From contig DUSX01000009.1 of the NCBI GenBank assembly GCA_012842395.1, forward strand, positions 186,001 through 250,000: a DNA stretch of 64,000 nucleotides. The letters are read 5' to 3'. The translations under genes and the position numbers were made by a program. This document shows, piece by piece, positions 1-64,000 of this stretch. A model generated the notes under the pieces. It did not search any database and was not told the DNA's origin. It saw nothing but the letters and a program-made list of their open reading frames with translations. Origin of the DNA: Bacillota bacterium (lineage in GTDB: Bacteria; Bacillota; SHA-98; UBA4971). Within the stretch, counting starts at the first letter, position 1, and the number at the start of each line of letters is the position of its first letter.

Positions 1-96
1 TCACAATGATGTCGGCGTCAACGTCGTCAACGTCTGTGTCGAGGATCAGGGAACTCGCAAGTGTGCTTCGTGGGATAAACGACGGAACGGTGCCGG

Positions 97-243
97 ATGA
101 AGATGCTCGGACTGAGGGACCACATCTTCAAGGAGAACACGATACTGTATCCGGCCGCGTTCCGAGCCATTCGCGATCCGAAGGTGTGGGATGACATACT
201 GCACAAGTGCGATGAGATAGGCTACTGCTGCTTCACACCCGCA
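97..243 (+). pseudogene. Remnant of a DUF438/hemerythrin-like protein
   Basis: About 45 codons read as the C-terminal part of a hemerythrin-type HHE domain as found in DUF438 proteins: a HIFKENTILYPAA stretch, then the ending CDEIGYCCFTP. Full-length relatives have several hundred residues. Here the same frame has stop codons at 7-9 and 76-78 just upstream, and after about position 243 the similarity stops and the reading becomes GC-rich low complexity. I see no start signal. It is most likely a gene fragment left by deletion or rearrangement; the missing N-terminus could lie outside the window only if a frameshift intervened. Confidence 0.6.
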
Positions 244-596
244 TATGCGCTAGGGGGCCGCGGGCGCGGCCGTGTCGATGGACCTGACCGCAATCGCTCT
301 GGTGGATCGGACCGGCCGAGCCAGCCCAACCGCCGGGCCGACCTGGGTTGCGGGCATGGGGGCAATCAGCACTGAAGCCATGGGACGTGGTCAGGGGAAG
401 CGGTGACGGCCGCGAGGACACGAGCGGCTGACTAAGTATGTCGCCACGAGACCGCTGGTTTGTGCCGGAATATGCCATCTTAGCCCAGTTGAAGGCCGAA
501 GCCCGCAAAGCCGTCGATGGGGCCGCGCGGGTTGGCAGTCACCGGGGAAGTCCAGTGGTCTCGTGCGTCATGTGTGGAACGGGTAAGGTGGAGAGG
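244..596. other. Intergenic stretch without a recognisable gene
   Basis: GC-rich sequence between the hemerythrin remnant and the dyad array. Open frames here have no recognisable domain and no ribosome binding site. I see no terminator or promoter with confidence. Confidence 0.4.
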
Positions 597-915
597 ATGA
601 CGGACGGCAACGGTCCTCCTGGACGGGTGACGTGGGGAATTGATGCGGACGGGGCTTGTGATGTGCATCACCGGACGCACCGCAGCCATGCCGTGCAGAA
701 TGGTTCGGGAGAGGTCCGTGATGTGCGTCACGCGACGGCACACAAGACTTGATGTGAGGAACTGCTCGGGACGGACGCGTGATCTGCACCACGCGTCCGT
801 CCTCGACAACTGACGCACGGCACGTATCGCAGAGGGTTCTTGACCTGAGTCACGGATCGAACTGCAGGGATGACGCACACCACACATGAACCATGAACGC
901 GTGACTTACGGAACT
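597..915. repeat. Array of degenerate dyads at 60-61 bp spacing
   Basis: Sites of the form GTGA-N6-TCAC recur with centres at about 664.5, 724.5, 785.5 and 846.5, with weaker members at 603.5 and 907.5. The best copies are TGTGATGTGCATCACC (657-672) and CGTGATGTGCGTCACG (717-732). The copy at 785.5 lies inside a perfect 13-bp inverted repeat (769-781 and 790-802, 8-nt spacer). The half-site resembles the TGTGA/TCACA and TTGA/TCAA half-sites of CRP/FNR-type regulators. The 61-bp period is about six helical turns. Sequence between dyads is not conserved, so it is not an ordinary CRISPR array. It lies about 270 bp upstream of the glycerol kinase gene. Confidence 0.5.
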
Positions 916-1187
916 CTTCACGAAGGACCCGCTGGTGTTGGAAGGAAGTGCGAACGCCGTTGTCGAACACCACGCGTCAGGACAATACCGCGCTGACGCC
1001 TGAGAGGGTTTCGGCGCTCCCGGCGCGGCTGCGTGCTTTTGGAATTCGAGAAACGTCTGAGATCCCGGGCGGCCGGGGCCGACCTCCAAACGGAGCCGAC
1101 CTGCGGGCCCGGTAGCACGAACTCTTGACGACGTACTCAGAAGACGATGCCGCCCTAGACCACGTTCACGTTGAGGAGGGCCGACAG

Positions 1188-2735
1188 ATGAGAGGGCACT
1201 ATGTCATGTCGCTCGACCAGGGCACGACGAGCTCCCGGGCGATGATCTTCGACCACGACGCACGGCCCGTGGCCTTCGCGGCCAAGGAGTTTCCGCAGAT
1301 TTATCCGCGGCCGGGCTGGGTGGAACACGACCCGATGGACATCTGGCGCACTCAGATAGAGGTGGCACGGGAGGCCATCACCAGAGCGGGGCTCGAGGTG
1401 GAGGACATCGCTGCCATCGGCATCACGAACCAGCGCGAGACCACGATCCTTTGGGACCGCGCGACCGGCGAGCCGGTCTACAACGCCATCGTCTGGCAGT
1501 GTCGCCGGAGCGCTTCCATATGCGATGGCCTCAAGGCTGGCGGATGGAGCGCGAAGGTGGCCGAGAAGACCGGTCTCGTCATCGACGCATACTTCTCCGC
1601 GACCAAGGTGAAGTGGCTCCTCGACAATATCCCGGGGCTGCGCGAGCGGGCGCGTCGGGGCGAGATCTTGTTTGGCACGGTGGACACGTGGCTCATCTGG
1701 AACCTCACGGGGGGACGTGTGCACGCGACCGACTATTCCAACGCTTCCAGGACCATGATGTTCAACATACACACGCTTGATTGGGACGACGAGATCTTGG
1801 CTTACCTTGACATCCCCAGAGCCATGCTTCCCGACGTAAGGCCTTCCTCATACTTGTACGGCGAGACTGAGCCGGGTATCCTGTGCTCCGACGGCGATGG
1901 CCCAGCAGCAACGGCCTCCGCTCACTCAGCCCGCGTCCCGATCGCTGGGGACGCGGGGGACCAGCAGGCGGCCCTCTTCGGACAGGCGTGCTTCGAGCTA
2001 GGGATGGTCAAGAACACATACGGGACAGGCTGTTTCGTGTTGATGAACACGGGTGATCAGCCCGTGCGCTCGAAGGGCGGCCTTCTCACCACGGTAGCCT
2101 GGGGCGTCGGCGGCAAGGTCGAGTACGCGCTGGAGGGGAGCGTATTCATTGCGGGGGCTGCCGTCCAGTGGCTGAGGGACGAACTCAAGCTCATCGCGAC
2201 CGCGGCCGAGTCTGAGGAGCGGGCCGCGGCCGTGCCCGACTCGGGCGGCGTGTACGTCGTGCCCGCTTTTGTGGGGCTCGGCGCGCCATACTGGGACATG
2301 TACGCCCGCGGCACGATAGTGGGGCTCACGCGCGGCACGAGCAGAGATCACCTCATTCGCGCGACTCTGGAGTCCATAGCTTACCAATCCCGGGATGTCG
2401 TGGAGGCCATGGCGAGGGACTCCGGCATCCAACTCGCGTCGCTTCGCGCGGACTGCGGCGCGGCGCGCAACAACCTGCTCATGCAATTCCAAGCTGATAT
2501 TCTTGGCGTCGCCGTGGAGCGACCTCAAGTCACGGAGACCACAGCGCTCGGCGCGGCGTATCTCGCGGGCCTCGCGACGGGGTTCTGGAGGGACAGGGCA
2601 GAGGTGGCCGGACTTTGGCGTGCCGAGAGGCGGTTCGAGCCGGCCATGGAGGAGAAAGAACGCAAGCGGCTGTACAGCGGCTGGTTGGAGGCGGTGGCTC
2701 GTTCCCGGGGTTGGGAGAAGGATAGACAAGGATGA
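1188..2735 (+). CDS. glpK: Glycerol kinase (FGGY family)
   Basis: Predicted to phosphorylate glycerol to sn-glycerol 3-phosphate with ATP in the cytoplasm. The 515-residue product has the FGGY start [15 protein letters not shown] and keeps the glycerol contacts known from E. coli GlpK: R and E in TNQRETT, W in IVWQCRR, Y in DAYFSATK and D in [10 protein letters not shown]. The ATG at 1188 is chosen because GGAGGG (1174-1179) precedes it by 8 nt; the frame is open further upstream without such a site. Oddities: an Ala/Ser/Asp-rich insertion of about 15 residues precedes GDAGDQQ, and the usual DGGA of the ATP-side loop reads DCGA. It stands alone, with no glpF or glpD nearby. A second glycerol-kinase-like gene lies at 47866. 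Confidence 0.93.
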
Positions 2736-2840
2736 GGATGAGGATGAAGACAAGGATAGATTAGGAAGGGCCACTGAGACACCGCAGACGCCGCCGATAC
2801 CGCTGGTGCAGGCGAGGACTAGACGCCAGCGTTGGCGAGA

Positions 2841-4856
2841 ATGGTCAAACGAGAGTGTATGTGGGACATACAGAAGGGACAGAAGGGGCGCGAAGAATTG
2901 AGCCAGCGGAGGGACCGGTGGGACCGAAGGGACCGGAGAGACTGGAGAGACCGAGGAGACCGGAGAGATCGGAACAGAGCCACAGCCCTTTTCATAGTTT
3001 TCGTTGCCATATCGGTGGCAGCGGGGCTCGTTACCCTGCTATCAGATGAGCCCGGTGCTGCGACAGGCGCGGTTACAAAGGGGTCAGGTCTTCAGAATTC
3101 GAATGAAGTGCCTGCCCTGGGATGGGGCGGAGAGACGCTGCTCGAGCCGGAAGACATGCTGGAAGACCTTGAGTACCTAAGCTCAGTGGTACGGCAGGTC
3201 CATCCCGCTATGAGCGGCCGATCCCTTCAGGGTCGTGCCGCTGCGGAGGAGTTCGCGGCGCGAGTGGAGGCGGCCAAGGTGGAGCTGAGCGAGCCCTTGC
3301 CCTCCTGGCGCTTCTTTGCTCTCGTCTCTGCGGTCATGGTGTCCCTGGGGGATGCCCACACATGCGTGTGGCTCCCAGGCACTGCTGGGGTACTGCCCGT
3401 ACAACTCACATGGGCCGAGGACGGAGTCGTGGTGAGCGGCGTTTTCGATCCGGACCTTCTCGTGCGGCCCGGGGACGAGCTCGTGACCCTGGGCGGCCGC
3501 ACGCCCCAGCAATTGCTGGAGGAGCTTTGCGCCTGGGTTCCCCACGGAAACCTCTATTGGGTCAAGGCTCTCGCTGGCAGGTACCTAGCAAGTCCTCTGG
3601 TCCTGAAGGGCTTGGGACTTGTATCTGCGCGGGGGCATGCGGGCGCGGCACCGGGATGCGAAGTTGAAGAGGCGTCTGGGCGGGAAGAGGTTGTTCAGCG
3701 GGAAGAGATCGTTCAGATGGTAGTTCGTCGCGCGGCGGACGCGGCAGGCAACGGCGGGGTGCTTGCCGTGGACGTCCCGATATGGGACGAACTCACAGTC
3801 ACCGGGATCGTGTCCGGTACCGACCCGGCAACCGGCCGGGGGGCTGATTCGCCGGCCGCTGAAGCAGGTGTGAAACCAGGCGACAGGGTGCTCGCGGCGG
3901 ACGGGGCCACTGTCCACTCCGCGGACGATCTCGCTCGTGCGGTCCAGAGATGCGGTCAGGAGGGGCGGGCGCTGGCCCTGGAAGTGCTGCGCAGGGGCGA
4001 GCGGCTCGAGTTCAGCATCCGTCCGATGCCCAGATTCGCACAGGGCCCCGGTCGCACCGGGTCTACGGAGACGGCCTACGTGATCGGCGTGACGCTCGGC
4101 GGCGTGCCTGTGTCCGGAGAGAGGGAGCGGCCGTGGTTCGGCTGGACCGTCGACGGGTCCGCGGGATTCGGCCTGTTCTGGCTGGATGAATGTAGCAACA
4201 CCAGAGAATACCGCCGCGCCGTGGACGAGTTCTTCGCCGCGGTCCGAAAGGACGGTGTCGAGAGGGTCGCTGTCGATCTGCGACGTAACGGCGGGGGCGA
4301 TTCCATGGTGGCGGGCGCGTTTCTCAAATACTTGCCATACACGTACGGAGACCTGCGCGCTCCGTCCCGCAGCACCCGCCGCTCGCCGCAGCTAGCCCGG
4401 CAGCGCGGTCCTTGGCTTCGCTTACTTACGTGGCTAGGCGAGACGTTCTTCAACGGACGCTGGCTCCCCCATCCGATCCAGCCTCGAGCGCGCGCGAGCG
4501 AGCTCTTCCGTGGCGAGGTTTACGTCCTGACCTCGTGGCATTCTTTCAGCGCCGCTGTGGATTTCGCGGCGATTCTACAAGACAACCGCCTTGCCAGGGT
4601 GATTGGAGCCCCGACGGGCGGCACACCTACTGAGTACGGCGACACGCTGAGTTTCTCCATGCCGAACACCGGCTGGCGTTTCTCCGTGTCGACCACCTGG
4701 TTCGTCAGGCCCGATCCTGCTCGTGATCCCGCGGATGCGCTTTATCCGGACATCCATATCCCCACGACCGTCCAGGACATTCGAGAGGGACGCGACCCCG
4801 TGTTGGAATGGCTTCGCTCTCGTTCCCCACAGGCGCTGTCCGTGACAGCACCGTGA
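2841..4856 (+). CDS. Membrane-anchored S41 (TSPc) protease-like protein with PDZ domain
   Basis: A 671-residue protein. A charged N-terminus of Arg/Asp repeats is followed by one membrane segment (about residues 47-67), giving an N-in topology with the rest outside. Then come a helical N-terminal region, a PDZ domain (about 310-390: SPAAEAGVKPGDRVLAADGA) and a C-terminal S41 core with RRNGGGD and FSAAVDFA, the latter matching the FSAA nucleophile loop of S41 proteins. These proteins cleave C-terminal tails or process extracytoplasmic peptides; the substrate is unknown. The start is uncertain: TTG at 2832, ATG at 2841 and ATG at 2859 are in frame and none has a good ribosome binding site. The gene stands between unrelated neighbours. 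Confidence 0.75.
   Translation: MVKRECMWDIQKGQKGREELSQRRDRWDRRDRRDWRDRGDRRDRNRATALFIVFVAISVAAGLVTLLSDEPGAATGAVTKGSGLQNSNEVPALGWGGETLLEPEDMLEDLEYLSSVVRQVHPAMSGRSLQGRAAAEEFAARVEAAKVELSEPLPSWRFFALVSAVMVSLGDAHTCVWLPGTAGVLPVQLTWAEDGVVVSGVFDPDLLVRPGDELVTLGGRTPQQLLEELCAWVPHGNLYWVKALAGRYLASPLVLKGLGLVSARGHAGAAPGCEVEEASGREEVVQREEIVQMVVRRAADAAGNGGVLAVDVPIWDELTVTGIVSGTDPATGRGADSPAAEAGVKPGDRVLAADGATVHSADDLARAVQRCGQEGRALALEVLRRGERLEFSIRPMPRFAQGPGRTGSTETAYVIGVTLGGVPVSGERERPWFGWTVDGSAGFGLFWLDECSNTREYRRAVDEFFAAVRKDGVERVAVDLRRNGGGDSMVAGAFLKYLPYTYGDLRAPSRSTRRSPQLARQRGPWLRLLTWLGETFFNGRWLPHPIQPRARASELFRGEVYVLTSWHSFSAAVDFAAILQDNRLARVIGAPTGGTPTEYGDTLSFSMPNTGWRFSVSTTWFVRPDPARDPADALYPDIHIPTTVQDIREGRDPVLEWLRSRSPQALSVTAP
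2895..2985 (+). repeat. Tandem 9-10 bp repeats encoding Arg/Asp-rich tract
   Basis: Repeats of the type GGGACCGNNG / GAGACCGNNG inside the 5' end of the S41-type gene encode RWDRRDRRDWRDRGDRR. This is slippage-prone coding sequence and forms the cytoplasmic tail ahead of the membrane segment. A short run of GGATGA hexamers also lies at about 2730-2760, between this gene and the kinase. Confidence 0.7.
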
Positions 4857-5123
4857 CGCGAGGCGGAGGCGCAATTCGCGCCGCATCCTGGACGGACTGA
4901 GGTAGAGAGAATTCAGCGGTGGTGGGCAGGACCTGACTCGATAATAGAGGAATATCACAGAGGAATATCAGTGCATCGCAATACATCTTCGCTAGTATCT
5001 TTTTTGCTGGTGTCTCTTTCGCCACTGTCGTTGCGACCTTGGGAGAAGGCTTGAGAGCAGTCCCGCGACTTGTTGGCTCCGGTCCAGATCGCTGGTAGGC
5101 TGTACGTGAGAGGGGTGTTGGGC
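4857..5123. other. Intergenic region with a 13-bp tandem duplication
   Basis: Contains AGAGGAATATCAC (4946-4958) immediately repeated as AGAGGAATATCAG (4959-4971), in an AT-richer stretch about 150 bp ahead of the oxidoreductase gene. It could be part of a promoter or operator, but I see no convincing -35/-10 pair. Confidence 0.4.
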
Positions 5124-6755
5124 ATGGGTCCCTCGATTTTGATCATCGGGGCCGGCATAGCGGGGCTTTCTACTGGATGCTATGCCCAGATGAACGGCTT
5201 CTCGACGGAGATCTTCGAGATGCACGACAAGCCGGGCGGGCTGTGCACGGCATGGACGCGCGGGGGTTACACGTTCGATTATTGCATCCACAATCTTTCT
5301 GGGACGGCGCCAAGCTCGCGGTACTACCGGATGTGGCTGGAGCTGGGCGCTCTGCAACCGCAGACCCATCCACAGGCCACAGCTGAAACCACCGTGGCAG
5401 AAGCTGAACAGGGTCCACCACAGAATCTAGGGCCCAGCACGCATCCCGCGAGCGCAGACCGGGCCGGCGCAAGCGGTTGCCCCGTGTACCACTACAAAGA
5501 GCTGGTCCGCGTCGAGGACCCTTCCGGCAAGTCTCTTACCATCGGACCCGACATCGCGCAGCTTGAACGAGACCTGAAGAAGCTAGCCCCAGGCGACAAG
5601 GAGGTCATCGACGAGTACATCCAAGGTATCCGCGCGTTTGGGGGTTTCGATCTCCTCAGCATGCCAGGCTCCGGAGCACGCGGTGTGCTGGGGATGATCC
5701 CCCACATCGGCAAAGTGGCCAAGTGGATGAAGCTCACCCTCACCGAATTCGCCAAGCGATTCTCTGACCCCTTTCTGCGGCGGGCGTTCCCTTATGTCCA
5801 GTATGACATGCCTGCGACTCCGACGGGCGCGCACCTCAATATGATCGCGGGAATGAGCCGCGGGGACTGCGGCTGGCCCGTCGGCGGCTCGCTGGCATTC
5901 GCCCGCGCTATAGAGCGGCGCTACCGTGCCCTTGGGGGTGAGGTTCATTACAAGTCGAGGGTGGCGAAGATCTTGACAGAGAACGGACGGGCCATCGGCG
6001 TTCGTCTGGCGGACGGCTCGGAGCGCCGAGGAGATGTGGTAGTCTCCGCCGCGGACGGACACGGCACGATCTTCGACATGCTGGAAGGCCGCTACGTGAA
6101 TGAGGCTGTGCGTTCTTACTACGCCGCGGCGCCCGAAAGCCAAGACATGGCGCTGCACGTGTACTTCGGGGTGGACCTGGATCTCTCGCGAGAGCCGCAC
6201 GCTCTTGTCCTGCTCCTCGACAAACCTGTAGAGATCGCGGGCCACGCGCGGGACAGGCTCGGCATAGAGATCCTCAACTTCGACCCAAGCATGGCCCCGC
6301 GGGGTAAATCCGTGATCAAGGTTCCGCTCGAGGCCAGGTATGATTTCTGGCAGTCTCTGAAGTCCGGCGGAAAAGACGCCTACCGCGCCGTGAAGGAAGA
6401 TGTCGCCGCGCAGGTCTTGGACTTGCTCGAAACGCGTTTTCCGGAGCTGGGCAGGCACGTGGAGGTTACGGACGTGTCCACGCCCCTGACCGTGGAACGG
6501 TATACCGGGAACTGGCGCGGGCTACAGGCGTGGATGCCTCCAGGAAATCCCATGGGAGCCTTGTTAAAGGGCGCCTTCATGACGGGTTTGCCCGGATTAG
6601 ACGGTTTCTTCATGGCCGGGCAGTGGGCGTGCGGCATGATCGGCCTCTCCACGGCGGCCTCGGCGGGCCGGAGGCTGGTGCGGTCGCTTTGCCGGCGCTA
6701 CGGACGTTCGTTTGTAACCCTTGTGCCGGAGCGCGTGGAGAAAGCCGGCAGCTGA
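5124..6755 (+). CDS. CrtI/phytoene desaturase-like FAD-dependent oxidoreductase
   Basis: A 543-residue protein beginning with a dinucleotide-binding motif, IIGAGIAGLSTGCYAQMNG, followed by an acidic residue in IFEMHDKPGG. The end, GFFMAGQWACGMIGLSTAA, is the second FAD-contacting motif of the CrtI/amine-oxidase superfamily. Such enzymes desaturate or isomerise carotenoids, retinoids or related lipids using FAD. No other carotenoid gene is in the window, so the substrate is unknown. The ATG at 5124 is chosen for GAGAGGGG (5108-5115) 8 nt upstream. An extra Pro/Thr/Ala-rich segment of about 45 residues lies near residues 75-120. It converges with rsgA. Confidence 0.8.
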   Translation: MGPSILIIGAGIAGLSTGCYAQMNGFSTEIFEMHDKPGGLCTAWTRGGYTFDYCIHNLSGTAPSSRYYRMWLELGALQPQTHPQATAETTVAEAEQGPPQNLGPSTHPASADRAGASGCPVYHYKELVRVEDPSGKSLTIGPDIAQLERDLKKLAPGDKEVIDEYIQGIRAFGGFDLLSMPGSGARGVLGMIPHIGKVAKWMKLTLTEFAKRFSDPFLRRAFPYVQYDMPATPTGAHLNMIAGMSRGDCGWPVGGSLAFARAIERRYRALGGEVHYKSRVAKILTENGRAIGVRLADGSERRGDVVVSAADGHGTIFDMLEGRYVNEAVRSYYAAAPESQDMALHVYFGVDLDLSREPHALVLLLDKPVEIAGHARDRLGIEILNFDPSMAPRGKSVIKVPLEARYDFWQSLKSGGKDAYRAVKEDVAAQVLDLLETRFPELGRHVEVTDVSTPLTVERYTGNWRGLQAWMPPGNPMGALLKGAFMTGLPGLDGFFMAGQWACGMIGLSTAASAGRRLVRSLCRRYGRSFVTLVPERVEKAGS

Positions 6756-6781
6756 GAGGGTCCGCGGGCCCGCGGACCCTC
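6756..6781. terminator. Perfect 26-bp palindrome between convergent genes
   Basis: GAGGGTCCGCGGG is followed directly by its exact reverse complement, filling the gap between the stop codons of the CrtI-like gene (+) and rsgA (-). It would form a 13-bp stem with almost no loop and has no T-tract. Its position suggests a bidirectional transcription end or mRNA 3' stabiliser. Confidence 0.55.
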
Positions 6782-6782
6782 A

Positions 6783-7745
6783 TCAACCACCCCGCATCAG
6801 CTTCACGTAGTGTTCATAACGCGAGCGTCGTATGGACCCCGACTCGACGGCCTCGCGCACGGCGCATCCCGGCTCTGAAATGTGGGCGCAGTCGGAGAAC
6901 CGGCACTTTCCGATGTACGGTCTCATTTCTCGGAAGCACGACGCAAGGTCGCGGGCCGAGATCTCCCATAGCCCGAATTCCCTCATTCCGGCGGTATCCG
7001 CCACGAAACCGCCGCCGGTGAGCGGGATGAGCCGCGAGGCGGTGGTCGTATGCCGGCCTCGGTGCGTGGTCTTGCCGACCTCGCCCGTGGCGAGGCCGAT
7101 GCCCGGCTCGACCGCGTTGAGCAGGGACGACTTTCCGACCCCCGAAGGCCCCACCACAAGAGAGATCCCGCTGGCGAGGACGGCCTTGAGCTCGTCGACG
7201 CCTTGGCCCGTTCTGGCACACGTGCGAAGAACGCGGTACCCGATCTCTTCATAAGGTGCTGCCATGTTGCTCGCGTCTTCGGGAGATACGAGGTCGATCT
7301 TGTTGAGACACACGATGCTGGGAATGCCGGAGTGCTCGGCTGCGGCCAGGTAACGGTCGAGACCTCGCGCCCTGAACGCGGGTTCCGCCGCGGCGAACAC
7401 TATGACGATCTGGTCCACGTTCGCTGCGATGACTTGCTCTCCGGGACGCTCGCCCGCCGCTTTCCGTCCGAACGAGTTTCGCCGCCTCTCGATTCTCTCT
7501 ATCACACCCCTGTTGTGGTCGAGCAGGGCAAGGTGGACGAGGTCGCCTGGGGCGACCGGATTTGTGGCTCTGCCCGTCTCCCTCACCAACTTGCGCCGGA
7601 TCGTGCAAAGGATGGGCCTGCCTTCCACAAGGACATGGTAGATGTCGTTTCCGATCTGAAGGACTAGACCTTGCCGGAGGTTTTCCTGCGTATCCAGCGG
7701 GACCGAGGCACGGGACGGATCCCCCTGGAACGTGCTCTCAGTCAT
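6783..7745 (-). CDS. rsgA: Ribosome small-subunit-dependent GTPase RsgA
   Basis: A 320-residue circularly permuted GTPase that acts in late 30S subunit maturation. An N-terminal OB-fold is followed by G4 (NKID), then the P-loop GPSGVGKSSLLNAV, then G3 (DTAGM), the order typical of RsgA/YjeQ. The C-terminal zinc domain is visible as C-X4-C-X-H-X5-C in CRFSDCAHISEPGC. The ATG at 7745 overlaps the stop of the small upstream gene (ATGACTGA), suggesting coupling; the frame is open another 25 codons upstream into that gene, but that extension is low-complexity Ser/Thr. Confidence 0.93.
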   Translation of the reverse strand: MTESTFQGDPSRASVPLDTQENLRQGLVLQIGNDIYHVLVEGRPILCTIRRKLVRETGRATNPVAPGDLVHLALLDHNRGVIERIERRRNSFGRKAAGERPGEQVIAANVDQIVIVFAAAEPAFRARGLDRYLAAAEHSGIPSIVCLNKIDLVSPEDASNMAAPYEEIGYRVLRTCARTGQGVDELKAVLASGISLVVGPSGVGKSSLLNAVEPGIGLATGEVGKTTHRGRHTTTASRLIPLTGGGFVADTAGMREFGLWEISARDLASCFREMRPYIGKCRFSDCAHISEPGCAVREAVESGSIRRSRYEHYVKLMRGG

Positions 7746-7974
7746 CGGACTCTGCCTCCCCGTCGCCGTCGCCTTCGAAGCCTTCGCCGAAGTCGTCGAG
7801 GAACTCCTCGATGAGCTCAATGGTTTCCCTGTCGCGACGCCCTGATTCGTGGCGCCTTGCGCGTTTCTCCTGACGCCGTGCCTTGAGCTGTTCTTTCATC
7901 TTGGTCCGATTGCGTTTTTGCTCGAGGTCCTTTTTCACTCCTGATACTTGGTGCTTGGTCAATCTATTTGTCAC
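7738..7974 (-). CDS. Small highly charged protein coupled to rsgA
   Basis: A 78-residue protein with a strongly basic N-terminal two thirds (KKDLEQKRNRTKMKEQLKAR) and a very acidic C-terminus (DDFGEGFEGDGDGEAESDD). No family recognised. The bipolar charge resembles small RNA- or ribosome-associated proteins, which would suit its neighbour. Its stop overlaps the rsgA start by 8 nt. Coding status rests on this overlap and its ATG start. Function unknown. Confidence 0.6.
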   Translation of the reverse strand: MTNRLTKHQVSGVKKDLEQKRNRTKMKEQLKARRQEKRARRHESGRRDRETIELIEEFLDDFGEGFEGDGDGEAESDD

Positions 7975-8200
7975 CGCTACATGACCTCCATGACCATCGT
8001 GCTAGAGCATGATCACCGTCTTGCAAGGTTTCAGCCCTTCCACCGGCGAACCGGAGACACCGGCTGCCACCGGGACCGCCTCGCAAGGTTTGCCGACCTG
8101 CGCGCTCGCATGCGCGCTCGCGGGCACTTCGACCCTTCCCGCCGGCCTTGCGGCCAGATGCCCTCGGGCTCTCCGGTCCTCGGGCCCTCCGGGTCTCGGT

Positions 8201-8240
8201 TTGTACGCAAAAGGGCCGCGTTGTACACAAAAGGGCCGCG
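8201..8240. repeat. 20-bp tandem repeat, two units
   Basis: TTGTACGCAAAAGGGCCGCG (8201-8220) is followed directly by the same sequence with one change (GCAA to ACAA, 8221-8240). Two helical turns apart, it could be a paired protein-binding site or a simple duplication. Confidence 0.6.
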
Positions 8241-8380
8241 GGCGATGCCTCACCCACGGCCCAAAGGGGTCACCTCTGCACTCTCGGTCCGCTCCGCGCG
8301 AGCTCCGCGCCCGCGCGAGGGCGCGTCGCCGTTCGCCAGCGCACGCACGTATGCCGGCCAGATCGGAGAGATCCCCGAGC

Positions 8381-8406
8381 AAAAAGAAACGCCCGCCACG
8401 GCGGGC
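8381..8406 (-). terminator. Intrinsic terminator (minus strand)
   Basis: On the minus strand GCCCGC-CGTG-GCGGGC is followed by GTTTCTTTTT. It lies about 300 nt downstream of the ERCC4-type gene and ahead of the rsgA pair, so it probably ends the nuclease transcript. Confidence 0.6.
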
Positions 8407-8705
8407 ATGCAGAACGGAAACAGGCTCAAACAACGCGAGACTCAAGCCAGGCGAGTCGTAGGCTGGAACCCGGTGCCTTCTCTTCAGGGGTTCCCGCTCA
8501 TGCCTGGGTTTCCCTTCGCGCCCCCGGCGGCAAGGTGGGTGAGGCAGATTGTGCCAACAACAAATACATGTTCAACGACCCTCTTCACACAACCCACCTC
8601 CGTTCCGGAAGCATGATCCAGACGACACCAATGTAACACCGGAGAGGCACAATGTCAACAACGGCGCGCCCCCGCGACTCCGTGGCTCTGCGGCTCCGCG
8701 GCTGC

Positions 8706-10037
8706 CTAAGGCCCTACTGGCCCCTTCGCGGGCTCCCGACTCGGGTAAATGTAGCATTTCGGCCGCCTTGAACCAGCACAGACGAGAACGCCGTCTCGCA
8801 CCATGGCCTCAAGGTCGTTGTACGCCGTTGCGGTGCTGACCTGAAAGTGCTGGCAGTAGTCTCTCACGGTCCAGACACGACCCTGAGAGGCCATGGACGC
8901 GGCCTCGCGGCGGCGTCCGAGGCGATCCCTGACGTAGATTGCAGTGGCATCGCCAGCGGTGGCACCGGCGGACGACGCTCCGGCCCAAGGTCCGGGCTTC
9001 CACCCGGCCCATCCGTCCATCGGAGCCCGTCCGTCGAAGACGGCGGTGGCAGCCTCGGCACCGGTGCCTGCCGTGGAAGACCTCACGGCAGGCGTGGTCC
9101 TGTAAACCTCGTAAAGGGATGACGCAGGCGACGGCGACGTGGCAGGAGACTGCGAGCTCGACGTCGAGGGCGGTTGCGGCAAGCCCTCCTCGCCGAAGCA
9201 GCCCTCGACCTGGAATCTTTCGCGGAGCACGACCACAGCCGCGGAAAGCCATCGGTATGCGATATCCTGAGCTATGCTGCGCGTCTCGGCGAAGAGCCAC
9301 TGCACAGCGGGGTACTCCGCCTGCAGCGCGGCTACCACATTGAGCAGCCATCCGGGAGAGATGCCCACCTCTCTCTCGGCCTTCACCAAGGCGCTGAGCC
9401 GTCCCTCCACCACCAGAATGCCTCTGGGCAGGCGGCTCAGCTCAGCCAGCTGCATGCGCAGGGTGCCCGATGAGATGGCGCTCATCAAGTCTCCTATCGA
9501 CTTGCGTTCTACCGCTGCTACGAGCCGGTTGCCGAAGAACACCCCGTAATCTCCCACCGGGAGCTCCCTTCGCTCTGTGCTCGCGTGCTGACGCGGGAAT
9601 TTCCACGGATAACGTTCCCGGTAGTCCACGGCGACCGAGAGCGTGCGCCTCTCCAAGCCCCTTGCAGTCGGCACCCTGATCCCCGGGCGGGCGGCCTGCA
9701 TTGTCTGCTGGGTCCGCCAGAACACGAGTGTGCGCCCGCGACTCTCCGTCCAGATGAACATGGACCGACGTCTCTGGCGTCGTTTCAATACCAAATGGAC
9801 TGCCTTGCCCGCCCGCCAGCACGACTGAACGGGAGCTGTATCGAGCACCTCCAGTTGCGCCGGCCAGCTCTCCGCCCCCAACTGGAGGCAGAAAAGATCC
9901 CGGCCGTGCGGCCATACATCAGACGTTGCAAGCACCAGCGGCTCTTCGCCGGCTACGGGGAGGTATAAGAGGTAAGGCAGCCGCGTGTCGGGCTTGGGAT
10001 TGCGGGCCACGACAAAGAGTGACGTCGGCAGAGGCAA
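8706..10037 (-). CDS. ERCC4-domain nuclease with C-terminal HTH-like region
   Basis: A 443-residue protein. Residues about 132-280 form an ERCC4 (XPF/MUS81-type) nuclease domain with the signature VGDYG ... VERKSIGD (GD-Xn-ERK-X3-D, catalytic ERK near 177-179). The N-terminal 120 residues are unrecognised. A Ser/Pro/Ala-rich linker leads to a C-terminal segment (about 400-436, VRDYCQHFQVSTATAYNDLE) that reads as a helix-turn-helix. Family members cut branched or flap DNA. There is no partner subunit or helicase domain and the gene stands alone, so it may act in repair or in defence; the role is not known. Confidence 0.75.
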   Translation of the reverse strand: MPLPTSLFVVARNPKPDTRLPYLLYLPVAGEEPLVLATSDVWPHGRDLFCLQLGAESWPAQLEVLDTAPVQSCWRAGKAVHLVLKRRQRRRSMFIWTESRGRTLVFWRTQQTMQAARPGIRVPTARGLERRTLSVAVDYRERYPWKFPRQHASTERRELPVGDYGVFFGNRLVAAVERKSIGDLMSAISSGTLRMQLAELSRLPRGILVVEGRLSALVKAEREVGISPGWLLNVVAALQAEYPAVQWLFAETRSIAQDIAYRWLSAAVVVLRERFQVEGCFGEEGLPQPPSTSSSQSPATSPSPASSLYEVYRTTPAVRSSTAGTGAEAATAVFDGRAPMDGWAGWKPGPWAGASSAGATAGDATAIYVRDRLGRRREAASMASQGRVWTVRDYCQHFQVSTATAYNDLEAMVRDGVLVCAGSRRPKCYIYPSREPAKGPVGP

Positions 10038-10181
10038 AGAGTGTCACCGCCCGTCTTGACATTACTTACCTGGCTTCATTCTGATGCTGGAGCCCCAAAA
10101 TGTCAACCGGACGCGAGGTCTCCGCATTCCTACCTCAAGACCTCGGTCGATCTCCTGCGCCACCAGGTATGGTGCCAAAGG

Positions 10182-10328
10182 TTCGCGCTGCTTTCCGGTG
10201 GAGGGATCCCGTGCGGGGATGCCGGTGTTGCCCTCCGGGGACGGCGCCCTTGCGGCACGCCTCGTTCGAATTCGGCGCGCGAGGCAGCCGAATTCTCCAC
10301 GCCCCGTCGTGCAACCACCGGCATCCCT
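10182..10328. repeat. Dispersed intergenic repeat, copy A
   Basis: Starts TTCGCGCTGCTTTCCGG, holds the core TTGCCCTCCGGGGACGGCGC and ends with CGCCCCGTCGTGCAACCACC. Matching copies lie at 17344 (B), 27773 (C) and a tail-only copy at 28571 (D). It is non-coding and sits just upstream of the peptide-transport operon promoter. Confidence 0.65.
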
Positions 10329-10522
10329 ACCACGATCAAGCCGGGCGCCGGACGACCGGGCGGCGCCTGGTCCTCTGCCTGTGGCATGATCTGGCAGCCG
10401 CCCCTCGTACAACGGCGAGTCTTGCCAACCGGTGACGGCGGGCTCATCCTGACGCGGATGGAGGGGCGATTGTACACATATGTTGCTAATGTAACTCAAC
10501 TTTTCGACTTAGCCTGTCCCCA

Positions 10523-10551
10523 TTGTCTTGCGGCCAGTATCGTGTTATACT
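10523..10551 (+). promoter_or_regulatory. Sigma-A-type promoter of the peptide operon
   Basis: TTGTCT (10523-10528), a 17-bp spacer and TATACT (10546-10551), in a locally AT-richer stretch. It is followed 40 nt later by the binding-protein gene with an extended GGGAGGAGAGGGG ribosome binding site. Confidence 0.7.
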
Positions 10552-10591
10552 ACCTCCCAACAACTTAGTAGATGGGAGGAGAGGGGAAGAC

Positions 10592-12235
10592 ATGCAGCAA
10601 ACTTTCCGCCGGTCGCTCTTGACGACCATAGTCGCAGCAGGCCTGTTGTTATTGTGTGTGCTACCTGGAGCAAGCGCAGCCGAATCGCCAAAGCGTGGAG
10701 GCACTCTCGTGATCGGCACCACGACCGACGTAGATACCTTCAACGTTTTGGTGTCCAACAGCATCACCTCGTCATGGATTCTAGATCTGATGTACCCGAG
10801 CCTCCTTGCGATGGATGAAAAGGCGAACAAGGTACCCTACCTCGCGAAGGAATGGGGCTATTCCGACGGCGGCCGCGTGGCGTGGTTCAAGCTGAGAGAG
10901 GATGCGAAGTGGCAGGACGGCACGCCGATCACTTCCGAGGATGTGAAGTACACGGTCGACATCACGGTAAAGTACAACATAGGTTTCAACGCCTCGCTGT
11001 TCTCCTCTGTGGAGAAGATCGTCACCCCAGACGCGCACACCGTGCAATTCTATCTGAAGGAGCCGAGCGTGAGCTTTGCGCCGAGCGCGGGCTTCTGGCT
11101 CCGAGTCGTGCCCAAGCACATCTGGGCAAAGGTTCAGGACCCGAAGCAGTTCGCAAACGATAACCCCATAGGTGCAGGCCCCTTCGCGCTTGTGAAATAC
11201 CAGCGTGGCCAGTACTACGAGCTCGCGCCGGTGAAGCAAGGGTTCTTTGTCCAGTCTGGCCCGCCGCTTGTTGACAAGGTCATCTTCAAAATCTATCCCG
11301 ACATCAACACCTTGATCTTGGCGTTAAAGAAAGGAGAAGTGGACCTGTCCGCAGAGTCCATACCGCCCGCGTCCGTGCCCGACCTCAAGAGGACGAAGGG
11401 CATCAATGTCGTGTCAGGCCCGAGCCTCGGGTATGCATACATGATCTTCAACCTGCACTCGAAGCAGGCCGCGTTCCTGGCAGACGTGCAGGTGCGTAAG
11501 GCGATAGCCTATGCGGTGAACAAGGACATAATCAACAAGATGGTCCTCGCGGGAAACGGGCTTCCTATCGCAACGGCCGTGTCCCCGGTCCTCGACTTCT
11601 GGCACAACCCCAACGTTAAGGACTACGCGTACGATCTCAACCAGGCAAAACGGATTCTGGACGCGGCTGGGTACAAAGACACGAATGGCGACGGGGTCAG
11701 GGAGGTCCCGGCTTCCAAAGGCGGCGGAAAGCTCAGAGTACGGATCCTTTACGATTCCGGACATGCTCAGCAACCCAAGGTAATGCAGATACTCAAGGAC
11801 GACCTTGCGAAGATCGGGATAGAGGTCGTGCCCGATGGCATGGAGCGCAACGCGTACCTGGCGAAGAGGAAAGAGCTGGCCTTCGACCTCATGCTGGGCC
11901 GCTGGGGCATCATGGACGAGCCCGCCGACTACCTCTACCTGCTGTACCACTCTGATACTTATGGCCAGGGAGGAATCAACGAGTCCGGTCCCAACGATCC
12001 CACGCTCGACAAGCTGCTCGATGAAGCGAGGAAGACCGGGGATGTCAATCTGGCGCGTGACAGGGTGTTCAAGATTCAAGAACGCTTGCACGAGCTAGTT
12101 CCAGAGGTCACCTTGTATGTGGAGCAGTACTACTTTGGGTATCGTGACCGGTTCACGGGTTACCGCCTGTTCCCGAGCGATCTGCGAGGGCTCGTCGATC
12201 CTCAGTCGCTGTCGGTGGTCCATCTGGCGAACTAG
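10592..12235 (+). CDS. Peptide-type ABC transporter solute-binding protein (SBP_bac_5)
   Basis: A 547-residue extracytoplasmic binding protein of the DppA/OppA family. It has a Sec signal peptide (basic MQQTFRRS, hydrophobic core, ASA-A cleavage site near residue 30) and no lipobox cysteine. The family hallmarks are GGTLVIG at the mature N-terminus, REDAKWQDGTPITSEDVKYT, and VRKAIAYAVNKDII. It delivers oligopeptides or similar solutes to the two permeases downstream. The ATG at 10592 follows GGAGGAGAGGGG. No ATPase subunits are encoded nearby, so they must be supplied elsewhere. The downstream hydrolases suggest peptides containing D- or N-acyl residues. Confidence 0.9.
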   Translation: MQQTFRRSLLTTIVAAGLLLLCVLPGASAAESPKRGGTLVIGTTTDVDTFNVLVSNSITSSWILDLMYPSLLAMDEKANKVPYLAKEWGYSDGGRVAWFKLREDAKWQDGTPITSEDVKYTVDITVKYNIGFNASLFSSVEKIVTPDAHTVQFYLKEPSVSFAPSAGFWLRVVPKHIWAKVQDPKQFANDNPIGAGPFALVKYQRGQYYELAPVKQGFFVQSGPPLVDKVIFKIYPDINTLILALKKGEVDLSAESIPPASVPDLKRTKGINVVSGPSLGYAYMIFNLHSKQAAFLADVQVRKAIAYAVNKDIINKMVLAGNGLPIATAVSPVLDFWHNPNVKDYAYDLNQAKRILDAAGYKDTNGDGVREVPASKGGGKLRVRILYDSGHAQQPKVMQILKDDLAKIGIEVVPDGMERNAYLAKRKELAFDLMLGRWGIMDEPADYLYLLYHSDTYGQGGINESGPNDPTLDKLLDEARKTGDVNLARDRVFKIQERLHELVPEVTLYVEQYYFGYRDRFTGYRLFPSDLRGLVDPQSLSVVHLAN

Positions 12236-12462
12236 GAGGGCATGCGCTGCACGGTCAACTGCCGCATAACGCACAACGCTCGCTGCTCGCTCGCCGCTCG
12301 CCACTGCCAGCTAGTGGCGTGGCCCACGGCCTTCGCCTCCGAAGGCTCGTGACCGGGGGCGCCCGCGGTGGCGATCGGCGATGCACGCGACCTGCTGATT
12401 GTTGATGGTTGCTGACGGTGCGCGCGACGGACTACCTCGAAAACTGCACCAGGAGCCTATAG

Positions 12463-12527
12463 CCGTGGACTCAGGCGTCGTGTCTGGCCGGGACGAGACT
12501 TCCGATGGGGACAGCCTGAGTCCACGG
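12463..12527 (+). promoter_or_regulatory. Perfect 14-bp inverted repeat between binding-protein and permease genes
   Basis: CCGTGGACTCAGGC (12463-12476) pairs exactly with GCCTGAGTCCACGG (12514-12527) across 37 nt, in a 342-bp gap. There is no T-tract. Stable stems after binding-protein genes commonly protect the upstream mRNA or reduce read-through, giving more binding protein than permease. Confidence 0.6.
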
Positions 12528-12577
12528 TTTGGTGGCTTCGTTGGTCCACCCGTTATCCTCCACCGGAGGGAATGCCG

Positions 12578-13537
12578 ATGAGCCGATACATGCTAAAGCG
12601 CGTCCTGCGCGGTCTTCTAACGGTCGCGGTCTCGGTAACCTTGACGTTCATCATAGTGAGGGTCATGCCCGGAGATCCAGCCACGATGCTCATGGATCCC
12701 AGGATGACCGAGGAGATACGCCAGCAGATACTACACGACTTCGGCTTGGACAAGCCGCTGTGGGTCCAGTACCTGACATATGTGGGGCAATTACTCAAGG
12801 GCAACCTCGGGGTGTCGTTCCGCTCGCTTACGCCCGTCGCGGCTGTCATTTGGTCGAGGCTTCCTTGGACCCTCCTCCTCATGGGCACGAGCTTCATCCT
12901 GACCATTCTCATTGGGGTGCCGCTCGGGGTGGTAGCTGCTGTCAAGCGTGGAGGGGCCTGCGACCGCGTCATCAACGCCTTCGCCATCGCGGGACACTCG
13001 ATCTTCGTTCCGTGGCTCGGGATCACCCTGCTTTACCTCTTGGGGTACACGCTTCCGTGGTTTCCCATAGGGGGCGCGTGCGACATAGGGGTCACGGGAT
13101 GGGAGGCCGTGTCCAGCGTGGCGAGGCACCTGGTGTTGCCCGTGACCACGCTCACCATAATCAACCTCGCGAGCTACGTTCTCTTTCTTAGAACGGGGAT
13201 GGTCGAGACGCTGAGGGAAGACTTCGTCCGAACCGCAAGGGCGAAAGGGGTGCCCGAGAACCGAGTGATATTCAGGCACGCCCTGCGAAACGCGTTCTTG
13301 CCGACGGTTACGATGATAGGTCTTCAGCTCGGGTCCATGGTTGGTGGCGCGGTGCTGACGGAGTCTGTCTTCGCCTATCCGGGGGTAGGGAGGCTCATTT
13401 ACGAATCTGTCACGCAGCACGATTATCCCGTGTTGCAGGGCACGTTCATAATCCTTGCCTTTACGGTCATCCTGGCGAACATTCTCACGGACCTCGCCTA
13501 CGCCTATCTAGACCCCAAGGTCAGGTTCGAGGCATGA
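12578..13537 (+). CDS. DppB-type peptide ABC permease
   Basis: A 319-residue integral membrane protein with about six hydrophobic segments. It begins MSRYMLKRVLRGLLTVAVSV, the typical DppB/OppB first segment. The cytoplasmic loop RTARAKGVPENRVIFRHALRNAFLP is the EAA motif that contacts the ATPase. The ATG at 12578 is preferred over 12572 because GGAGGG (12565-12570) gives 7-nt spacing. It forms a heterodimer with the next gene product. Confidence 0.92.
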   Translation: MSRYMLKRVLRGLLTVAVSVTLTFIIVRVMPGDPATMLMDPRMTEEIRQQILHDFGLDKPLWVQYLTYVGQLLKGNLGVSFRSLTPVAAVIWSRLPWTLLLMGTSFILTILIGVPLGVVAAVKRGGACDRVINAFAIAGHSIFVPWLGITLLYLLGYTLPWFPIGGACDIGVTGWEAVSSVARHLVLPVTTLTIINLASYVLFLRTGMVETLREDFVRTARAKGVPENRVIFRHALRNAFLPTVTMIGLQLGSMVGGAVLTESVFAYPGVGRLIYESVTQHDYPVLQGTFIILAFTVILANILTDLAYAYLDPKVRFEA

Positions 13538-13550
13538 GGGGCCTTGACGC

Positions 13551-14483
13551 ATGAGCGAGGTGAAGGCAATGTCCGCAGCAGCAGATGCAGATGCAAACGT
13601 TGATGCAGCTTGCGTCGATGCCCGCGAGAACGGGGCCCGCGCTCACGCGCCGGGCGTTATGAGGCGGCTCATTTCGAACCCGTTGGGCGCGATTGGCCTG
13701 ACGGTTCTCGCATTGATGACTTTGGTGGCCATCTTTGCGCCGGCCCTGGCGCCTTACCCGTCGGGATACGGGAACCTGGATGAGATGAGCCTGCCTCCGA
13801 GCAGGCTCCATCCCTTCGGCACAGACGACATGGGCCTCGACATACTGGCGCAGGTGATTTGGGGAACGAGAGTATCGATGCTCGTGGGGGTCGCCGCGAC
13901 CATGCTTTCGCTCGCCATCGGCGTCCCCGTCGGGCTATTTGCCGGGTTTTACCGAGGGCGCGTGGACGCCTTCGCTACCAGCGTGATCGACATCTTCCTG
14001 AGCCTGCCTGTGCTCCCCTTGATGATACTCCTGGGAGCCGTGCTCGGGCCGAGCCTGACGAACATCATACTCGTGATCGGCTTCTTTAGCTGGCCGTCTA
14101 CGGCGCGCGTAGTCCGGGCACAAGCGCTCTCCGTGGCCGAGCAGCAGTTTACGGAGGCTGCAAGGGCGATGGGCGCCACCGACGCGCGTATTCTGCTGAA
14201 ACATCTCCTGCCGAACGTGTTCCCGCCGATTATGGTGAATATGGTGCTCACCATCGCCACGGCCGTGATATCCGAGGCGGGCCTCAGCTTCCTCGGGCTG
14301 GGCGATCCCACCCAGTGGAGCTGGGGGCGGATTCTCGAAAACGCGCACCGCAGCGGCGCGTTCGCCACTGCATGGTGGCACACTCTCTTCCCTAGCCTTG
14401 CGATAATGCTCTTGGTCATGTCGGCGAACTTCCTCGGCATGGCGATCAACGAGATCCTCAATCCACGTTTGAAGAGGAGGTAA
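13551..14483 (+). CDS. DppC-type peptide ABC permease
   Basis: A 310-residue partner permease with the N-terminal DppC/OppC segment (RRLISNPLGAIGLTVLALM), the phrase HPFGTDDMGLDILAQVIWGTR, the EAA loop EAARAMGATDARILLKHLLP and SFLGLGDPTQWSWG near the end. It starts 13 nt after dppB-like. The first 35 residues are an Ala/Asp-rich tail, and a second ATG at 13569 with GAGGTG upstream could be the true start. Confidence 0.92.
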   Translation: MSEVKAMSAAADADANVDAACVDARENGARAHAPGVMRRLISNPLGAIGLTVLALMTLVAIFAPALAPYPSGYGNLDEMSLPPSRLHPFGTDDMGLDILAQVIWGTRVSMLVGVAATMLSLAIGVPVGLFAGFYRGRVDAFATSVIDIFLSLPVLPLMILLGAVLGPSLTNIILVIGFFSWPSTARVVRAQALSVAEQQFTEAARAMGATDARILLKHLLPNVFPPIMVNMVLTIATAVISEAGLSFLGLGDPTQWSWGRILENAHRSGAFATAWWHTLFPSLAIMLLVMSANFLGMAINEILNPRLKRR

Positions 14484-14489
14484 GGTGTT

Positions 14490-16100
14490 TTGCAAGCCCT
14501 AGACATCCTCGTCACCAACGCCAGGGTGATAGACGGGACAGGGAAAGACGCTTTCATGGGAGCGGTCGGCATCAAGGGCGACAAGATAGCATTCGTCGCC
14601 AGAGGAGCAGCGGGCATTGCAGAGGCAAAGACCGTCATCGACGCGGGAGGCAAGGTGGTCTGCCCGGGCTTTGTGGATCCCCACGCCCACCTCGAGCTCC
14701 TGATCCTGCACCAGCCGCGCACCGAGGCGTATGTGGCCCAGGGCATCACCACCGCTGTAAACGGGAACTGCGGCCATTCAGTCACCCCGTACGGTACCGA
14801 CCGCGTGCTGGAATACCAATACAGAAACGGCCTCATCACACAGAGGTTCCGGGAAACCCCCACGCCCTTCCGATGGAACTCATTCTCTGAGTATATCGCC
14901 GGGCTCGCGGCAGCCGGCGGCACTGCCATAAACCACGGGTTCTTGCTAGGACACGGCACTTTGCGCTGGGCGGTCATGGGCGGGGCCATCAACAGGCCGC
15001 CGAACGAAGACGAGCGCAAGGAGCTCAAGAGGCTCGTAAGGGAGGGCCTCGAACAGGGTGCGCTCGGTATGTCCACGGGGCTGGCGTATATTCCCAGTAA
15101 GTACGCGGACACGGACGAGATAGTCGAGCTCGCAGAAGTGCTGGCGGAATACGACGCCACCTACGCCTCCCATATTCGATATCAGCTCGGGATCGAGGCT
15201 GCGACCGCGGAAGCCATCGAGATCGGCAGGCGTTCAGGCGCGAGGGTCCAGGTTTCGCACCTTCACATGGGGGCGCCCGGGGCATACAGGCTTATCGCGG
15301 ACGCCGTCGCCGAAGGACAGGACGTGGCGGCCGACACGATCCCGAGGAGCACAGGGCATCTCGTTCGCGGCGACCGCCTCGTCCAGTTCATCATGACGAT
15401 GTCTCCTGAGTACTTCGACGTGGGCGTCGACGGGGTGCTGGACGCCATGCGGACGCCGGAGGGTCGCAGGCTCTTCGTGCATCAGGAGCCTTTCTTCACG
15501 CACGATCCCGCGGAGGTATATATCGTGAACACGGGCGACGCCTCGCTGGAAGGAAGGACCGTGGCGGATGTCGCGAGCGCGCGTTCGGTGAGCCCGCCGG
15601 ACCTCATCTTCGATCTCCTGCTGGAGAAGGGGAGGGAAGTCACTTTCTGGTTCGGCAAAGATAGACAGGACGCCGCGCCGGACTTCCCGCCGGACGAGGT
15701 CATCCGGTATCCATGGCTTTCGCCTGGCACCGATATCCTGATGGTCGAGGACTGGGATCCCCAAGGATGGTACGAGCTCATGCGGCCCGGATGCAACGTC
15801 ACCTTTATGAGGCAGGCCCGGCGCGCGGGCGTGCGGCTCGAAGAGGTCATCCGGCGGATGACCTCCTTCCCCGCGAAGCAATTCCGCATAAGAGACCGGG
15901 GCGTCCTGGAAGAGGGCAAGGCCGCGGACGTGATAGTCTTCGACCCGGATGCCTTTGCTTACCCGGCCGCGGACGAGATCGACTACTCGAACCCTTACAC
16001 GCGGGCGACCGGCATGGATTACGTGATCGTGAACGGCACGATCGTCATGGCAGAGGGCCGGCAGCTCGACGCGCTTCCGGGGCGACCCGTCACGCGTTAG
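14490..16100 (+). CDS. N-acyl-D-amino-acid deacylase-like amidohydrolase
   Basis: A 536-residue metal-dependent amidohydrolase of the D-aminoacylase group. Metal-site features visible: HAH in DPHAHLELL, the conserved Cys in NGNCGHS (the D-aminoacylase metal-bridging cysteine region) and His in QVSHLHMG. A C-terminal composite beta domain ends with DVIVFDPDAF. Likely reaction: hydrolysis of N-acyl-D-amino acids or related cyclic or acyl amides in the cytoplasm. The start is TTG at 14490, 9 nt after GAGGAGG (14474-14480), and only 6 nt after the permease stop, which indicates co-transcription. The exact substrate is unknown. Confidence 0.82.
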   Translation: MQALDILVTNARVIDGTGKDAFMGAVGIKGDKIAFVARGAAGIAEAKTVIDAGGKVVCPGFVDPHAHLELLILHQPRTEAYVAQGITTAVNGNCGHSVTPYGTDRVLEYQYRNGLITQRFRETPTPFRWNSFSEYIAGLAAAGGTAINHGFLLGHGTLRWAVMGGAINRPPNEDERKELKRLVREGLEQGALGMSTGLAYIPSKYADTDEIVELAEVLAEYDATYASHIRYQLGIEAATAEAIEIGRRSGARVQVSHLHMGAPGAYRLIADAVAEGQDVAADTIPRSTGHLVRGDRLVQFIMTMSPEYFDVGVDGVLDAMRTPEGRRLFVHQEPFFTHDPAEVYIVNTGDASLEGRTVADVASARSVSPPDLIFDLLLEKGREVTFWFGKDRQDAAPDFPPDEVIRYPWLSPGTDILMVEDWDPQGWYELMRPGCNVTFMRQARRAGVRLEEVIRRMTSFPAKQFRIRDRGVLEEGKAADVIVFDPDAFAYPAADEIDYSNPYTRATGMDYVIVNGTIVMAEGRQLDALPGRPVTR

Positions 16101-16165
16101 GATGCGGGTCACCCAGGGCCGCCCGAGCTCGTCTGTGATGTCATTCGAGAGGAGGTGACGACGCA

Positions 16166-17329
16166 ATGAGGCTGACGAGACCTTTCTATCTCCGCAAGAT
16201 AGCGCGATGCAGGCAGGAGCTGGCGGATAGGTGCCTGGATGGTTTATTCATCCTGAACCACCTGAGCATCTGGTATCTCACGGGTCTCTTTCACTTTCCG
16301 ACGGAGCGGCCCATCGGGGTCTTCATAGGCACCGAAGAGGACAGCCCCAGGTTCTTCATACCGAAGCTCGAGGAGGACCAGATACGCGAGATCTGGGACT
16401 CCAACATCGAGACTTACTTCGAGTACCCGGGCGTTGTCGACCCGTTGGCGTGGATGTGCGGCCGTCTTGCAGACTTGGGCTACGGCAACAAGCGGCTGGC
16501 GTACGAAGGCAACATTCCTGTGGGCTATAAAGAGGCGCTATGCGCGGCGCTGCCCGGCGTTGACTGGAGGGAAGCCGGGGATATCATCGCCGGCATGCGC
16601 CTGGTGAAGGACGAGGAGGAGATCCAACTTATCCGCAAGGCGGCCCTGTATTCCGACTTCATGGTGGAGGAAGGGGTGCGGGTCGTCAAGGAGCGGGGGC
16701 TCGTTTCGGAGATAGAGATCCTCGAAGAGGTGGTCAGGAGGACAGTCGACAGGATGCTTGACGAGTTGGACCCCATAGTCTACGTCTCAGGCATCGCTGG
16801 TGGGCTGGTGTGTTCGGGCGAGCGATCCGCGTTTCCGCACGGGCTTCCGAGCAAGCGCCGGATAAAGCGCGGCGAGAACCTGATACTCAGCTTCGGGTGC
16901 ATCGTGGGCGGGTACAACGCCGAGAGCGAAAGGACCGTCTTCGTGGGCAGCCCGTCCGCCGAGCAAAGGAGGATGTACGAGGCGGTGAGGGAGGCACAGG
17001 AGACCGGCACGATGGCTCTCAAGCCGGGCCGCCCGTGTAAGGACGCCAACAAGGTCTGTCTTGATGTGCTCCGCCGGGCGGGCCTATGGGAGTATGTGAA
17101 ACATCGGCAGGGACACGGAATAGGCATCTCCAACCATGAGGCGCCGTGGATCGAGGACGGCGACGGCACCATCCTGAGACCGGGGATGGTCGTGTCGAGC
17201 GAGCCAGGGATATACGTGCCCGGCGGCGGCGGGTACCGCGTTTCGGACACGGTGCTCATCACGGAGGCGGGTCCGGAGAGGCTTACGTCCTATCCGCGCG
17301 ACATCGAACACCTCATCATAGACATCTGA
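16166..17329 (+). CDS. M24 (creatinase/Xaa-Pro peptidase fold) hydrolase with substituted metal site
   Basis: A 387-residue protein with the M24 pita-bread fold: N-terminal creatinase-N domain (1-140) and C-terminal catalytic domain. Normal M24 metallopeptidases use D, D, H, E, E. Here the positions read S (LILSFG), E (NAESERT), H (GHGIG), E (SSEPGIY) and S (YRVSDTV), so three of five ligands differ. Creatinase itself is a non-metal member of this fold, so a metal-independent amidohydrolase is more likely than a prolidase. The ATG at 16166 follows GAGGAGGTGA. It belongs to the peptide operon. Confidence 0.78.
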   Translation: MRLTRPFYLRKIARCRQELADRCLDGLFILNHLSIWYLTGLFHFPTERPIGVFIGTEEDSPRFFIPKLEEDQIREIWDSNIETYFEYPGVVDPLAWMCGRLADLGYGNKRLAYEGNIPVGYKEALCAALPGVDWREAGDIIAGMRLVKDEEEIQLIRKAALYSDFMVEEGVRVVKERGLVSEIEILEEVVRRTVDRMLDELDPIVYVSGIAGGLVCSGERSAFPHGLPSKRRIKRGENLILSFGCIVGGYNAESERTVFVGSPSAEQRRMYEAVREAQETGTMALKPGRPCKDANKVCLDVLRRAGLWEYVKHRQGHGIGISNHEAPWIEDGDGTILRPGMVVSSEPGIYVPGGGGYRVSDTVLITEAGPERLTSYPRDIEHLIIDI

Positions 17330-17343
17330 GTATGTCGCAGAAA

Positions 17344-17440
17344 GTTCACGCTACTTTCCGGCGGAGGGGCCCCGCCTAGGGCTATCGGTGTTGCCCTCCG
17401 GGGACGGCGCGCTCGCGGCGCGCGTCGTTCGAATGGACCC
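17344..17440. repeat. Dispersed intergenic repeat, copy B
   Basis: Shares TTC-CGCT-CTTTCCGG and TTGCCCTCCGGGGACGGCGC with copies A and C, then CGTCGTTCGAAT; it lacks the tail found in A, C and D. It fills the gap between the M24 and M19 genes, so a translatable stretch upstream of the M19 start is repeat-derived and not part of the enzyme. Confidence 0.6.
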
Positions 17441-17486
17441 GACGGTCGAGGTTGAAAGCAGCAATATGAAGAAGGAGGAATGCGGC

Positions 17487-18692
17487 ATGGGTTTGAACAA
17501 GCGGTACAACGGCTACAAGGCGTACCAGTACCTCGAACCTGGGGTGGACTACAGAGACTTCGTCCTGTGTAAGGAGATCGGGCGCGTCCCGGAGTACCTC
17601 GTTCCTCTCACTCCTGAGCAGGAGAGGCGCGTGGAGGAGATAGCGCGTGACTCAATCATCATATCCCTTCACGATCACCCCGTGGCCTTCCCAGAAGACC
17701 TTGAGCGTGACCTCTTCGAGTACGCCCGTGAGGGCAGGGAGCGGACAGCGTACGAGGGGCTGTCCCAGTCCTATCTTGACTGCGTGTTCGATAACATGAT
17801 GGACGGGACATGCACCATCACCTCCAAAGCCGGTTGGAAGTGGCGCGACGTGCTTTACGACCTCGGGATGAGGCTCTCCGACATCGCTCACCAGGACTTC
17901 ATCATCCGCTGCGAGCGGGTGGATGACATCTACCGCGCGCACGCCGAGGGCAAGATCGCGCTGGTGCCCGCCATCGAGGGCGCGGCGATGCTTGAGAACG
18001 AGGTCGACCGGGTGGACATCCTCTACGGGTTCGGCGTCCGGCTCATGGGGATCACGTACAGCGAGTCGAATGCGCTGGGCTCCGGGCTGCGCGAGGACAA
18101 CGACGGCGGCCTGACCCAGTTCGGGCGGCAAGTGGTCGAGAGGATGAACAAGATCGGCATGGCCATCGACTGCTCCCACTGCGGCGTGAAGACCACTCTG
18201 GACGTCATCAAGACGAGCAAGAAGCCCATATTCCTCACGCACGTGGGCGCGCGGGCGTTGTGGGAGAGCAAGAGGCTGTTCCCCGACGACGTGCTGAAGG
18301 CCTGTGCTGACAAGGGAGGCGTCATCGGCATCGAGGCGGCGCCCCATACGACGCTCACGGAGAAGAACAGGACGCACACCATCGAGTCGTACATGGAGCA
18401 CTTCGAATACGTGAAAGACCTCGTTGGCATCGACCACGTGGCGTTTGGGCCGGACACTTTGTACGGCGACCATGTAGGCCTGCATCACGCCTATGCAGCC
18501 CACCTCTCAACCAAGGGCACACAGGGCGTGAAGCACTTTGACGAGGTGGAGTACGTGAAGGGCATGGAGAACCCCACCGAGGCTTCGAAGAACCCCTTGC
18601 GCTGGCTCGTTAAGCACGACTACTCCACCGAGGACATTCAGAAAGTGCTCGGGCTGAACATCCTGCGCGTCTTGAAGGAAGTGTGGTACTAG
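17487..18692 (+). CDS. Membrane-dipeptidase family (M19) hydrolase
   Basis: A 401-residue M19 (renal dipeptidase-like) metallopeptidase. Metal-binding features in order: SLHDHP, PAIEGAAML (bridging Glu), DCSHCG, LTHVGARALW and GPDTLYGDH. The classical first motif is HxD; here it reads HDH. Family members split dipeptides, including L-D dipeptides, without strict stereochemistry at the C-terminal residue. The ATG at 17487 follows AAGGAGGA with 7-nt spacing. As the last gene of the operon it probably splits imported or deacylated dipeptides. Confidence 0.87.
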   Translation: MGLNKRYNGYKAYQYLEPGVDYRDFVLCKEIGRVPEYLVPLTPEQERRVEEIARDSIIISLHDHPVAFPEDLERDLFEYAREGRERTAYEGLSQSYLDCVFDNMMDGTCTITSKAGWKWRDVLYDLGMRLSDIAHQDFIIRCERVDDIYRAHAEGKIALVPAIEGAAMLENEVDRVDILYGFGVRLMGITYSESNALGSGLREDNDGGLTQFGRQVVERMNKIGMAIDCSHCGVKTTLDVIKTSKKPIFLTHVGARALWESKRLFPDDVLKACADKGGVIGIEAAPHTTLTEKNRTHTIESYMEHFEYVKDLVGIDHVAFGPDTLYGDHVGLHHAYAAHLSTKGTQGVKHFDEVEYVKGMENPTEASKNPLRWLVKHDYSTEDIQKVLGLNILRVLKEVWY

Positions 18693-18815
18693 ACCCAGTG
18701 ACTGGGCCTGATGGGCGAGCCCAACGAACGGCTGATCGGCTGATCCTGGTGGGCGGGCCCGATAGCCATGTCCGTTCAGTAGGCCGCACCCAGGGGTGCG
18801 ACCTGCGGGCCGCAA

Positions 18816-18873
18816 GCACACACCCGGTGCCAGCGCGCCTCGCCAACGCGGGCAGCGGCCACCGGGTGTGTGC
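18816..18873. terminator. 14-bp inverted repeat between convergent genes
   Basis: GCACACACCCGGTG (18816-18829) pairs with CACCGGGTGTGTGC (18860-18873) across 30 nt, between the end of the M19 gene (+) and mcrC (-). There is no T-tract; likely a bidirectional 3' end structure. Confidence 0.45.
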
Positions 18874-18968
18874 CGTAATCCGGGGCGAGCTGCGCCGATC
18901 ATGACCGTGTGAGAGGAGTATCCGGAACATCGCCAAGGGTTCCTTGCTTTCTACTATGTCAGCGACAA

Positions 18969-20183
18969 TCATCCTGATCCATCCTTGACCCACGAGAGAA
19001 GCTGTGTGAGAAAACCTTCGCCTGATTCTCTCATATCTTCGCCTTCGAGAGCGAATGCCATCGACTTGACCCGCTTGTTCTGAATCGAGTCCTCGAAAGG
19101 CTTGATGGAAGCCGTGGGGTAGACCAGGACCGCGCGGTCGCACTCTCTTGCCAATTCGTAGGTAAATAGCTGCGCTATGTCCTGAGTCGACGGGGTGTCA
19201 GAAACCTTGTACTTGGTGTCCAGGATGCAGCAAACGCCTCCACGCTCAAGGTCGTATAGCACGAGGTCCATTCTAAAGACCAGCTCGCCGGAAGTACCTA
19301 CAACCACTTGTTCCTGGGGCTGGACCTTGAACTCAGGAGGCAGGCGCGCTTTCAGCCAATTGGCCACGAAAAGCTCGAACAACCTCGGCATGTTGATGAG
19401 GAATGGGAGCATCTGGTACTCCGCTCCCGCGAGGGCGCTGGGGCCGCTGTGATCAAGGAAAAACCTGCACAGCGAGTGAAGAGGTTGGTAGTCCTGGTTG
19501 AGCCGATTGTACGTTCGTCCGATGCAGTCTCGTCCCTTAAAGGGCTGGAGACCTACAGATGCGCGGATCCTTCGATAGGCTATGCGGCAGATCCTGGCAA
19601 CCTCCTCTGAGCACAGCTGGTTACGGGCTATGAGATGGAGTGACCACGCAAGGATCCTGTTATCTTCGATATCGGCCAGGTGATCCTGAAACTCACAATC
19701 AAACGCGATCGACCAGGGTCTTGTCACGTGTCTCGCGAGGTCTATGCGTCCCCTCAGGTATTTCAGAACCTCATGCTCGTCCCGGTACGATCGGTAAAGG
19801 CCTTTCCTTTCGCGGTTCAGGATTCTGAGGGCGAGAGTCTTTGCCAGAGAATTGTAGAACTCCTGTAAAGTACGGCAATGGACGGTGTTTTCGAGAAAGC
19901 GAAGACCCTTGAGGTCGTATGCGTATTCGAGCATGTAGAAGAGGTTTGCCACGGGCACCTTCGGGACAAGATGGATGCCCAGATCGCTCGTCAGGGGGAT
20001 GAAACCTACCCATCCTTGGGAGGTCAAGCGCCACCGGTTGTCAGTCTTCGGTGTCGGGAAATCCACATTCACCTGAGTCCCATAGTGCCGCCAAAGAGAC
20101 TCTCCCTCAGAGAAGGACATCTCGTCATAGTCTAGCTCTCGAGGAACATACTCCTTCAATTCAATCCATCTCACCGGCCTCAC
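18969..20183 (-). CDS. mcrC: McrC-family subunit of McrBC restriction system
   Basis: A 404-residue protein. The N-terminal half carries the McrC segment LVPKVPVANLFYMLEYAYDL. The C-terminal half has a PD-(D/E)XK nuclease core visible as RMDLVLYD...CILDTKYK. It partners with the McrB motor to cut DNA with modified cytosines. Its ATG overlaps the mcrB stop by 4 nt (ATGA), as usual for this pair. Base composition is lower in GC than the flanks, as in mcrB. Confidence 0.87.
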   Translation of the reverse strand: MRPVRWIELKEYVPRELDYDEMSFSEGESLWRHYGTQVNVDFPTPKTDNRWRLTSQGWVGFIPLTSDLGIHLVPKVPVANLFYMLEYAYDLKGLRFLENTVHCRTLQEFYNSLAKTLALRILNRERKGLYRSYRDEHEVLKYLRGRIDLARHVTRPWSIAFDCEFQDHLADIEDNRILAWSLHLIARNQLCSEEVARICRIAYRRIRASVGLQPFKGRDCIGRTYNRLNQDYQPLHSLCRFFLDHSGPSALAGAEYQMLPFLINMPRLFELFVANWLKARLPPEFKVQPQEQVVVGTSGELVFRMDLVLYDLERGGVCCILDTKYKVSDTPSTQDIAQLFTYELARECDRAVLVYPTASIKPFEDSIQNKRVKSMAFALEGEDMRESGEGFLTQLLSWVKDGSG

Positions 20184-22945
20184 GGAAAGATCTCGCCTTT
20201 CACCTTCGTCCAGCGAAATTCATTGACTATACTAGGCTGGTCGAAGAAATACTCTTCGAGGTACGGCTCGATTTCCATCTGCCAGATGCTTTGCAAATCC
20301 GAGTGCAGGTCGAGATTCTCCCCCATGAAGAAGGAGATGCCAACCTCGAAGTTGGGATCACCGATTTGCGCGTTTAGCCTTGAAAGGACCCGGATGAGGT
20401 TCTCTATGGGGAACCCTGTCCGGGCATGGTGCCTCCGTAGAATCTCGAGCTTTGGGCGCAACTGGATGAAAGCAAAGCGCCGTCTGAGGGCGTGGTCCAC
20501 CAACGCGATGGAACGGTCAGCTGTGTTCATTGTCCCGATGATCCGCACATTGGCCGGAATACTGAATAGCCGGCCGTCCCCGGCAAGTGGAATCTCGCGG
20601 TCACGGTATTCGAGCAGATACATTAATTCGCCAAACACTCGAGAGAGATTCGCCCTATTGATCTCATCGATTACAAGGACGCAACGGCCGGTCCGACGCC
20701 TGGCCCGGGTGCAGAACTGCAGGAACCGCCCTGGTTCCATGGGGTAGGAAAGCCTTCCGTCTTGCAGAGTCTTCACCCTTATCCCCTGGATGAAGTCTTC
20801 GTATGTGTAGGCAGGGTGGAACTGAACGATCTCGGTAAACCCATCGCTGCCTCCAATGAGATGTCTGGCCAGTCTCGTGGCAATGAATGTCTTTCCGGTG
20901 CCGGGCGGCCCGTAGAAGACTGCCTGACCCTTCCTATCGATTGCCCGCACCCACCTTGCGAGCTCTTCCTCGGCAAAACCGGTTTCCGCTGACATTTGAG
21001 TGAGGGAGTATTCCGGGTTCGTGGAGGCTGTCTGGGATCTGCCGGGCAGAGCTACGCCGCTCGCGAGTCTCAACATCTCCTCATATTGCTCAGTGGTTAC
21101 GGGGCGGACTGGTTCTTCGGAGTCGATCGGCAGTTCTCTTAGCACAGGGTTCTCCACCACTTGATCCCGGGATATGGGCTTATCGGCGAGAAGGAGGTCC
21201 ACTGACACCTCGCATCCTACCGTCTCTTCGAACGTCTCTTCGAATGTGCCATCGGGGCGCACGTGACAACCGGAGACTTCTTCATCGGCATAACCGAGGT
21301 AAGGGTCTGAAGAGACCGTGATCAAGGCATAGCATCCTCCTCCGGCGCCCTTGACCCAGAGGATGGCCTTGTCTCCTTTTCTTATGTCTTCCTCACGCGC
21401 CATGATGGGCATGGTCTTCAGTTTTCCATCACGCAATGAGTCGATCACCTTGTGCAGGCTTGGGTCGACCTGGAATACCCAGTAGTTAGGCGACAACGGT
21501 GGAGGTGGGTTCTGGAGGCCGTCCTTCAGAATCCTGACACGGTAAACGGGATTCAGGGCCGCTTGGTGCAAGGCTCTAACGTGGAATCTCTTGTACGGGG
21601 AGAACTGATAGGAGGAAAACCGACGGAGCAGGCTGGGCAATGCCTCCTCAATACCGCGAACCAGCTGGTCTCCCAATTCCTGTGCTTCTTCGGTTGAGAT
21701 AGCGTAGCAATTGAGCTTCGGTTCATCGTCCTTCTGTTTGAAGGTGAATATCTCTTTTCGGTGGATCAAGGATGTTGCCGTGTTCTCAAGGAGGAGCACC
21801 TCGAACCTCTTTGGCTCGTAGGCGGGAGCGTTGAACCCGAGGACGAGCCAGTTGCAGAAGATCAAATGAAGCGCCTTACCGCCTCGGGCAAGCGATATGA
21901 CCAGCCTGGGATCATCGGTACTACCCAAACCGAGACCTTTTATGACGCGACTCATGACTTCGAACGCCCAGAGTGCCTCTTCCCGGTCAGCGAAAATGGT
22001 TGAGAATGGGTCGCTCATGCCATTTTCAGGTCCTTCAGGCTCCCTCTGTTCTTTCCTCCATTGTCTCTCGAGTTCCGGAGAATAGAAATCCACAACGGAA
22101 CCTGGGTGTTGCGATTGCAGCCTTTCTCGGACCTTCAGGAGCAAGTGATCGAGTACTATCGGCGAGTGTCCCTCCGCTGAAAGCTCCTTCTCGGTAGCCT
22201 CGACTTCAGAAGAGGTCAAGAACGTGCTGGCGATCTGTGTCTTGTGCCTCGTGCTTATCACGCTTTCGAACACATCCGGAAAGAGCAAGTGTAAAAGGGC
22301 GTGACGCATTTCATACGCTCGGTCGACCGGTCTGAAGCTGTACAGGCACTCATCAAGGAACCGGGCCGTATCCCATGGATCGGCCAAAACGCCCTGCGCG
22401 GCCTTCTCCTTCAGATGCAGCGCGAACCGGACTAGCAACCATAGTTCCATGTACTTTGCATGATACCGAAGCGTCGTGTGGGTGAGTCCCTGCCCAAAGG
22501 CTTGGACTATCCTCTCGTTCAATTCGGGTGGCTCGGGACCCCCGATTTCATGGACCCGTTCGAGAAATGACATCTTCGTGTTTGTGGTCATCGTCATCGA
22601 AGGTAGAGAGTACACCACAAGAGCATCTGACAGTATCATGAAGCATTCCGCAGGTAGACCCTGGAATTGCTGTTTGAGTTTGCTCCAAAAGTCGAGGCCG
22701 GTCGTCGTGTCTGGGGCGTCAAGGAAATGAGTCTGTATAAGCTTAAGGTTGTCGATAGTCCATACACTAGGACGGTCCCACAAAAGGCTGCCGTCTTGCT
22801 CGAGGCATCGGATACGGAACTCATTTGCCACCTCGTAGACCAGAGAACATCCTTCGCGCCTAGCCAAGATTGATCGCCTCGTTTCTAGATACAGCGTTTT
22901 ACAGATTAACAGTCCCACCAGTGGGGCGCCAAGTCTGTTGGCCAT
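20180..22945 (-). CDS. mcrB: McrB-like AAA+ GTPase with EVE domain
   Basis: A 921-residue protein. C-terminal McrB AAA+ motor (about 655-921): Walker A GPPGTGKTFIA near residue 680, Walker B LVIDEINRAN, and the McrB sensor phrase GTMNTADRSIALVDHALRRR. Ahead of it lies an EVE/PUA-like domain (about 485-610, starting NYWVFQVDP), a fold that reads modified bases, and ahead of that a segment resembling the MrcB N-terminal/DUF3578 domain (about 310-445). The first 300 residues are not recognised. McrB in E. coli has 459 residues, so this is a large multi-sensor version. The ATG at 22945 follows AGGAGA. It recognises modified DNA and drives McrC cleavage using GTP. Confidence 0.85.
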   Translation of the reverse strand: MANRLGAPLVGLLICKTLYLETRRSILARREGCSLVYEVANEFRIRCLEQDGSLLWDRPSVWTIDNLKLIQTHFLDAPDTTTGLDFWSKLKQQFQGLPAECFMILSDALVVYSLPSMTMTTNTKMSFLERVHEIGGPEPPELNERIVQAFGQGLTHTTLRYHAKYMELWLLVRFALHLKEKAAQGVLADPWDTARFLDECLYSFRPVDRAYEMRHALLHLLFPDVFESVISTRHKTQIASTFLTSSEVEATEKELSAEGHSPIVLDHLLLKVRERLQSQHPGSVVDFYSPELERQWRKEQREPEGPENGMSDPFSTIFADREEALWAFEVMSRVIKGLGLGSTDDPRLVISLARGGKALHLIFCNWLVLGFNAPAYEPKRFEVLLLENTATSLIHRKEIFTFKQKDDEPKLNCYAISTEEAQELGDQLVRGIEEALPSLLRRFSSYQFSPYKRFHVRALHQAALNPVYRVRILKDGLQNPPPPLSPNYWVFQVDPSLHKVIDSLRDGKLKTMPIMAREEDIRKGDKAILWVKGAGGGCYALITVSSDPYLGYADEEVSGCHVRPDGTFEETFEETVGCEVSVDLLLADKPISRDQVVENPVLRELPIDSEEPVRPVTTEQYEEMLRLASGVALPGRSQTASTNPEYSLTQMSAETGFAEEELARWVRAIDRKGQAVFYGPPGTGKTFIATRLARHLIGGSDGFTEIVQFHPAYTYEDFIQGIRVKTLQDGRLSYPMEPGRFLQFCTRARRRTGRCVLVIDEINRANLSRVFGELMYLLEYRDREIPLAGDGRLFSIPANVRIIGTMNTADRSIALVDHALRRRFAFIQLRPKLEILRRHHARTGFPIENLIRVLSRLNAQIGDPNFEVGISFFMGENLDLHSDLQSIWQMEIEPYLEEYFFDQPSIVNEFRWTKVKGEIFP

Positions 22946-23286
22946 GCTCGTCTCCTAGGCACAAACGGGACTACACAACGGCCCGTTCTACACCGGTCGG
23001 CCTCTTTCCTTCTGACCGCGGGATAGCGACTAAAGGAGCTCGCCTCCATATCCTTTATCGCAGTGCGTTATCCCTTTGGTTCCGCTGGCTCCTAGCTCCA
23101 CGGACGCCCCCTGGTTCCGTACGCCTGCGCTGGGGGCCTAATCCCATTGGAGGTGAAGGAGGAACCCCTCAGCCGACCGCCCAACGTAACACAACCGCAG
23201 AGCAGACCGACGACGACCGTGAAGGCCTGTGAAGGCTGCTTCAAAGGCGGCCTGCGTCGTAGCTGTCAAAACGTGCTGGTCGCCTC
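22946..23286. other. Intergenic region, divergent
   Basis: About 340 bp between the divergent mcrB and abrB-like genes. No recognisable protein or RNA. It should hold the mcrB promoter, but no clear -35/-10 pair is visible on the minus strand. Confidence 0.35.
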
Positions 23287-23335
23287 TTGTCATGTTCCTA
23301 AGTACGTGCTATCATACTGCTCGTGTATATATGAT
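23287..23335 (+). promoter_or_regulatory. Promoter with overlapping inverted repeat for the abrB-like gene
   Basis: TTGTCA (23287-23292), 17-bp spacer, TATCAT (23310-23315). The -10 overlaps an inverted repeat ATCATA ... TATGAT (23311-23335), a position suited to repression, perhaps by the AbrB-like product itself. Confidence 0.65.
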
Positions 23336-23417
23336 CGAGGCCGCACACGACTGTGTGGCCGTGCGGAGAGAGCCAGTTGGGCAATGCAATCAACACTCGG
23401 GGAGGGGAAAGCAGGTC

Positions 23418-23762
23418 ATGGCAAAGCACGAGCCAGTATTCTACGGCGCTGTAACCGTGGGCGAACGCGGGCAGGTGGTCATCCCCCAACAGGCCAGAGA
23501 GGCCCATGGGATCAAGCCCGGTGACAAGATGTTGGTGCTGGGCGGCGGCTTTGACGGCCATGGCCTGGTGATGATCAAGGCCGACGCGGTGAGCAGCCTC
23601 TTGGCGAAGCTGAGCGAGCGCGTGAACGTGCTCGAGAAGGTGTTTCGGATGTCGGCTGGGCACAATGATCAGGACCGCAAGCAGAATGGTGCTGGCAGCG
23701 CGCGCCTTACCGGTCCTCCTGAAAGAGAGTCTGGGGGAGCACCTGGGAGCGATCCTTACTGA
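23418..23762 (+). CDS. AbrB/SpoVT-type DNA-binding protein
   Basis: A 114-residue regulator. Residues about 8-45 (FYGAVTVGERGQVVIPQQA, then GIKPGDKMLVLG) are the swapped-hairpin AbrB/MazE/SpoVT domain. The middle is an amphipathic helix (LLAKLSERVNVLEKVFRM), probably for oligomerisation, and the last 35 residues are disordered. The ATG at 23418 follows GGGGAGGGG by about 10 nt. It lies 145 bp upstream of the ABC exporter pair and may control it, an arrangement common for single-domain regulators of multidrug exporters. Confidence 0.8.
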   Translation: MAKHEPVFYGAVTVGERGQVVIPQQAREAHGIKPGDKMLVLGGGFDGHGLVMIKADAVSSLLAKLSERVNVLEKVFRMSAGHNDQDRKQNGAGSARLTGPPERESGGAPGSDPY

Positions 23763-23907
23763 AGAGCGAAGAGGCCGCAAAGTCCGAAGAGGTCGCAAGG
23801 TGAGGGCCCGAGCCGCGACGATCGACCGAAGGCGCGAAGCCGCGGGGTCGAGGGCGCGAAACCGCGAAATGAAGCCGCAGTGAAGCTGCGAAGAGGCACG
23901 GTGGGTT

Positions 23908-25635
23908 ATGTTCAAGCTGTTTAGATTCCTAAAGCCGTATCGGATCGAGATCACGCTCGTGCTCGGTCTCGTGTTCCTTCAAACGCTTTCTGAGCTGTAC
24001 CTTCCGACGTTGATGTCGGATATCGTGAACACCGGGATCATGAGGGGCGACGTCGCCTACATTTGGAGGGTGGGCAGGCTAATGCTTCTCGTCGCCTTAG
24101 GTGGGACGGCCTGTTCCATTTGTGCGGCCTTCCTGTCCGCCCGCACGGCGATGGGTTTCGGCAAGATACTGCGGGCCAGGATCTTCGAGCATGTGGAGAA
24201 GTTCTCGCTTCGTGAGTTCGACAAGATCGGCACGCCGTCGCTTATTACCAGGAACACCAATGACGTCACCCAGCTGCAGATGGTCATCATGGTCATGATG
24301 CGGATGATGATCAGCGCGCCCATCATGTGTGTGGGCGGCATCATCATGGCATTGTCGAAGGACAGGGGGCTGACGTGGATCCTGGCGGTGGTCCTGCCCA
24401 TAATCGCGGCCATAGTTGTTTTCGTCGCACGTAAAGGACTTCCGCTCTTCAGGATGATCCAGAAGAAGATCGACCGCATAAACCTGATCGTGCGCGAAAA
24501 CCTCGAGGGCATCAGGGTGATCCGTGCCTTCAACCGCACAGACTACGAGAGGGCTCGGTTCCATGAGGCTAACCTCGACCTAACCGAGACATCCATCAGG
24601 GTCAACAGGCTGATGGCCCTTATGATGCCCCTCATGATGCTCATCATGAACTCCACCATCGTCGCGATCATCTGGTTCGGTGCCATCCGCGTAGACCGCG
24701 GGACTCTCGAGGTCGGCAACATGATGGCGTTCTTCCAGTACGCCATGCAGATCATGATGTCCCTCCTGATGGCGTCGATGCTGTTCATAATGATCCCCCG
24801 GGCTCAAGCCTCGGCCGACAGGATCAACGAGGTGCTAGCAATCCAGCCCGAGATCAACGATCCGCCGTCACCCAGAAAGACGAACGGCATGAGAGGGCAT
24901 CTCGAGTTCCGGGACGTGACGTTCAACTACCCCGGAGCGGAGGAACCGGTGCTCAAGAACGTTTCGTTCTGCGCCCGTCCCGGCGAAGTGGTAGCGATCA
25001 TCGGCGGCACCGGCTCGGGCAAGTCGACGCTCGTAAACCTCATTCCCAGGTTCTACGACGTTACTGAGGGCAGCGTGCTCATAGACGGGGTGGACGTGCG
25101 CGAGATGACCCAGGAGGAGCTGAGGGCGAAGATCGGTTTCGTGCCCCAGAAGGCCGTGCTCTTCTCGGGCACGGTTGCCGACAACATCAGGTACGGGAAG
25201 GAAGACGCTACTGACGAGGAAGTAAGGCGCGCGGCCGAAGTCGCCCAGGCTTTGGAATTCATCTCCGACATGAAGGACGGGTTCGATTCGGAGGTGGCCC
25301 AGGGCGGCACCAATCTTTCCGGCGGGCAGAGGCAGAGGCTGGCGATAGCCCGCGCGCTCGTGAGAAGGCCGGAGATCTACGTGTTCGACGACAGTTTCTC
25401 GGCGCTTGATTTCAAGACCGATGCCAGGTTGCGGGCCGCGCTGAAGAAGGAGACTGCGGGCAGCACGGTCTTGATCGTAGCCCAGCGAGTCAGCACGGTC
25501 ATGGACGCCGACCGGATAGTGGTCTTGGACCGGGGCAGGGTCGTCGGAATCGGCACTCATAGGGACCTGCTCAAGACTTGCGACGTTTACCGCGAGATCG
25601 TCTCGTCACAGCTTCCCGAGGAACAGACCGCGTGA
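23908..25635 (+). CDS. ABC multidrug exporter half-transporter with degenerate site (BmrC/YheI-like)
   Basis: A 575-residue half-transporter: six-helix membrane domain (1-320) plus ATPase domain. Walker A GGTGSGKST, signature LSGGQRQR, Walker B YVFDDSFSALD. The catalytic Glu after Walker B is replaced by Asp, the hallmark of the degenerate nucleotide site in heterodimeric type IV exporters. It pairs with the next gene product. A repetitive GCGAAG-rich stretch (23765-23895) precedes it and the ribosome binding site is weak. Confidence 0.9.
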   Translation: MFKLFRFLKPYRIEITLVLGLVFLQTLSELYLPTLMSDIVNTGIMRGDVAYIWRVGRLMLLVALGGTACSICAAFLSARTAMGFGKILRARIFEHVEKFSLREFDKIGTPSLITRNTNDVTQLQMVIMVMMRMMISAPIMCVGGIIMALSKDRGLTWILAVVLPIIAAIVVFVARKGLPLFRMIQKKIDRINLIVRENLEGIRVIRAFNRTDYERARFHEANLDLTETSIRVNRLMALMMPLMMLIMNSTIVAIIWFGAIRVDRGTLEVGNMMAFFQYAMQIMMSLLMASMLFIMIPRAQASADRINEVLAIQPEINDPPSPRKTNGMRGHLEFRDVTFNYPGAEEPVLKNVSFCARPGEVVAIIGGTGSGKSTLVNLIPRFYDVTEGSVLIDGVDVREMTQEELRAKIGFVPQKAVLFSGTVADNIRYGKEDATDEEVRRAAEVAQALEFISDMKDGFDSEVAQGGTNLSGGQRQRLAIARALVRRPEIYVFDDSFSALDFKTDARLRAALKKETAGSTVLIVAQRVSTVMDADRIVVLDRGRVVGIGTHRDLLKTCDVYREIVSSQLPEEQTA

Positions 25636-25784
25636 GGGCGATAGGATGGGCCCGGCGGTTGCGGCCGGCGCTGCGGCCCGCGCCGGCGTGCTGGGGCGGG
25701 GGGCGGGCGCCGCGCCGGGGCGCGAGAGGCTGGCGCGGCTCGCACGGGCGCATGAGTGGGAGGCACATCGTGAGAAGGGATATC

Positions 25785-27758
25785 ATGAGTGGAGAGGGCA
25801 TGAATGTGAATAGAGACAGCGCGACAAGTGGCGCCGTGAAGAGGGCTTGGGCCAGCTCGGCATCGCCTTCGCGGCCTGCGGCGCCCCGTGGCTTCCCTGG
25901 CGGTTTCAGGCCGGGCAGGGGTGGCTTCGGCGGCGGTGGGCACGGCTTTGGACGGCCGGTGGAAAAGCCAAAAGACTTCAAGGGTACCCTGAAAAGGCTG
26001 GTGATCTACCTCAAGCCCATGTGGCCGCGGCTTTTGGTCGTGTTCGTGGCTGCCATCGGTAGCACCGCGCTCAACGTCATCAGCCCGAAGGTCATGGGGC
26101 GGGCCATTACCAGCCTGGGACGGACGTTCGGAATGAAGCTCATGGGCTTTCCGGCGAGCGTGGACTTCCCCTATATCGGGCACGTCGTCCTGTCGCTGGC
26201 GGGTCTGTATGTGGCGAGCGCCTTCCTCAACTACGTGACGCAATACACCATGGCGGGAGTCGCCCAGAGGACCGTTTGTGACATGCGCCGTGACATGAAC
26301 GACAAGCTTGCGCGCCTGCCGCTGAGGTTTTTCGACGGGCAAACGCACGGCGAGATCATGAGCCGGATGACCAATGACATCGACAACATCAGCATGACGT
26401 TGCAGCAGAGCCTGGGGCAGCTCATCACCTCGCTCGTGGGAATCGTCGGCGCAATCGTCATGATGTTCACCATCAGCTGGCTCCTGACGCTGATATGCCT
26501 CCTGACGTTGCCGCTTTCGTTCTTCGTGACCGCCACGATCGCGAGGCTTTCGCAGAAGAACTTCGCGGCGCAGCAGATGGAGCTCGGGTTGCTCAACGGC
26601 CACGTGGAGGAGATGTACACAGGCCATAAGATAGTCAAAGCGTTCGGTCATGAGAGAAAGGCCATCGACCAGTTCAACCGGATCAACGAGCGCTTGTACA
26701 GCGCGGCGTGGCGAGCCCAGTTCGTCTCCGGGATCATCTTCCCTCTCATGAACCTCATGAACAACATCGGCTACGTGCTGATCTGCGTTGTGGGAGGGAT
26801 CATGGTCACGAGGCGCAGGATCGAGCTCGGGGACATCACGGCATTCATACAGTACCAGAGGATGTTCACCATGCCCATAGGACAAACGGCCAACATCGTG
26901 AACATCCTTCAGTCGACCGTGGCTTCCGCCGAGCGCGTGTTCGAGGTCCTCGATGAGGCCGAGGAGGTTCCAGACACCGCCGCCGTGGCGACCATCCCGG
27001 CACCACGTGGTGAGGTGAGGTTCGAGAACGTCAGGTTCAGCTACAAGAAAGACGTCCCGCTCATCGAAAACCTTAACATCGCGGTCAGGCCCGGCCAGAC
27101 CATTGCGATCGTGGGCCCGACCGGCGCGGGCAAGACTACCCTTGTCAACCTGCTCATGCGCTTTTATGAGATAGATGACGGCCGGATAACCGTGGACGGC
27201 GTGGACATCAGGGATCTGAAGCGCGCCGAGCTGCGCAAGCTCTTCGGCATGGTCCTTCAGGACACGTGGCTTTTCAACGGCACGATCAGGGATAACATCG
27301 CATACGGCCGCGAAGGTGCGACTGACGCTGAGATCGTGCGTGCCGCCAAGGCTGCGCAAGCCGACCATTTCATCAGGGCCCTTCCGGACGGGTACAATAC
27401 CGTCTTGAACGAAGAGGCCTCCAACATATCCCAGGGCGAGAAGCAGCTCCTGACCATCGCTCGCGCGTTCCTGGCGGATCCCCCGATCCTCATTCTCGAT
27501 GAGGCGACCAGCAGCGTCGATACGAGGACCGAGATATACATCCAGAAGGCCATGACGGAGCTGATGAAAGGCCGGACGAGTTTTGTCATCGCTCACCGGC
27601 TCTCCACCATCCGGAACGCGGAGCTGATCTTGGTGATGAACAACGGCAGCATCATCGAGACCGGCACCCACGAGGAGCTCTTGGCGAAGAGGGGGTTCTA
27701 CGCCGATCTCTACAACAGCCAGTTCGCCGGGGCCTATGCGGACGACCAGGCGGTCTAG
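25785..27758 (+). CDS. ABC multidrug exporter half-transporter with consensus Walker B (BmrD/YheH-like)
   Basis: A 657-residue partner. A Gly/Phe/Pro-rich cytoplasmic tail (about 30-65) precedes a six-helix membrane domain and an ATPase domain with GPTGAGKTT, the variant signature ISQGEKQLL and LILDEATSSVD carrying the catalytic Glu. With the upstream protein it forms one canonical and one degenerate ATP site. The frame is open from 25578, overlapping the first gene, but residues upstream are Arg/Gly-rich; ATG 25785 with AGAAGGG upstream is the best start, and 25752 and 25800 are alternatives. Confidence 0.9.
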   Translation: MSGEGMNVNRDSATSGAVKRAWASSASPSRPAAPRGFPGGFRPGRGGFGGGGHGFGRPVEKPKDFKGTLKRLVIYLKPMWPRLLVVFVAAIGSTALNVISPKVMGRAITSLGRTFGMKLMGFPASVDFPYIGHVVLSLAGLYVASAFLNYVTQYTMAGVAQRTVCDMRRDMNDKLARLPLRFFDGQTHGEIMSRMTNDIDNISMTLQQSLGQLITSLVGIVGAIVMMFTISWLLTLICLLTLPLSFFVTATIARLSQKNFAAQQMELGLLNGHVEEMYTGHKIVKAFGHERKAIDQFNRINERLYSAAWRAQFVSGIIFPLMNLMNNIGYVLICVVGGIMVTRRRIELGDITAFIQYQRMFTMPIGQTANIVNILQSTVASAERVFEVLDEAEEVPDTAAVATIPAPRGEVRFENVRFSYKKDVPLIENLNIAVRPGQTIAIVGPTGAGKTTLVNLLMRFYEIDDGRITVDGVDIRDLKRAELRKLFGMVLQDTWLFNGTIRDNIAYGREGATDAEIVRAAKAAQADHFIRALPDGYNTVLNEEASNISQGEKQLLTIARAFLADPPILILDEATSSVDTRTEIYIQKAMTELMKGRTSFVIAHRLSTIRNAELILVMNNGSIIETGTHEELLAKRGFYADLYNSQFAGAYADDQAV

Positions 27759-27772
27759 GTACATCGCCAGAC

Positions 27773-27940
27773 GTTCGCGCTGCTTTTGGTTTTGGCACGG
27801 AGTTCTGCGCAGGCAGGCCCGGCAGCCCTGCCCTCCGGGGACAGCGCGCTTGCGGCGCCGCGCCTCGTTCTCGTTTGAATCCGGCACGCGAGATAGCCAG
27901 ATCCCAGGCGCCCCGTCGTGCGAGCACCGGCAACTCTAGC
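27773..27940. repeat. Dispersed intergenic repeat, copy C
   Basis: Starts TTCGCGCTGCTTTTGG, holds CTGCCCTCCGGGGACAGCGC and ends CGCCCCGTCGTGCGAGCACC. It is slightly longer than copy A. It occupies the gap between the convergent exporter and aroQ genes. Confidence 0.65.
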
Positions 27941-27993
27941 GCCGCGAAGAGACGAAAGAGGAGACGAGGACCTGTGGCGCCATGTTCGGGCCC

Positions 27994-28482
27994 TCACTGG
28001 ATCCCGCGGGTGGGACGTGGGGGTGGAGACGGGCTTTCGTCGCCTCGGATTATCGCCACGAGCGCGCGGAGCGCCAGAGTGTACCCGAGAGGGCCGAGCC
28101 CCGAGATCTGCCCCCGGGCCACAGGCGCGATCGCCGAGTGGTGGCGGAATTCCTCGCGCGCGTATATGTTCGACAGGTGGACCTCAATGGTGGGAACACC
28201 ACTACCTGCGATGGCGTCGCGGATAGCGATGCTGTAATGTGTGTACGCCGCCGGGTTGATGATGAGGCCTTTGCAGCGGTCCGCCGCCTCCCACACAAGG
28301 CTTGCGATCTCTCCTTCGCTGTTCGTCTGGTGGATCTCCACCCGCACGCCGAGGGCCTGCGCCTCATCCTCTATGAGCGCATTGATGCTGGCGAGGGTTT
28401 GAGCGCCGTACACTTCGGGCTCCCGCAGGCCAAGCCGGTCGAGACTTGGCCCGTGAATCACCATGATAGTAGTCTCAGTCAC
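27994..28482 (-). CDS. aroQ: 3-dehydroquinate dehydratase, type II
   Basis: A 162-residue enzyme converting 3-dehydroquinate to 3-dehydroshikimate. Motifs: HGPSLDRLGLREPEVYG with catalytic Arg and Tyr, INPAAYTHYS with Asn and His, and EVHLSNIYAREEFRHHS. The usual HGPNLNLLG loop is changed to HGPSLDRLG. GTG at 28482 with GGGAGGGAAC upstream is the likely start; the frame is open further upstream. A Pro/Ser-rich tail of about 16 residues is extra. Last gene of the aro operon. Confidence 0.88.
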   Translation of the reverse strand: MTETTIMVIHGPSLDRLGLREPEVYGAQTLASINALIEDEAQALGVRVEIHQTNSEGEIASLVWEAADRCKGLIINPAAYTHYSIAIRDAIAGSGVPTIEVHLSNIYAREEFRHHSAIAPVARGQISGLGPLGYTLALRALVAIIRGDESPSPPPRPTRGIQ

Positions 28483-28570
28483 GCCTGTTCCCTCCCGACC
28501 TTTGTGATGGAAGAACCTCTTCATTATTCGCTCCTCGCCCCCGGAGACGCTGCCAGTGGCCGGATTTTGA

Positions 28571-28602
28571 CACCCCTCGTGCAATCACCGGCAACCCATC
28601 CC
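28571..28602. repeat. Dispersed intergenic repeat, tail-only copy D
   Basis: CACCCCTCGTGCAATCACCGG followed by CAACCCATCCC matches the 3' end of copies A and C. It lies between aroKB and aroQ. Confidence 0.45.
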
Positions 28603-28631
28603 AATAATCGGAAGCACTTTCCCACCTCCGC

Positions 28632-30620
28632 TTAGCGCGACGCCGTGACCGGCGGCTCATCTTCCCCGAGAGATGACGGTATTCCTGCAGCCTCACTCAG
28701 GGCTTCGGCCGCAGAGCCCTCGAAGACCGAGCACCTGCCTATGGCGAGCGGCAGCACGACCCGGAGCTTACCGCCGCTCGCCTTCTTGTCCAGAGCCATC
28801 GCCGCCAGCACGGATTCCCGGAAGGAGCGGTTCTCCCCGCGTGGGACAGACGTCGGCAAGCCCAGGGACGCGAGTAGACGAATCACTCTCTCTGCCGTGT
28901 CCTCGCGAAGGTAGCCCAGGCGCACCGAGGCACGACACGCAGCGGCGAGGCCTATGGCCACCGCCTCCCCGTGAGTCCACCGTCTGAAGCCCCCGGCACG
29001 TTCGACGGCATGGCCGAGGGTATGGCCAAGGTTCAAGAGCATCCGGGCTCCCGCGTCGCGCTCGTCGGCCGCCACAATCGAGGCTTTCACCATGACTGCC
29101 CTGCGAATGATGTCCGGCCATAGACCCGGGTCTCGCTCGGCGGCTGCTCGCAGCGCCTGCAATCGCGACGACCGCGCAAGGCCGCCGCCGTCGCCGCCTG
29201 GCAGACGGAACGCGGCGCGTGGACCACCGCCGTCGCAGTCCGATGTCCCGGCCACACGCTCCAAGGTCTCGAAGAGGTCCGGGTCTCCGATGACAGCAGC
29301 CTTCACAACTTCCGCGAGGCCGCTTGCGAGCTCGCGAAGGGGCAAGGTCCCCAGGGCGCAGGTGTCGGCTACGACCGCCGCGGGCTGCCAGAAGGCGCCC
29401 ACCAGGTTCTTTGCGGCCCGAAGGTTTATGGCGGTCTTTCCGCCTATCGAGCTATCCACCATTGCCAGGAGCGTGGTGGGGATTTGCACCAGCCTCACCC
29501 CACGCATGTATGTCGCGGCCAGGAATCCCGCCACGTCACCTACGGTGCCGCCACCGAGCGCTACGACCACCGAATCGCGGTCTGCGCCCGATGCCGCGCA
29601 CGCCTCATAGAGGCGCGTCAAGGTCGATACTGTCTTCGCCTTTTCACCGTCAGGGACGATGGCCCAGACAAGCGACGACGAGCCGCGGCGAGGGGCGTTC
29701 CTGGTGAATGCCTGCTCGAGCCGTGGGCCGAACATCACGCGTAGCATGGGCGTGGTCACCACGATCACCTTGGAAGGCACGCCCTCCTCGGCCTCGGCCC
29801 ACGCCCCGGCCTCGGACGGGGGCTCGGCCATGGGCTCGGCCATGGCCTGCAACCGGGGCCGGCTTTGCACCGCAAGCCCCGTCCTAAGCAGGGGGTACGC
29901 CCAGGGAGCGGCCATGATGCCGCGTCCAAGAAGGTACTGATAAGTCGATCCGCCCGCGGAGACCTGGAGCCGGAACGCGCACGATGGGCCGACGTTGCCG
30001 TTCTCGTGTGCGAAGGCGGCCGTAAGCTGCGGTCGCCACCCTCGTGCTCCCCGGTCTTTCCCTGCGACCGCGACCGCGTCCTTGGCGGCTATCTCGCGCG
30101 CGATCTCGCAGGCGATCTCGTCAGGACCCTTGCCGTCGGTGTCCACTACAAGGTCCGCCTGGCGGTACCCCTTCTCGCGCATCTCCATAAGAGAACGCAC
30201 GCGGTCGAGACCCGCCCCTCCCGCAAGAAGCGGGCGGGCGGCAATGCAACTCGCGCCTTGCGCGTGCAGGCGGGCGAGGATGCTCTCAGGGGTCGCGCGC
30301 AGCCAGACCAGGATGCCTGCCCGCTTCAGGACATCGACATTGCGCTGGTCCATGAGAGCCCCGCCGCCGATCGAGATGACAGTGCCGTTCAGGCGCGAGG
30401 CCCGCCTTATCGTGCGAGCCTCCATGCGTCTGAACCACGCCTCTCCTCGCGTGTTGAAGATGTCGCTGATCGTGGTCCGTGTTTCCGCCTCTATCAAGGC
30501 GTCAGTGTCGAGGTGGACCATTCCAAGCATCGCGGCAAGGCGTCCGCCCACAGAGGACTTGCCCACACCCATGAACCCTGTGAGTATTATGTTTCCATGC
30601 CAGTCGCGCCCATATCTCAC
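28632..30620 (-). CDS. aroKB: Fused shikimate kinase / 3-dehydroquinate synthase
   Basis: A 662-residue bifunctional protein. Residues 1-175 are shikimate kinase: P-loop GFMGVGKSSVG, DTDALIE, the shikimate-binding SIGGGAL and the lid ARPLL. Residues about 210-650 are dehydroquinate synthase: DGEKAKT, ALGGGTVGDVAGF, PTTLLAMVDSSIGGKTAIN, metal site in ELASGLAEVVKAA and LNLGHTLGHAVE. An Ala/Glu/Pro-rich insertion of about 35 residues lies between the DHQS N-terminal strands. The fusion puts steps 2 and 5 of the shikimate pathway in one chain. Confidence 0.93.
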   Translation of the reverse strand: MRYGRDWHGNIILTGFMGVGKSSVGGRLAAMLGMVHLDTDALIEAETRTTISDIFNTRGEAWFRRMEARTIRRASRLNGTVISIGGGALMDQRNVDVLKRAGILVWLRATPESILARLHAQGASCIAARPLLAGGAGLDRVRSLMEMREKGYRQADLVVDTDGKGPDEIACEIAREIAAKDAVAVAGKDRGARGWRPQLTAAFAHENGNVGPSCAFRLQVSAGGSTYQYLLGRGIMAAPWAYPLLRTGLAVQSRPRLQAMAEPMAEPPSEAGAWAEAEEGVPSKVIVVTTPMLRVMFGPRLEQAFTRNAPRRGSSSLVWAIVPDGEKAKTVSTLTRLYEACAASGADRDSVVVALGGGTVGDVAGFLAATYMRGVRLVQIPTTLLAMVDSSIGGKTAINLRAAKNLVGAFWQPAAVVADTCALGTLPLRELASGLAEVVKAAVIGDPDLFETLERVAGTSDCDGGGPRAAFRLPGGDGGGLARSSRLQALRAAAERDPGLWPDIIRRAVMVKASIVAADERDAGARMLLNLGHTLGHAVERAGGFRRWTHGEAVAIGLAAACRASVRLGYLREDTAERVIRLLASLGLPTSVPRGENRSFRESVLAAMALDKKASGGKLRVVLPLAIGRCSVFEGSAAEALSEAAGIPSSLGEDEPPVTASR

Positions 30621-30665
30621 CCGGACCCTCGCCTCCGTTTCCCTTTCACTGACTGACGTCCCGCG

Positions 30666-31877
30666 TCACATGCCGCGGCCGCGTCCGTCATCTTGGCCCT
30701 GGGAACACCTCGCCGCCACTCTCTCCGTATACTCCTTGACGCGGGCCGCCACCTCACCAACGCTGTCGCCACCGAATTTCGAGAGAAACGCGTCCGCCAG
30801 GACCAGCGCGACCATAGCCTCGGCCACTACAGCACAGGCGGGGACGGCACACGTGTCGGCGCGCTCGTAGTGGGCCAGGCCCTCGCGTCCCGTGCCGAGC
30901 TCAACCGAGCGCAGTGGTGCCCTCATCGTGTTTATGGGCTTCATCGCCGCATTGAGCCATAGCGGCATTCCGTTCGTCATGCCTCCCTCAAGGCCGCCAC
31001 CGTGGTTCGAAAGCCTGCGGATCCCGGACCCCGAGGCAGTCATCTCATCCGCGGCGGCCCTGCCCGTCAGCTCCGCGAGCTGGAAACCATCCCCGATCCC
31101 GACGCCCTTGACACCTGGGATGCTCATCACGGCCTGGGCCAGTCGTCCGTCGAGACGCAGGTCCCACTGGGTGTATGTGCCGAGACCAGGGGGAAGCCCC
31201 CACGCGATGACCTGGAACACCCCTCCCACGCTCTCGCCTGCGGACGCCGCCTGGTCGATGCGGCGCATCATCCTGGCGGCCGCCGCGTCGTCCGCGCACC
31301 GCACGGGGGACGATTCTATGGCATGGAGGATCCTTGAATCCGCCACGCCCATAAGCAGGCTTTCCTGAGCCGGTGCCCATTCCCCTCCGATACAGAGGAC
31401 GTGCGAAGCAATGGTGACGCCGAGCTCCGCGAGCAGGCACCTTGCGACAGCGCCGGCCGCCACCCTCGCAGCGGTCTCCCTCGCGCTCGCCCGCTCTAGC
31501 ACGTTCCGCATGTCCTCATGATCGAACTTGAGTGCGCCAGCGAGGTCCGCGTGACCCGGCCGGGGCATGGTGATCGGGTCCCGGCGCACGTCGCCGAATG
31601 GGCTCATCACCTCTACCCAGTTTGGGTGATCCAGATTTGCGATCTCCATCACGATGGGCGAGCCCAGGGTTAGCCCACCTCTGATACCGGCCGTGACGCG
31701 CGCGCGGTCGCGCTCGATCCTCATGCGCCTCCCGCGCCCATAGCCCTGCTGGCGTCGCGCGAGGTCGCGCTCGATGTCCTCGGGTCTGACGCGAAGGCCC
31801 GCCGGCACTCCGTCCAGCACCACGGTTAGCGAAGGACCGTGTGACTCACCGCCCGTCATGAACCGAATTGCGCTCAA
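30666..31877 (-). CDS. aroC: Chorismate synthase
   Basis: A 403-residue enzyme making chorismate from EPSP with reduced FMN. Signatures: TGGESHGPSL near the start, RRQQGYGRGRRM, GHADLAGALKFDHEDMRNVLERASARETAARVAAG in pieces, and GGxxGGMTNGMP late. TTG at 31877, 8-9 nt after GGGAGG, is the most likely start; GTG at 31886 lies inside the ribosome binding site. It overlaps aroE by about 30 nt, so translation is probably coupled. Confidence 0.93.
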   Translation of the reverse strand: MSAIRFMTGGESHGPSLTVVLDGVPAGLRVRPEDIERDLARRQQGYGRGRRMRIERDRARVTAGIRGGLTLGSPIVMEIANLDHPNWVEVMSPFGDVRRDPITMPRPGHADLAGALKFDHEDMRNVLERASARETAARVAAGAVARCLLAELGVTIASHVLCIGGEWAPAQESLLMGVADSRILHAIESSPVRCADDAAAARMMRRIDQAASAGESVGGVFQVIAWGLPPGLGTYTQWDLRLDGRLAQAVMSIPGVKGVGIGDGFQLAELTGRAAADEMTASGSGIRRLSNHGGGLEGGMTNGMPLWLNAAMKPINTMRAPLRSVELGTGREGLAHYERADTCAVPACAVVAEAMVALVLADAFLSKFGGDSVGEVAARVKEYTERVAARCSQGQDDGRGRGM

Positions 31878-32874
31878 GCAGCTCACCTCCCGGGCTGGCC
31901 GCGTCCGCCGCTGCGGTCCGCGCCGCTGCGGCTGCGTCCGCGACCGCAGCTCCTCCAGCGCCCGCGGCTGCCGCCTGTAACGCAGCCTCCATCACCGCGC
32001 GTGGAGCCGCGTGCCCCGTCCACGCCTCAAAGGCCGGGATCCCCTGGTGGAGGAGGATCTCAAGCCCCGACACGACTCGAAGGCCAAGCGCCTCCCCTTG
32101 CCGGAGGAGGCCGGTCATCGCGGGTCTATACACCATGTCGCAGACAACACAGTCCGGGCACGGCGAGAGCATGTGGAGGATCTCGTTGGGCACGGGGCTT
32201 GATCCTGGGGCGCTCGTCACGGGCGTGGCGTTCACCACGATCCCAGCCCCGTCCATTGCGCCGAGAAGAAGGCTGGGCTCATCGTAGTCCCGAAACCACG
32301 GACGAACCTCGGCGCGGAGCTTCCCACCGCTTGCCGCGAGCGCGATGTCCGCCACGCGGGCGGCCCGGTCCAGGCTGCGGTTGAATATGACGAGTCTAGT
32401 GGCGCCCGCCTGAACGAGCGCAGCGGCGACGCCTCTCGCGGCGCCTCCCGCCCCGAACAGCACGACTTTGCGGCCCTGCGGGCTCACTCCCTTCGCCGCA
32501 AGAGCGCGGATGAGGCCCGCGCCGTCGGTGTTGTCGCCGAGCATGGTGCGGTCTTCGCGCTTGACGATGGTGTTGAGCGCACCGGCCGCACGTGCCCTGG
32601 GGGTCAAGGCATCGACCAGGGCGATGGCCGCCTCCTTATGTGGTATGGTGACGTTCGCACCGACGACCGATGGGGACCCCAGGACCGCGCGTGCCATGTC
32701 CAAGCGGCCGGGCGGAATGTCGATCGGTACATAGCGCCAGTCCAACCCCACGGCTCTGAAACCCGCCTCCTGCATGGCCGGTGAGAGACTGGACCGCGCG
32801 GGCCAGCCCAGAAGGACTACTACCTTGCTGTTCGCCGATACGTTCGCCACTGCCACGTCAGCTACGTCCTTCAA
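31846..32874 (-). CDS. aroE: Shikimate dehydrogenase
   Basis: A 342-residue NADPH-dependent enzyme reducing 3-dehydroshikimate. Motifs: SLSPAMQEAGF (shikimate binding), NVTIPHKE with catalytic Lys, DNTDGAG with catalytic Asp, and the nucleotide loop GAGGAARGVA. TTG at 32874 sits about 10 nt from AAGGAGG; TTG at 32883 is too close. An Ala-rich C-terminal tail of about 45 residues beyond the usual end overlaps aroC. Confidence 0.92.
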   Translation of the reverse strand: MKDVADVAVANVSANSKVVVLLGWPARSSLSPAMQEAGFRAVGLDWRYVPIDIPPGRLDMARAVLGSPSVVGANVTIPHKEAAIALVDALTPRARAAGALNTIVKREDRTMLGDNTDGAGLIRALAAKGVSPQGRKVVLFGAGGAARGVAAALVQAGATRLVIFNRSLDRAARVADIALAASGGKLRAEVRPWFRDYDEPSLLLGAMDGAGIVVNATPVTSAPGSSPVPNEILHMLSPCPDCVVCDMVYRPAMTGLLRQGEALGLRVVSGLEILLHQGIPAFEAWTGHAAPRAVMEAALQAAAAGAGGAAVADAAAAARTAAADAASPGGELLERNSVHDGR

Positions 32875-32974
32875 AAGAGTCAAGCCTCCTTTTCGAGAGC
32901 GCTACGGTTGCCGGCGCTTGGACGACCGGGCGCGGAGGATTTCGACGGTCTCGTAGCGACCCCTGGCGGCCTGC

Positions 32975-34504
32975 TCAGGTCGCGGGCGTGTCTTCCCGCG
33001 CCGCACCCCCCGCGCCCAGGCTGACTAATGCGTCAAGGAATCCCGGGTATGAGACGCGTGCCGATTCCCAGCCCTCCACGACCGTAGTGCCGCTTGCCAA
33101 GAGCCCCGCAACCGCGAGCGCCATTGCCATTCGGTGGTCGCCGCGAGCCGAGACGCGCGCCCCACGAAGGCGCGAAGGGTGGATGTGGAGCGAGTCCTCG
33201 TCCTCGGTGATGTGAGCGCCCATTTTCGAGAGCTCTCCGATCACGGCGGCAACCCTGTCCGTTTCCTTGACCCTGAGCTCTGCGATGCCGCTGATGGAAG
33301 ACGGGGAGCTGGCAACGCATGCCAGGACGGCGAAGATCGGGATTTCATCGATCATACTTGGGACCGCGGAGTGTGGAACGTGTGCTCCCACGAGGCGGCC
33401 GCTATGCTCGACCCGGATGTGCGCGACGGGCTCAGGCCCGCCAAGGTCCAGCGGCTCGAGGGTCACCGACGCGCCCATCTCGGCTAGAACCCGGATGAAC
33501 CCGAGGCGTGTCGGGTTCGCGCAGACACTCATCGCGGTGACGCTCGACCCGGGCAATGCCGCCGCCGCGGCCAAGAGAAATGCCGCGGACGACGGGTCGC
33601 CAGGTACGGCGAGCTCGAACGGATGGGGAGGGTGACCGCCGCAGACGGAGACCTCCCGGGCCCCAGAACCGTGGCCCTGGCCCTGCCCGCGATGACCGCC
33701 TCGGTCCCCGCTGCTGCCGACGGCGCCGCCCGGCCTTTGCCGCGCCCTAACCGGCACGCCTGCGAACTGCAACAGCCGCTCGGTGTGGTCGCGGGACTCT
33801 GCGGGCTCGACCACGGTGGTCTCGCCGTCGGCGTAAAGACCCGCGAGGAGAATGCACGATTTCACCTGGGCGCTCGCGACGGACAAGACATGTTCGAGCG
33901 CACGCAAACCGGCGTCTCCTGCGCCCCTTATGACTAGCGGCGCAAGGCCGCCTCCGGCGCGTCCATCCACCCATGCGCCCATGGCGCGGAGCGGGCGCGC
34001 GATCCTTGCCATGGGCCGCCGCCTGAGGGACTCGTCCCCCGTCACAACGAAGAGGCCGTCCTGGCCCGCAAGGATGCCTGAGAGAAGCCTCATCGTGGTG
34101 CCTGAGTTGCCTGCATCGAGGACGTCGGCGGGCTCCGCTAGACCCCGGAGGCCTCGCCCGGACACGATGAGCGAATCACCCTCGCGGCGCACATCAACAC
34201 CGAGCGACCGTAGGCATCTCAGCGTGGAGGCGCAATCCAGGCCCGAAGGGTAGTTGCGCACCCGCGAGGTGCCTTCGCAAACGGCGGCCAACATGGCGGC
34301 GCGATGGGCGATCGACTTGTCCCCAGGGGGCTCGAAAGCGCCGCGTAAGACAACATCTCCACCCTCGACGCGCAGCTCCCGCGGTGATGGCCCAGTCCCG
34401 ATTTGGCCATCAGGTGAGCGATCGAACCGCCGCGACTCCCCGCTCGCGGCTGGCTCTTCATGCTGCGATCGTGTCGTGTCAGTGCGGTCCAGCTGGATCG
34501 ACAT
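32975..34504 (-). CDS. aroA: EPSP synthase (3-phosphoshikimate 1-carboxyvinyltransferase)
   Basis: A 509-residue enzyme joining PEP to shikimate 3-phosphate. Motifs: PPGDKSIAHRA, DAGNSGTTMRLLSG, VPGDPSSAAFLLAAA, ELRVKETDR and ARGDHRMAMAL. ATG at 34504 follows AAAGGAG by 9 nt. Compared with the usual 430 residues there is an N-terminal tail of about 45 residues and a Gly/Gln/His-rich insertion of about 25 residues before the VPGD motif. It is also the target class of glyphosate, but sensitivity cannot be judged here. Confidence 0.93.
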   Translation of the reverse strand: MSIQLDRTDTTRSQHEEPAASGESRRFDRSPDGQIGTGPSPRELRVEGGDVVLRGAFEPPGDKSIAHRAAMLAAVCEGTSRVRNYPSGLDCASTLRCLRSLGVDVRREGDSLIVSGRGLRGLAEPADVLDAGNSGTTMRLLSGILAGQDGLFVVTGDESLRRRPMARIARPLRAMGAWVDGRAGGGLAPLVIRGAGDAGLRALEHVLSVASAQVKSCILLAGLYADGETTVVEPAESRDHTERLLQFAGVPVRARQRPGGAVGSSGDRGGHRGQGQGHGSGAREVSVCGGHPPHPFELAVPGDPSSAAFLLAAAAALPGSSVTAMSVCANPTRLGFIRVLAEMGASVTLEPLDLGGPEPVAHIRVEHSGRLVGAHVPHSAVPSMIDEIPIFAVLACVASSPSSISGIAELRVKETDRVAAVIGELSKMGAHITEDEDSLHIHPSRLRGARVSARGDHRMAMALAVAGLLASGTTVVEGWESARVSYPGFLDALVSLGAGGAAREDTPAT

Positions 34505-34569
34505 GCCCAATGCTCCTTTCTTGCTTGAGACCTCGCGGTCCGCTCTCGGGAAGCGGCCGTCGCGACTAC

Positions 34570-35553
34570 CTAGATCGCGGGAAAGCGTGTCCTTTCGAGC
34601 CATGCCTGCCGGCTGGCTCTTGCTTCAGCCAGAAAGCGCCTTGCCATGTCGACGCACGATGCGGGCGACGTGTCCGCGCTTGCGGCGACGAGCGCGCGCA
34701 CCTCGTCGAACTTGCGCTGGAAGTCGTCCATTGCGTCGAGGATGCGGGCAGCATTTGCGACGAGCATGCCTGTGCCCATTTCGGGATCACCCGACGCAAG
34801 GCGGGTCGTATCGCGAAAGCCGCTCGCGGCCAGGTCCCAGATGGAGGGCAGGCCTACGGAGCGCTCCTCAACGACTCGAGCCAGGCAGGCCGCGATGATA
34901 AGCGGTAGGTGGCTGGTGGCGGCCACCATCGCGTCGTGGTCAGCGGGGTCCATGATGCTCGGGATGCTTCCAGCCGCCTCGCAGGCTCTCGCGACCACCC
35001 TCACGGCGGCCTCGCTGGTCCATTCAGCGGGAGTGAGCACGTAGAGGCAGCCCCTTACCATGTCAGGCGACGCATGATCCACGCCGCTTGTCTCGCTCCC
35101 AGCCATCGGATGACCACCCACGAACGGAACGACGGGGGCAAGATGCTCGCGTGCGAGCGCAAGCACGTAACATTTCGCGCTGCCAACGTCCGTGACCACA
35201 GGCAGGCTTTGCGCCCGGCGCGCATCCCCATCCTTAAGACAGCGACCGAGCTCGGCGAACACTTGTGGCATCGCGAGAAGCGGCGTCGCCACGAGAACGA
35301 TGTCGGCTTCGCGGGCGCCGCCAAGAGAGTCCGCGGCCCCATCCAGCGCGCCGCACTCGACGGCGCGACGGAGAGAGACGGGGTTGACATCGAACCCGTT
35401 CACTTCGTAGCGCCCCGATGCCCGAAGCGCCATTGCGATGGAGCCGCCTACAAGGCCAACACCTATGACAAACGCCCTGGTCTTTGTGACGCCTGGTCGA
35501 TTCCGCGGGTCGCCCGTGTCATTCGAGGACGCGTCGCCGATCACGTATCCCAT
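34570..35553 (-). CDS. tyrA: Prephenate dehydrogenase
   Basis: A 327-residue NAD-dependent enzyme converting prephenate to 4-hydroxyphenylpyruvate for tyrosine. Motifs: VIGVGLVGGSIAMALR (Rossmann), VATPL, TDVGSAK, GGHPMAGSE and the late segment DLAASGFRDTTRLASG. No ACT domain is visible at the C-terminus. ATG at 35553 is placed close to the first conserved strand; the frame is open about 100 codons further upstream, with a Ser/Gly-rich low-complexity reading that is probably not protein, so 35688 remains possible. Confidence 0.87.
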   Translation of the reverse strand: MGYVIGDASSNDTGDPRNRPGVTKTRAFVIGVGLVGGSIAMALRASGRYEVNGFDVNPVSLRRAVECGALDGAADSLGGAREADIVLVATPLLAMPQVFAELGRCLKDGDARRAQSLPVVTDVGSAKCYVLALAREHLAPVVPFVGGHPMAGSETSGVDHASPDMVRGCLYVLTPAEWTSEAAVRVVARACEAAGSIPSIMDPADHDAMVAATSHLPLIIAACLARVVEERSVGLPSIWDLAASGFRDTTRLASGDPEMGTGMLVANAARILDAMDDFQRKFDEVRALVAASADTSPASCVDMARRFLAEARASRQAWLERTRFPAI

Positions 35554-35794
35554 TGTCTCTCTCGAAGTCGGCGGCTCGCTGCTGTTGTACTCGACCGCGG
35601 CGCACGCGCCCCCGGACGACCCGAGAGACGCCCGCCCGCTCGGCGAGCTGCCGGATTTCGTGATTCCTCGCGCGGCCACTGGCATCATCCCCCGATGTCG
35701 CAAGATTAGGTAGCCCGCTACGATTCCGCGCTTGCCTTCAGAGAGGGGCCATCGTCCAAATGCATTAGCCTTGCCGTTCGGGTTCTCTCGCCAT

Positions 35795-36868
35795 TCAGGG
35801 TTTGCCCGCCGCCCCGCGCCCGGGTGAAGCCTCACATACGGAGGGCAAGGCGATCCGGCGCCCAACGGCTTCAGCCACAGGCTTGAGACTGCGCATCATG
35901 GAAGCGAAAGCGTCTGGCGTAAGTGACTGCGGCCCGTCCGAGAGGGCCGACGCAGGGTCATCGTGTACCTCGACCATGAGCCCGTCGGCTCCGCATGCCA
36001 CGGCAGCCATCGCCATGGGGACGACCATGTCCGCGCGTCCTGTTGCGTGGCTGGGGTCTACTATGACAGGAAGATGGCTCAGCTTTTTCACTACAGCGAC
36101 CGCCGAGAGGTCAAGGGTATTCCTGGTGGACGTCTCGAAAGTACGTATGCCGCGCTCGCACAGGATCACGTTGTTGTTCCCCGCCGATAGAACGTACTCC
36201 GCAGCCATCAGCCACTCGTCGATCGAGGACATCATCCCCCGCTTGAGAACCACGGGCTTCGGCTGGCGTCCGACTTCGTGAAGGAGCACATAGTTGTGCA
36301 TGTTCCTGGAGCCTATCTGGAGGGCGTCCGCGTATGCGCCCACGAGCTCAACATCCTGAGGCGACACGACCTCGGTGACCACGGGCAAGCCCGTCTGCTC
36401 CCGCGCCTTTGCGAGGATGCGGAGCCCGGGCTCGCCAAGCCCTTGGAAGGAATATGGCGACGTGCGCGGCTTGAACGCTCCGCCGCGGAGGACGGTCGCT
36501 CCCGCGTTGGCCACGAGGCGCGCGATGCGCATCATCGATTCCTCGCTTTCGACGGCGCACGGGCCGGCGATCACAGGAACCTCGTTAGTCTCGCCGCCGA
36601 AGAGCACGCCCCCGACCGAAACAGCGCTTCTCGTCTGCATGAATTCCCTGCTCGCGAGCTTGAACGGTTGCAGGATCCGCACCACTCTCTCCACCCCCGG
36701 CAGAAACGCGACTGTATCTGGGTCGAGGCGGCGCACGTCGCCTATGAGCCCAACTATCGTGCGCTCCTCACCTCGGGAGATATGGACTTGGAGACCCGCG
36801 TTTTGTGCCATTCGCACGACGCCCTGGATCTCATCTTCCGTTGCTTTCTGTCTCATAACGACTACCAT
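35795..36868 (-). CDS. aroF: DAHP synthase (3-deoxy-7-phosphoheptulonate synthase)
   Basis: A 357-residue first enzyme of the pathway, condensing PEP and erythrose 4-phosphate. The N-terminal 75 residues form a ferredoxin-like regulatory domain as in the Thermotoga-type enzyme, ending [21 protein letters not shown]. The barrel carries [29 protein letters not shown] and VDPSHATGR, with metal-site Cys, His and Glu in place. ATG at 36868 follows AGGGGGAG. The regulatory domain suggests feedback control by an aromatic amino acid or a downstream intermediate. Confidence 0.93.
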
Positions 36869-37040
36869 GTCTCTCTCCCCCTGGAGGCCTTGTGATTACT
36901 GATTCCCTCGAAAACGCGCGGAATCCCATGCCTATGCGTGGCGGCGGCGTGATCGCCGTAAGGGATCCCGGTGATGACGATGGCGCCGACGCTCTTGATG
37001 AGGACCTCAATCGGTCCATGGCGGCATAGTGTGGGACAGC

Positions 37041-37586
37041 TCAGGTGTCCCGTGGCACGGTACTTAAGTCGGGCCGGAGAGCAGCGGCCTCGCCCAGGTA
37101 AACGTGGGTTGGGCGTGAACGCGTCACCCCCACTGCACCGGAGACGAGGGAATTTCTGTGACGGCGACGCCTGCGCCCATCGACGAGCCTGCGCGCAAGG
37201 GGCATGGGACAGCGGCCGCCACAGCGCGGGCACGACTGCGCGAGAGGTGTGCGAAGCGGCCCCTCTCTCTTCGAGCCGCCCGACGCACGAGCCCGGCACA
37301 GCAAAAGCACCCTTATGCACGCCCGAAGCGCAGCCTTCACCGGGATCTCCACCGCGCACATCATCGGGACCGAGCTCCATCCCAGGGCCCTCGCGGCTGC
37401 AGCGGGAAATGCAGCATCGAGGTCCGGGGTGACGGTGAAGAATGCGAACACGACGTTCTCGAGCTCGAGGTGGTTTCGGGCGACGATGGCGTCGAGGAGC
37501 TCGGTCGTGGCCTGAAACACGCCGTCCCTGCTGTTTGCGACGGGGGCGACGGCCCCTCGGATTGCGAAGATGTCGGAATCCAACAC
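37041..37586 (-). CDS. aroH: AroH-type chorismate mutase with internal insertion
   Basis: A monofunctional trimeric-type chorismate mutase converting chorismate to prephenate. Conserved features: AIRGAVAPVANSRDGVFQAT, FTVTPDLDAAFPAAAAR-LGW-VPMMCA-EI, CIRVL, and the late HVYLGEAAALRPDL. B. subtilis AroH has 127 residues; this one has 181, the excess being an Arg/Ser/Cys-rich segment of about 45 residues between CIRVLLLC and HVYLGEA, near the subunit interface and active site. GTG at 37586 follows GGAGGGATGTC. It is the first gene after the leader and terminator. Confidence 0.8.
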   Translation of the reverse strand: MLDSDIFAIRGAVAPVANSRDGVFQATTELLDAIVARNHLELENVVFAFFTVTPDLDAAFPAAAARALGWSSVPMMCAVEIPVKAALRACIRVLLLCRARASGGSKREGPLRTPLAQSCPRCGGRCPMPLARRLVDGRRRRRHRNSLVSGAVGVTRSRPTHVYLGEAAALRPDLSTVPRDT

Positions 37587-37778
37587 GACATCCCTCCTGT
37601 TGGAGGTTTGAAGCGCGGGCAAGAACGTGAATATACGAGTGTGCGAGCGTGGCACAAGACGCGAACGGAGGCTTGGACGGAGGCAGGATTCGAATCGGAA
37701 AAGGCGTGGAGCCACGGAGGTGCGGGCTCCCGAGTGCGGAGATCACGATCCCGAATCAACCCGCCGAGCGGGTGATAC

Positions 37779-37807
37779 AAAAAGGGCCACCCGTGTGGGG
37801 GTAGCCC
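37779..37807 (-). terminator. Intrinsic terminator in the aro leader
   Basis: Minus strand: GGGCTACCC, 6-nt loop, GGGTGGCCC, then TTTTT. It lies downstream of the aro promoter and about 190 nt upstream of aroH, with no gene ending nearby, so it is an attenuator-type element rather than a gene-end terminator. Confidence 0.8.
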
Positions 37808-37916
37808 TCGCATACATCCGGCCCTATCAAGTCGAGGCCGACCTTACGCGCAGACTCCGGAGCGAGCCGGCCTTGATGGCCGTCCTGGCTCCCGATGCTG
37901 TCCTACGTGCGATGAT

Positions 37917-37940
37917 CTCCCCTACCGTACTACCGTCCTG
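37917..37940 (-). promoter_or_regulatory. Regularly spaced NAG triplets in the aro leader (candidate HutP-like site)
   Basis: The leader RNA reads CAG-N5-UAG-N5-UAG-N2-GAG. B. subtilis HutP binds NAG triplets spaced by four nucleotides. The spacing here is five, so the match is suggestive, not exact. The cluster lies about 110 nt upstream of the leader terminator. Confidence 0.4.
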
Positions 37941-38077
37941 CCGAAGCATATGTACTTGTTCGTGACACGTCTTGTGCCGCAAGCCTCACCAAACAGGCGC
38001 CACGTGCTGCCGCTTTCTCAGGCGTTCCGCCGATCCCACCGTCCTGCCCGCGCCTGCCCGACGGCTTGTTAAAAGGA

Positions 38078-38106
38078 AGTATAGCACCACTCTGCCGCCT
38101 GTGCAA
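38078..38106 (-). promoter_or_regulatory. Sigma-A-type promoter of the aro operon leader
   Basis: Minus strand TTGCAC (38106-38101), 17-bp spacer, TATACT (38083-38078). It starts just after the hutP-like stop codon at 38120. Transcription would begin near 38070, giving about 290 nt of leader to the terminator and about 480 nt to aroH. Confidence 0.75.
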
Positions 38107-38119
38107 GCCCTTTCCTGTT

Positions 38120-38587
38120 TTAGCCCGCATCAGCGGCTGGCACGGCTCTGTGCGCCACCGCGAGCCCAACGTCGTCGAGGTGGAGGAGGCCGATCTCAAG
38201 GAAGACCGCCACTGACAAGTGCTCACCACACCGGGCTACACCGACCTTGCCTCCGACGTTGAAGCCGGCTGCCCTCGGCATGAGTTGGGCGAGCGCTTCA
38301 CGCGCCGCGCCTGTCACGGCTCCCTCGTGCGGATGCGACGATTGTATGACGCCCTCGCGTTTCGCCGCGACGAGGACGTTTTCGACGGTGCGTGCGATGG
38401 ATTGAATGAAGGGCCCGCCAATGTCCACGGCTGCTGCCCTTATCCCTGCGTCCAGGAAGGCGCGTTTCATGTCGCGTTCCTGATCACGCGACGTTGACAT
38501 CGCGATCTGCACCGCTGCCCTCGCCGCTGCGGCGCTCGGGCGGGCCTTCTCGTGCTCGTTCCCGTGATAAGAATCCGATCCCTGCAT
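38120..38587 (-). CDS. HutP-family RNA-binding regulator
   Basis: A 155-residue protein similar along its length to HutP, the metal- and histidine-dependent antiterminator of the B. subtilis hut operon: GVIQSSHPHEGAV aligns with the HutP GVIQS region, and GVARCGE...SVAVFLEIG and GLAVAH align with the later strands. Two HutP His ligands for the metal (in its SHALYH segment) appear replaced by Ala, while the C-terminal His aligned to HutP INHI is kept. The bound ligand may therefore differ. ATG at 38587 follows GGAAGG; length fits HutP (about 150). It lies immediately upstream of the aro leader on the same strand, so aromatic synthesis is the likely target. Confidence 0.75.
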   Translation of the reverse strand: MQGSDSYHGNEHEKARPSAAAARAAVQIAMSTSRDQERDMKRAFLDAGIRAAAVDIGGPFIQSIARTVENVLVAAKREGVIQSSHPHEGAVTGAAREALAQLMPRAAGFNVGGKVGVARCGEHLSVAVFLEIGLLHLDDVGLAVAHRAVPAADAG

Positions 38588-38693
38588 CCGCAGGCACCAC
38601 CTTCCAAGCCGAAAACGCGGCGTGACAGACGGAACGCGGCCGCAGGCCCGCCCGTCCGAAAACGCCTCGGCGCGTGCGCGACCGTCTATGGAC

Positions 38694-38722
38694 ATTCTAC
38701 ATCGATCACCTTACGCAGTCAA
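38694..38722 (-). promoter_or_regulatory. Sigma-A-type promoter of the hutP-like gene
   Basis: Minus strand TTGACT (38722-38717), 17-bp spacer, TAGAAT (38699-38694). It is positioned about 100 nt upstream of the hutP-like start codon. Confidence 0.75.
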
Positions 38723-38839
38723 AAGCATGACCAAGCCTACCTGGCTGGAGTTGGAAGTTGAATGATTTTTCTCCTTCAGAAGGAGGAGTTTGGCTGCGGA
38801 GCGCGAATAATTGTCATAGAACAAATGCTCAATGGCGAT

Positions 38840-38851
38840 GCACATATGTGC
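38840..38851. promoter_or_regulatory. Palindromic operator candidate, copy 1
   Basis: GCACATATGTGC, a perfect 12-bp palindrome, about 115 bp upstream of the alcohol dehydrogenase/ABC importer operon. The same 12 bases occur at 51738-51749 upstream of the third SorC-type gene. AATGGCGA precedes both copies at slightly different distances. A SorC-type protein is the natural candidate to bind it. Confidence 0.6.
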
Positions 38852-38966
38852 TATAGAGATAGGCCGGTTACCCGGCAGTTAACTACCATGAACTGAACTC
38901 AGCCCGAACTAGCATTTTACATCAGAGACACTCCCACGGGCGTGGGTCTTCAAAGGGGGCGCGAGA

Positions 38967-40043
38967 GTGATTCCAAACACAATGCTAGCAGCGCGCTTGT
39001 ATGCTCCTGGTGACATTCGTGTAGAGGAGGTCCCTGTCCCTGAAGTGGGGGAAAGGGAGGTTCTCATCAAGGTGATGGCCGCGGGCATATGTGGTTCGGA
39101 TCCGCCGCGCGCCATGTCGACCGGGACCTACTCGTATCCTCTTACAATTGGGCACGAGTTTGCTGGCGAAATCGCTGCAACGGGTTCGGGAGTTAAGGGC
39201 CTGTCGCCTGGGGAGCGGGTCACCGCGATCCCGCTGATTCCCTGTGGCTCCTGTGGTTACTGCAGGGCCGGGCAATACAATCTGTGCGACCAATACGATT
39301 ACATCGGTTCGCGGACAGATGGGGCGTTTGCACAGTACATGAAGACCCGCGCCGAGAACGTGCTCGTCATCCCTGACAGCGTCGATTTCGAAACCGCCGC
39401 TACGAGCGATCCCGCTGCGGTGGCCCTGCACGCGGTTAGGAAGGCAGGCATCACCGTTGGAGATACCGTGGCAGTTCTCGGGGTGGGTCCGATTGGGCTT
39501 TTCGCGGTCCAGTGGGCAAAACTCGTGGGCGCGATCATGGTGATGGCGGTTGACATCTATGATGAAAAGCTGGAAATCGCCCGAAGGCTGGGTGCCGACA
39601 TATGTGTGAATGCCCGAAAGGATGACCCTGTCGCAATGGTTAACCAGATAACATCTGGGAAGGGAATCAACCGTGTCATCGAGACAGCGGGAGTCCCGCA
39701 GACACAACATCAGGGATGTCTCATCGCGTCGAAACTGGGTTCCGTGGTGTTTTGCGGCATATCTCACGCGGGGCTCGAGCTGTCGGAGGCTGCGGTGGAT
39801 AGGGTCATGCGGCGGGAGATCTCCGTGTTCGGATCTTGGAACTCAGGCGACGTCACCCTGCCGTATGAGGATGACTGGAAGACGACGCTGTGCTTTATGG
39901 GCCAAGGCAAAATCGTTGCGAAGCCGTTCATAACCCACCGATATCCGTTGATCGACGTTCCAAAGGTCTTCGATGATATCTGGAATGGGCATATGGTGCA
40001 CGGAAAGGTGTTGTTCCTACCGCATGCAGGGGGCGAAACATGA
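38967..40043 (+). CDS. Zinc-dependent medium-chain alcohol/polyol dehydrogenase (GatD/sorbitol dehydrogenase-like)
   Basis: A 358-residue MDR enzyme. Catalytic zinc ligands in GICGSDP and GHEFAGE; structural zinc cysteines in CGSCGYCRAGQYNLC; NAD(P) motif VLGVGPIGLFAVQWAK. It most resembles galactitol-1-phosphate or sorbitol dehydrogenases, so it likely oxidises a sugar alcohol or its phosphate. GTG at 38967 follows AAGGGGG; ATG at 38982 is an alternative. First gene of the importer cluster. Confidence 0.85.
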   Translation: MIPNTMLAARLYAPGDIRVEEVPVPEVGEREVLIKVMAAGICGSDPPRAMSTGTYSYPLTIGHEFAGEIAATGSGVKGLSPGERVTAIPLIPCGSCGYCRAGQYNLCDQYDYIGSRTDGAFAQYMKTRAENVLVIPDSVDFETAATSDPAAVALHAVRKAGITVGDTVAVLGVGPIGLFAVQWAKLVGAIMVMAVDIYDEKLEIARRLGADICVNARKDDPVAMVNQITSGKGINRVIETAGVPQTQHQGCLIASKLGSVVFCGISHAGLELSEAAVDRVMRREISVFGSWNSGDVTLPYEDDWKTTLCFMGQGKIVAKPFITHRYPLIDVPKVFDDIWNGHMVHGKVLFLPHAGGET

Positions 40044-40370
40044 GATAATTGCTGAGCGGCCGACTCGAGCACCGGCGCTTTCTCGGCACCAGCTCCCCCT
40101 GCAGTTGAGTGGGCCGGGAATGCCGTGAGACGTTTGCGCTTATGAGCTGTGCCCGTCAAGCACAGCCCATCACGACACCATTTGAGCGTAACGCAGATTA
40201 CTTTAGCAAGAAGACACCGGTCCGTACCGCGACAGTTGGTTGTGCGGGGTTCGGCACGCAGCCCGGACCGCAGTATCGGGGTGCCGCTCAAGGGGGGTGA
40301 GAGAGGTCTTTGTGTCGTCGGTCCTGATGAGAAGCGCACTGCACACTCTAGCTAAAAGGAGGGTCAAGTA
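40044..40370. other. Intergenic region before the sugar binding-protein gene
   Basis: No gene recognised. A small hairpin GCTGTGC-N7-GCACAGC lies at 40146-40166. The region ends with an excellent ribosome binding site (AAAAGGAGG) for the next gene. Confidence 0.4.
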
Positions 40371-41777
40371 GTGAGAACCACGTTTTCACGCCTTTTGGTT
40401 CTGACCGTGGTTGTGGCGTTGCTTTCCATCGCGATGTTTGGTGGCGTGGTGGCTGGGCAAGATGTGGAAAAGCAGAGACGTGAACTGGCGCAGAAGTACA
40501 AGAACGCCGAACCGGGGGAGCACTTCCTCATAGGCCACATCACCTTCCACCTGTCGCAGGAATATGCAATGATGGTTTACCAGGCCATCGAGCAGGCCTG
40601 CGAGCAACTCGGCTTGCGGTTCAAAGGGGCGCTTGCCGAGTCCGACGCAGCGTGGATCGAACAGACACAAAGCATGATAGCTGCTGGGGCAAAGGCGATA
40701 ATTTACAACTGTCCGTCCGTATCTGTTATACCGAAGCTCGCTCAGATTTGTAATGAGAACAAAGTATTCATGGCGACATACTTCGGTGTCACCGGAGATG
40801 TGTTCCCCGGGGACTTTGGACCCTACTGGGTAATTGACAATACACCACTTTCTGACGAGCAGACATTCCTGCCACTGGTTCTCCTCTTCCAGAAAATGAA
40901 GGATAATGGGAAGACCAAGCTGCTCCATATCCAGGCGAGCAAGACAAACGCGACGATCTCGACGGCCTTGATTAACCTGGGAGTCTTCCAGGCATGGAAG
41001 ATGTTCCCTGAAATGCAAGTTCTGGGCCATCAATTCGGTGAATGGAACTACGAGGAAGGACGCAAGGCTGCTGAGGCCGCTCTGGCCGTGCGACAAGACT
41101 ACCAGGGCCTGTGGGGGGCCAACGACTCTGTGACCATGGGTGCCCTGAGGGCACTTGAGGATCGCGGGCTACGGATTGGGCCGTTCACCGCCTCCAGGGA
41201 CATGGAGATGACCACGGCACAGGAGATCTTGAGCGGCAACTTCCTCGTCACGGCGGGATTTGCCATTCCGTACTTTGGCGGAAGGCTTGTTCCGATGCTC
41301 TATGACATGTGCGTTGGCGAGTGGTATCCCATGCCTGACGAGATGCTCCAGTCCGGCACGATAGACCTTTACGGTCGACCAGGCGAGCTCGAGAAGCTAG
41401 CCAAGGAAGCCGGTATCGACAAGCATCCTAACCTGAAGATCGGCCCGACCCAGGATAACCTGGAGAAGATACTGAAGCAGATGAAGTCCAAAGACCCGAA
41501 GTACCCGTACGACTTCAGGCTGCTGTCTCTAGCCAAATGCAAGGAGCTCGGTCTGAAGTACGACCGTCACGCTGGCGCCGGGACAGAGCTGGGTTCGCAT
41601 GACTACTTCTATCCGGCCAAGCTGAAGAAATTCGGGAGCCTCGAAGCCTACAAGAAACACATCGCTGCTGTTATTAAGTATTTCCTCGATTTCAGCTGGG
41701 CAGACACGTGGCAGCAAGCCGAACAGTACGCAAAACGGTTCCCGTCGGAGCTAAAGCTGGACCCGGTGTGGCAATAA
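40371..41777 (+). CDS. Ribose-type ABC transporter solute-binding protein, extended form
   Basis: A 468-residue extracytoplasmic protein of the periplasmic-binding-protein (peripla_BP_4) group. It has a Sec signal peptide of about 28 residues without lipobox cysteine. The core resembles RbsB-like proteins (MIAAGAKAIIYNCPS; GLWGANDSVTMGALRALED), but the chain is about 150 residues longer than RbsB, with an extra C-terminal region containing DPKYPYDFRLL and a Lys/Tyr-rich end. GTG start with AAGGAGG upstream. The ligand is probably a small sugar or polyol. Confidence 0.85.
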   Translation: MRTTFSRLLVLTVVVALLSIAMFGGVVAGQDVEKQRRELAQKYKNAEPGEHFLIGHITFHLSQEYAMMVYQAIEQACEQLGLRFKGALAESDAAWIEQTQSMIAAGAKAIIYNCPSVSVIPKLAQICNENKVFMATYFGVTGDVFPGDFGPYWVIDNTPLSDEQTFLPLVLLFQKMKDNGKTKLLHIQASKTNATISTALINLGVFQAWKMFPEMQVLGHQFGEWNYEEGRKAAEAALAVRQDYQGLWGANDSVTMGALRALEDRGLRIGPFTASRDMEMTTAQEILSGNFLVTAGFAIPYFGGRLVPMLYDMCVGEWYPMPDEMLQSGTIDLYGRPGELEKLAKEAGIDKHPNLKIGPTQDNLEKILKQMKSKDPKYPYDFRLLSLAKCKELGLKYDRHAGAGTELGSHDYFYPAKLKKFGSLEAYKKHIAAVIKYFLDFSWADTWQQAEQYAKRFPSELKLDPVWQ

Positions 41778-41815
41778 GTAGTGGATAGGATGTAGGTAGT
41801 AGCCAGCTCCTCGGC

Positions 41816-41924
41816 TTGGGGGATGGCCCAGCAGCACGTCTCTGAGTCTTCAACGTCAAGTTGAAGAGATCGTCGACTGGTCTCAGTGGATCAGGCCTGC
41901 ACGACAGAGAGGGCCATCCCCCAA
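41816..41924 (+). promoter_or_regulatory. Large stem-loop between binding-protein and ATPase genes
   Basis: TTGGGGGATGGCCC (41816-41829) pairs perfectly with GGGCCATCCCCCAA (41911-41924), enclosing a second hairpin TCTTCAAC-GTCAA-GTTGAAGA. The gap to the ATPase gene is 223 bp and lacks a T-tract terminator. It probably stabilises the binding-protein mRNA and limits read-through. Confidence 0.65.
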
Positions 41925-42000
41925 GGGGGAAGACCGTTTTGTGCGTCGGCGGATGGGCCGAACGGGGTCAGAATGACAGAATGATAATAAGGTGATGAGG

Positions 42001-43524
42001 ATGGCGGTACCGGTTCTTGAAGTCAAGGGCGTCGCCAAGACCTTCGATCGAGTCGTGCAGGCCCTGCGTGGTGTAAGCATAGCTGTCAACGAAAACGAGA
42101 TAGTCGGAGTTGTGGGTGAAAATGGTGCTGGGAAGTCTACTCTGATGAAGATCTTGGTAGGGGTATACCCTCCCGATGCAGGGGAATGGTACTACAAAGG
42201 TACCAGGACTTCGTTTCCGAAGAACCCCAATGAGGCAGCCAAAAAGGGGGTCGCCATAGTTTACCAGGAGAAGGGTGTGATCCCGGCCTTAAAGGTCTAC
42301 CAGTACCTGTTCCTCGGGCATGAGGACAAGTACATGAAGTTCCCGAGACTAGCGACAACGGAGATGAGAAGACGCGCGCGGGAGATCACAGACGAGTTCC
42401 ATATAACCTGTGATGTCGACCAGTTTATGTATGAACTGCCGTTGTCTACCCAGAAAATGATCGAGATAGCGCGGGCTATTCTGGGCCTGCGCCTGGAGCA
42501 CGGCAATGATCATGCCGCATCGGTTGTCATACTCGACGAGCCGACCGCGCCGTTAACCATAGAAGAACGTCAGGGGCTATTCTCATATATCCTTGACATG
42601 AAAAAGACCACCTCGTTCATCCTGGTTTCCCATATGATGCATGAGGTGCTGGAGTTCACTGACCGGGTTTATGTGCTGCGCGACGGCAGCCTGGTCGCTC
42701 ACTATGATTTGTCTCGCGAGAGCGTCACAGAGGAGGACCTTTTCAAGGCCATAGTAGGCAAGACGTCATTCGAGCATGCCGCTCGGGACGAGGGCCCAGC
42801 TGTCCCTGGCGAAGAAGTGGTCTTGGAGACGAGGAGCCTCACGAAAAGAGGGAGCTATTACGACGTTTCTCTGGAGCTTCATAAGGGAGAGTGCATCGGC
42901 ATCTTCGGTCCGGCGGGCTCAGGGAAGAGCGAGATAGTCAAGACGATAGCAGGCCTCATGAGCTTCGACAGCGGGACTCTGATGGTCAAAGGAGAGGTCG
43001 CTAGAGCAGGTGAGGAGCCTCATGTTAGGTTGACGAGAGGTGTCGGGTATTTCTCCGGTGAAATAGAAAGGCAGCTATTCTTCAATTGGCCTGTCAAGGA
43101 AAACATCTCAATAGTGAACATCGACAAGGTACTGAGGCGACGCGGCAGGATCATCAACTTCAACGCTGAGAGGCAAATGGCAGAGAGAATCACTGCAAGA
43201 CTAAAGATAAGGACGCGCGACGTTAACGCCAATTGTCGTTCACTGAGCGGCGGCAACAAGCAAAAGGTGTCTGCGGGGAGATGGTTTGAGAGAAATCCTG
43301 ACATACTCCTCCTTGAGGACCCCACGATCGGAATCGATGTGGGCGCAAGGAAAGACATCTATGAAGCCCTCAAGGAGATGAAGAGCAGAGGGATGTCAAT
43401 GTTGCTTGTGAGCGACGACCCAAAGGAGTACTCGATCTTGTGCGATAGAGTCGTACTCATCAAGAACGGACGGCTCCAACGCGAGGTTGACAGTAGGGAG
43501 TTTACAGAGGCGATGTCAACGTGA
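42001..43524 (+). CDS. Ribose-type ABC transporter ATPase with two ABC domains (RbsA/MglA-like)
   Basis: A 507-residue tandem ATPase. First half: GENGAGKSTLMK, ILDEPTAPLT, degenerate signature LPLSTQKMIEIA. Second half: GPAGSGKSEIVK, signature LSGGNKQKVSAGRW and LLLEDPTIGIDVGA, in which the catalytic Glu after Walker B is in ED order as in RbsA C-terminal halves. ATG at 42001 follows AAGGTG; GTG 41992 and ATG 41995 are also in frame. Its stop overlaps the first permease start by 4 nt. Confidence 0.92.
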   Translation: MAVPVLEVKGVAKTFDRVVQALRGVSIAVNENEIVGVVGENGAGKSTLMKILVGVYPPDAGEWYYKGTRTSFPKNPNEAAKKGVAIVYQEKGVIPALKVYQYLFLGHEDKYMKFPRLATTEMRRRAREITDEFHITCDVDQFMYELPLSTQKMIEIARAILGLRLEHGNDHAASVVILDEPTAPLTIEERQGLFSYILDMKKTTSFILVSHMMHEVLEFTDRVYVLRDGSLVAHYDLSRESVTEEDLFKAIVGKTSFEHAARDEGPAVPGEEVVLETRSLTKRGSYYDVSLELHKGECIGIFGPAGSGKSEIVKTIAGLMSFDSGTLMVKGEVARAGEEPHVRLTRGVGYFSGEIERQLFFNWPVKENISIVNIDKVLRRRGRIINFNAERQMAERITARLKIRTRDVNANCRSLSGGNKQKVSAGRWFERNPDILLLEDPTIGIDVGARKDIYEALKEMKSRGMSMLLVSDDPKEYSILCDRVVLIKNGRLQREVDSREFTEAMST

Positions 43525-44495
43525 AGTCATTCAGCAATGGCGCGAAAAACGGGCGGGCTCGTTATCTTCTGGGGTCTGTCAAGAAACAACCCGTGGTTCT
43601 CATACTCATCGTGATATCTGTGGCGTTTTCCATTTGTTTTCCTGATCGCTTTCTCACCTATCTCAATATCTCCTCCATAGTGAGCCAGTTTGTGACGATC
43701 ATGCTGTTCGCGCTGGGTCCATCCATCGTGGCGGCGATGGGATCGATGGATTTGACCTACATAGGCATCTGGATGCTCGGCGGCATTGTCTTGTGGCGGT
43801 TGACGCCGACACTCGGACCCGCCGCCATCCTCGTGATCCCGGTTCTCGGAGTCGTCACCGGCTGGCTGGTCGGAGTCATACAAGTCAAGGCGAAGATACC
43901 TTCTTTTATACTCACTTTGAGTCTACTGGTGGCGTACTCGGGGCTTACATCTCTTCTGTCGGGCGGTTACCCAAGGATCGTTCGGGGTTATGAATTCATA
44001 ACGGCCCCACTGATACCGTACGTGCCGACCGAACTGGTATGGACGGTCCCGCTGATAGGCGCCGCTGTGTTCATCATGAGGAGCACCAAGGTGGGCACGT
44101 ATCTTTACGCCATCGGGTCGAATGAAGAGGGGGCGCAGCTAGCCGGGATAGACGTTCAGAGGTATAAGATCTTGGCCTTCACGATAAGCGGCCTTTTCAC
44201 GGGTTTGGGATCCGTAATCCAGTTCCAACATCTAGGGGGGTCAGTGCCCCTAGCGCTCAACTTGAACACCATGGTCTCGCCACTTGTTGCGATAGTCCTC
44301 GGCGGGACCTTGCTGACGGGAGGTAGCGGGGGCCCGGACAGGACAATCCTGGGCGCATTGACGTATGTCGTTCTGTACCGTGGACTGTACATCTCGTTTC
44401 TGAGCCCGGAAGTCCTGCAATTGCTCACCGGTTTGCTTCTAGTCGTTTCGGTTGTTATTGCGTCTCGAGAACTAAGAAGCGTCATCGTCACGTGA
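43521..44495 (+). CDS. Ribose-type ABC permease 1
   Basis: A 324-residue membrane protein of the RbsC/BPD_transp_2 family with about eight to ten hydrophobic segments and the phrase AIGSNEEGAQLAGIDVQRYK, equivalent to the RbsC AIGGNEEAARLSGI loop that contacts the ATPase. GTG start overlaps the ATPase stop (GTGA). Confidence 0.9.
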   Translation: MKSFSNGAKNGRARYLLGSVKKQPVVLILIVISVAFSICFPDRFLTYLNISSIVSQFVTIMLFALGPSIVAAMGSMDLTYIGIWMLGGIVLWRLTPTLGPAAILVIPVLGVVTGWLVGVIQVKAKIPSFILTLSLLVAYSGLTSLLSGGYPRIVRGYEFITAPLIPYVPTELVWTVPLIGAAVFIMRSTKVGTYLYAIGSNEEGAQLAGIDVQRYKILAFTISGLFTGLGSVIQFQHLGGSVPLALNLNTMVSPLVAIVLGGTLLTGGSGGPDRTILGALTYVVLYRGLYISFLSPEVLQLLTGLLLVVSVVIASRELRSVIVT

Positions 44496-44514
44496 GAGCG
44501 AGGAGGCAGGCGTA

Positions 44515-45468
44515 ATGACCGTTTCAATTCCGGAATGGCTCCGAAAGAACACGGGGATCGTCATCGCGGTAGTCGCAGCGATAGCTGTTATAGGCATCTT
44601 CCAGGCGATCAATCCCTTCTTTCTCAGCCACCAGGGAAGAATCACCCTAGTATATGCGATGTCCTATTTTCTGATAGCGGCGTGTGGCCTGACTTTCGTG
44701 ATCATGATGGGTTCCTTCGATTTTTCAGTGGTTAGCCTGCTAAAACTCGCTGCTCTGCTGTGCGCCTTGTATATCGATAGCATCGGGCTCTGGGTGATTC
44801 CTGTGGCTGTGCTTGTATGCGCCGGGTGTGGGTTCATAAACGGGCTCCTGTTCGTAAAGTTCAAAGTGCCGTCTTTTCTAGCGACACTCGGTATCTCTGT
44901 CGTCGTCGACGGGATATCGCTGTATCTTTCGAGAGGTTTCCTGCATGTGATCACCAACAGGGCTTTCCGATCCCTCTCCGTGACGTTTTTCGCGGGCCTG
45001 CCATCAGTGTTCTACTGGGCTGTGGGGATCTGGATCATATGCACGTTCGTGGCGCTGTGCACGCCGTTTGGGCGCCGTATCTATGCCATCGGAGGAAACC
45101 CCACCGCCGCTGCGTTGTGTGGAATAAACGTGGCGAAGCACCGGCTGTGCGTGTTTACGATTAGCGGCTTTCTTGCGGGACTGGCGGGGGTCTTGTATAT
45201 GGCACAATTCGGAGGGGGGTCCATAGAGATCGGTGCGGACATGATCATACCGCTTTTCGCTAGCGTCGTTGCCGGTGGGACGGCCCTCACGGGAGGTATC
45301 GGCGGTCCGCACAGGACAGTGATCGGGGTGATACTCATCACTTGGATTCAGGCTGGGATGTCGACGCTCGCGATCGGTCGTGACATCCAACTGCTGACCT
45401 TGGCCCTGATCGCAATAGGCATGAGCATAGTAACGACAGACAGAACCATGGTAAGCATCATCAAATGA
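44515..45468 (+). CDS. Ribose-type ABC permease 2
   Basis: A 317-residue RbsC-like permease with the corresponding loop AIGGNPTAAALCGINVAKHRL. Two different permeases, instead of one homodimer, suggest a heterodimeric channel. The 19-nt gap and GAGGAGGC ribosome binding site place it in the same operon. Confidence 0.9.
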   Translation: MTVSIPEWLRKNTGIVIAVVAAIAVIGIFQAINPFFLSHQGRITLVYAMSYFLIAACGLTFVIMMGSFDFSVVSLLKLAALLCALYIDSIGLWVIPVAVLVCAGCGFINGLLFVKFKVPSFLATLGISVVVDGISLYLSRGFLHVITNRAFRSLSVTFFAGLPSVFYWAVGIWIICTFVALCTPFGRRIYAIGGNPTAAALCGINVAKHRLCVFTISGFLAGLAGVLYMAQFGGGSIEIGADMIIPLFASVVAGGTALTGGIGGPHRTVIGVILITWIQAGMSTLAIGRDIQLLTLALIAIGMSIVTTDRTMVSIIK

Positions 45469-45574
45469 AGTAGTACGACAGCCGGCGGTCTGTCAGTTGC
45501 AGCGCGGTCGACCTTTCACGTGAGGCGGCAGTGACAAATCCAGGTTGCGGCTGCGCGGGCGCTATCTGAGGAAG

Positions 45575-45593
45575 AAGGGCGTAGAGCCTTTTT
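45575..45593 (+). terminator. Intrinsic terminator of the importer operon
   Basis: AAGGGC-GTAGA-GCCTTT stem followed by TT, about 105 nt after the last permease stop and upstream of the SDR gene. The stem is short, so it may be partial. Confidence 0.5.
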
Positions 45594-45659
45594 GATGGAA
45601 CGTCTCAGGGTGTGCTCTGCCCCGTAGGCTTAAACTGCAACGTATGGGAGGGGTTCTAG

Positions 45660-46409
45660 ATGAGGTTGAAGGACAAGGTCGCGATCGTGACAGGCGGAGG
45701 TCAAGGGCTGGGTGAGGCTTTCTGCAAGGGCTTCGCACGCGAAGGTGCTCATGTTGTGATCGTGGACATCAACGAGGAGACTGGCAGGGCGGTCGAGCGT
45801 GAGATAAATCAAGGACCTGGCACGGGCATGTTTATCCGGACGGATGTTTCGTCCCGGGACGATGTCAAACGAATGGTCGATGCTGTCATGCAGCGGTTCG
45901 GGCGAATCGACGTGTTGGTGAACAACGCGGGCGCTCACACAGGCGGTGCCTTTTGGGAGGAGACCGAGGATGCCTGGAGGCGCATGTTTGAGGTCAACAT
46001 CATGGGGGTTGTCCGAGTGTCTCAGGCGGTTGTTCCCATCATGATAAAACAGCGAAAAGGGAAGATAGTGAACGTCTCGTCGAAGGCGGCCATCGTAGGT
46101 GAGCCGAACCATGCTGCGTACAGCGCATCAAAGGGCGCAGTGCTCTCGTTGACGAGGGCAATGGCTGTCGAACTGGGCCAGTACGGGATAAACGTCAATG
46201 CCATCTGCCCTGGCACGACCTTGACTCCTCTTGGCAAGGCAGCCCTCCAAGACCCCGTGACGAGAAAGGCGCTGGAAAGCAATATCCCGCTTGGAAGGCT
46301 CGGACAGCCTGAGGATCAGGTAGGCTCTGTGCTCTTCCTAGCATCGGAGGAATCCGACTGGTGCACAGGTCAAAGTGTGGTGGTGGATGGCGGGCTGTCC
46401 ATGATTTGA
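45660..46409 (+). CDS. Short-chain dehydrogenase/reductase
   Basis: A 249-residue classical SDR. TGGGQGLGEAF is the cofactor loop, NNAG the structural motif, VSS and YSASK carry the catalytic Ser, Tyr and Lys, and the C-terminus is VVDGGLSMI. Asp in VIVDINEE after strand 2 favours NAD(H). Probably oxidises a sugar, polyol or keto intermediate from the imported substrate. ATG/TTG region at 45660 follows GGGAGGGG. Confidence 0.9.
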   Translation: MRLKDKVAIVTGGGQGLGEAFCKGFAREGAHVVIVDINEETGRAVEREINQGPGTGMFIRTDVSSRDDVKRMVDAVMQRFGRIDVLVNNAGAHTGGAFWEETEDAWRRMFEVNIMGVVRVSQAVVPIMIKQRKGKIVNVSSKAAIVGEPNHAAYSASKGAVLSLTRAMAVELGQYGINVNAICPGTTLTPLGKAALQDPVTRKALESNIPLGRLGQPEDQVGSVLFLASEESDWCTGQSVVVDGGLSMI

Positions 46410-46560
46410 ATCTGAACGCTCACCCACGTCGCTCGGCGGTCTGTGATGCGGGACTCGTCTTTGCAGAGCCCTCAGGAGTGGTGAACGCGCGCTGGTTCTA
46501 GCTGGGCGGGACCGTCAGGGTCCGGGCGAACAGCATGACTCGACGCAAGGTAAGGAAGGC

Positions 46561-46593
46561 GCATCCGGGAGGTCGTTGGTCCCTCCCGGATGC
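46561..46593 (+). terminator. Strong hairpin after the SDR gene
   Basis: GCATCCGGGAGG, 9-nt loop, CCTCCCGGATGC, then TTCCTAA. Perfect 12-bp stem with a weak T-rich tail, in the 387-bp gap between the SDR and second dehydrogenase genes. The rest of that gap shows no gene. Confidence 0.65.
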
Positions 46594-46796
46594 TTCCTAA
46601 CGTTGTGAACTACCGACGATCTGGCTCACGACAGTCCGGCGGGATTAAGCCTCCTCGTGAGGTGCAACAAGTACGTTTGACGGCCTAGTGCTCCAGCTTT
46701 TGGGCAGGCAACTGCAGGAACGGATAGAGACCGAACCGCGCGAGCGGGTTGCAGGGCTTGTCCCGAGCATGGCGCGGCTGCGAGGAGTGGTCTGAC

Positions 46797-47831
46797 GTGA
46801 AGGCAGCGGTTTATTACGGGGTCCGCGACATTCGTGTGGAGGAACAGCCCGTTCCGGCCATCGAGGGCGACGACATTCTCCTGGAAGTGGAGGCGTGTGC
46901 TATCTGCGGAACCGACGTTCGGACGTTCCTGAACGGGAGTTCCACGGTGACTCCTCCTCGTGTCCTGGGGCACGAAGTGTGCGGCATAGTCCGTGAGATC
47001 TCTGCAGGTATGAACGATGGTCCTAGAGTTGGCGACAGAGTTATCGTCGCGCCTGCGGTTGGCTGTGGGTACTGCAGAGATTGTCAGTCAGGAGCCCCGA
47101 ACATGTGCGAAAGACTGCGCACGCTAGGGTTGGACTGCGATGGCGGGTTTGCCGAGTACATGGTGGTACCGGCTCGAGCCCGCTTCAATCTCATTAAGGT
47201 TCCGGAGGGGCTGGCACCTGAACATGCGACGCTGGCGGAACCGCTTGCATGCTGTATAAATGGACAGGACCAGGTTGGTATCAGGTTGGGCGACTCGGTT
47301 GTGGTGATAGGAGCGGGGCCAATTGGGTGCATGCATACGCTGCTAGCGAGGCTTCGAGGAGCCCTTAAGGTCGTAGTCATAGACAAGGTGCGTGACCGGC
47401 TTGGGGTCGCCAAGGAACTGGGGGCCACAGAGGTACTTTGCTCAGAAAGCGATGAGCCCGTGAGTTCGGTGCTTGAGATCACGGGCGGGGCCGGGGCGGA
47501 TGTGGTCATAGTGGCTTGCCCGTCTTCTGAGGCCCAGGGCCAGGCGTTACAGATGTGTGCCCGCCGCGGCCGGGTTCTTCTCTTCGGGGGCCTTCCCCCG
47601 GGGAAAACGGCCTCTCTTGACACGAATTTGATTCATTACAAGCAAATACATGTGACTGGCTCCCACGCATCAACGGTGTTGCAGAATCGATTGTCGGTAC
47701 AGCTTCTTGCATCGCGCGTCATTCCATCGGAGAAGCTTCTGACCCGTGTCGAACCGTTGGATCGGATTCGCGAGGCGTTTGACGCGGCGGTTTCCGCCAC
47801 GGAGATGAAAATCGCGGTGAAGTTACACTGA
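46797..47831 (+). CDS. Zinc-dependent medium-chain dehydrogenase 2 (sorbitol/threonine dehydrogenase-like)
   Basis: A 344-residue MDR enzyme: ACAICGTDVR and GHEVCGI for the catalytic zinc, CGYCRDCQSGAPNMC for the structural zinc, VVIGAGPIGCMH for NAD(P). GTG at 46797 follows GAGGAGTGG. It precedes the FGGY kinase by 34 nt, so substrate oxidation and phosphorylation are probably co-expressed. Confidence 0.87.
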   Translation: MKAAVYYGVRDIRVEEQPVPAIEGDDILLEVEACAICGTDVRTFLNGSSTVTPPRVLGHEVCGIVREISAGMNDGPRVGDRVIVAPAVGCGYCRDCQSGAPNMCERLRTLGLDCDGGFAEYMVVPARARFNLIKVPEGLAPEHATLAEPLACCINGQDQVGIRLGDSVVVIGAGPIGCMHTLLARLRGALKVVVIDKVRDRLGVAKELGATEVLCSESDEPVSSVLEITGGAGADVVIVACPSSEAQGQALQMCARRGRVLLFGGLPPGKTASLDTNLIHYKQIHVTGSHASTVLQNRLSVQLLASRVIPSEKLLTRVEPLDRIREAFDAAVSATEMKIAVKLH

Positions 47832-47865
47832 GTGAGGGACTTCACGCCGATTGGAGGGAGAAAGA

Positions 47866-49365
47866 GTGCCTTGGAAAGCCATCTTAGCGATCGATCAGGG
47901 AACAACGGGCAGCAGAGCCGTGGTCTTTGACGAAGAAGGAAATGTGAGGGCAAGAGCATACAAGGAGATCAGGCAGTTGTTTCCGCACCCCGGTTGGGTG
48001 GAGCACGACCCCAAGGAATACGTCTCATCTGTGAAAGAGTGTGTGTTCGCCGTGCTTGACAGGTGCGGTGAGGATCTGCATATTGAAGGGGTGGGCATCA
48101 CTAACCAACGAGAGACTACCATCGCGTGGGATAAACAAACTGGTGAACCCATATGCAACGCTATTGTGTGGCAGTGCAGGCGCACGGCTCCGTATTGCGA
48201 GCGCTTGATTGCCCAAGGTGCTAGCGCGACTGTTCTGGATAAAACCGGTTTGCCGATAGATGCCTATTTCTCCGCGACGAAAATCCGGTGGATTCTGGAC
48301 AACATTCCAGAGGCACAGAGCCTAGTCGCTCAAGGGCGCCTGGCCGTCGGCAACGTCGATTCGTGGCTCATGTGGAACTTGAGCGGAGGCCGGATACACG
48401 CAACCGATGTGTCAAACGCGTCGAGAACAATGCTATTCAACATCTACACACGCGAGTGGGACAGCGATCTGCTTGACCTCCTCGATATTCCAGCGGATAT
48501 ACTACCATCCGTGTACGGTTCAAGCCACGTTTTCGGTGAGGTGTCAAGGGAATGGGGGGCCTTGGCCGGTACCCCAATATCGGGGGTAGCGGGAGACCAG
48601 CAGGCAGCGCTCTTCGGCCAGACGTGCTTTGAGGCGGGAATGGTCAAGAACACCTACGGCACAGCGCTCGCTGTTATGATGAACACGGGGGCCAACCCAG
48701 TGAGATCGAAGAGCGGCTTGACGACCGACCTGGCATGGTCCGTCAACGGAAGCACCGAGTATTCGCTCGAAGGGGTCGTCTTCATCGGAGGCGCGGCTGT
48801 CCAATGGCTCAGAGACGGTCTGAAGATAATAAAGGACGCCTCTGAAACCGAAGCGCTGGCGCGAGCGGTCGACGACACCGGCGGGGTGTATTTCGTCCCC
48901 GCGTTCGTTGGACTTTGCGCCCCATATTGGGACATGTACGCCCGCGGAACCATAGTCGGCCTTACGAGAGGCACGACCGCGCAACACCTGGCGCGTGCGA
49001 CCCTTGAGTCCATCGCTTACCAGACTCGAGATTGCGTGGACGCAATGGCGAGGGACCTGGGCCAGCCGGTGCGATCCTTGAGGGTCGACGGAGGGGCCAC
49101 GAAGAACGAGTTCCTAATGCAGTTTCAGGCAGATATCCTCGGCATCCCCGTGGAAAGGGCAGCCAACATGGAGATGGCGGCCCAAGGGGCTGCCTATCTC
49201 GCGGGACTTGCCTCCGGGGTGTGGAAGTCGAGGCAAGAGATCTCGAGGCTATGGAAGTGCGACAAGGTTTTCCAGCCCACAATGTCGGAGTCTCGGCGCG
49301 AGGAACTGTACAGCGGATGGCAGCGTGCCGTGGGCAGAGCTCGGGAGTGGGCTCCGAAGTCATGA
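47866..49365 (+). CDS. Glycerol-kinase-like FGGY carbohydrate kinase
   Basis: A 499-residue kinase: AIDQGTTGSRAVVFD at the start and [19 protein letters not shown] late. The glycerol-contact residues of GlpK are present ([32 protein letters not shown]). It is clearly paralogous to the kinase at 1188 but lacks that protein's insertion. Location between a polyol dehydrogenase and the SorC/BMC genes suggests glycerol or a close small polyol or ketose as substrate. GTG at 47866 follows GGAGGG. Confidence 0.88.
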   Translation: MPWKAILAIDQGTTGSRAVVFDEEGNVRARAYKEIRQLFPHPGWVEHDPKEYVSSVKECVFAVLDRCGEDLHIEGVGITNQRETTIAWDKQTGEPICNAIVWQCRRTAPYCERLIAQGASATVLDKTGLPIDAYFSATKIRWILDNIPEAQSLVAQGRLAVGNVDSWLMWNLSGGRIHATDVSNASRTMLFNIYTREWDSDLLDLLDIPADILPSVYGSSHVFGEVSREWGALAGTPISGVAGDQQAALFGQTCFEAGMVKNTYGTALAVMMNTGANPVRSKSGLTTDLAWSVNGSTEYSLEGVVFIGGAAVQWLRDGLKIIKDASETEALARAVDDTGGVYFVPAFVGLCAPYWDMYARGTIVGLTRGTTAQHLARATLESIAYQTRDCVDAMARDLGQPVRSLRVDGGATKNEFLMQFQADILGIPVERAANMEMAAQGAAYLAGLASGVWKSRQEISRLWKCDKVFQPTMSESRREELYSGWQRAVGRAREWAPKS

Positions 49366-49457
49366 TGTATGCGATGCCGTGGGGCCGACCCGCTTTGCCA
49401 CGCGATCAAGGCGCGGTTTCGACCAGTGCGCGATGGGGCGGTGTGTGATCGCGTCGT

Positions 49458-49475
49458 TCTGGGGTGAACCCCAGA
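49458..49475. terminator. Hairpin downstream of the FGGY kinase
   Basis: TCTGGGGT-GA-ACCCCAGA, 8-bp stem, about 95 nt after the kinase stop, no T-tract. Possible 3' end or leader structure for the regulators that follow. Confidence 0.4.
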
Positions 49476-49631
49476 GGAACGGTGAGGCTTGGCCGCATAG
49501 CCCACTCCTGTGCGTACGATAACGCGCGAATCCGTGTTGATTTACGCCGTGGTTGCGAGGTTCCTGTATGGTATGACGTGTGTTCGGTTCAGGGAAGGGT
49601 GCAATCTCGGAGTTCTGTTGTTGGCGGTGTA

Positions 49632-50678
49632 TTGACCTTGAGCAATCTCTCGCGTCTCCGCGAACTCGTCCGCGTGGCGAAGCTGTACTACGAGGAGAAT
49701 TTGTCCGAACAGGAGATCGCCTTGTCTTGTGGGACGTCACGGTCCAGCGTGTCGCGAATGCTTGCGGAAGCCAGGCGCAGGGGGATCGTTACGATATCGT
49801 TTACGAGCTTCAATCGCGAAGGCTCCGCTGAGGCCAAAGGATTGCGACTGACATACGGTCTCAAAGACGTGGTTCTCATTCCCAAGATCGGCAGTGGTTC
49901 GGAGGCAAGACTCAAGGAAAGACTCGGTGCTGCCGCTGCGGCCTACATCGCCGAGGTGATTCAGCCCGGTCAAATGGTGGGCGTCTCTTGGGGGACCACG
50001 CTGCTCGAGGTGGCACTGAAGCTTAGAGCTCGCAGAGTACCTGGAGTCTCGGTGGTACAGCTCAACGGTAGTGTTGGCCAGGGCGGAGCTTCATATCTGG
50101 GAGCGCAGGTGCTTGAGATGATCGCTGGCAAGCTCGGTGCCAAAGCAGTCTTGTTTCCCGCACCGGCCATTGTTGGAGACCCGGCCCTCAGCGAAGCTCT
50201 CATGAAGGATGTGTCTATCACTGAGGCGCTCGAAGCCGCACGAGGGTGCGACGTGGCTATCTTCACCGTGGGTGTTGTGGACCCCGCGTGCGTGCTGGTG
50301 GCGGCAGGTTACCTTACGGCGAACGACATGAGGCGTCTACAGACCTACGGGGCGGTGGGGGACATTTGTTCCCGGTTCTTCGACAGCCAAGGCAGGATCT
50401 GCGATCCGGAGCTTGATAGACGAACGCTGGGCCTTTGCCTCTCGGACCTTGCGGCGATTCCTCTCAAGATCCTTGTTGCCGGCGGGAGACAAAAGCTAGC
50501 CGGTATCCTCGGGGCCCTTCGTGCTGGCTACGCTGATGTCCTGATCACGGATGAGATGACGGCTTCCGGTCTTGAGGAGCTGACCAAAAACGGAATGCTC
50601 ACGCCGACGGACGTCCAGGCGAACGCAGAGCTTGATGGTGACTTACTCCGCGGCGGAGGGACTTCGCGATGGGCATAG
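49632..50678 (+). CDS. SorC-family transcriptional regulator 1
   Basis: A 348-residue regulator. N-terminal HTH (VAKLYYEENLSEQEIALSCG then SRSSVSRMLAEARRRGIV) and a C-terminal sugar-phosphate-binding domain of the SorC/CggR/LsrR type (GVSWGTTLLEVA; AVGDICSRFFDSQG). The start is uncertain: TTG at 49632 is the first start just ahead of the HTH, and GTG at 49599 is possible. First of three tandem paralogues. Confidence 0.85.
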   Translation: MTLSNLSRLRELVRVAKLYYEENLSEQEIALSCGTSRSSVSRMLAEARRRGIVTISFTSFNREGSAEAKGLRLTYGLKDVVLIPKIGSGSEARLKERLGAAAAAYIAEVIQPGQMVGVSWGTTLLEVALKLRARRVPGVSVVQLNGSVGQGGASYLGAQVLEMIAGKLGAKAVLFPAPAIVGDPALSEALMKDVSITEALEAARGCDVAIFTVGVVDPACVLVAAGYLTANDMRRLQTYGAVGDICSRFFDSQGRICDPELDRRTLGLCLSDLAAIPLKILVAGGRQKLAGILGALRAGYADVLITDEMTASGLEELTKNGMLTPTDVQANAELDGDLLRGGGTSRWA

Positions 50679-51619
50679 TGGACAGCGACGAGTTTTGTGG
50701 GAGAGTGGCTCGGCTGTACTACGGGGACGAGCTCACCCAAGCCGAGATCGCCGAGTTGCTGGGCGTCTCGCGTTCGGTTGTATCTAGGTGTCTCTCTAGG
50801 GCTCGGGCTAGGCGCCTCGTCCAGATAGAGGTTTTTGATCCAGAGGAGGTCTGCAGGGAGAGGGCGGAGATAATCCGACAACTGTTCGGATTGCGTCATG
50901 TGGTAGTGGTGCCCAATACCGAGGACAATGACGATGAAGAAGCCAAGCGAGCCGTGAGCGACGCAGCAGCCTTGTACCTCGACAGCATCGTTCGTGACGG
51001 CAGCATAATAGCCGTCTCGTGGGGTACAACCATGTACGAAGTGGCGAAGCGCTTGATCCCCCGGAAGCTTTCGGGTGTAAAGGTCGTGCAATTGAACGGC
51101 AACGCACGCTCAAGCCGCACCCACGAGAACGCCGCGACCATCCTAATGAACTTCGCCCAGGCGTACTCTGCCGAGGCGTACTCGTTGCCCGTTCCAGCGG
51201 TCACACACAGCAAGGCCCTGTCCTCCCAACTCTTGGCGGATCCAGCTATCAGCCTTGCCATAGACCTGGCGAGACGCGCTGAGATCGCTGTCTTCAGCAT
51301 AGGCTTCCCCGATGCGCGCTCGATCTTGGTGGAATCGGGCTATGTTACGGTTCAGGAGATAGCGGAGCTTGTTGCGCGTGGAGCTGTAGGGGACGTATGC
51401 TCCAGGTACTTCGGTGCCAATGGTGAGATCATTGACCCGGACCTTGACGCTCGTACGATAGGGATTGGCCTCTCCGATCTCCGGGACAAGGCACACTCCA
51501 TCGGCGTCGCCGCAGGTGCCCACAAGGCCAGAGGCATTGTCGGTGCGGCGAGGGGCGGCTACGTGAACACGCTTATCGTGGATGAGCTTGCGGCCCTTGA
51601 GATGATGCGTCTCGTTTGA
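50669..51619 (+). CDS. SorC-family transcriptional regulator 2
   Basis: A 316-residue paralogue: RLYYGDELTQAEIAELLGVS and RSVVSRCLSRARARRLV for DNA binding, then VSWGTTMYEVAKRL and AVGDVCSRYFGANG in the effector domain. ATG at 50669 overlaps the previous stop by 10 nt, indicating coupled translation and possibly a hetero-oligomer. Confidence 0.87.
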   Translation: MGIVDSDEFCGRVARLYYGDELTQAEIAELLGVSRSVVSRCLSRARARRLVQIEVFDPEEVCRERAEIIRQLFGLRHVVVVPNTEDNDDEEAKRAVSDAAALYLDSIVRDGSIIAVSWGTTMYEVAKRLIPRKLSGVKVVQLNGNARSSRTHENAATILMNFAQAYSAEAYSLPVPAVTHSKALSSQLLADPAISLAIDLARRAEIAVFSIGFPDARSILVESGYVTVQEIAELVARGAVGDVCSRYFGANGEIIDPDLDARTIGIGLSDLRDKAHSIGVAAGAHKARGIVGAARGGYVNTLIVDELAALEMMRLV

Positions 51620-51737
51620 GCGGCGTGGGGAACGGTTACACGCGTTGGAAGCCAACTGCAAATGAACCGCAAATGCCGCCTGGGATTCTGGTTTTGTTGA
51701 AGGAGTTGGCGCGCGAATGGCGAATGTGAATCGGTGA

Positions 51738-51749
51738 GCACATATGTGC
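51738..51749. promoter_or_regulatory. Palindromic operator candidate, copy 2
   Basis: GCACATATGTGC, identical to copy 1 at 38840; flanking A and T extend it to 14 bp here. A related half-site arrangement GCACGGGCACGTGTGTGC follows within 5 bp. It lies about 210 bp upstream of the third SorC-type gene and the BMC operon. Confidence 0.6.
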
Positions 51750-51812
51750 TAGCACGGGCACGTGTGTGCAGCCAGTGGGTTCTTGGCTGTCCCGGGTTGT
51801 CGTGGTGAGTCG

Positions 51813-51828
51813 GCCTGACGTCAGGCCG
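51813..51828. promoter_or_regulatory. Perfect 16-bp palindrome upstream of SorC gene 3
   Basis: GGCCTGACGTCAGGCC. It has no loop, so it is better suited to protein binding than to RNA folding. It lies 64 bp downstream of the GCACATATGTGC site in the same 333-bp gap. No other gene is seen in that gap. Confidence 0.45.
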
Positions 51829-51952
51829 TCAAGCGACTGACGTGGATGTGGTTACGCGTACCGGGTGTCCTGTCGTGCTGCGAGCGACGCAGAGGCTGCG
51901 TATTAGAGACACCGGCGCGGGCAGCGGTTAGCCTCGTACGGCCTAGATTGGA

Positions 51953-52939
51953 GTGGGAAAGAGGATGGACGGCGATGACCGTGCACAAGTGAATGCTGCT
52001 CACGACGACGCCAAACTCCTCATTCAAATAGCGCGAATGTACTACGAATACGGACTCGACCAGCAGGAGATCGCGGAGCGCGTCGGCCTATCACGTAGTC
52101 GTATCTCGAGAATGCTGACGAGAGCGAGAGAGGCAGGCATTGTACAGGTTACCATTGCGGACCCGTTCAGGGAGGAATCCCTGCTCGCCCAAGAGCTTCA
52201 GACGAAGTACGGGTTGAAGAAGGCTATCGTCTGCCCTGTCCCCCGTTCGAGCCGGGCCCCATTGGCTTGGCACCTGGCCCAGGCTGCCGCCAGGTTTCTG
52301 AGAGAGATCGTCCGGGACGGCGCGGTCATCGGTGTGTGTGGTGGGACTACAATGCTGCAAGTGGCCCGGGCGCTGCGGCCGCTAAGACGAAAAGACGTAA
52401 GCGTTGTCCAGCTCGAAGGAACGCTGTCGGGAGAAGGAGAGGCGCTTATCCACGGCAACGAGATAGCTGTCCTGTTCGCCAGGGCCTTCGCGGCCACCCC
52501 CTTTTTCCTAAATGTGCCGGCCATTGTTGCTCACGAAGAAGTGAAAGAGGCGCTCCTGGCCGAGCGGAATGTCGCGAAGGTTCTTGAGATGGGCAAGTCG
52601 GCTTCGATCGCGGTTTTCTCCATCGGGCATCCCGACAGATCCTCTCTGCTCGTCCAGGCAGGTTACTTCTCTCCAGAGGAGATGGATTCACTGGTGGCCG
52701 CGGGTGCTGTCGGAGACCTGTGTTCCCGGTTCTTTTCCGAGGACGGGTCCATTTGCGACGAGTCGTTAAACACGAGAACGATCGGTTTGGAGCTCCAGGA
52801 CTTTACGCGGAAGGACTTTGCCGTGGCGGTGGCGGGCGGCCCGCAGAAGGTCGCGGGAATAAGGGGGGCTTTGCGCGGCCGGTTCGCAAACGTGCTCGTC
52901 ACTGACGAGTCAACGGCGCAACAACTGCTCGAGGTGTAG
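51953..52939 (+). CDS. SorC-family transcriptional regulator 3
   Basis: A 328-residue paralogue: ARMYYEYGLDQQEIAERVGL and SRSRISRMLTRAREAGIV form the HTH, followed by the effector domain with GVCGGTTMLQVA and AVGDLCSRFFSEDG. It is 55 nt upstream of the BMC aldehyde dehydrogenase gene and probably co-transcribed with it. GTG at 51953 or ATG at 51965 is the start. Confidence 0.87.
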   Translation: MGKRMDGDDRAQVNAAHDDAKLLIQIARMYYEYGLDQQEIAERVGLSRSRISRMLTRAREAGIVQVTIADPFREESLLAQELQTKYGLKKAIVCPVPRSSRAPLAWHLAQAAARFLREIVRDGAVIGVCGGTTMLQVARALRPLRRKDVSVVQLEGTLSGEGEALIHGNEIAVLFARAFAATPFFLNVPAIVAHEEVKEALLAERNVAKVLEMGKSASIAVFSIGHPDRSSLLVQAGYFSPEEMDSLVAAGAVGDLCSRFFSEDGSICDESLNTRTIGLELQDFTRKDFAVAVAGGPQKVAGIRGALRGRFANVLVTDESTAQQLLEV

Positions 52940-52994
52940 TCTTTCCCACATATAGACTCAGACTCACTTGCGTGGAGGGCGAGGTGAGACGGGA

Positions 52995-54860
52995 ATGGCG
53001 CTTGACACGGACCTTGAGTCGATTCAGGAGGCGCGAGACGCGGTTCGTCGTGCTGCCGAGGCCCGCGTGAAGCTGGCGTCTTTCTCTCAGGAGCAGGTTG
53101 ACCGCATCGTCGCGAAAATGGCGGACGCGGGGCGTGCGCACGCGCGCGCCCTTGCGAAAATGGCGGTCGAAGAAACAGGTTTCGGGGTCTATGAAGACAA
53201 GGTCACAAAGAACCTCTTTGCGTCCGAACGCGTGTACGAGGCCATTCGCGATCTCCGTACAGTAGGTGTCATACGGTGCGACGGGTCCCGGAAGGTCGCG
53301 GAGATAGCCGAGCCTGCGGGCGTCATCGTCGCTCTTGTCCCGTCGACGAACCCTACGTCCACCGTAATATACAAGAGCCTGATAAGCCTCAAATCCCGGA
53401 ATCCCATCGTATTCAGCCCGCACCCTTCGGCCTGCAGGTGCAGTTGTCAGGCGGCCCAGGTGATGGCCGACGCGGCCGCAGCGGCTGGCGCGCCCAGGGG
53501 GGCGATTCAGTGTCTCGTTCATCCGACGAAGCAGGCCACGGATGAACTCATGCGCCATCCAGACACGGCCTTGATCCTGGCCACCGGGGGATCGGCCATG
53601 GTGAAGGCGGCATACAGCGCGGGTAAGCCCGCTTACGGCGTCGGTCCCGGCAACGTGCCGGCGTTCATCGAGTGTACGGCCGACATAAAGAGGGCCGTCG
53701 CCGACATCTTCTCGAGCAAGACTTTCGATAACGGCACGATTTGCGCGTCCGAGCAGGCAATAGTGACCGAGTCGGTCATCGAGGACAAGGTCCTAGGAGA
53801 GATCAAAGCCCAGGGTGGGTACTTACTGACTGATTCAGAGGCCGCGGCGCTCTCAAAGATCGTGGTGACGTCAGGAGGCGGTATCAACCCGGCGATCGTC
53901 GGAAGAAGCGCGGTAACGATAGCCAAGATGGCAGGGCTTGCCGTGCCCGACGGGACGCGCGTTCTTGTTGCCCGGCTTTCCGGAGTGGGGCCTCAATACC
54001 CCCTTTCTAGAGAGAAGCTCAGTCCCATACTTGCCTTCTACGTCGAGCCTGACTGGCAGGCCGCTTGCGAACGATGCATCGAGATCCTGGAGTTCGGCGG
54101 CATGGGCCACACGTTGGTCATTCACTCGCGAAATCCGGTCGTCATTAGGGAATTCGCCATGAAGAAGCCAGTGTTCAGGATACTCGTCAACACTCCTTCC
54201 TCGCAAGGAGCCATCGGTGCGACGACCGGCCTCGAGCCCGCGTTGACGCTCGGTTGCGGAACGTGGGGCGGCAGCATCACTGCGGACAATGTCGGGCCGT
54301 TGCACCTTGTCAACGTGAAGCGCGTGGCGTACGGCCTCGACTCCGAGGAAGCCGAACGGCTTTATGAAGAGATGCTTGTAGGAGCTGCGGGCGCGGAGGT
54401 GACCTGCAGGCTTCCCAGGCCCGGCGTCCGTCCGACCGCCGGCGAAGGCACGCGCTGGTCAGGCGTTGGAGGTGGCCAATCATACGGAACTGCGGGGCAG
54501 GCGCAAGCGGCGTTCGCCCAGCGAAGGCCGGTTCCTACCATAATTGGACCAGCGGCTGCCATCGACAAGCCGGTGACCACTCCTTTCTCGGCTCGCGACA
54601 CGGGTGGGGGCTCCAGCAGGAGCCCTGGAAGAGGAGCGACCGAACTTGGCGGAGAGCCCGGTGTGGCCTACCGCGCGGCGGGCGCTGCGAGCGTGACAAG
54701 CACGGCCGCTGCGACCGAGGCGGGAGGCGGACGAGGACAGGTAGCGAGCGACCTGCCTTCCAGCAGGCAAGCCCATCAAACCAGGCTTGTTACGGATGAA
54801 GACATCAGGGCGGTGGTCGACAGGTTCCTTTCTGAGTTGAATCGTGAGAAAGGGAGTTGA
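52995..54860 (+). CDS. BMC acylating aldehyde dehydrogenase (PduP/EutE-like) with C-terminal encapsulation peptide
   Basis: A 621-residue protein. Residues 1-460 are a CoA-acylating aldehyde dehydrogenase with catalytic Cys near 250 in NGTICASEQAIV and the loop YGVGPGNVPAFIE. It converts an aldehyde to acyl-CoA with NAD. About 125 residues of Ala/Gly/Pro/Ser-rich linker follow, ending in VTDEDIRAVVDRFLSELNRE, an amphipathic helix typical of encapsulation peptides. PduP has about 460 residues. C-terminal targeting tails are known for aldehyde dehydrogenases of several BMC classes. ATG at 52995 follows GAGGTGAGACGGGA. Confidence 0.9.
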   Translation: MALDTDLESIQEARDAVRRAAEARVKLASFSQEQVDRIVAKMADAGRAHARALAKMAVEETGFGVYEDKVTKNLFASERVYEAIRDLRTVGVIRCDGSRKVAEIAEPAGVIVALVPSTNPTSTVIYKSLISLKSRNPIVFSPHPSACRCSCQAAQVMADAAAAAGAPRGAIQCLVHPTKQATDELMRHPDTALILATGGSAMVKAAYSAGKPAYGVGPGNVPAFIECTADIKRAVADIFSSKTFDNGTICASEQAIVTESVIEDKVLGEIKAQGGYLLTDSEAAALSKIVVTSGGGINPAIVGRSAVTIAKMAGLAVPDGTRVLVARLSGVGPQYPLSREKLSPILAFYVEPDWQAACERCIEILEFGGMGHTLVIHSRNPVVIREFAMKKPVFRILVNTPSSQGAIGATTGLEPALTLGCGTWGGSITADNVGPLHLVNVKRVAYGLDSEEAERLYEEMLVGAAGAEVTCRLPRPGVRPTAGEGTRWSGVGGGQSYGTAGQAQAAFAQRRPVPTIIGPAAAIDKPVTTPFSARDTGGGSSRSPGRGATELGGEPGVAYRAAGAASVTSTAAATEAGGGRGQVASDLPSSRQAHQTRLVTDEDIRAVVDRFLSELNREKGS

Positions 54861-55155
54861 AACCGTGCCGGTGACGATCGCAACGTCACGGCCGCCAAGC
54901 GCGCGACGCCAAGCGAGCCAAATGACGGCTGCGATACAGTAGCCACAGCTGCCACAGCATGGTACCCGCGGTGTTCGCATGATGACCATGATGCCGGGCA
55001 GGGCCCGGGGCGCAATGGCGAAGAGGCGAGGGCCGGCGGGTGAGGAGAACGGGTGAGGGGAAAAGGTATAGTCTGATACTTGGTCTAGGCCCGGTTAGGC
55101 GGAACCGCAGGTGGGAACGCACACCGTGGCAAGTTGTGACAAGGGGGCAGGAGCG
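54861..55155. other. Gap between aldehyde dehydrogenase and first shell gene
   Basis: About 295 bp without a recognisable gene. No clear terminator. It ends with AAGGGGG, the ribosome binding site of the shell gene. Confidence 0.35.
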
Positions 55156-55431
55156 GTGGTTCAGGACGCACTGGGGATGGTTGAGACCAAGGGCCTCGTG
55201 GGGGCCATCGAGGCGGCCGATGCGATGGTTAAGGCGGCAAACGTCGTGCTCATCGGCAAGGAGTACATCGGCGGCGGGTATGTAACGGTCATGGTCAGGG
55301 GCGACGTAGGCGCGGTGAAGGCTGCGACAGACGCGGGCGCAGCCGCTGCTGCGAAGGTTGGAGAGCTCGTGAGCGTGCACGTCATCCCGAGACCTCACAC
55401 GGACGTCGACGCAATCCTTCCGAGGGTGTAA
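55156..55431 (+). CDS. BMC-H shell protein (PduA/CcmK-like) 1
   Basis: A 91-residue single Pf00936 domain: [20 protein letters not shown], the hexamer-edge Lys in [27 protein letters not shown] and HVIPRPH. Forms hexagonal facets with a central pore (loop KEYIGGGY). GTG at 55156, 9 nt from AAGGGGG, gives the canonical length; the frame is open further upstream. Confidence 0.95.
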
Positions 55432-55494
55432 GGCCTGGCCCATCGCCGGCCGAGAGAGCCCGGAGCCGGTGTCGGGCGGTGGAGGCAGGTGGAG

Positions 55495-56259
55495 ATGGAC
55501 TACGGCTCGATTGACGACCTCATAGCAAAGTGTGTGAGGGAGCTTGAGGCGAGGGGCTTTGCCGTTCCCGGGCTACAGCCGCTACAGCCCGGACCGGTGC
55601 CCGGCCCAGGTGGTGATCCACTTTTCGCCCAAGGGCGTGGCGACGTAGAACGGCGACGAGGCGAGTTGTTCGTGCCGGTAGGTGTCTCAAACCGCCACGT
55701 GCATCTGTGTGCGCAAGATTTCGAGACGTTGTTCGGGGCTGAGAGCGCCAAGAGCGGCCTTTCCAAGCTACGAGATTTATCACAGCCAGGCCAGTATGTT
55801 GCGAAAGAGATGGTCGCCCTCGTCGGGCCTAAAGGGAGCATCCCGAGCGTGAGGGTCTTGGGCCCGTTACGGTCGAGAACCCAAGTGGAGATAAGCCGAA
55901 CCGACGGGTACATATTAGGAATCTCTCCGCCGGTCCGTGACTCGGGCGACCTTGACGGATCGGCTCCCATAACCCTAGTTGGCCCGGCCGGTGCTGTGAA
56001 CCTTAAAGAAGGCGCGATCATCGCGACTCGCCACATCCATATGAGGCCACAAGAGGCGTCTTCGTGGGGCCTCCGGGATGGCGACCACGTGGAGGTGGAG
56101 GTTGCGGGGACGCGGGGCCTGGTGTTCAGGGGCGTGCTGGTGAGGGTGAGGGAAGACTTTCGGCTCGAGATGCACGTCGATACCGACGAGGCCAACGCGG
56201 CGCTTCTGCGAAACAGCGACATGGTCAGGGTCGTCGGGACGGGCCGGGTGCCAAGATAG
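55495..56259 (+). CDS. pduL: PduL-type phosphate acyltransferase with N-terminal encapsulation peptide
   Basis: A 254-residue enzyme converting acyl-CoA and phosphate to acyl phosphate and recycling CoA inside the shell. Zinc-binding histidines appear in VSNRHVHLC and TRHIHMRP, with the conserved RLEMHVDTDEANAA at the end. The N-terminus MDYGSIDDLIAKCVRELEAR is an amphipathic helix followed by a Pro/Gly linker, matching an encapsulation peptide. ATG at 55495 is 9 nt from GGAGG; GTG at 55489 is too close. Confidence 0.93.
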   Translation: MDYGSIDDLIAKCVRELEARGFAVPGLQPLQPGPVPGPGGDPLFAQGRGDVERRRGELFVPVGVSNRHVHLCAQDFETLFGAESAKSGLSKLRDLSQPGQYVAKEMVALVGPKGSIPSVRVLGPLRSRTQVEISRTDGYILGISPPVRDSGDLDGSAPITLVGPAGAVNLKEGAIIATRHIHMRPQEASSWGLRDGDHVEVEVAGTRGLVFRGVLVRVREDFRLEMHVDTDEANAALLRNSDMVRVVGTGRVPR

Positions 56260-56359
56260 CCGCACGACGATGGCGCTCGTGAGAAGCACGGCGGCCCCAA
56301 AAGACGTGAAAGAGACGAGATGATTTGAGCCTCGAAACGGCTCTGGAGGGGTAAGCCCA

Positions 56360-56908
56360 GTGGGTCTAGCGATAGGTCTCGTGGAATTCGCCAATGTGAC
56401 CAAAGGCATAGAAGGAACCGACGCCATGGTCAAAGCGGCCGACGTCGAGCTCTTGCTGGCGCGGCCCACCTGTCCCGGAAAGTTCACCACCCTTGTATCC
56501 GGGGACGTGGGCGCGGTGAAAAGCTCGATCGCGGCGGGGACTGCCGTCGGCGCCGAATCGGTAGTGGACGAGTTCGTCCTGCCAAACGTGCATCCAGGCG
56601 TGTTTCCCGCCATAACCGCGACGTCCGACGTGCGGGAGGTGAAGGCGCTCGGCGTAATCGAGACCTTCACGGTCGCATCCGCCATAGTCGCGGCTGACGC
56701 TGCTCTCAAAGCTGCGGCGGTTGAGGCCATCGAGTTGAGGCTCGCCATCGGGCTTGGCGGCAAGTGCTTCGTCACCCTTACGGGAGACGTGGGCGCGGTG
56801 CAGGCAGCAGTGAGCGCGGGCAGCGCCGATGCAAGTGCGAAAGGGCTTTTGGTCTCTCGCGTGGTGATCCCGTCGCCGGCGAAGGAGCTCGTCGCGGCTC
56901 TGCTGTGA
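56360..56908 (+). CDS. pduT: BMC-T shell protein, PduT-like with iron-sulfur cysteine
   Basis: A 182-residue tandem-BMC-domain trimer. It matches PduT closely in order: AIGLVEFANVTKGIEGTDAM, RPTCPGKF, GDVGAVKSSIAAGT, then second domain ALGVIETFTVASAIVAADAA and GLGGKCFV. Cys38 sits at the position of the PduT pore cysteine that, in the trimer, holds a 4Fe-4S cluster. It probably passes electrons across the shell. GTG at 56360 follows GGAGGGG. Confidence 0.92.
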   Translation: MGLAIGLVEFANVTKGIEGTDAMVKAADVELLLARPTCPGKFTTLVSGDVGAVKSSIAAGTAVGAESVVDEFVLPNVHPGVFPAITATSDVREVKALGVIETFTVASAIVAADAALKAAAVEAIELRLAIGLGGKCFVTLTGDVGAVQAAVSAGSADASAKGLLVSRVVIPSPAKELVAALL

Positions 56909-56923
56909 AACGGGGGTGCTCGA

Positions 56924-57340
56924 GTGCGTGCGGTGATCACCGAGGCTGAACTGAAAAGACTCGCTCCAGCCTCGAGGGTCCTCGTGCCCCGGGGCGCGAT
57001 CGTGACTCCCGCGGCCAGGGATTACGCCAAGGATAATGGGATCGCATTGGTCGGGACAACCGGCGAGGGCGTCTTCGGGGTTGCAGATGCCGGGATGGAA
57101 GTTGGCGTGCGACGGAACTCCAAAATGAACGCCGGTTTGCTCGAGGCACAGTGGCAGTGGCGACCGGACGCGGACGTGCATGAGGTCATGGAACGAATAC
57201 TTCGGGCTGCCGCGGCGAAGCTGGGGCCTCATGCCACTAGGGAGACTCTTGGCAGGGTTTTGATTGCCGTATTGCTCCGATTAGGTTATGCGGTTGGGGT
57301 GTCGGGTGGGCTATCAGGGATTACGTCGCAGGACCGGTGA
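56924..57340 (+). CDS. BMC-associated protein of unknown function
   Basis: A 138-residue protein beginning MRAVITEAELKRLA, then VLVPRGAIVTPAARDYAKDN. That ITPAARDY segment recurs at the start of several BMC-associated proteins (EutQ- or adenosyltransferase-like N-termini), but the rest, including WQWRPDADVHEVMERILRAA, is not recognised. No cysteines or clear catalytic motif. GTG start 15 nt after the BMC-T stop. Could be an assembly, scaffold or cofactor-handling protein. Confidence 0.75.
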   Translation: MRAVITEAELKRLAPASRVLVPRGAIVTPAARDYAKDNGIALVGTTGEGVFGVADAGMEVGVRRNSKMNAGLLEAQWQWRPDADVHEVMERILRAAAAKLGPHATRETLGRVLIAVLLRLGYAVGVSGGLSGITSQDR

Positions 57341-57356
57341 AAGGGGGTGAACCCAA

Positions 57357-57662
57357 GTGGCCATGGAAGCTCTGGGAATGATTGAGACCAGAGGGCTCGT
57401 CGCGATGATAGAGGCCGCTGATGCCATGGTTAAGGCGGCCAATGTTAGGCTCGTAGGCTGGGAAAAGATCGGCGGCGGGTATGTGACTGTCCTGGTGAGG
57501 GGAGAAGTGGCGGCATGCAAGTCGGCCTGCGAGGCCGGTGCGGCGGCGGCCGCCAAGATCGGCGAGGTCGTGTCGGTGCATGTCATTCCGAGACCGCACT
57601 TCGATCTCGAGGGCAAGTTGCCCATTTCCCTGCCGGAGACGAAAAAGGAGAAGGGCCAGTAG
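57357..57662 (+). CDS. BMC-H shell protein 2
   Basis: A 101-residue PduA-like protein ([20 protein letters not shown]; pore loop [15 protein letters not shown]) with a short charged C-terminal tail ending ETKKEKGQ. About 70% like the first BMC-H by eye, but with ACKSACEAG where the first has AVKAATDAG, so it carries two extra cysteines. GTG at 57357 follows AAAGGGGGTGA. Confidence 0.94.
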
Positions 57663-57811
57663 GGCTCTGCCGACCTCCGGGACCGGGCGCGACGACGGCT
57701 GCCGGTTCCGCAATGAATCTGCGACTGTGCGGTCGCGCCCGGTGACGTCGAGGGCACGCGGGCCCACTCCCACATGAGTGTAGCCCGGTTGAGCTGAGAG
57801 GGGGAATCTCC

Positions 57812-58120
57812 TTGATCGCCTGCAGAGTGGTGGGCACCGTGGTTTGCACGAGAAAAGACGAGAAACTCGTCGGTTCGAAGCTCCAAGTCGTTGAGCCCAT
57901 ATCCCTGGCCGACCAGTCCCCGGATGGGAAACCACTCGTAGCGATAGATACAGTCGGAGCGGGCGAGGGCGAGATCGTGCTCGTCGTGAGCGGAAGCTCG
58001 GCCCGCCAGACGTCCAGGACACAGAACACGCCGGTAGACGCGGTCATAATGGCGATCGTGGACTCCATCGAGATGGGCGGCAAGATCGTCTACCGAAAGA
58101 GCCAAGTCGACGAGAGCTGA
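57812..58120 (+). CDS. BMC-P vertex protein (EutN/CcmL family) 1
   Basis: A 102-residue pentameric vertex protein: ACRVVGTVVCTRKDEKLVG, KPLVAIDTVGAGEGEIVLVV, SSARQT and DAVIMAIVDSIEMGGK. TTG start at 57812, 8 nt from GAGAGGGGG. Closes the corners of the shell. Confidence 0.93.
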   Translation: MIACRVVGTVVCTRKDEKLVGSKLQVVEPISLADQSPDGKPLVAIDTVGAGEGEIVLVVSGSSARQTSRTQNTPVDAVIMAIVDSIEMGGKIVYRKSQVDES

Positions 58121-58283
58121 CGCGGCGGCAGGCCCCCTCCGGCGGGTGCGGCCCGAGGACAGGCGTCGCCAGACGGCTCACGTGACCGGGGCGGGAGCGC
58201 CAAAAGGCGCGAGCGACAGACTTTGCGGGCGTGGCGGACGCGGGTTGGTCGGTTGAGCTCTTGAGTTTTCAGGTGGTGGAAGG

Positions 58284-59681
58284 ATGGCATCCGCCGCGGT
58301 GAGGGACATCATACAGGCGATAAAGGATGCGGGCGTCGTGGGCGCTGGTGGTGCGGGGTTTCCGACCCACGTTAAGCTGTCCGCGACCGTCGACACGGTG
58401 ATTGCGAACGGCGCCGAGTGTGAGCCGCTGCTGGAGGCGGACCTCGCGGTGATGGCGCTCGAGCCCGTGAAGGTGTTGGAGGGGCTCAAGATCGCCATGG
58501 CTGCCACCGGTGCCACCAGAGGGTACGTGGCGGTCAAGAAAAAACGCGAGAGCGTGCTTCGGGCGATGACCGAGCTCGTCCAGGGGGAAGAAGGAATAGA
58601 GGTATTCGCCCTCGATGATGTGTACCCCATCGGCGACGAGCACGTGCTCGTACACGAAGTTACGGGCCGCTACGTCCCGGAAGGGGGCCTGCCTCTTGAA
58701 GCTGGCGTCGTGGTGAGCAACGTGACCACCCTGGCGAGCGTGGCTGACGCGGCCAAGGGCCGTCCGATGATCTCGCGCTACGTAACCGTGGCGGGGGCTG
58801 TTGCCCGGCCGATCACGGCAAGGCTCCCCATAGGTACCTCAGTTGCTGACGCGATCGCGCTTGCCGGAGGGCCCCAGACCGAACGGTACAGGGTCATCAT
58901 GGGCGGGCCGATCATGGGCAAGCTTGCGCCCGACACGTCGGCCGTGGTGACGAAGGTTACCGGCGGCATCATTGTGCTTCCTGCGGACCATCCGCAGGTA
59001 AAGATGAGAGAGAGCGACATCGGCACCATTATACGGCAGGCCAAGGCCGCTTGCTGCCAGTGCATGAGCTGCACCGAGACGTGCCCGCGGCACCTTCTTG
59101 GGCACAGGATAGCGCCGCATCTTATCATGCGAGCAGTGAGCATGAGCCCTGGGGCGCCACCGGACGCGGTCGCCAGCGCTTGGTTGTGCTCCGAGTGCGC
59201 GGTGTGCGCCACGGTAAGCTGTCCTTCGGGTCTTTCGCCGGTCAGGGTGAATCAAGCTCTCAAGGCGTCCATGGCCAGGAAGGGTCTGAGGAATCCGTAC
59301 CACGAGAAGGGGATCGTTTCGCATCCGCTGCGAGGGGCCAGGCGAGTGCCTTCGTCGAGGGTGATAACGAGGGCGGGCGTCGGTTCTTACGCGGCACGCC
59401 CAGGGACGAGTTATGCCGAAGCCGGCCGGACTGCCCATTATAGCGCAGGCACAGAATGCCTGTCCGAGGCGTTTGAGCCCGACAGGGTGATCATCCCCTT
59501 GCTTCAGCATGCGGGCGCTCCCGCGATGCCGTGTGTCAAGGTCGGAGATGAGGTGCGCAAGGGGCAACCCATCGCAGAGATCCCCGAGGGCAAACTTGGG
59601 GCGAGAGTCCACGCGAGTATTTCCGGGCTGGTCAGCGATATCGGCAACGCCATAACGATCGTGGCCGGGAGGCGCGGATGA
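58284..59681 (+). CDS. pduS: PduS-like iron-sulfur flavoprotein (RnfC-related)
   Basis: A 465-residue electron-transfer protein. N-terminal GAGGAGFPTHVKL and NGAECEPLL are the flavin/NADH-binding features shared with RnfC/NuoF-like proteins. Two 4Fe-4S motifs follow: CCQCMSCTETCPR and CSECAVCATVSCP. A C-terminal biotinyl-like fold ends the protein (VKVGDEVRKGQPIAEI). PduS was described as cobalamin reductase, but there is no B12 enzyme here, so a role in reoxidising NADH, with electrons leaving via the BMC-T cluster, is more likely. Confidence 0.9.
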   Translation: MASAAVRDIIQAIKDAGVVGAGGAGFPTHVKLSATVDTVIANGAECEPLLEADLAVMALEPVKVLEGLKIAMAATGATRGYVAVKKKRESVLRAMTELVQGEEGIEVFALDDVYPIGDEHVLVHEVTGRYVPEGGLPLEAGVVVSNVTTLASVADAAKGRPMISRYVTVAGAVARPITARLPIGTSVADAIALAGGPQTERYRVIMGGPIMGKLAPDTSAVVTKVTGGIIVLPADHPQVKMRESDIGTIIRQAKAACCQCMSCTETCPRHLLGHRIAPHLIMRAVSMSPGAPPDAVASAWLCSECAVCATVSCPSGLSPVRVNQALKASMARKGLRNPYHEKGIVSHPLRGARRVPSSRVITRAGVGSYAARPGTSYAEAGRTAHYSAGTECLSEAFEPDRVIIPLLQHAGAPAMPCVKVGDEVRKGQPIAEIPEGKLGARVHASISGLVSDIGNAITIVAGRRG

Positions 59682-60139
59682 TGAGGATAGTCATAGGCAG
59701 CGATCACGGAGGTTTCGACTTGAAGGAGGACATCAAGGCCTACCTGGCCGAGCTTGGCCACGAGTGCGTTGATTACGGAACACACAGCAAGGAGCCTGTG
59801 GATTACCCTGACTTCGCTTTCCTGGTGGCCGAAGCTGTGGCGAGGGGACTTTTCGAGCGAGGTATCATCGTTGACGGTGCGGGCGTAGGCTCCGCCATGG
59901 CGGCGAACAAGGTTCCGGGCGTGAGATGCGCTCCTTGCCAGGACATATACACCGCCAGGAACAGTCGTGAACACAATGACGCGAACGTTCTTGCCCTGGG
60001 CGACAGGGTCATAGGCAAGGGCGTGGCCAGGGAAATAGTGAAGGTGTGGCTCGCCACCGAATTTGCGGGGGGAAGGCACCTGCGCCGTGTGGAAAAGATC
60101 ATGGAGATCGAGCGCAGGTTCCTTTCTCGGGGCAACTGA
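59678..60139 (+). CDS. RpiB/LacAB-type sugar-phosphate isomerase lacking the catalytic Cys
   Basis: A 153-residue RpiB-fold protein: SDHGGFDLKE, HNDANVLALGDRV and GGRHLRRV keep the ring-opening and phosphate contacts. E. coli RpiB has ICGTGVGISIAANK with catalytic Cys66 and Thr67; here the loop reads VDGAGVGSAMAANK, so Cys is Asp and Thr is Ala. The Glu used by mycobacterial RpiB is also absent. It may isomerise a pentose, tetrose or deoxy-sugar phosphate by a different base. It overlaps pduS by 4 nt (ATGA). Presence of rpiB and deoC together marks SPU-type BMC loci. Confidence 0.85.
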   Translation: MMRIVIGSDHGGFDLKEDIKAYLAELGHECVDYGTHSKEPVDYPDFAFLVAEAVARGLFERGIIVDGAGVGSAMAANKVPGVRCAPCQDIYTARNSREHNDANVLALGDRVIGKGVAREIVKVWLATEFAGGRHLRRVEKIMEIERRFLSRGN

Positions 60140-60238
60140 GATCAGCGAAGGGGACGACAGGCAGGCGAGCTACAGGCACGCGAACGCGCGGACCGGGGGC
60201 AGACAGTGTCGACCCGGGGTTCGCGCGACTGGTGAGAG

Positions 60239-60538
60239 GTGATCGTCCTGTTCATAGCGAGAGTGGTCGGAAAGGTAGTCGCTACTCGCAAGGACGAGAA
60301 ACTGGAGGGCGTGAAGCTGCTTATCATCGAGCCGTTGAAGCGGGACGGCACGCCTTCCGGGAAGCCGTTGGTTGCCGTGGATAGCGTCGGTGCGGGCGCA
60401 GGCGAGATAGTGCATGCGGTGAAAGGAAGAGAGGCGTCGCTGCCTCTGCCAAAGGCAGGGGCTCCCGTTGATGTTGCCATCGTGGGGATAGTGGACCGCA
60501 TTTTCCCGGATGAGGGAACACCCAGGTCCTGTCGCTAG
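60239..60538 (+). CDS. BMC-P vertex protein (EutN/CcmL family) 2
   Basis: A 99-residue vertex protein: ARVVGKVVATRKDEKLEG, KPLVAVDSVGAGAGEIV, VDVAIVGIVDRI. GTG at 60239 gives a slightly long N-terminus (MIVLFIARVV), and a start nearer 60248 cannot be excluded. Confidence 0.9.
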   Translation: MIVLFIARVVGKVVATRKDEKLEGVKLLIIEPLKRDGTPSGKPLVAVDSVGAGAGEIVHAVKGREASLPLPKAGAPVDVAIVGIVDRIFPDEGTPRSCR

Positions 60539-60631
60539 GAAGCGGGCGCCGGCGTAAGGCAAGGCGTCGTCGTGCGTGACCTTCCGGCCCGTCCGGTGTA
60601 GACCGGTGGCTGACGCGCTCGAGGTGGGGCT

Positions 60632-60919
60632 GTGGTAATCGGCAGGGTTGTCGGGTCGGTTGTGGCGACCCAGAAGAACCAGAGTTTTGTCGGGTCCAAG
60701 ATGCTCCTTGTGCAGCCTTTGGATCTCGACGGCAATGATTACGGCCAGGAGATCCTGGCCATCGACACGCAGGACGCGGGGCCTGGCGATATCGTTCTTG
60801 TCGTGAGTGAAGGCAATTCCGCCCGGCAGGCCATGGGAAAGAGCGACGCGCCCATAGATTCGGTCATCATTGGGGTCGTTGACATCGTTCGCATATCTCG
60901 GCGTTTCGAAGGGAGGTAG
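60632..60919 (+). CDS. BMC-P vertex protein (EutN/CcmL family) 3
   Basis: A 95-residue vertex protein: IGRVVGSVVATQKNQSFVG, EILAIDTQDAGPGDIVLVV, SVIIGVVDIV. It is the most divergent of the three (QKNQS instead of RKDEK). GTG start follows GAGGTGGGG. Three different BMC-P proteins in one locus is a recurrent feature of SPU-like and related shells. Confidence 0.92.
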   Translation: MVIGRVVGSVVATQKNQSFVGSKMLLVQPLDLDGNDYGQEILAIDTQDAGPGDIVLVVSEGNSARQAMGKSDAPIDSVIIGVVDIVRISRRFEGR

Positions 60920-60973
60920 GCCGTACCTCGCTCGCGCACGCGGCCCAGGCCGGGCGCGATACGGCATGGTTGG

Positions 60974-62533
60974 ATGGGAATTGATGAGTTGATCGAGAGG
61001 GTCACCGACGACGTGATAGCTGAGATGAAGAAACGAGGCGAGATCCCACAGGTGACACCGAGTCAGCCCGGGGCGTCCCCAACTCGAGGGGTCTCATCCG
61101 CTGCGGGATCGGGGGACGGCCCGAGAGTGCTCGTGATCTTGGCCGGCGACAGGACGCTGCTTGAGAACGCGCTGGTCCAGTTGGGACGAATCGGTGACCG
61201 CGGGCTCTCTGTTGCGTGTCTTATGTCCGCGGAAGCCAAGGAGTCGTGCGGCCAGAGCGCCGTATCAGGGGCGCTGGGTCGGGTGTCCTTCGTGGATGAA
61301 CGAGACGCCCTGAGTGCGGCTTCATGTGCTGATGTTGCGGTGGTCCCGGTCCTTCCCCTCCACGTGGCGGCGCGCGCGGCGCTGCTGACTGGCGACGACG
61401 CAGTCACAAACGCTATCGTCACGATGCTTGCGCAAGGTAAGCGGGTCTATGCCGCAGCCGACTCGTTACAGCTGGCAGCCGGCCGAATGGACGGTGGAAA
61501 CGGTGGGCGGGTGGGGCAGAACTTCGCCCTCCGCAGGCAAATGGACGAGTACCTCAAGAGACTCCGGGAATACGGCATGATAGTCGTTGACTCCAAGGAC
61601 CTCGGGCATGAACTGGAGCGCGGGCTCCGTATAGTGGGTGCGGCGCGTTCGGAAAGCGCGGGCCCGTCGACGGTTTTCACTGGGGGCGCCCCTGTCCCCG
61701 GTGCTGCGGCGGAGGGCCGATCGGGGACCCGGACCGGCAGTGCGGACTCATCAAAGTGCTCGAGGCTTTTCGGCGAATGCTCCGCATGTGGGAAGTGCGT
61801 CCAGGAGAATCCTGACGGCACGGCGAGGATAGTCGAAGCGGGGGCGTCGCGGATTGCCGCCGCGCCCGGCGTCGGCGCGATTGCCAGCGATGTGGCCGCC
61901 ATGATAGACCATACGCTACTGAAGCCTGACGCCACGCGAGACCAGATCGTCAAGTTGTGCGAAGAGGCGAAGCAATACGGTTTCGCGTCGGTTTGTGTGA
62001 ACCCCACCAACGTGAGCCTCGCGGCGAGCCTCCTCAAGGGTACACCCGTGAAGGTGTGCACTGTCATTGGCTTCCCGCTCGGAGCTACGACTCCGACCGC
62101 GAAAGCGGTGGAAACCCGCGATGCCATAGCAAACGGCGCGACCGAAGTGGACATGGTCATCAACGTGGGGGCCCTCAAGTCAGGCGACTACGACCTGGTC
62201 AAACGCGACATCGAGGCGGTGGTGGACGCGGCCCGCGGCAAAGCGATCGTCAAGGTCATCCTTGAGACGGCGCTTCTGACGGACGAGGAAAAGGTGAAGG
62301 CCTGCCTGCTGGCGAAGATGGCTGGAGCTGACTTTGTGAAGACTTCGACCGGCTTTGGCCCCGGCGGCGCGACTGTCGAAGACGTGAGGCTCATGCGCAA
62401 AGTGGTCGGCAAAGAGATGGGGGTGAAGGCCTCCGGCGGCATCAGAAACCTTGAATCTGCGCGCAAGATGATAGAGGCGGGGGCTTCGCGTATAGGCGCT
62501 AGTGCTAGCGTTGCGATCGTGAAGGGTGAGTAG
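60974..62533 (+). CDS. deoC: Fusion: encapsulation peptide + flavoprotein-like (HFCD) domain + Cys motif + deoxyribose-phosphate aldolase
   Basis: A 519-residue multidomain protein. Residues 1-22 ([20 protein letters not shown]) form an amphipathic helix like an encapsulation peptide. Residues about 45-220 resemble HFCD flavoproteins ([34 protein letters not shown]). Residues about 260-276 hold [14 protein letters not shown], a possible iron-sulfur site. Residues about 290-519 are Deo[28 protein letters not shown], Schiff-base Lys in FVKTSTGFG near 455 and VKASGGIRN. DeoC alone has about 220 residues. The aldolase would split 2-deoxyribose 5-phosphate, or a relative, into acetaldehyde and glyceraldehyde 3-phosphate, feeding the aldehyde dehydrogenase. 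ATG start at 60974. Confidence 0.9.
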
Positions 62534-62658
62534 AAGCGACAACGTGCGCGACAACGTGCCACATGCCAGCGTGCCAGATGCCGGCAGAGGTCAAACGTGG
62601 CGGCCGCGCAACCCTGAGCACAATGAGGGATCCGCAGTGGTCCGCGGTTAGCGCGTGC

Positions 62659-64000
62659 CTACCAGCCGAACCTCACGTGGAACCACCTCTTTACGAGCTC
62701 GACCATGACAAGGTAGGCCGAGACCATTCCGGCGAGAACGAGGAAGAACGCCGGCGGAAGAGGCGTGAACCCGAAAAACAGACCGACCGGGGTATACGGT
62801 ATCGCTACGCCGAGCCCGACGGCCGCAAGCGTCGTGAACCATAACGCGGCGCTTGCCTTGCTTTTGAGGACGCTTTGCCGTGAACGGATGACATGGATGA
62901 CCAGGGTCTGGGTGGCAAGCGACTCGACGAACCATCCGGTCTGGAAGAGCGCAGCTCCCGCGTGGAATAGTCGGAGCATGACGAGATAGGTCAGGATATC
63001 GTAGAGAGAGCTGATCGGGCCGAAGATGAGCATGAAGTTCCTGATGAACCCGACATTCCATCGCCGCGGTCGCGCTATGTAGTCACCGTCCACGCGGTCA
63101 GTTGGGATGCTCACCTGCGAGAAATCATAGAGCAGGTTGTTGAGCAGTATTTGCACCGGCAGCATGGGTAGGAAGGGCACGAGCACCGATGCCGCGGGGA
63201 CGCTGAACATGTTCCCGAAATTGGAGCTGGTTCCCATCATTATGTATTTCATCGTGTTCGCGAAGGTCCGGCGCCCCTCCACTATGCCATTCTCAAGGAT
63301 GTCAAGGCCTTCCTCCATGAGGACGATATCCGCAGCTTCCTTTGCCACGTCGGCGGCATTGTTGACGGAGATCCCCACGTCGGCCGTGCGCAGCGACAGC
63401 GTGTCGTTGATGCCGTCTCCCATGTAGCCGACGACGTGCCCACTCCGCTTCAGGACGGTGATCACGCGGCTCTTCTGCTCCGGGCTGAGGCGTGCGCAGA
63501 TGGTCGCGGTCTCCAGCCGCGAGGCGAGGTCCTCATCGCTCATGAGATCCATCTCGTGTCCCATGAGGACTCCGCCGACCTTGAGCCCGACACGTTCACA
63601 GATTTGCTCTGTGACGAGCTCATTGTCACCCGTGAGGATCTTGACGTTCACCCCGAGCCTAGCGAGTTCCTCGAGCGACTTTGCCGCGCTGGCCTTGGGA
63701 GGGTCTATGAACGTGACGTAACCTGCGAAGACCATGTCGGTCTCGTCGTCTCTGGAATATACGTTTCTGTTGCTGTCGATGCGCTTGTAGGCCACTGCAA
63801 GCACCCGGTAACCATCCCGGCTCAACTCCGTGAAGCGGTCGTACGCCAGACGCTTGAGAGCAGGGCCGAACTCGACCGGCTTTCCGTCCACTTCCGCTAG
63901 AGCACACACATCCAGGAGACTCTCGGGAGCGCCCTTGGTTATCAGGATACGCTCGGCGTCTTTTTCGGCGACCACCGACGTGCGCTTACGGACGAAGTCG
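62659..64000 (-). CDS. mgtA: Magnesium-transporting P-type ATPase (MgtA-like), C-terminal part
   Basis: The gene runs off the right end of the window; 447 C-terminal residues are visible. They contain part of the nucleotide-binding domain (ITKGAPESLLDVC), DPPK, the hinge GYMGDGIND and transmembrane segments 5-10, including NNLLYDFSQ, characteristic of the P3B Mg2+ pumps MgtA/MgtB. The phosphorylation-site Asp lies outside. After GDGIND the usual AP(A/S)L reads TLSL. It converges with the BMC operon, with a 125-bp gap and no clear terminator. Confidence 0.92.
   Translation of the reverse strand, partial: DFVRKRTSVVAEKDAERILITKGAPESLLDVCALAEVDGKPVEFGPALKRLAYDRFTELSRDGYRVLAVAYKRIDSNRNVYSRDDETDMVFAGYVTFIDPPKASAAKSLEELARLGVNVKILTGDNELVTEQICERVGLKVGGVLMGHEMDLMSDEDLASRLETATICARLSPEQKSRVITVLKRSGHVVGYMGDGINDTLSLRTADVGISVNNAADVAKEAADIVLMEEGLDILENGIVEGRRTFANTMKYIMMGTSSNFGNMFSVPAASVLVPFLPMLPVQILLNNLLYDFSQVSIPTDRVDGDYIARPRRWNVGFIRNFMLIFGPISSLYDILTYLVMLRLFHAGAALFQTGWFVESLATQTLVIHVIRSRQSVLKSKASAALWFTTLAAVGLGVAIPYTPVGLFFGFTPLPPAFFLVLAGMVSAYLVMVELVKRWFHVRFGW

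Follow-up and report, generated by a model that had tools for sequence, protein, structure and literature searches.

Why should a gene of the HutP family, known for the histidine-breakdown switch of Bacillus, stand directly ahead of an operon for aromatic amino acid synthesis, and which way would its product turn that operon? The preliminary description of the window (i.e., the whole 64,000-nt stretch of DNA analysed here) had proposed a hutP gene with its own promoter, a second promoter right after it, a leader of about 290 nt, and an intrinsic terminator away from any gene end and followed by aroH. We recovered each of these elements on the minus strand (Table 1), with P1 and P2 as the sole promoter-like sites in 3.4 kb of both strands (mean of 0.8 in shuffled sequences). 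The ATG chosen as the hutP start lies downstream of P1 and has a purine-rich stretch ahead of it, while aroH was identified by PF07736 (E=1.4e-34) and by TIGR01796 (above cut-off), with a Shine-Dalgarno sequence ahead of its GTG.

Table 1. Features of the hutP–aro locus (positions in the window).
Feature	Position	Strand	Basis or remark
Promoter-like site P1 of hutP (TTGACT-17-TAGAAT)	38694–38722	−	Promoter scan
Aro-type HutP-family gene (hutP), ATG 38590, 156 aa	38120–38590	−	PF09021
Second promoter P2 (TTGCAC ... TGC-TATACT, extended -10)	38078–38106	−	Promoter scan; kept in congeners
Leader RNA of the aroH-aroF-tyrA-aroA operon, 291 nt	37779–38070	−	Transcript start inferred from P2
First NAG cluster, degenerate (CAG, CAG, then UGG)	38036–38056	−	
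NAG site II (CAG-GACGG-UAG-UACGG-UAG), proposed binding site of the HutP-family protein	37922–37940	−	
Antiterminator 5' strand, proposed: GGUAG (37926-37922) and UCGCA (37912-37908)	37908–37926	−	
Antiterminator 3' strand, proposed: UGCGA (37812-37808) and CUACC (37804-37800)	37800–37812	−	Overlaps terminator 5' arm
Intrinsic terminator, GGGCUACCC-CCACAC-GGGUGGCCC-UUUUU	37779–37807	−	Stem-loop 37807-37784 and T-tail; congeners keep terminator
aroH, monofunctional chorismate mutase, GTG start 37586	37041–37586	−	PF07736, TIGR01796
aroF, DAHP synthase with ferredoxin-like domain	35795–36868	−	
tyrA, prephenate dehydrogenase, start uncertain	34570–35865	−	
aroA, EPSP synthase	32975–34603	−	

The protein has the HutP domain and a replaced histidine–metal site

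The hutP product matched PF09021 with 138.7 bits (cut-off 25; E=1.7e-40). Its AlphaFold2 model (pLDDT 89.6), when compared with the PDB using Foldseek, had ten hits at E<=0.001, every one of them HutP (TM 0.56-0.70 by query); this fold comparison found a match where phmmer with the source protein and a profile search against the PDB had returned no relative. The protein domain is thus that of HutP, and the protein falls outside the "histidine antiterminator" equivalog (no family was listed for it in NCBIfam, where PRK03065 is the HutP equivalog).

We then considered the positions H73, H77 and H138, which we take to be the L-histidine/metal ligands of HutP. These histidines are invariant in canonical-like HutP paralogues of the same phylum. 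In aro-type HutP, unlike in B. subtilis HutP, they are replaced by Gly (45/46 sequences), Gly (45/46) and Glu or Asp (45/46; this third position was placed by eye, outside the hhalign range). Since all three histidines of the site are replaced, the ligand of aro-type HutP is, judging from sequence, probably not histidine, and we favour phenylalanine or tyrosine.

The source genome also carries a second HutP paralogue, a CBS-CBS-HutP fusion (L037:5483-6253, i.e., G000:C2 about 190480-191250; also L041), whose gene sits between ispDF-like and murA-like genes; such HutP domains recur in the family and class. Canonical-like paralogues with all three histidines (L049:6721-7116, L051:6356-6748 and L071:4277-4669) adjoin, respectively, an apparent nifH-type cluster, an apparent ABC transporter of the sugar type accompanied by a CoA transferase, and a gene resembling ornithine cyclodeaminase, and no recognised hut genes were seen alongside them when these loci were read by eye.

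A triple-NAG site is conserved in the genus and recurs across the phylum

HutP depends on L-histidine together with a divalent metal, and its RNA target comprises two clusters, each of three NAG triplets (PMC7430163). Within the source leader we found a putative counterpart, NAG site II, with its triplets (CAG 37940-37938, UAG 37932-37930 and UAG 37924-37922) in a strict 8-nt period and with a 22-nt core, GGACGGTAGTACGGTAGGGGAG, that occurs once in the 3.1-Mb source genome. The period differs from that of B. subtilis HutP, which is 7 nt. The first NAG cluster of the source leader is degenerate, and congeners have a full triple-NAG in the same place, at the transcript start.

The gene order hutP ... 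P2-leader-terminator-aroH-aroF-tyrA-aroA was kept in all five congeners, as were a TATACT-type promoter, a NAG site and a terminator in the hutP–aroH gap, which insertions have enlarged to 0.9-2.3 kb. Given that this enlarged gap can hold genes on the opposite strand, P2-leader-aroH is probably a transcription unit of its own. The opposite-strand genes, resembling MNT nucleotidyltransferase and HEPN (DUF86) genes, separate hutP from the aroH promoter in G003 and G004 (L034, L035). The leaders of the six genomes differ in both length and sequence, with GCAGGACGGTAGTACGGTAGGGGAGA unchanged in five of them, while the G002 leader has one substitution within the NAG array and an altered 3' flank; flanking leader sequence thus diverges among congeners while NAG-N5-NAG-N5-NAG stays. 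The expectation of the preliminary description that relatives would keep both the terminator and the NAG triplets was therefore borne out. Just 5' of NAG site II (38000-37937) we also noted a helix, CCUG/CAGG in the source, that would cover the first NAG; the helix at the same place in congeners is CCUGCU/AGCAGG or UGCUCG/CGAGCA and appears to covary.

In most relatives across the phylum aroH comes directly after hutP, with aroF, tyrA and aroA further on. The hutP–aroH linkage was found in 60 of 80 named loci, and aro-type hutP is linked to aroH or aroF, not to hut genes. Triple NAG sites (consensus GGNAGGAYGGNAGGAYGGNAG) were found ahead of aroF in 19 of 42 loci, against 0.5 expected in shuffled sequence, and ahead of hutP in 15 of 79, against 1.0 expected, with none ahead of tyrA or aroA in 26 phylum loci; the terminator mostly lies within the next 13-40 nt. 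Named carriers include Moorella thermoacetica (L101), Desulforamulus aquiferis (L082), Acididesulfobacillus acetoxydans (L104) and Desulfosporosinus sp. HMP52 (L113).

Site placement points to feedback control

To relate the sites to the sign of control, we compared their position with that of terminators and start codons. In leaders of the terminator class, the NAG site overlapped the best pairing partner of the terminator 5' arm in 44 of 46 cases and lay outside and upstream of the terminator stem, with a gap of at least 1 nt, in all 46. Pairs from the same leader scored better than swapped pairs (P=0.006), an effect that is significant but modest because both partners are similar everywhere. 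G002 has changes on both sides (GGUAG, CCUUC, CGCG versus CGCG, GAGGG, UUACC), with pairing retained by eye. A second class of sites was associated with ribosome binding, having a start codon within about 30 nt (49/135 sites). A second NAG cluster upstream was present in 33% of the sites outside this RBS class, compared with 2% of shuffles.

Folding gave a more qualified picture. At equilibrium the full leader always favoured the terminator, whether the NAG site was blocked or free, meaning that the switch, if real, would be kinetic; minimum-energy folding by itself predicted no switch. Before the 3' arm is made, blocking the site in the source leader cut motif–arm pairing from 4.9 to 0.2 expected pairs, while in G002 blocking the NAG site produced no pairing shift in the pre-3'-arm ensemble.

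Given that the sites lie on the antiterminator partner or on the RBS, a bound protein would favour termination or block initiation, and either outcome fits feedback control of supply genes. We thus consider it likely (at a probability of roughly 0.7) that the product of the hutP-like gene binds RNA and regulates aromatic supply, acting by feedback attenuation and translational repression at NAG sites. Direct RNA binding by the HutP-family protein, its ligand and the sign of control are inferred here, the sign from site placement together with the logic of the targets. In the mechanism we propose, a plentiful aromatic end product would load the HutP-family protein, which would then bind NAG-N5-NAG-N5-NAG, often with a second cluster upstream, and hide the partner of the terminator 5' arm, so that the terminator forms and aroH-aroF-tyrA-aroA is switched off. 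At low levels of the amino acid, the site would be free, the antiterminator (GGUAG/CUACC plus UCGCA/UGCGA in the source genus) could compete with the terminator, and polymerase would read through. In other genomes the site lies over the Shine-Dalgarno sequence or the start codon, and binding would block translation.

The preliminary description had proposed that a HutP-family protein controls the aromatic operon through leader NAG triplets, as a different use of the fold, and that it lets polymerase pass the terminator. The first part is supported, with a conserved, phylum-wide site that co-occurs with HutP (see below), and the finding is larger than first noted; the direction of read-through was probably wrong, as each site either precedes the terminator and covers the partner of its 5' arm, or coincides with the RBS or start. 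Antitermination proper, in which the protein would bind the leader triplets and prevent the terminator on an aromatic-pathway signal, as at hut, can draw on the HutP precedent (PMC7430163), on the same fold and on the joint conservation of leader, NAG site and terminator. We nonetheless regard it as unlikely: in all 46 leaders the site is outside and upstream of the terminator stem, and it falls on the antiterminator partner, about a third of sites overlap the RBS or start, where binding would hardly activate, and the targets are supply genes.

NAG sites co-occur with aro-type HutP and mostly precede known or putative aromatic supply genes

We searched 250 genomes of the phylum for the pattern AGNAYGGNAGNAYGGNAG (26-bit; zero mismatches) and sought aro-type HutP in the same genomes. 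Sites were present in 76 of 147 genomes with HutP and in 12 of 103 without it (odds ratio 8, P=2e-11), while the reversed pattern had no significant association with HutP in these genomes. As the motif is nearly symmetrical when reversed, many reversed matches are the same NAG sites, making the reversed pattern a poor control for motif count; dinucleotide shuffles, gene presence and downstream genes were used as controls in its place. Half of the HutP-positive genomes had no strict site, which is probably due to the strictness of the pattern.

In all, 103 of 128 distinct sites (about 80%) precede a small set of families. These were aroF (28 sites), an SSF symporter (26), a TrpX-type ABC binding protein (10), paaK (7), an LctP-like permease (6), iorA (5), an AMP-binding ligase (5), aroH, tyrA and hutP (3 each), aroE and DctP (2 each), and aroB, aroK and a hisC-like gene (1 each); at least three further unassigned sites are aroH leaders of the source genus. 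As the target families were chosen from these same sites, we compared them with control sites, and 17 of 25 reversed-pattern sites matched none of the target families (on inspection, several of the other 8 are NAG sites of degenerate form ahead of hutP or aroF). Taken together, the families are coherent in that they cover all routes to aromatic amino acids, i.e., de novo synthesis, uptake and the aryl-acid route. In S. suis, TrpX serves in tryptophan/tyrosine uptake (PMC9382623), and the aryl-acid route via indolepyruvate oxidoreductase has been described for a methanogen (PMC4162585). The SSF, LctP, DctP and AMP ligase families are called aromatic by association only.

Another candidate reader of such sites is TRAP (MtrB), with HutP as a bystander. 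TRAP is a (G/U)AG-binding tryptophan attenuator whose array consists of eleven triplets with 2-3-nt spacers. It was found in 131 of the 250 genomes, including most of the HutP-positive ones; trpX-type transporters are among the targets, and G065 and G135 carry aroF sites with TRAP and without HutP. The stratified counts led us to reject TRAP as the reader, which we judge very improbable: with HutP held fixed TRAP had no effect on the sites (P=0.38 and 0.75), whereas HutP had an effect in both TRAP classes (P=3e-4 and 9e-8). The source genus has the site, yet PF02081 was not found in G000, G001, G002, G003 or G005, and three NAG triplets at an 8-nt period are unlike a TRAP array. None of the sites belonged to a trp biosynthesis operon, suggesting a division in which phenylalanine/tyrosine would fall to the HutP-type regulator and tryptophan to TRAP. 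G065 (99% complete) has its RBS-overlapping aroF site at L244 (G065:C1:1228987) and no HutP match; in G019 (L161), of the same genus, HutP lies at a contig end.

It is similarly improbable that the leader acts as a riboswitch or T-box without any protein, with hutP linked to it for some other reason. In favour of such a reading, the leader is long and structured with an alternative helix, and a helix before site II seems to keep pairing across congeners. Against it, there was no Rfam match at the gathering score and none believable at a relaxed E-value (with no T-box match in the source locus or 12 related loci), only the short NAG array and terminator, and no structured aptamer, are shared across genera, and the site co-occurs with HutP.

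A proposed HutP-type regulon compared with known systems

Feedback control by an aro-type HutP would resemble the hut system of B. subtilis in its PF09021 domain and fold, in its putative NAG-triplet target, often in two clusters, and in a gene that adjoins the regulated operon with its terminator-bearing leader. It would differ from that system in having aromatic rather than histidine targets and, with sites on the antiterminator or RBS, in a probably opposite sign. Its predicted action, in which a protein bound at NAG repeats would break up an antiterminator or mask an RBS, is that of TRAP, as is the predicted feedback control of aromatic genes and of a trpX-type transporter; unlike TRAP, it belongs to an unrelated protein family, uses three triplets rather than eleven, and probably senses phenylalanine or tyrosine while coexisting with TRAP in the same genomes. 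With T-box control of aromatic genes in Firmicutes it would share the choice between terminator and antiterminator in the leader; trpX of S. suis is under such control (PMC9382623).

So far HutP has been known from a single operon and a single ligand, while aro-type HutP appears to govern a large regulon across many genera, including cultivated ones (e.g., Moorella and Desulfosporosinus). The RNA code of this regulon would be short and recognisable, the ligand pocket is altered, and the logic is probably reversed. A family known for a histidine-breakdown switch thus appears to have been turned, in many anaerobic Bacillota, into an RNA-binding protein that restrains both the synthesis and the import of aromatic amino acids. 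We give slightly better than even odds to the wider proposal that a HutP-fold protein which lost the histidine–metal site acts after transcription initiation as a global feedback regulator of aromatic supply across much of this group, working by attenuation and RBS blocking at NAG-N5-NAG-N5-NAG sites on genes of biosynthesis, aryl-acid use (iorA, paaK) and uptake, and sharing cells with TRAP by sensing phenylalanine/tyrosine rather than tryptophan. Such a protein would add a regulator of aromatic amino acids to TRAP and T-boxes, and would be a natural experiment in which an RNA-binding protein switched both effector and sign. A literature search of open-access papers returned no report of HutP in aromatic control, which is weak evidence of absence.

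Such a regulon would also give substrate hints for several uncharacterised transporters. We also noted individual arrangements of interest: at L188:1584-2927 a NAG site and a terminator lie ahead of a beta-ribofuranosylaminobenzene-phosphate-synthase-like (GHMP kinase) gene, and at L084:8464-9693 aro-type hutP immediately precedes the gene for a tyrosyl-tRNA synthetase, which hints at tyrosine. In Anaerophilus nitritogenes (L151:8399-8640) several NAG clusters come after hutP, together with a terminator-like stretch and a trpX-type ABC operon, and one more NAG cluster covers the trpX start codon.

Follow-up and report, generated by a model that had tools for sequence, protein, structure and literature searches.

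The locus analyzed here raises the question of which substrate feeds a bacterial microcompartment (BMC) encoded together with an aldolase and an RpiB-family protein, and what the latter contributes. The window, i.e. the whole 64,000-nucleotide stretch of Bacillota DNA that was analyzed, contains a complete operon of the sugar-phosphate-utilizing (SPU) type at positions 50669-62533 on the + strand, which we regard as probably encoding a catabolic microcompartment for 2-deoxyribose 5-phosphate (dR5P), with the aldolase DeoC. An earlier sequence-only reading had described the interval 52995-62533. ORF and profile checks confirmed each gene it named, with strand and coordinates, as well as the small gaps (-4 to 250 bp between genes within this interval) and the absence of diol dehydratase, ethanolamine lyase and glycyl-radical enzyme genes from the locus. 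It had overlooked the two SorC-family regulators with which the conserved unit opens at 50669, upstream of this interval, as well as a 138-aa gene, the chimeric architecture of DeoC and the lack of the catalytic cysteine in RpiB. The arrangement is not accidental, since two further Bacillota genomes (L008 and L009) show the full gene order, with identities of 54-99%. The profile search of the whole genome yielded four BMC-domain and three EutN/CcmL matches, every one of them within the locus. A promoter and terminator scan of the locus gave counts near those of shuffled sequence.

An upstream sugar-alcohol block (38967-50678; ABC transporter, SDR, two Zn-ADHs, glycerol kinase and SorC1) was considered as part of the system and rejected, as in L008 and L009 the conserved stretch starts at the regulator SorC2 and the block is missing. 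This block, which is not conserved with the locus, includes the alcohol dehydrogenase genes at 38967 and 46749; the operon itself encodes an aldehyde dehydrogenase (AldDH) and PduL, and no alcohol dehydrogenase.

Assignment to the SPU type, as proposed from the initial gene list, agrees with the published definition of a pfam01791 aldolase combined with pfam02502, AldDH, PduL and shell genes (PMC4207490, PMC8217296). DeoC matches PF01791 (60.6 bits) and TIGR00126 (301 bits, cut-off 117), RpiB matches PF02502 (195 bits), and two BMC-H, one BMC-T and three BMC-P genes lie in the one locus (PF00936, PF03319). Because this type has already been published, with more than 280 loci (Axen 2014; Sutter 2021; PMC4207490, PMC8217296), the locus is no new kind of microcompartment.

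All genes of the unit lie on the + strand. The BMC-H proteins are encoded at 55111-55431 (PF00936, 99.6 bits) and 57357-57662 (104.7 bits), and the BMC-P vertex proteins at 57812-58120 (PF03319, 108.9 bits), 60239-60538 (PF03319 match at C9:246251-246496 in contig coordinates, with NCBIfam EutN/CcmL matches) and 60632-60919 (PF03319 match at C9:246638-246883). The PduT-like BMC-T protein (56360-56908) carries two BMC domains and aligns over residues 1-175 with residues 1-175 of PduT (3n79); Cys38, in a CPGKF motif whose CPGK part is kept in the PduT-type alignments examined, could be a pore residue binding a 4Fe-4S cluster. The EutE/PduP-like acylating acetaldehyde dehydrogenase (52995-54860; TIGR02518, 674 bits, cut-off 620) has a long linker followed by a C-terminal amphipathic helix (final residues EDIRAVVDRFLSELNRE; muH 0.58, shuffle fraction 0.086), and the PduL phosphotransacylase (55489-56259; PF06130, 250 bits; NF011652 above cut-off) has an N-terminal helix. 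The amphipathicity of such encapsulation-type helices is only moderate relative to shuffles (fractions 0.09-0.12). A PduS/RnfC-like flavo-Fe-S NADH oxidoreductase (58284-59681) shows Complex1_51K, SLBB, Fer4_17 and RnfC_N domains and the Cys cluster CCQCMSCTETCP. The 138-aa protein (56924-57340) matches the C-terminal part of TIGR02536 (E=1e-5) and weakly PF02817 (E=0.003), and a PDB sequence search returned chance matches only. Its N-terminal segment 'ITEAEL..VTPAARD..GI' corresponds to a module that is fused to the SPU RpiBs of Chloroflexota and Ignavibacteria (L139-L142, L146, L148-L149, L151-L154).

As to the origin of the aldehyde, the earlier proposal that DeoC makes it inside the shell stands as the best-supported inference. 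The 519-aa DeoC (60974-62533) is the only one found in the genome by profile search, and AlphaFold models divide it into an encapsulation-type helix (1-20), a UbiX/EpiD-fold domain (about 50-230), a Cys-rich linker (262-275) and the DeoC domain (306-519). A Pfam search with the N-terminal domain gave nothing informative, and its fold was assigned by fold search instead (UbiX 6qlg, Foldseek E=1.2e-7). The Schiff-base lysine K456, the second lysine K485 and the aspartate D393 are kept in 24/24 tagged DeoCs. We also considered a changed specificity, which was set aside, as no active-site difference was found between locus-type DeoCs and 56 ordinary ones. Alternatively, a gene outside the locus could supply the aldehyde-forming enzyme (ethanolamine lyase, diol dehydratase or glycyl-radical enzyme), with DeoC and RpiB serving side functions, and EUT modules do serve some SPU3, SPU6 and HO compartments (PMC8217296). 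The sequence-only reading had named such an enzyme as its refuter; a genome-wide search returned no EutB, with the positive control detected. The genome has only one glycyl-radical enzyme, a pyruvate formate-lyase (TIGR01255, 1118 bits), and no satellite shell genes outside the locus. A satellite of the EUT or GRM type was thus rejected as supplier of the aldehyde, and the locus has no PDU, EUT or GRM signature enzyme. The search for diol dehydratase (PF02286) gave no match in the genome and none in the control set either, and so had no positive control. Overall, this alternative is largely refuted and appears very improbable.

The two regulators at the head of the unit are SorC-family, DeoR-like proteins, namely SorC2 (50669-51619; syntenic in L008 and L009 at 89-97% identity) and SorC3 (51953-52939), whose top PDB matches are the B. 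subtilis deoxyribonucleoside regulator (8r7y/4oqp). Both score below the cut-off of 420 bits of the DeoR profile NF053881 (294 and 342 bits, respectively), and the DeoR effector-site motif VVQLKGG reads VVQLNGN in SorC2 and VVQLEGT in SorC3. As neither keeps the lysine, which we take to be the residue forming the Schiff base with dR5P, their inducer may differ from that of DeoR. The effector of B. subtilis DeoR, the protein that the two regulators resemble most, is dR5P (PMC11229326), which speaks for dR5P as the substrate of the compartment.

The RpiB-family protein (59678-60139), whose gene shares its first 4 bp with the end of the PduS gene, departs from its annotation. In RpiB, the proton at C2 is abstracted by Cys66 and that of O2 transferred by Thr68; His99 takes part in opening the ring, and C69S and C69A mutants are dead (PMC4783025). 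The locus protein reads VDGAGVGS where others have ICGTGxGx, which places Asp66 and Ala68 at the positions of the catalytic pair. Asp66 together with Ser72 was found in 52/52 SPU-associated RpiBs from several phyla, whereas non-SPU RpiBs, including both non-BMC paralogues of this genome with their CGTG motif, carry Cys66 in 109/109 and Ser72 in 0/109 cases; the association with SPU loci is thus perfect in our sample. Thr68 is usually replaced by Ala, Val or Ile and is retained in four Ignavibacteria-group members. The locus protein keeps the RpiB fold, the pocket residues D9, H10, Y43, H99, N100, R133, H134 and R137 are invariant in 52/52, and the pocket is kept more strictly than in canonical RpiBs. 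A sporadic mutation was set aside, as the change is fixed in 52 sequences that a supported branch separates from the rest, although a tree built without the signature columns required two changes rather than one. Because aspartate stands in for the catalytic cysteine throughout this compartment-specific subfamily, the locus protein is not a canonical isomerase and probably has a role other than the annotated reaction, which should not be taken at face value. As far as the literature was examined, this subfamily is a new point that has apparently been overlooked.

From these sequence features, we infer a pathway that would begin outside the shell, where nucleoside phosphorylase and DeoB would cleave deoxynucleosides and yield dR5P. 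The genes for DeoB and a PNP-family protein adjoin each other at C9:159.5-161.8 kb, and other contigs carry additional phosphorylase genes and one for a BMP-type binding protein. Inside the shell, DeoC would split dR5P into glyceraldehyde-3-phosphate, which exits, and acetaldehyde, which would be retained and converted by the EutE-like dehydrogenase to acetyl-CoA and NADH; PduL would then form acetyl phosphate and recycle CoA. Since the locus has no alcohol dehydrogenase, PduS probably reoxidises the NADH, and the electrons would exit via the PduT-like shell protein and its putative 4Fe-4S pore. Oxidation of NADH by PduS has been described before, as has a proposal of export via PduT (PMC2982820, PMC6325248).

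What SPU-RpiB does in this pathway can be stated only tentatively. One possibility is that it acts as a non-isomerising ring opener (anomerase), which would open or present the dR5P furanose and feed the open-chain aldehyde to DeoC in the shell. This proposal rests on the lack of O2 in dR5P, which makes isomerisation of this sugar impossible. Such an enzyme could have arisen from an isomerase in which Asp replaced Cys66, the C2-proton base, and Ser72 was gained, with the ring-opening half of the active site and His99 kept. The ring of pentose phosphates also opens spontaneously, without an enzyme, which counts against the need for a ring opener. Loss of isomerase activity is moreover not implied, as Asp could itself be the isomerisation base. 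Nearly as likely is a genuine isomerase whose active site has been remodelled, with Asp66 as the base and Ser72 as the proton shuttle, and which would act on ribose 5-phosphate or another pentose phosphate; the compartment would then handle several sugar phosphates and not dR5P alone. The complete set of binding residues in 52/52 sequences, the Thr68 of the Ignavibacteria-group members and the absent lysine of both DeoR-like regulators are consistent with this, and Asp or Glu is a known base in related chemistry, e.g. Glu75 in place of Cys in M. tuberculosis RpiB (PMC4783025). It fits less well that the partner aldolase resembles an ordinary dR5P aldolase, whose substrate is not isomerisable, that the genome already has two canonical RpiBs, and that no toxic intermediate would be made, leaving no evident reason for encapsulation.

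A catalytically idle SPU-RpiB, serving as scaffold, sensor or partner subunit that organises lumenal DeoC or controls sugar-phosphate entry, seems unlikely. The model for such a role is LacA, which complements LacB in galactose-6-phosphate isomerase. LacA likewise has Asp at the Cys66 position and functions only with LacB, which carries the Cys; however, it lacks Ser72 and several residues of its divergent pocket, whereas the SPU-RpiB pocket is whole, and the locus has no gene for a Cys-type partner. In other phyla, N-terminal helices or a TIGR02536-like module are fused to SPU-RpiBs, which would suit an idle role, and idle enzyme copies are known from GRM1 compartments (PMC4207490).

These findings make the RpiB annotation unsafe for all SPU-type RpiBs examined. 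The two-residue D66/S72 signature separates them from every other RpiB tested while the sugar-phosphate pocket is intact, and it offers an easy way to recognise SPU compartments from sequence, also when the gene is remote from the shell genes. The change agrees with the true substrate being a 2-deoxy sugar, on which the isomerisation base would be useless, and the compartment probably burns a DNA-derived sugar phosphate. The papers examined report no biochemistry of any SPU compartment. The signature offers a direct assay route to the function of the second signature enzyme.

Compared to known systems, SPU-RpiB shares the fold, all sugar-phosphate binding residues and the ring-opening His99 with the RpiBs of E. 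coli (1nn4) and C. thermocellum (3he8), and differs from them at residues 66 (Asp), 72 (Ser) and usually 68 (Ala, Val or Ile). As in the dra-nupC-pdp regulon of B. subtilis DeoR, SorC-family regulators adjoin a dR5P aldolase gene; here, however, the DeoR score is below cut-off, the lysine is not kept and the aldolase is part of a BMC operon. The DeoC N-terminal domain has the fold of the TIGR02536 BMC protein and of the UbiX/EpiD/CoaC flavoproteins; unlike these, it is fused to an aldolase, with weak sequence similarity and only putative flavin binding. The locus resembles the Pdu compartment in its PduS domain set and PduT-type BMC-T with pore Cys38, but has no cobalamin enzyme, and the role proposed for PduS/PduT is NADH reoxidation. 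With the SPU loci of Axen 2014 and Sutter 2021, it has in common DeoC, RpiB, AldDH, PduL, BMC-H/-T and BMC-P and the absence of alcohol dehydrogenase, and with the Atribacteria SPU locus the presence of PduS. In contrast to other SPU loci, its DeoC is fused to a UbiX-fold domain, and a separate 138-aa gene encodes the module that is elsewhere fused to RpiB.

Gene calls and profile matches delineated fourteen genes in one strand-uniform unit (window 50669-62533), in the order SorC2 and SorC3 (two DeoR-like regulators), acetaldehyde dehydrogenase (AldDH), BMC-H, PduL, a PduT-like BMC-T, a 138-aa protein, BMC-H, BMC-P, PduS, RpiB, two BMC-P and DeoC. The end of PduS overlaps the start of RpiB by 4 bp, and the remaining intergenic gaps measure 15-333 bp. 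Across the operon, profile matches confirmed every item of the gene list in the sequence-only reading. Gene order from SorC2 through DeoC is shared with two other Bacillota genomes (L008 and L009) at 54-99% identity, and a genome-wide profile search placed the genome's whole set of shell genes in this operon. The genes upstream of SorC2 form a sugar/polyol-type block on the forward strand (38967-50678) with a ribose-type ABC transporter, an SDR, two Zn-alcohol dehydrogenases, a glycerol kinase (TIGR01311, 680 bits, over the cut-off) and a SorC regulator; the block adjoins the operon, yet its transporter, dehydrogenase and glycerol kinase genes are not conserved with the unit in L008 and L009. 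On the other side, what was judged by eye as the C-terminal part of a P-type cation ATPase-like gene (62659-63999, minus strand) follows directly and convergently and marks the operon end.

The proposal that DeoC would be the aldehyde source is supported by several sequence features. This DeoC is the only one in the genome, which is rated 98% complete, the catalytic lysines and aspartate (K456, K485, D393) are kept in 24/24 tagged DeoCs, i.e., those with an N-terminal encapsulation-type helix, and AldDH scored over the cut-off for acetylating acetaldehyde dehydrogenase in the profile search. No active-site position separates tagged (n = 24) from ordinary (n = 56) DeoCs. Regarding a dehydratase or lyase encoded elsewhere, EutB had no match in the genome (the E. 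coli control matched), the sole glycyl-radical enzyme is pyruvate formate-lyase, and a genome search for diol dehydratase, run with no positive control, was matchless. It is possible that the genome could supply 2-deoxyribose 5-phosphate (dR5P), because a phosphopentomutase (DeoB) gene adjoins a PNP-family gene on the same contig, ~24-26 kb ahead of the window, and contig 31 carries a phosphorylase gene close to one for a BMP-type binding protein. AldDH has a long Ala/Gly/Thr-rich linker of ~140 residues (54360-54790) that separates its dehydrogenase domain from the C-terminal helix.

No alcohol dehydrogenase is encoded in the conserved unit (SorC2-DeoC). In profile searches the PduS homologue showed the full domain set, and BMC-T aligns with PduT end to end, its Cys38 in CPGKF matching the pore cysteine. 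PduS is known to bind PduT and to oxidise NADH (PMC2982820), and a proposed route takes electrons out through the pore of PduT (PMC2982820; PMC6325248); NAD might be recycled by this pair.

In the alignment, the window RpiB reads VDGAGVGS, where E. coli and C. thermocellum RpiB read ICGTGVGI and ICGTGLGI. The RpiB mechanism, in E. coli numbering, assigns removal of the C2 proton to Cys66, transfer of the O2 proton to Thr68 and a part in ring opening to His99; enzymes with Ser or Ala in place of the Cys are dead (PMC4783025). The genome's two further RpiBs both keep CGTG, one of them beside transketolase-like genes. An SPU-RpiB profile was run against three genome sets: the same phylum (399 genomes), a Chloroflexota phylum group (301) and genomes carrying loci found via DeoC (19). 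Many of the fetched flanks were short, and the search for shell genes covered part of the surveyed genomes. After duplicate removal, Asp66 and Ser72 occurred together in 52 proteins and Cys66 without Ser72 in 109, with no mixed cases, among RpiBs drawn by similarity search. In the first set, RpiBs with shell genes or DeoC in the fetched flank were of the Asp type in 25/25 cases; the eight Asp/Ser RpiBs without such neighbours come from genomes holding a tagged DeoC or SPU locus elsewhere. All 20 Chloroflexota Asp-type RpiBs had an adjacent DeoC (19) or a contig end (1), and the Cys type had neither beside it in 29/29. Positions 66 and 72 are the only ones in the whole protein that separate the groups. 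The Asp group forms one side of a supported branch, and in a tree built without the signature columns it needs two changes versus 28.7 for shuffled labels. In Ignavibacteria/Melioribacteraceae genomes (L016, L080, L084, L085, L151-L154), the Asp-type RpiB, a DATGIPS variant that keeps Thr68, is encoded apart from the tagged DeoC; no shell genes were detected in these fetched flanks.

Within the Asp group, D9, H10, Y43, H99, N100, R133, H134 and R137 are invariant; this pocket and the fixed 66/72 change argue that selection maintains a pocket for sugar phosphates in which the C1-C2 chemistry is altered. Since dR5P has no hydroxyl at C2, an aldose-ketose isomerase is unable to act on it. Retained ring opening with a changed isomerisation base fits a role in which SPU-RpiB would open the dR5P ring or present dR5P to DeoC, a reading we hold tentatively, at a probability well short of even. 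The DeoC-RpiB fusions of Marinimicrobia (PMC4207490) would suit such a hand-over. Nearly as likely as ring opening is an isomerase with Asp as the base, and SPU-RpiB may instead act non-catalytically. Outside the Asp group, Asp66 was seen in a single RpiB relative, LacA, which lacks Ser72 and whose partner LacB has Cys. In Chloroflexota and Eisenbacteria (L139-L142, L144, L145, L209, L213), SPU-RpiBs bear helix-like extensions at the N-terminus that are similar to encapsulation peptides; RpiB is thus probably a cargo protein itself in these cases.

The DeoC of the window (519 aa) comprises an N-terminal helix, a UbiX/EpiD/CoaC-fold domain (model pTM 0.80; Foldseek E ~1e-7, probability 1.00, TM ~0.6), a linker with at least three cysteines and the aldolase. 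Riflebacteria share this architecture (L010, L011, L013), and most other SPU DeoCs have helix and linker only. The Cys-rich motif (residues 262-275; 61757-61800), between encapsulation helix and aldolase, recurs in many SPU DeoCs, including L010-L014, L018, L027, L030, L033 and L045, is absent from ordinary DeoCs and could bind Zn or Fe-S. TIGR02536 is a distant relative of the UbiX-fold domain (E 3e-5 in L013, 0.02 in the window), and the 138-aa protein matches the C-terminal part of TIGR02536. In Chloroflexota and Ignavibacteria this piece is fused to the SPU-RpiB N-terminus; it resembles an assembly module, either joined to RpiB or with its own gene next to that of RpiB.

For both SorC2 and SorC3, the nearest relative is B. 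subtilis DeoR, whose effector dR5P is bound covalently (PMC11229326). Asn in SorC2 and Glu in SorC3 replace the DeoR lysine. This lysine we take to be the one forming the covalent bond, and the inducer may therefore be a different sugar phosphate or have another mode of binding.

SPU compartments were named from eight loci with DeoC, RpiB, AldDH and PduL by Axen et al. 2014 (PMC4207490) and expanded to >280 loci in 26 phyla and seven subtypes by Sutter et al. 2021 (PMC8217296). Each of them infers catabolism of DNA sugars and mentions ribose-5-phosphate isomerisation only; a literature search on RpiB and microcompartments yielded no treatment beyond them. The window locus carries the published genes, in agreement with the SPU assignment made earlier, and is a member of this known type. 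What is new is that the RpiB of SPU compartments, their second signature enzyme, forms a subfamily of its own, and that its annotated reaction is in doubt.
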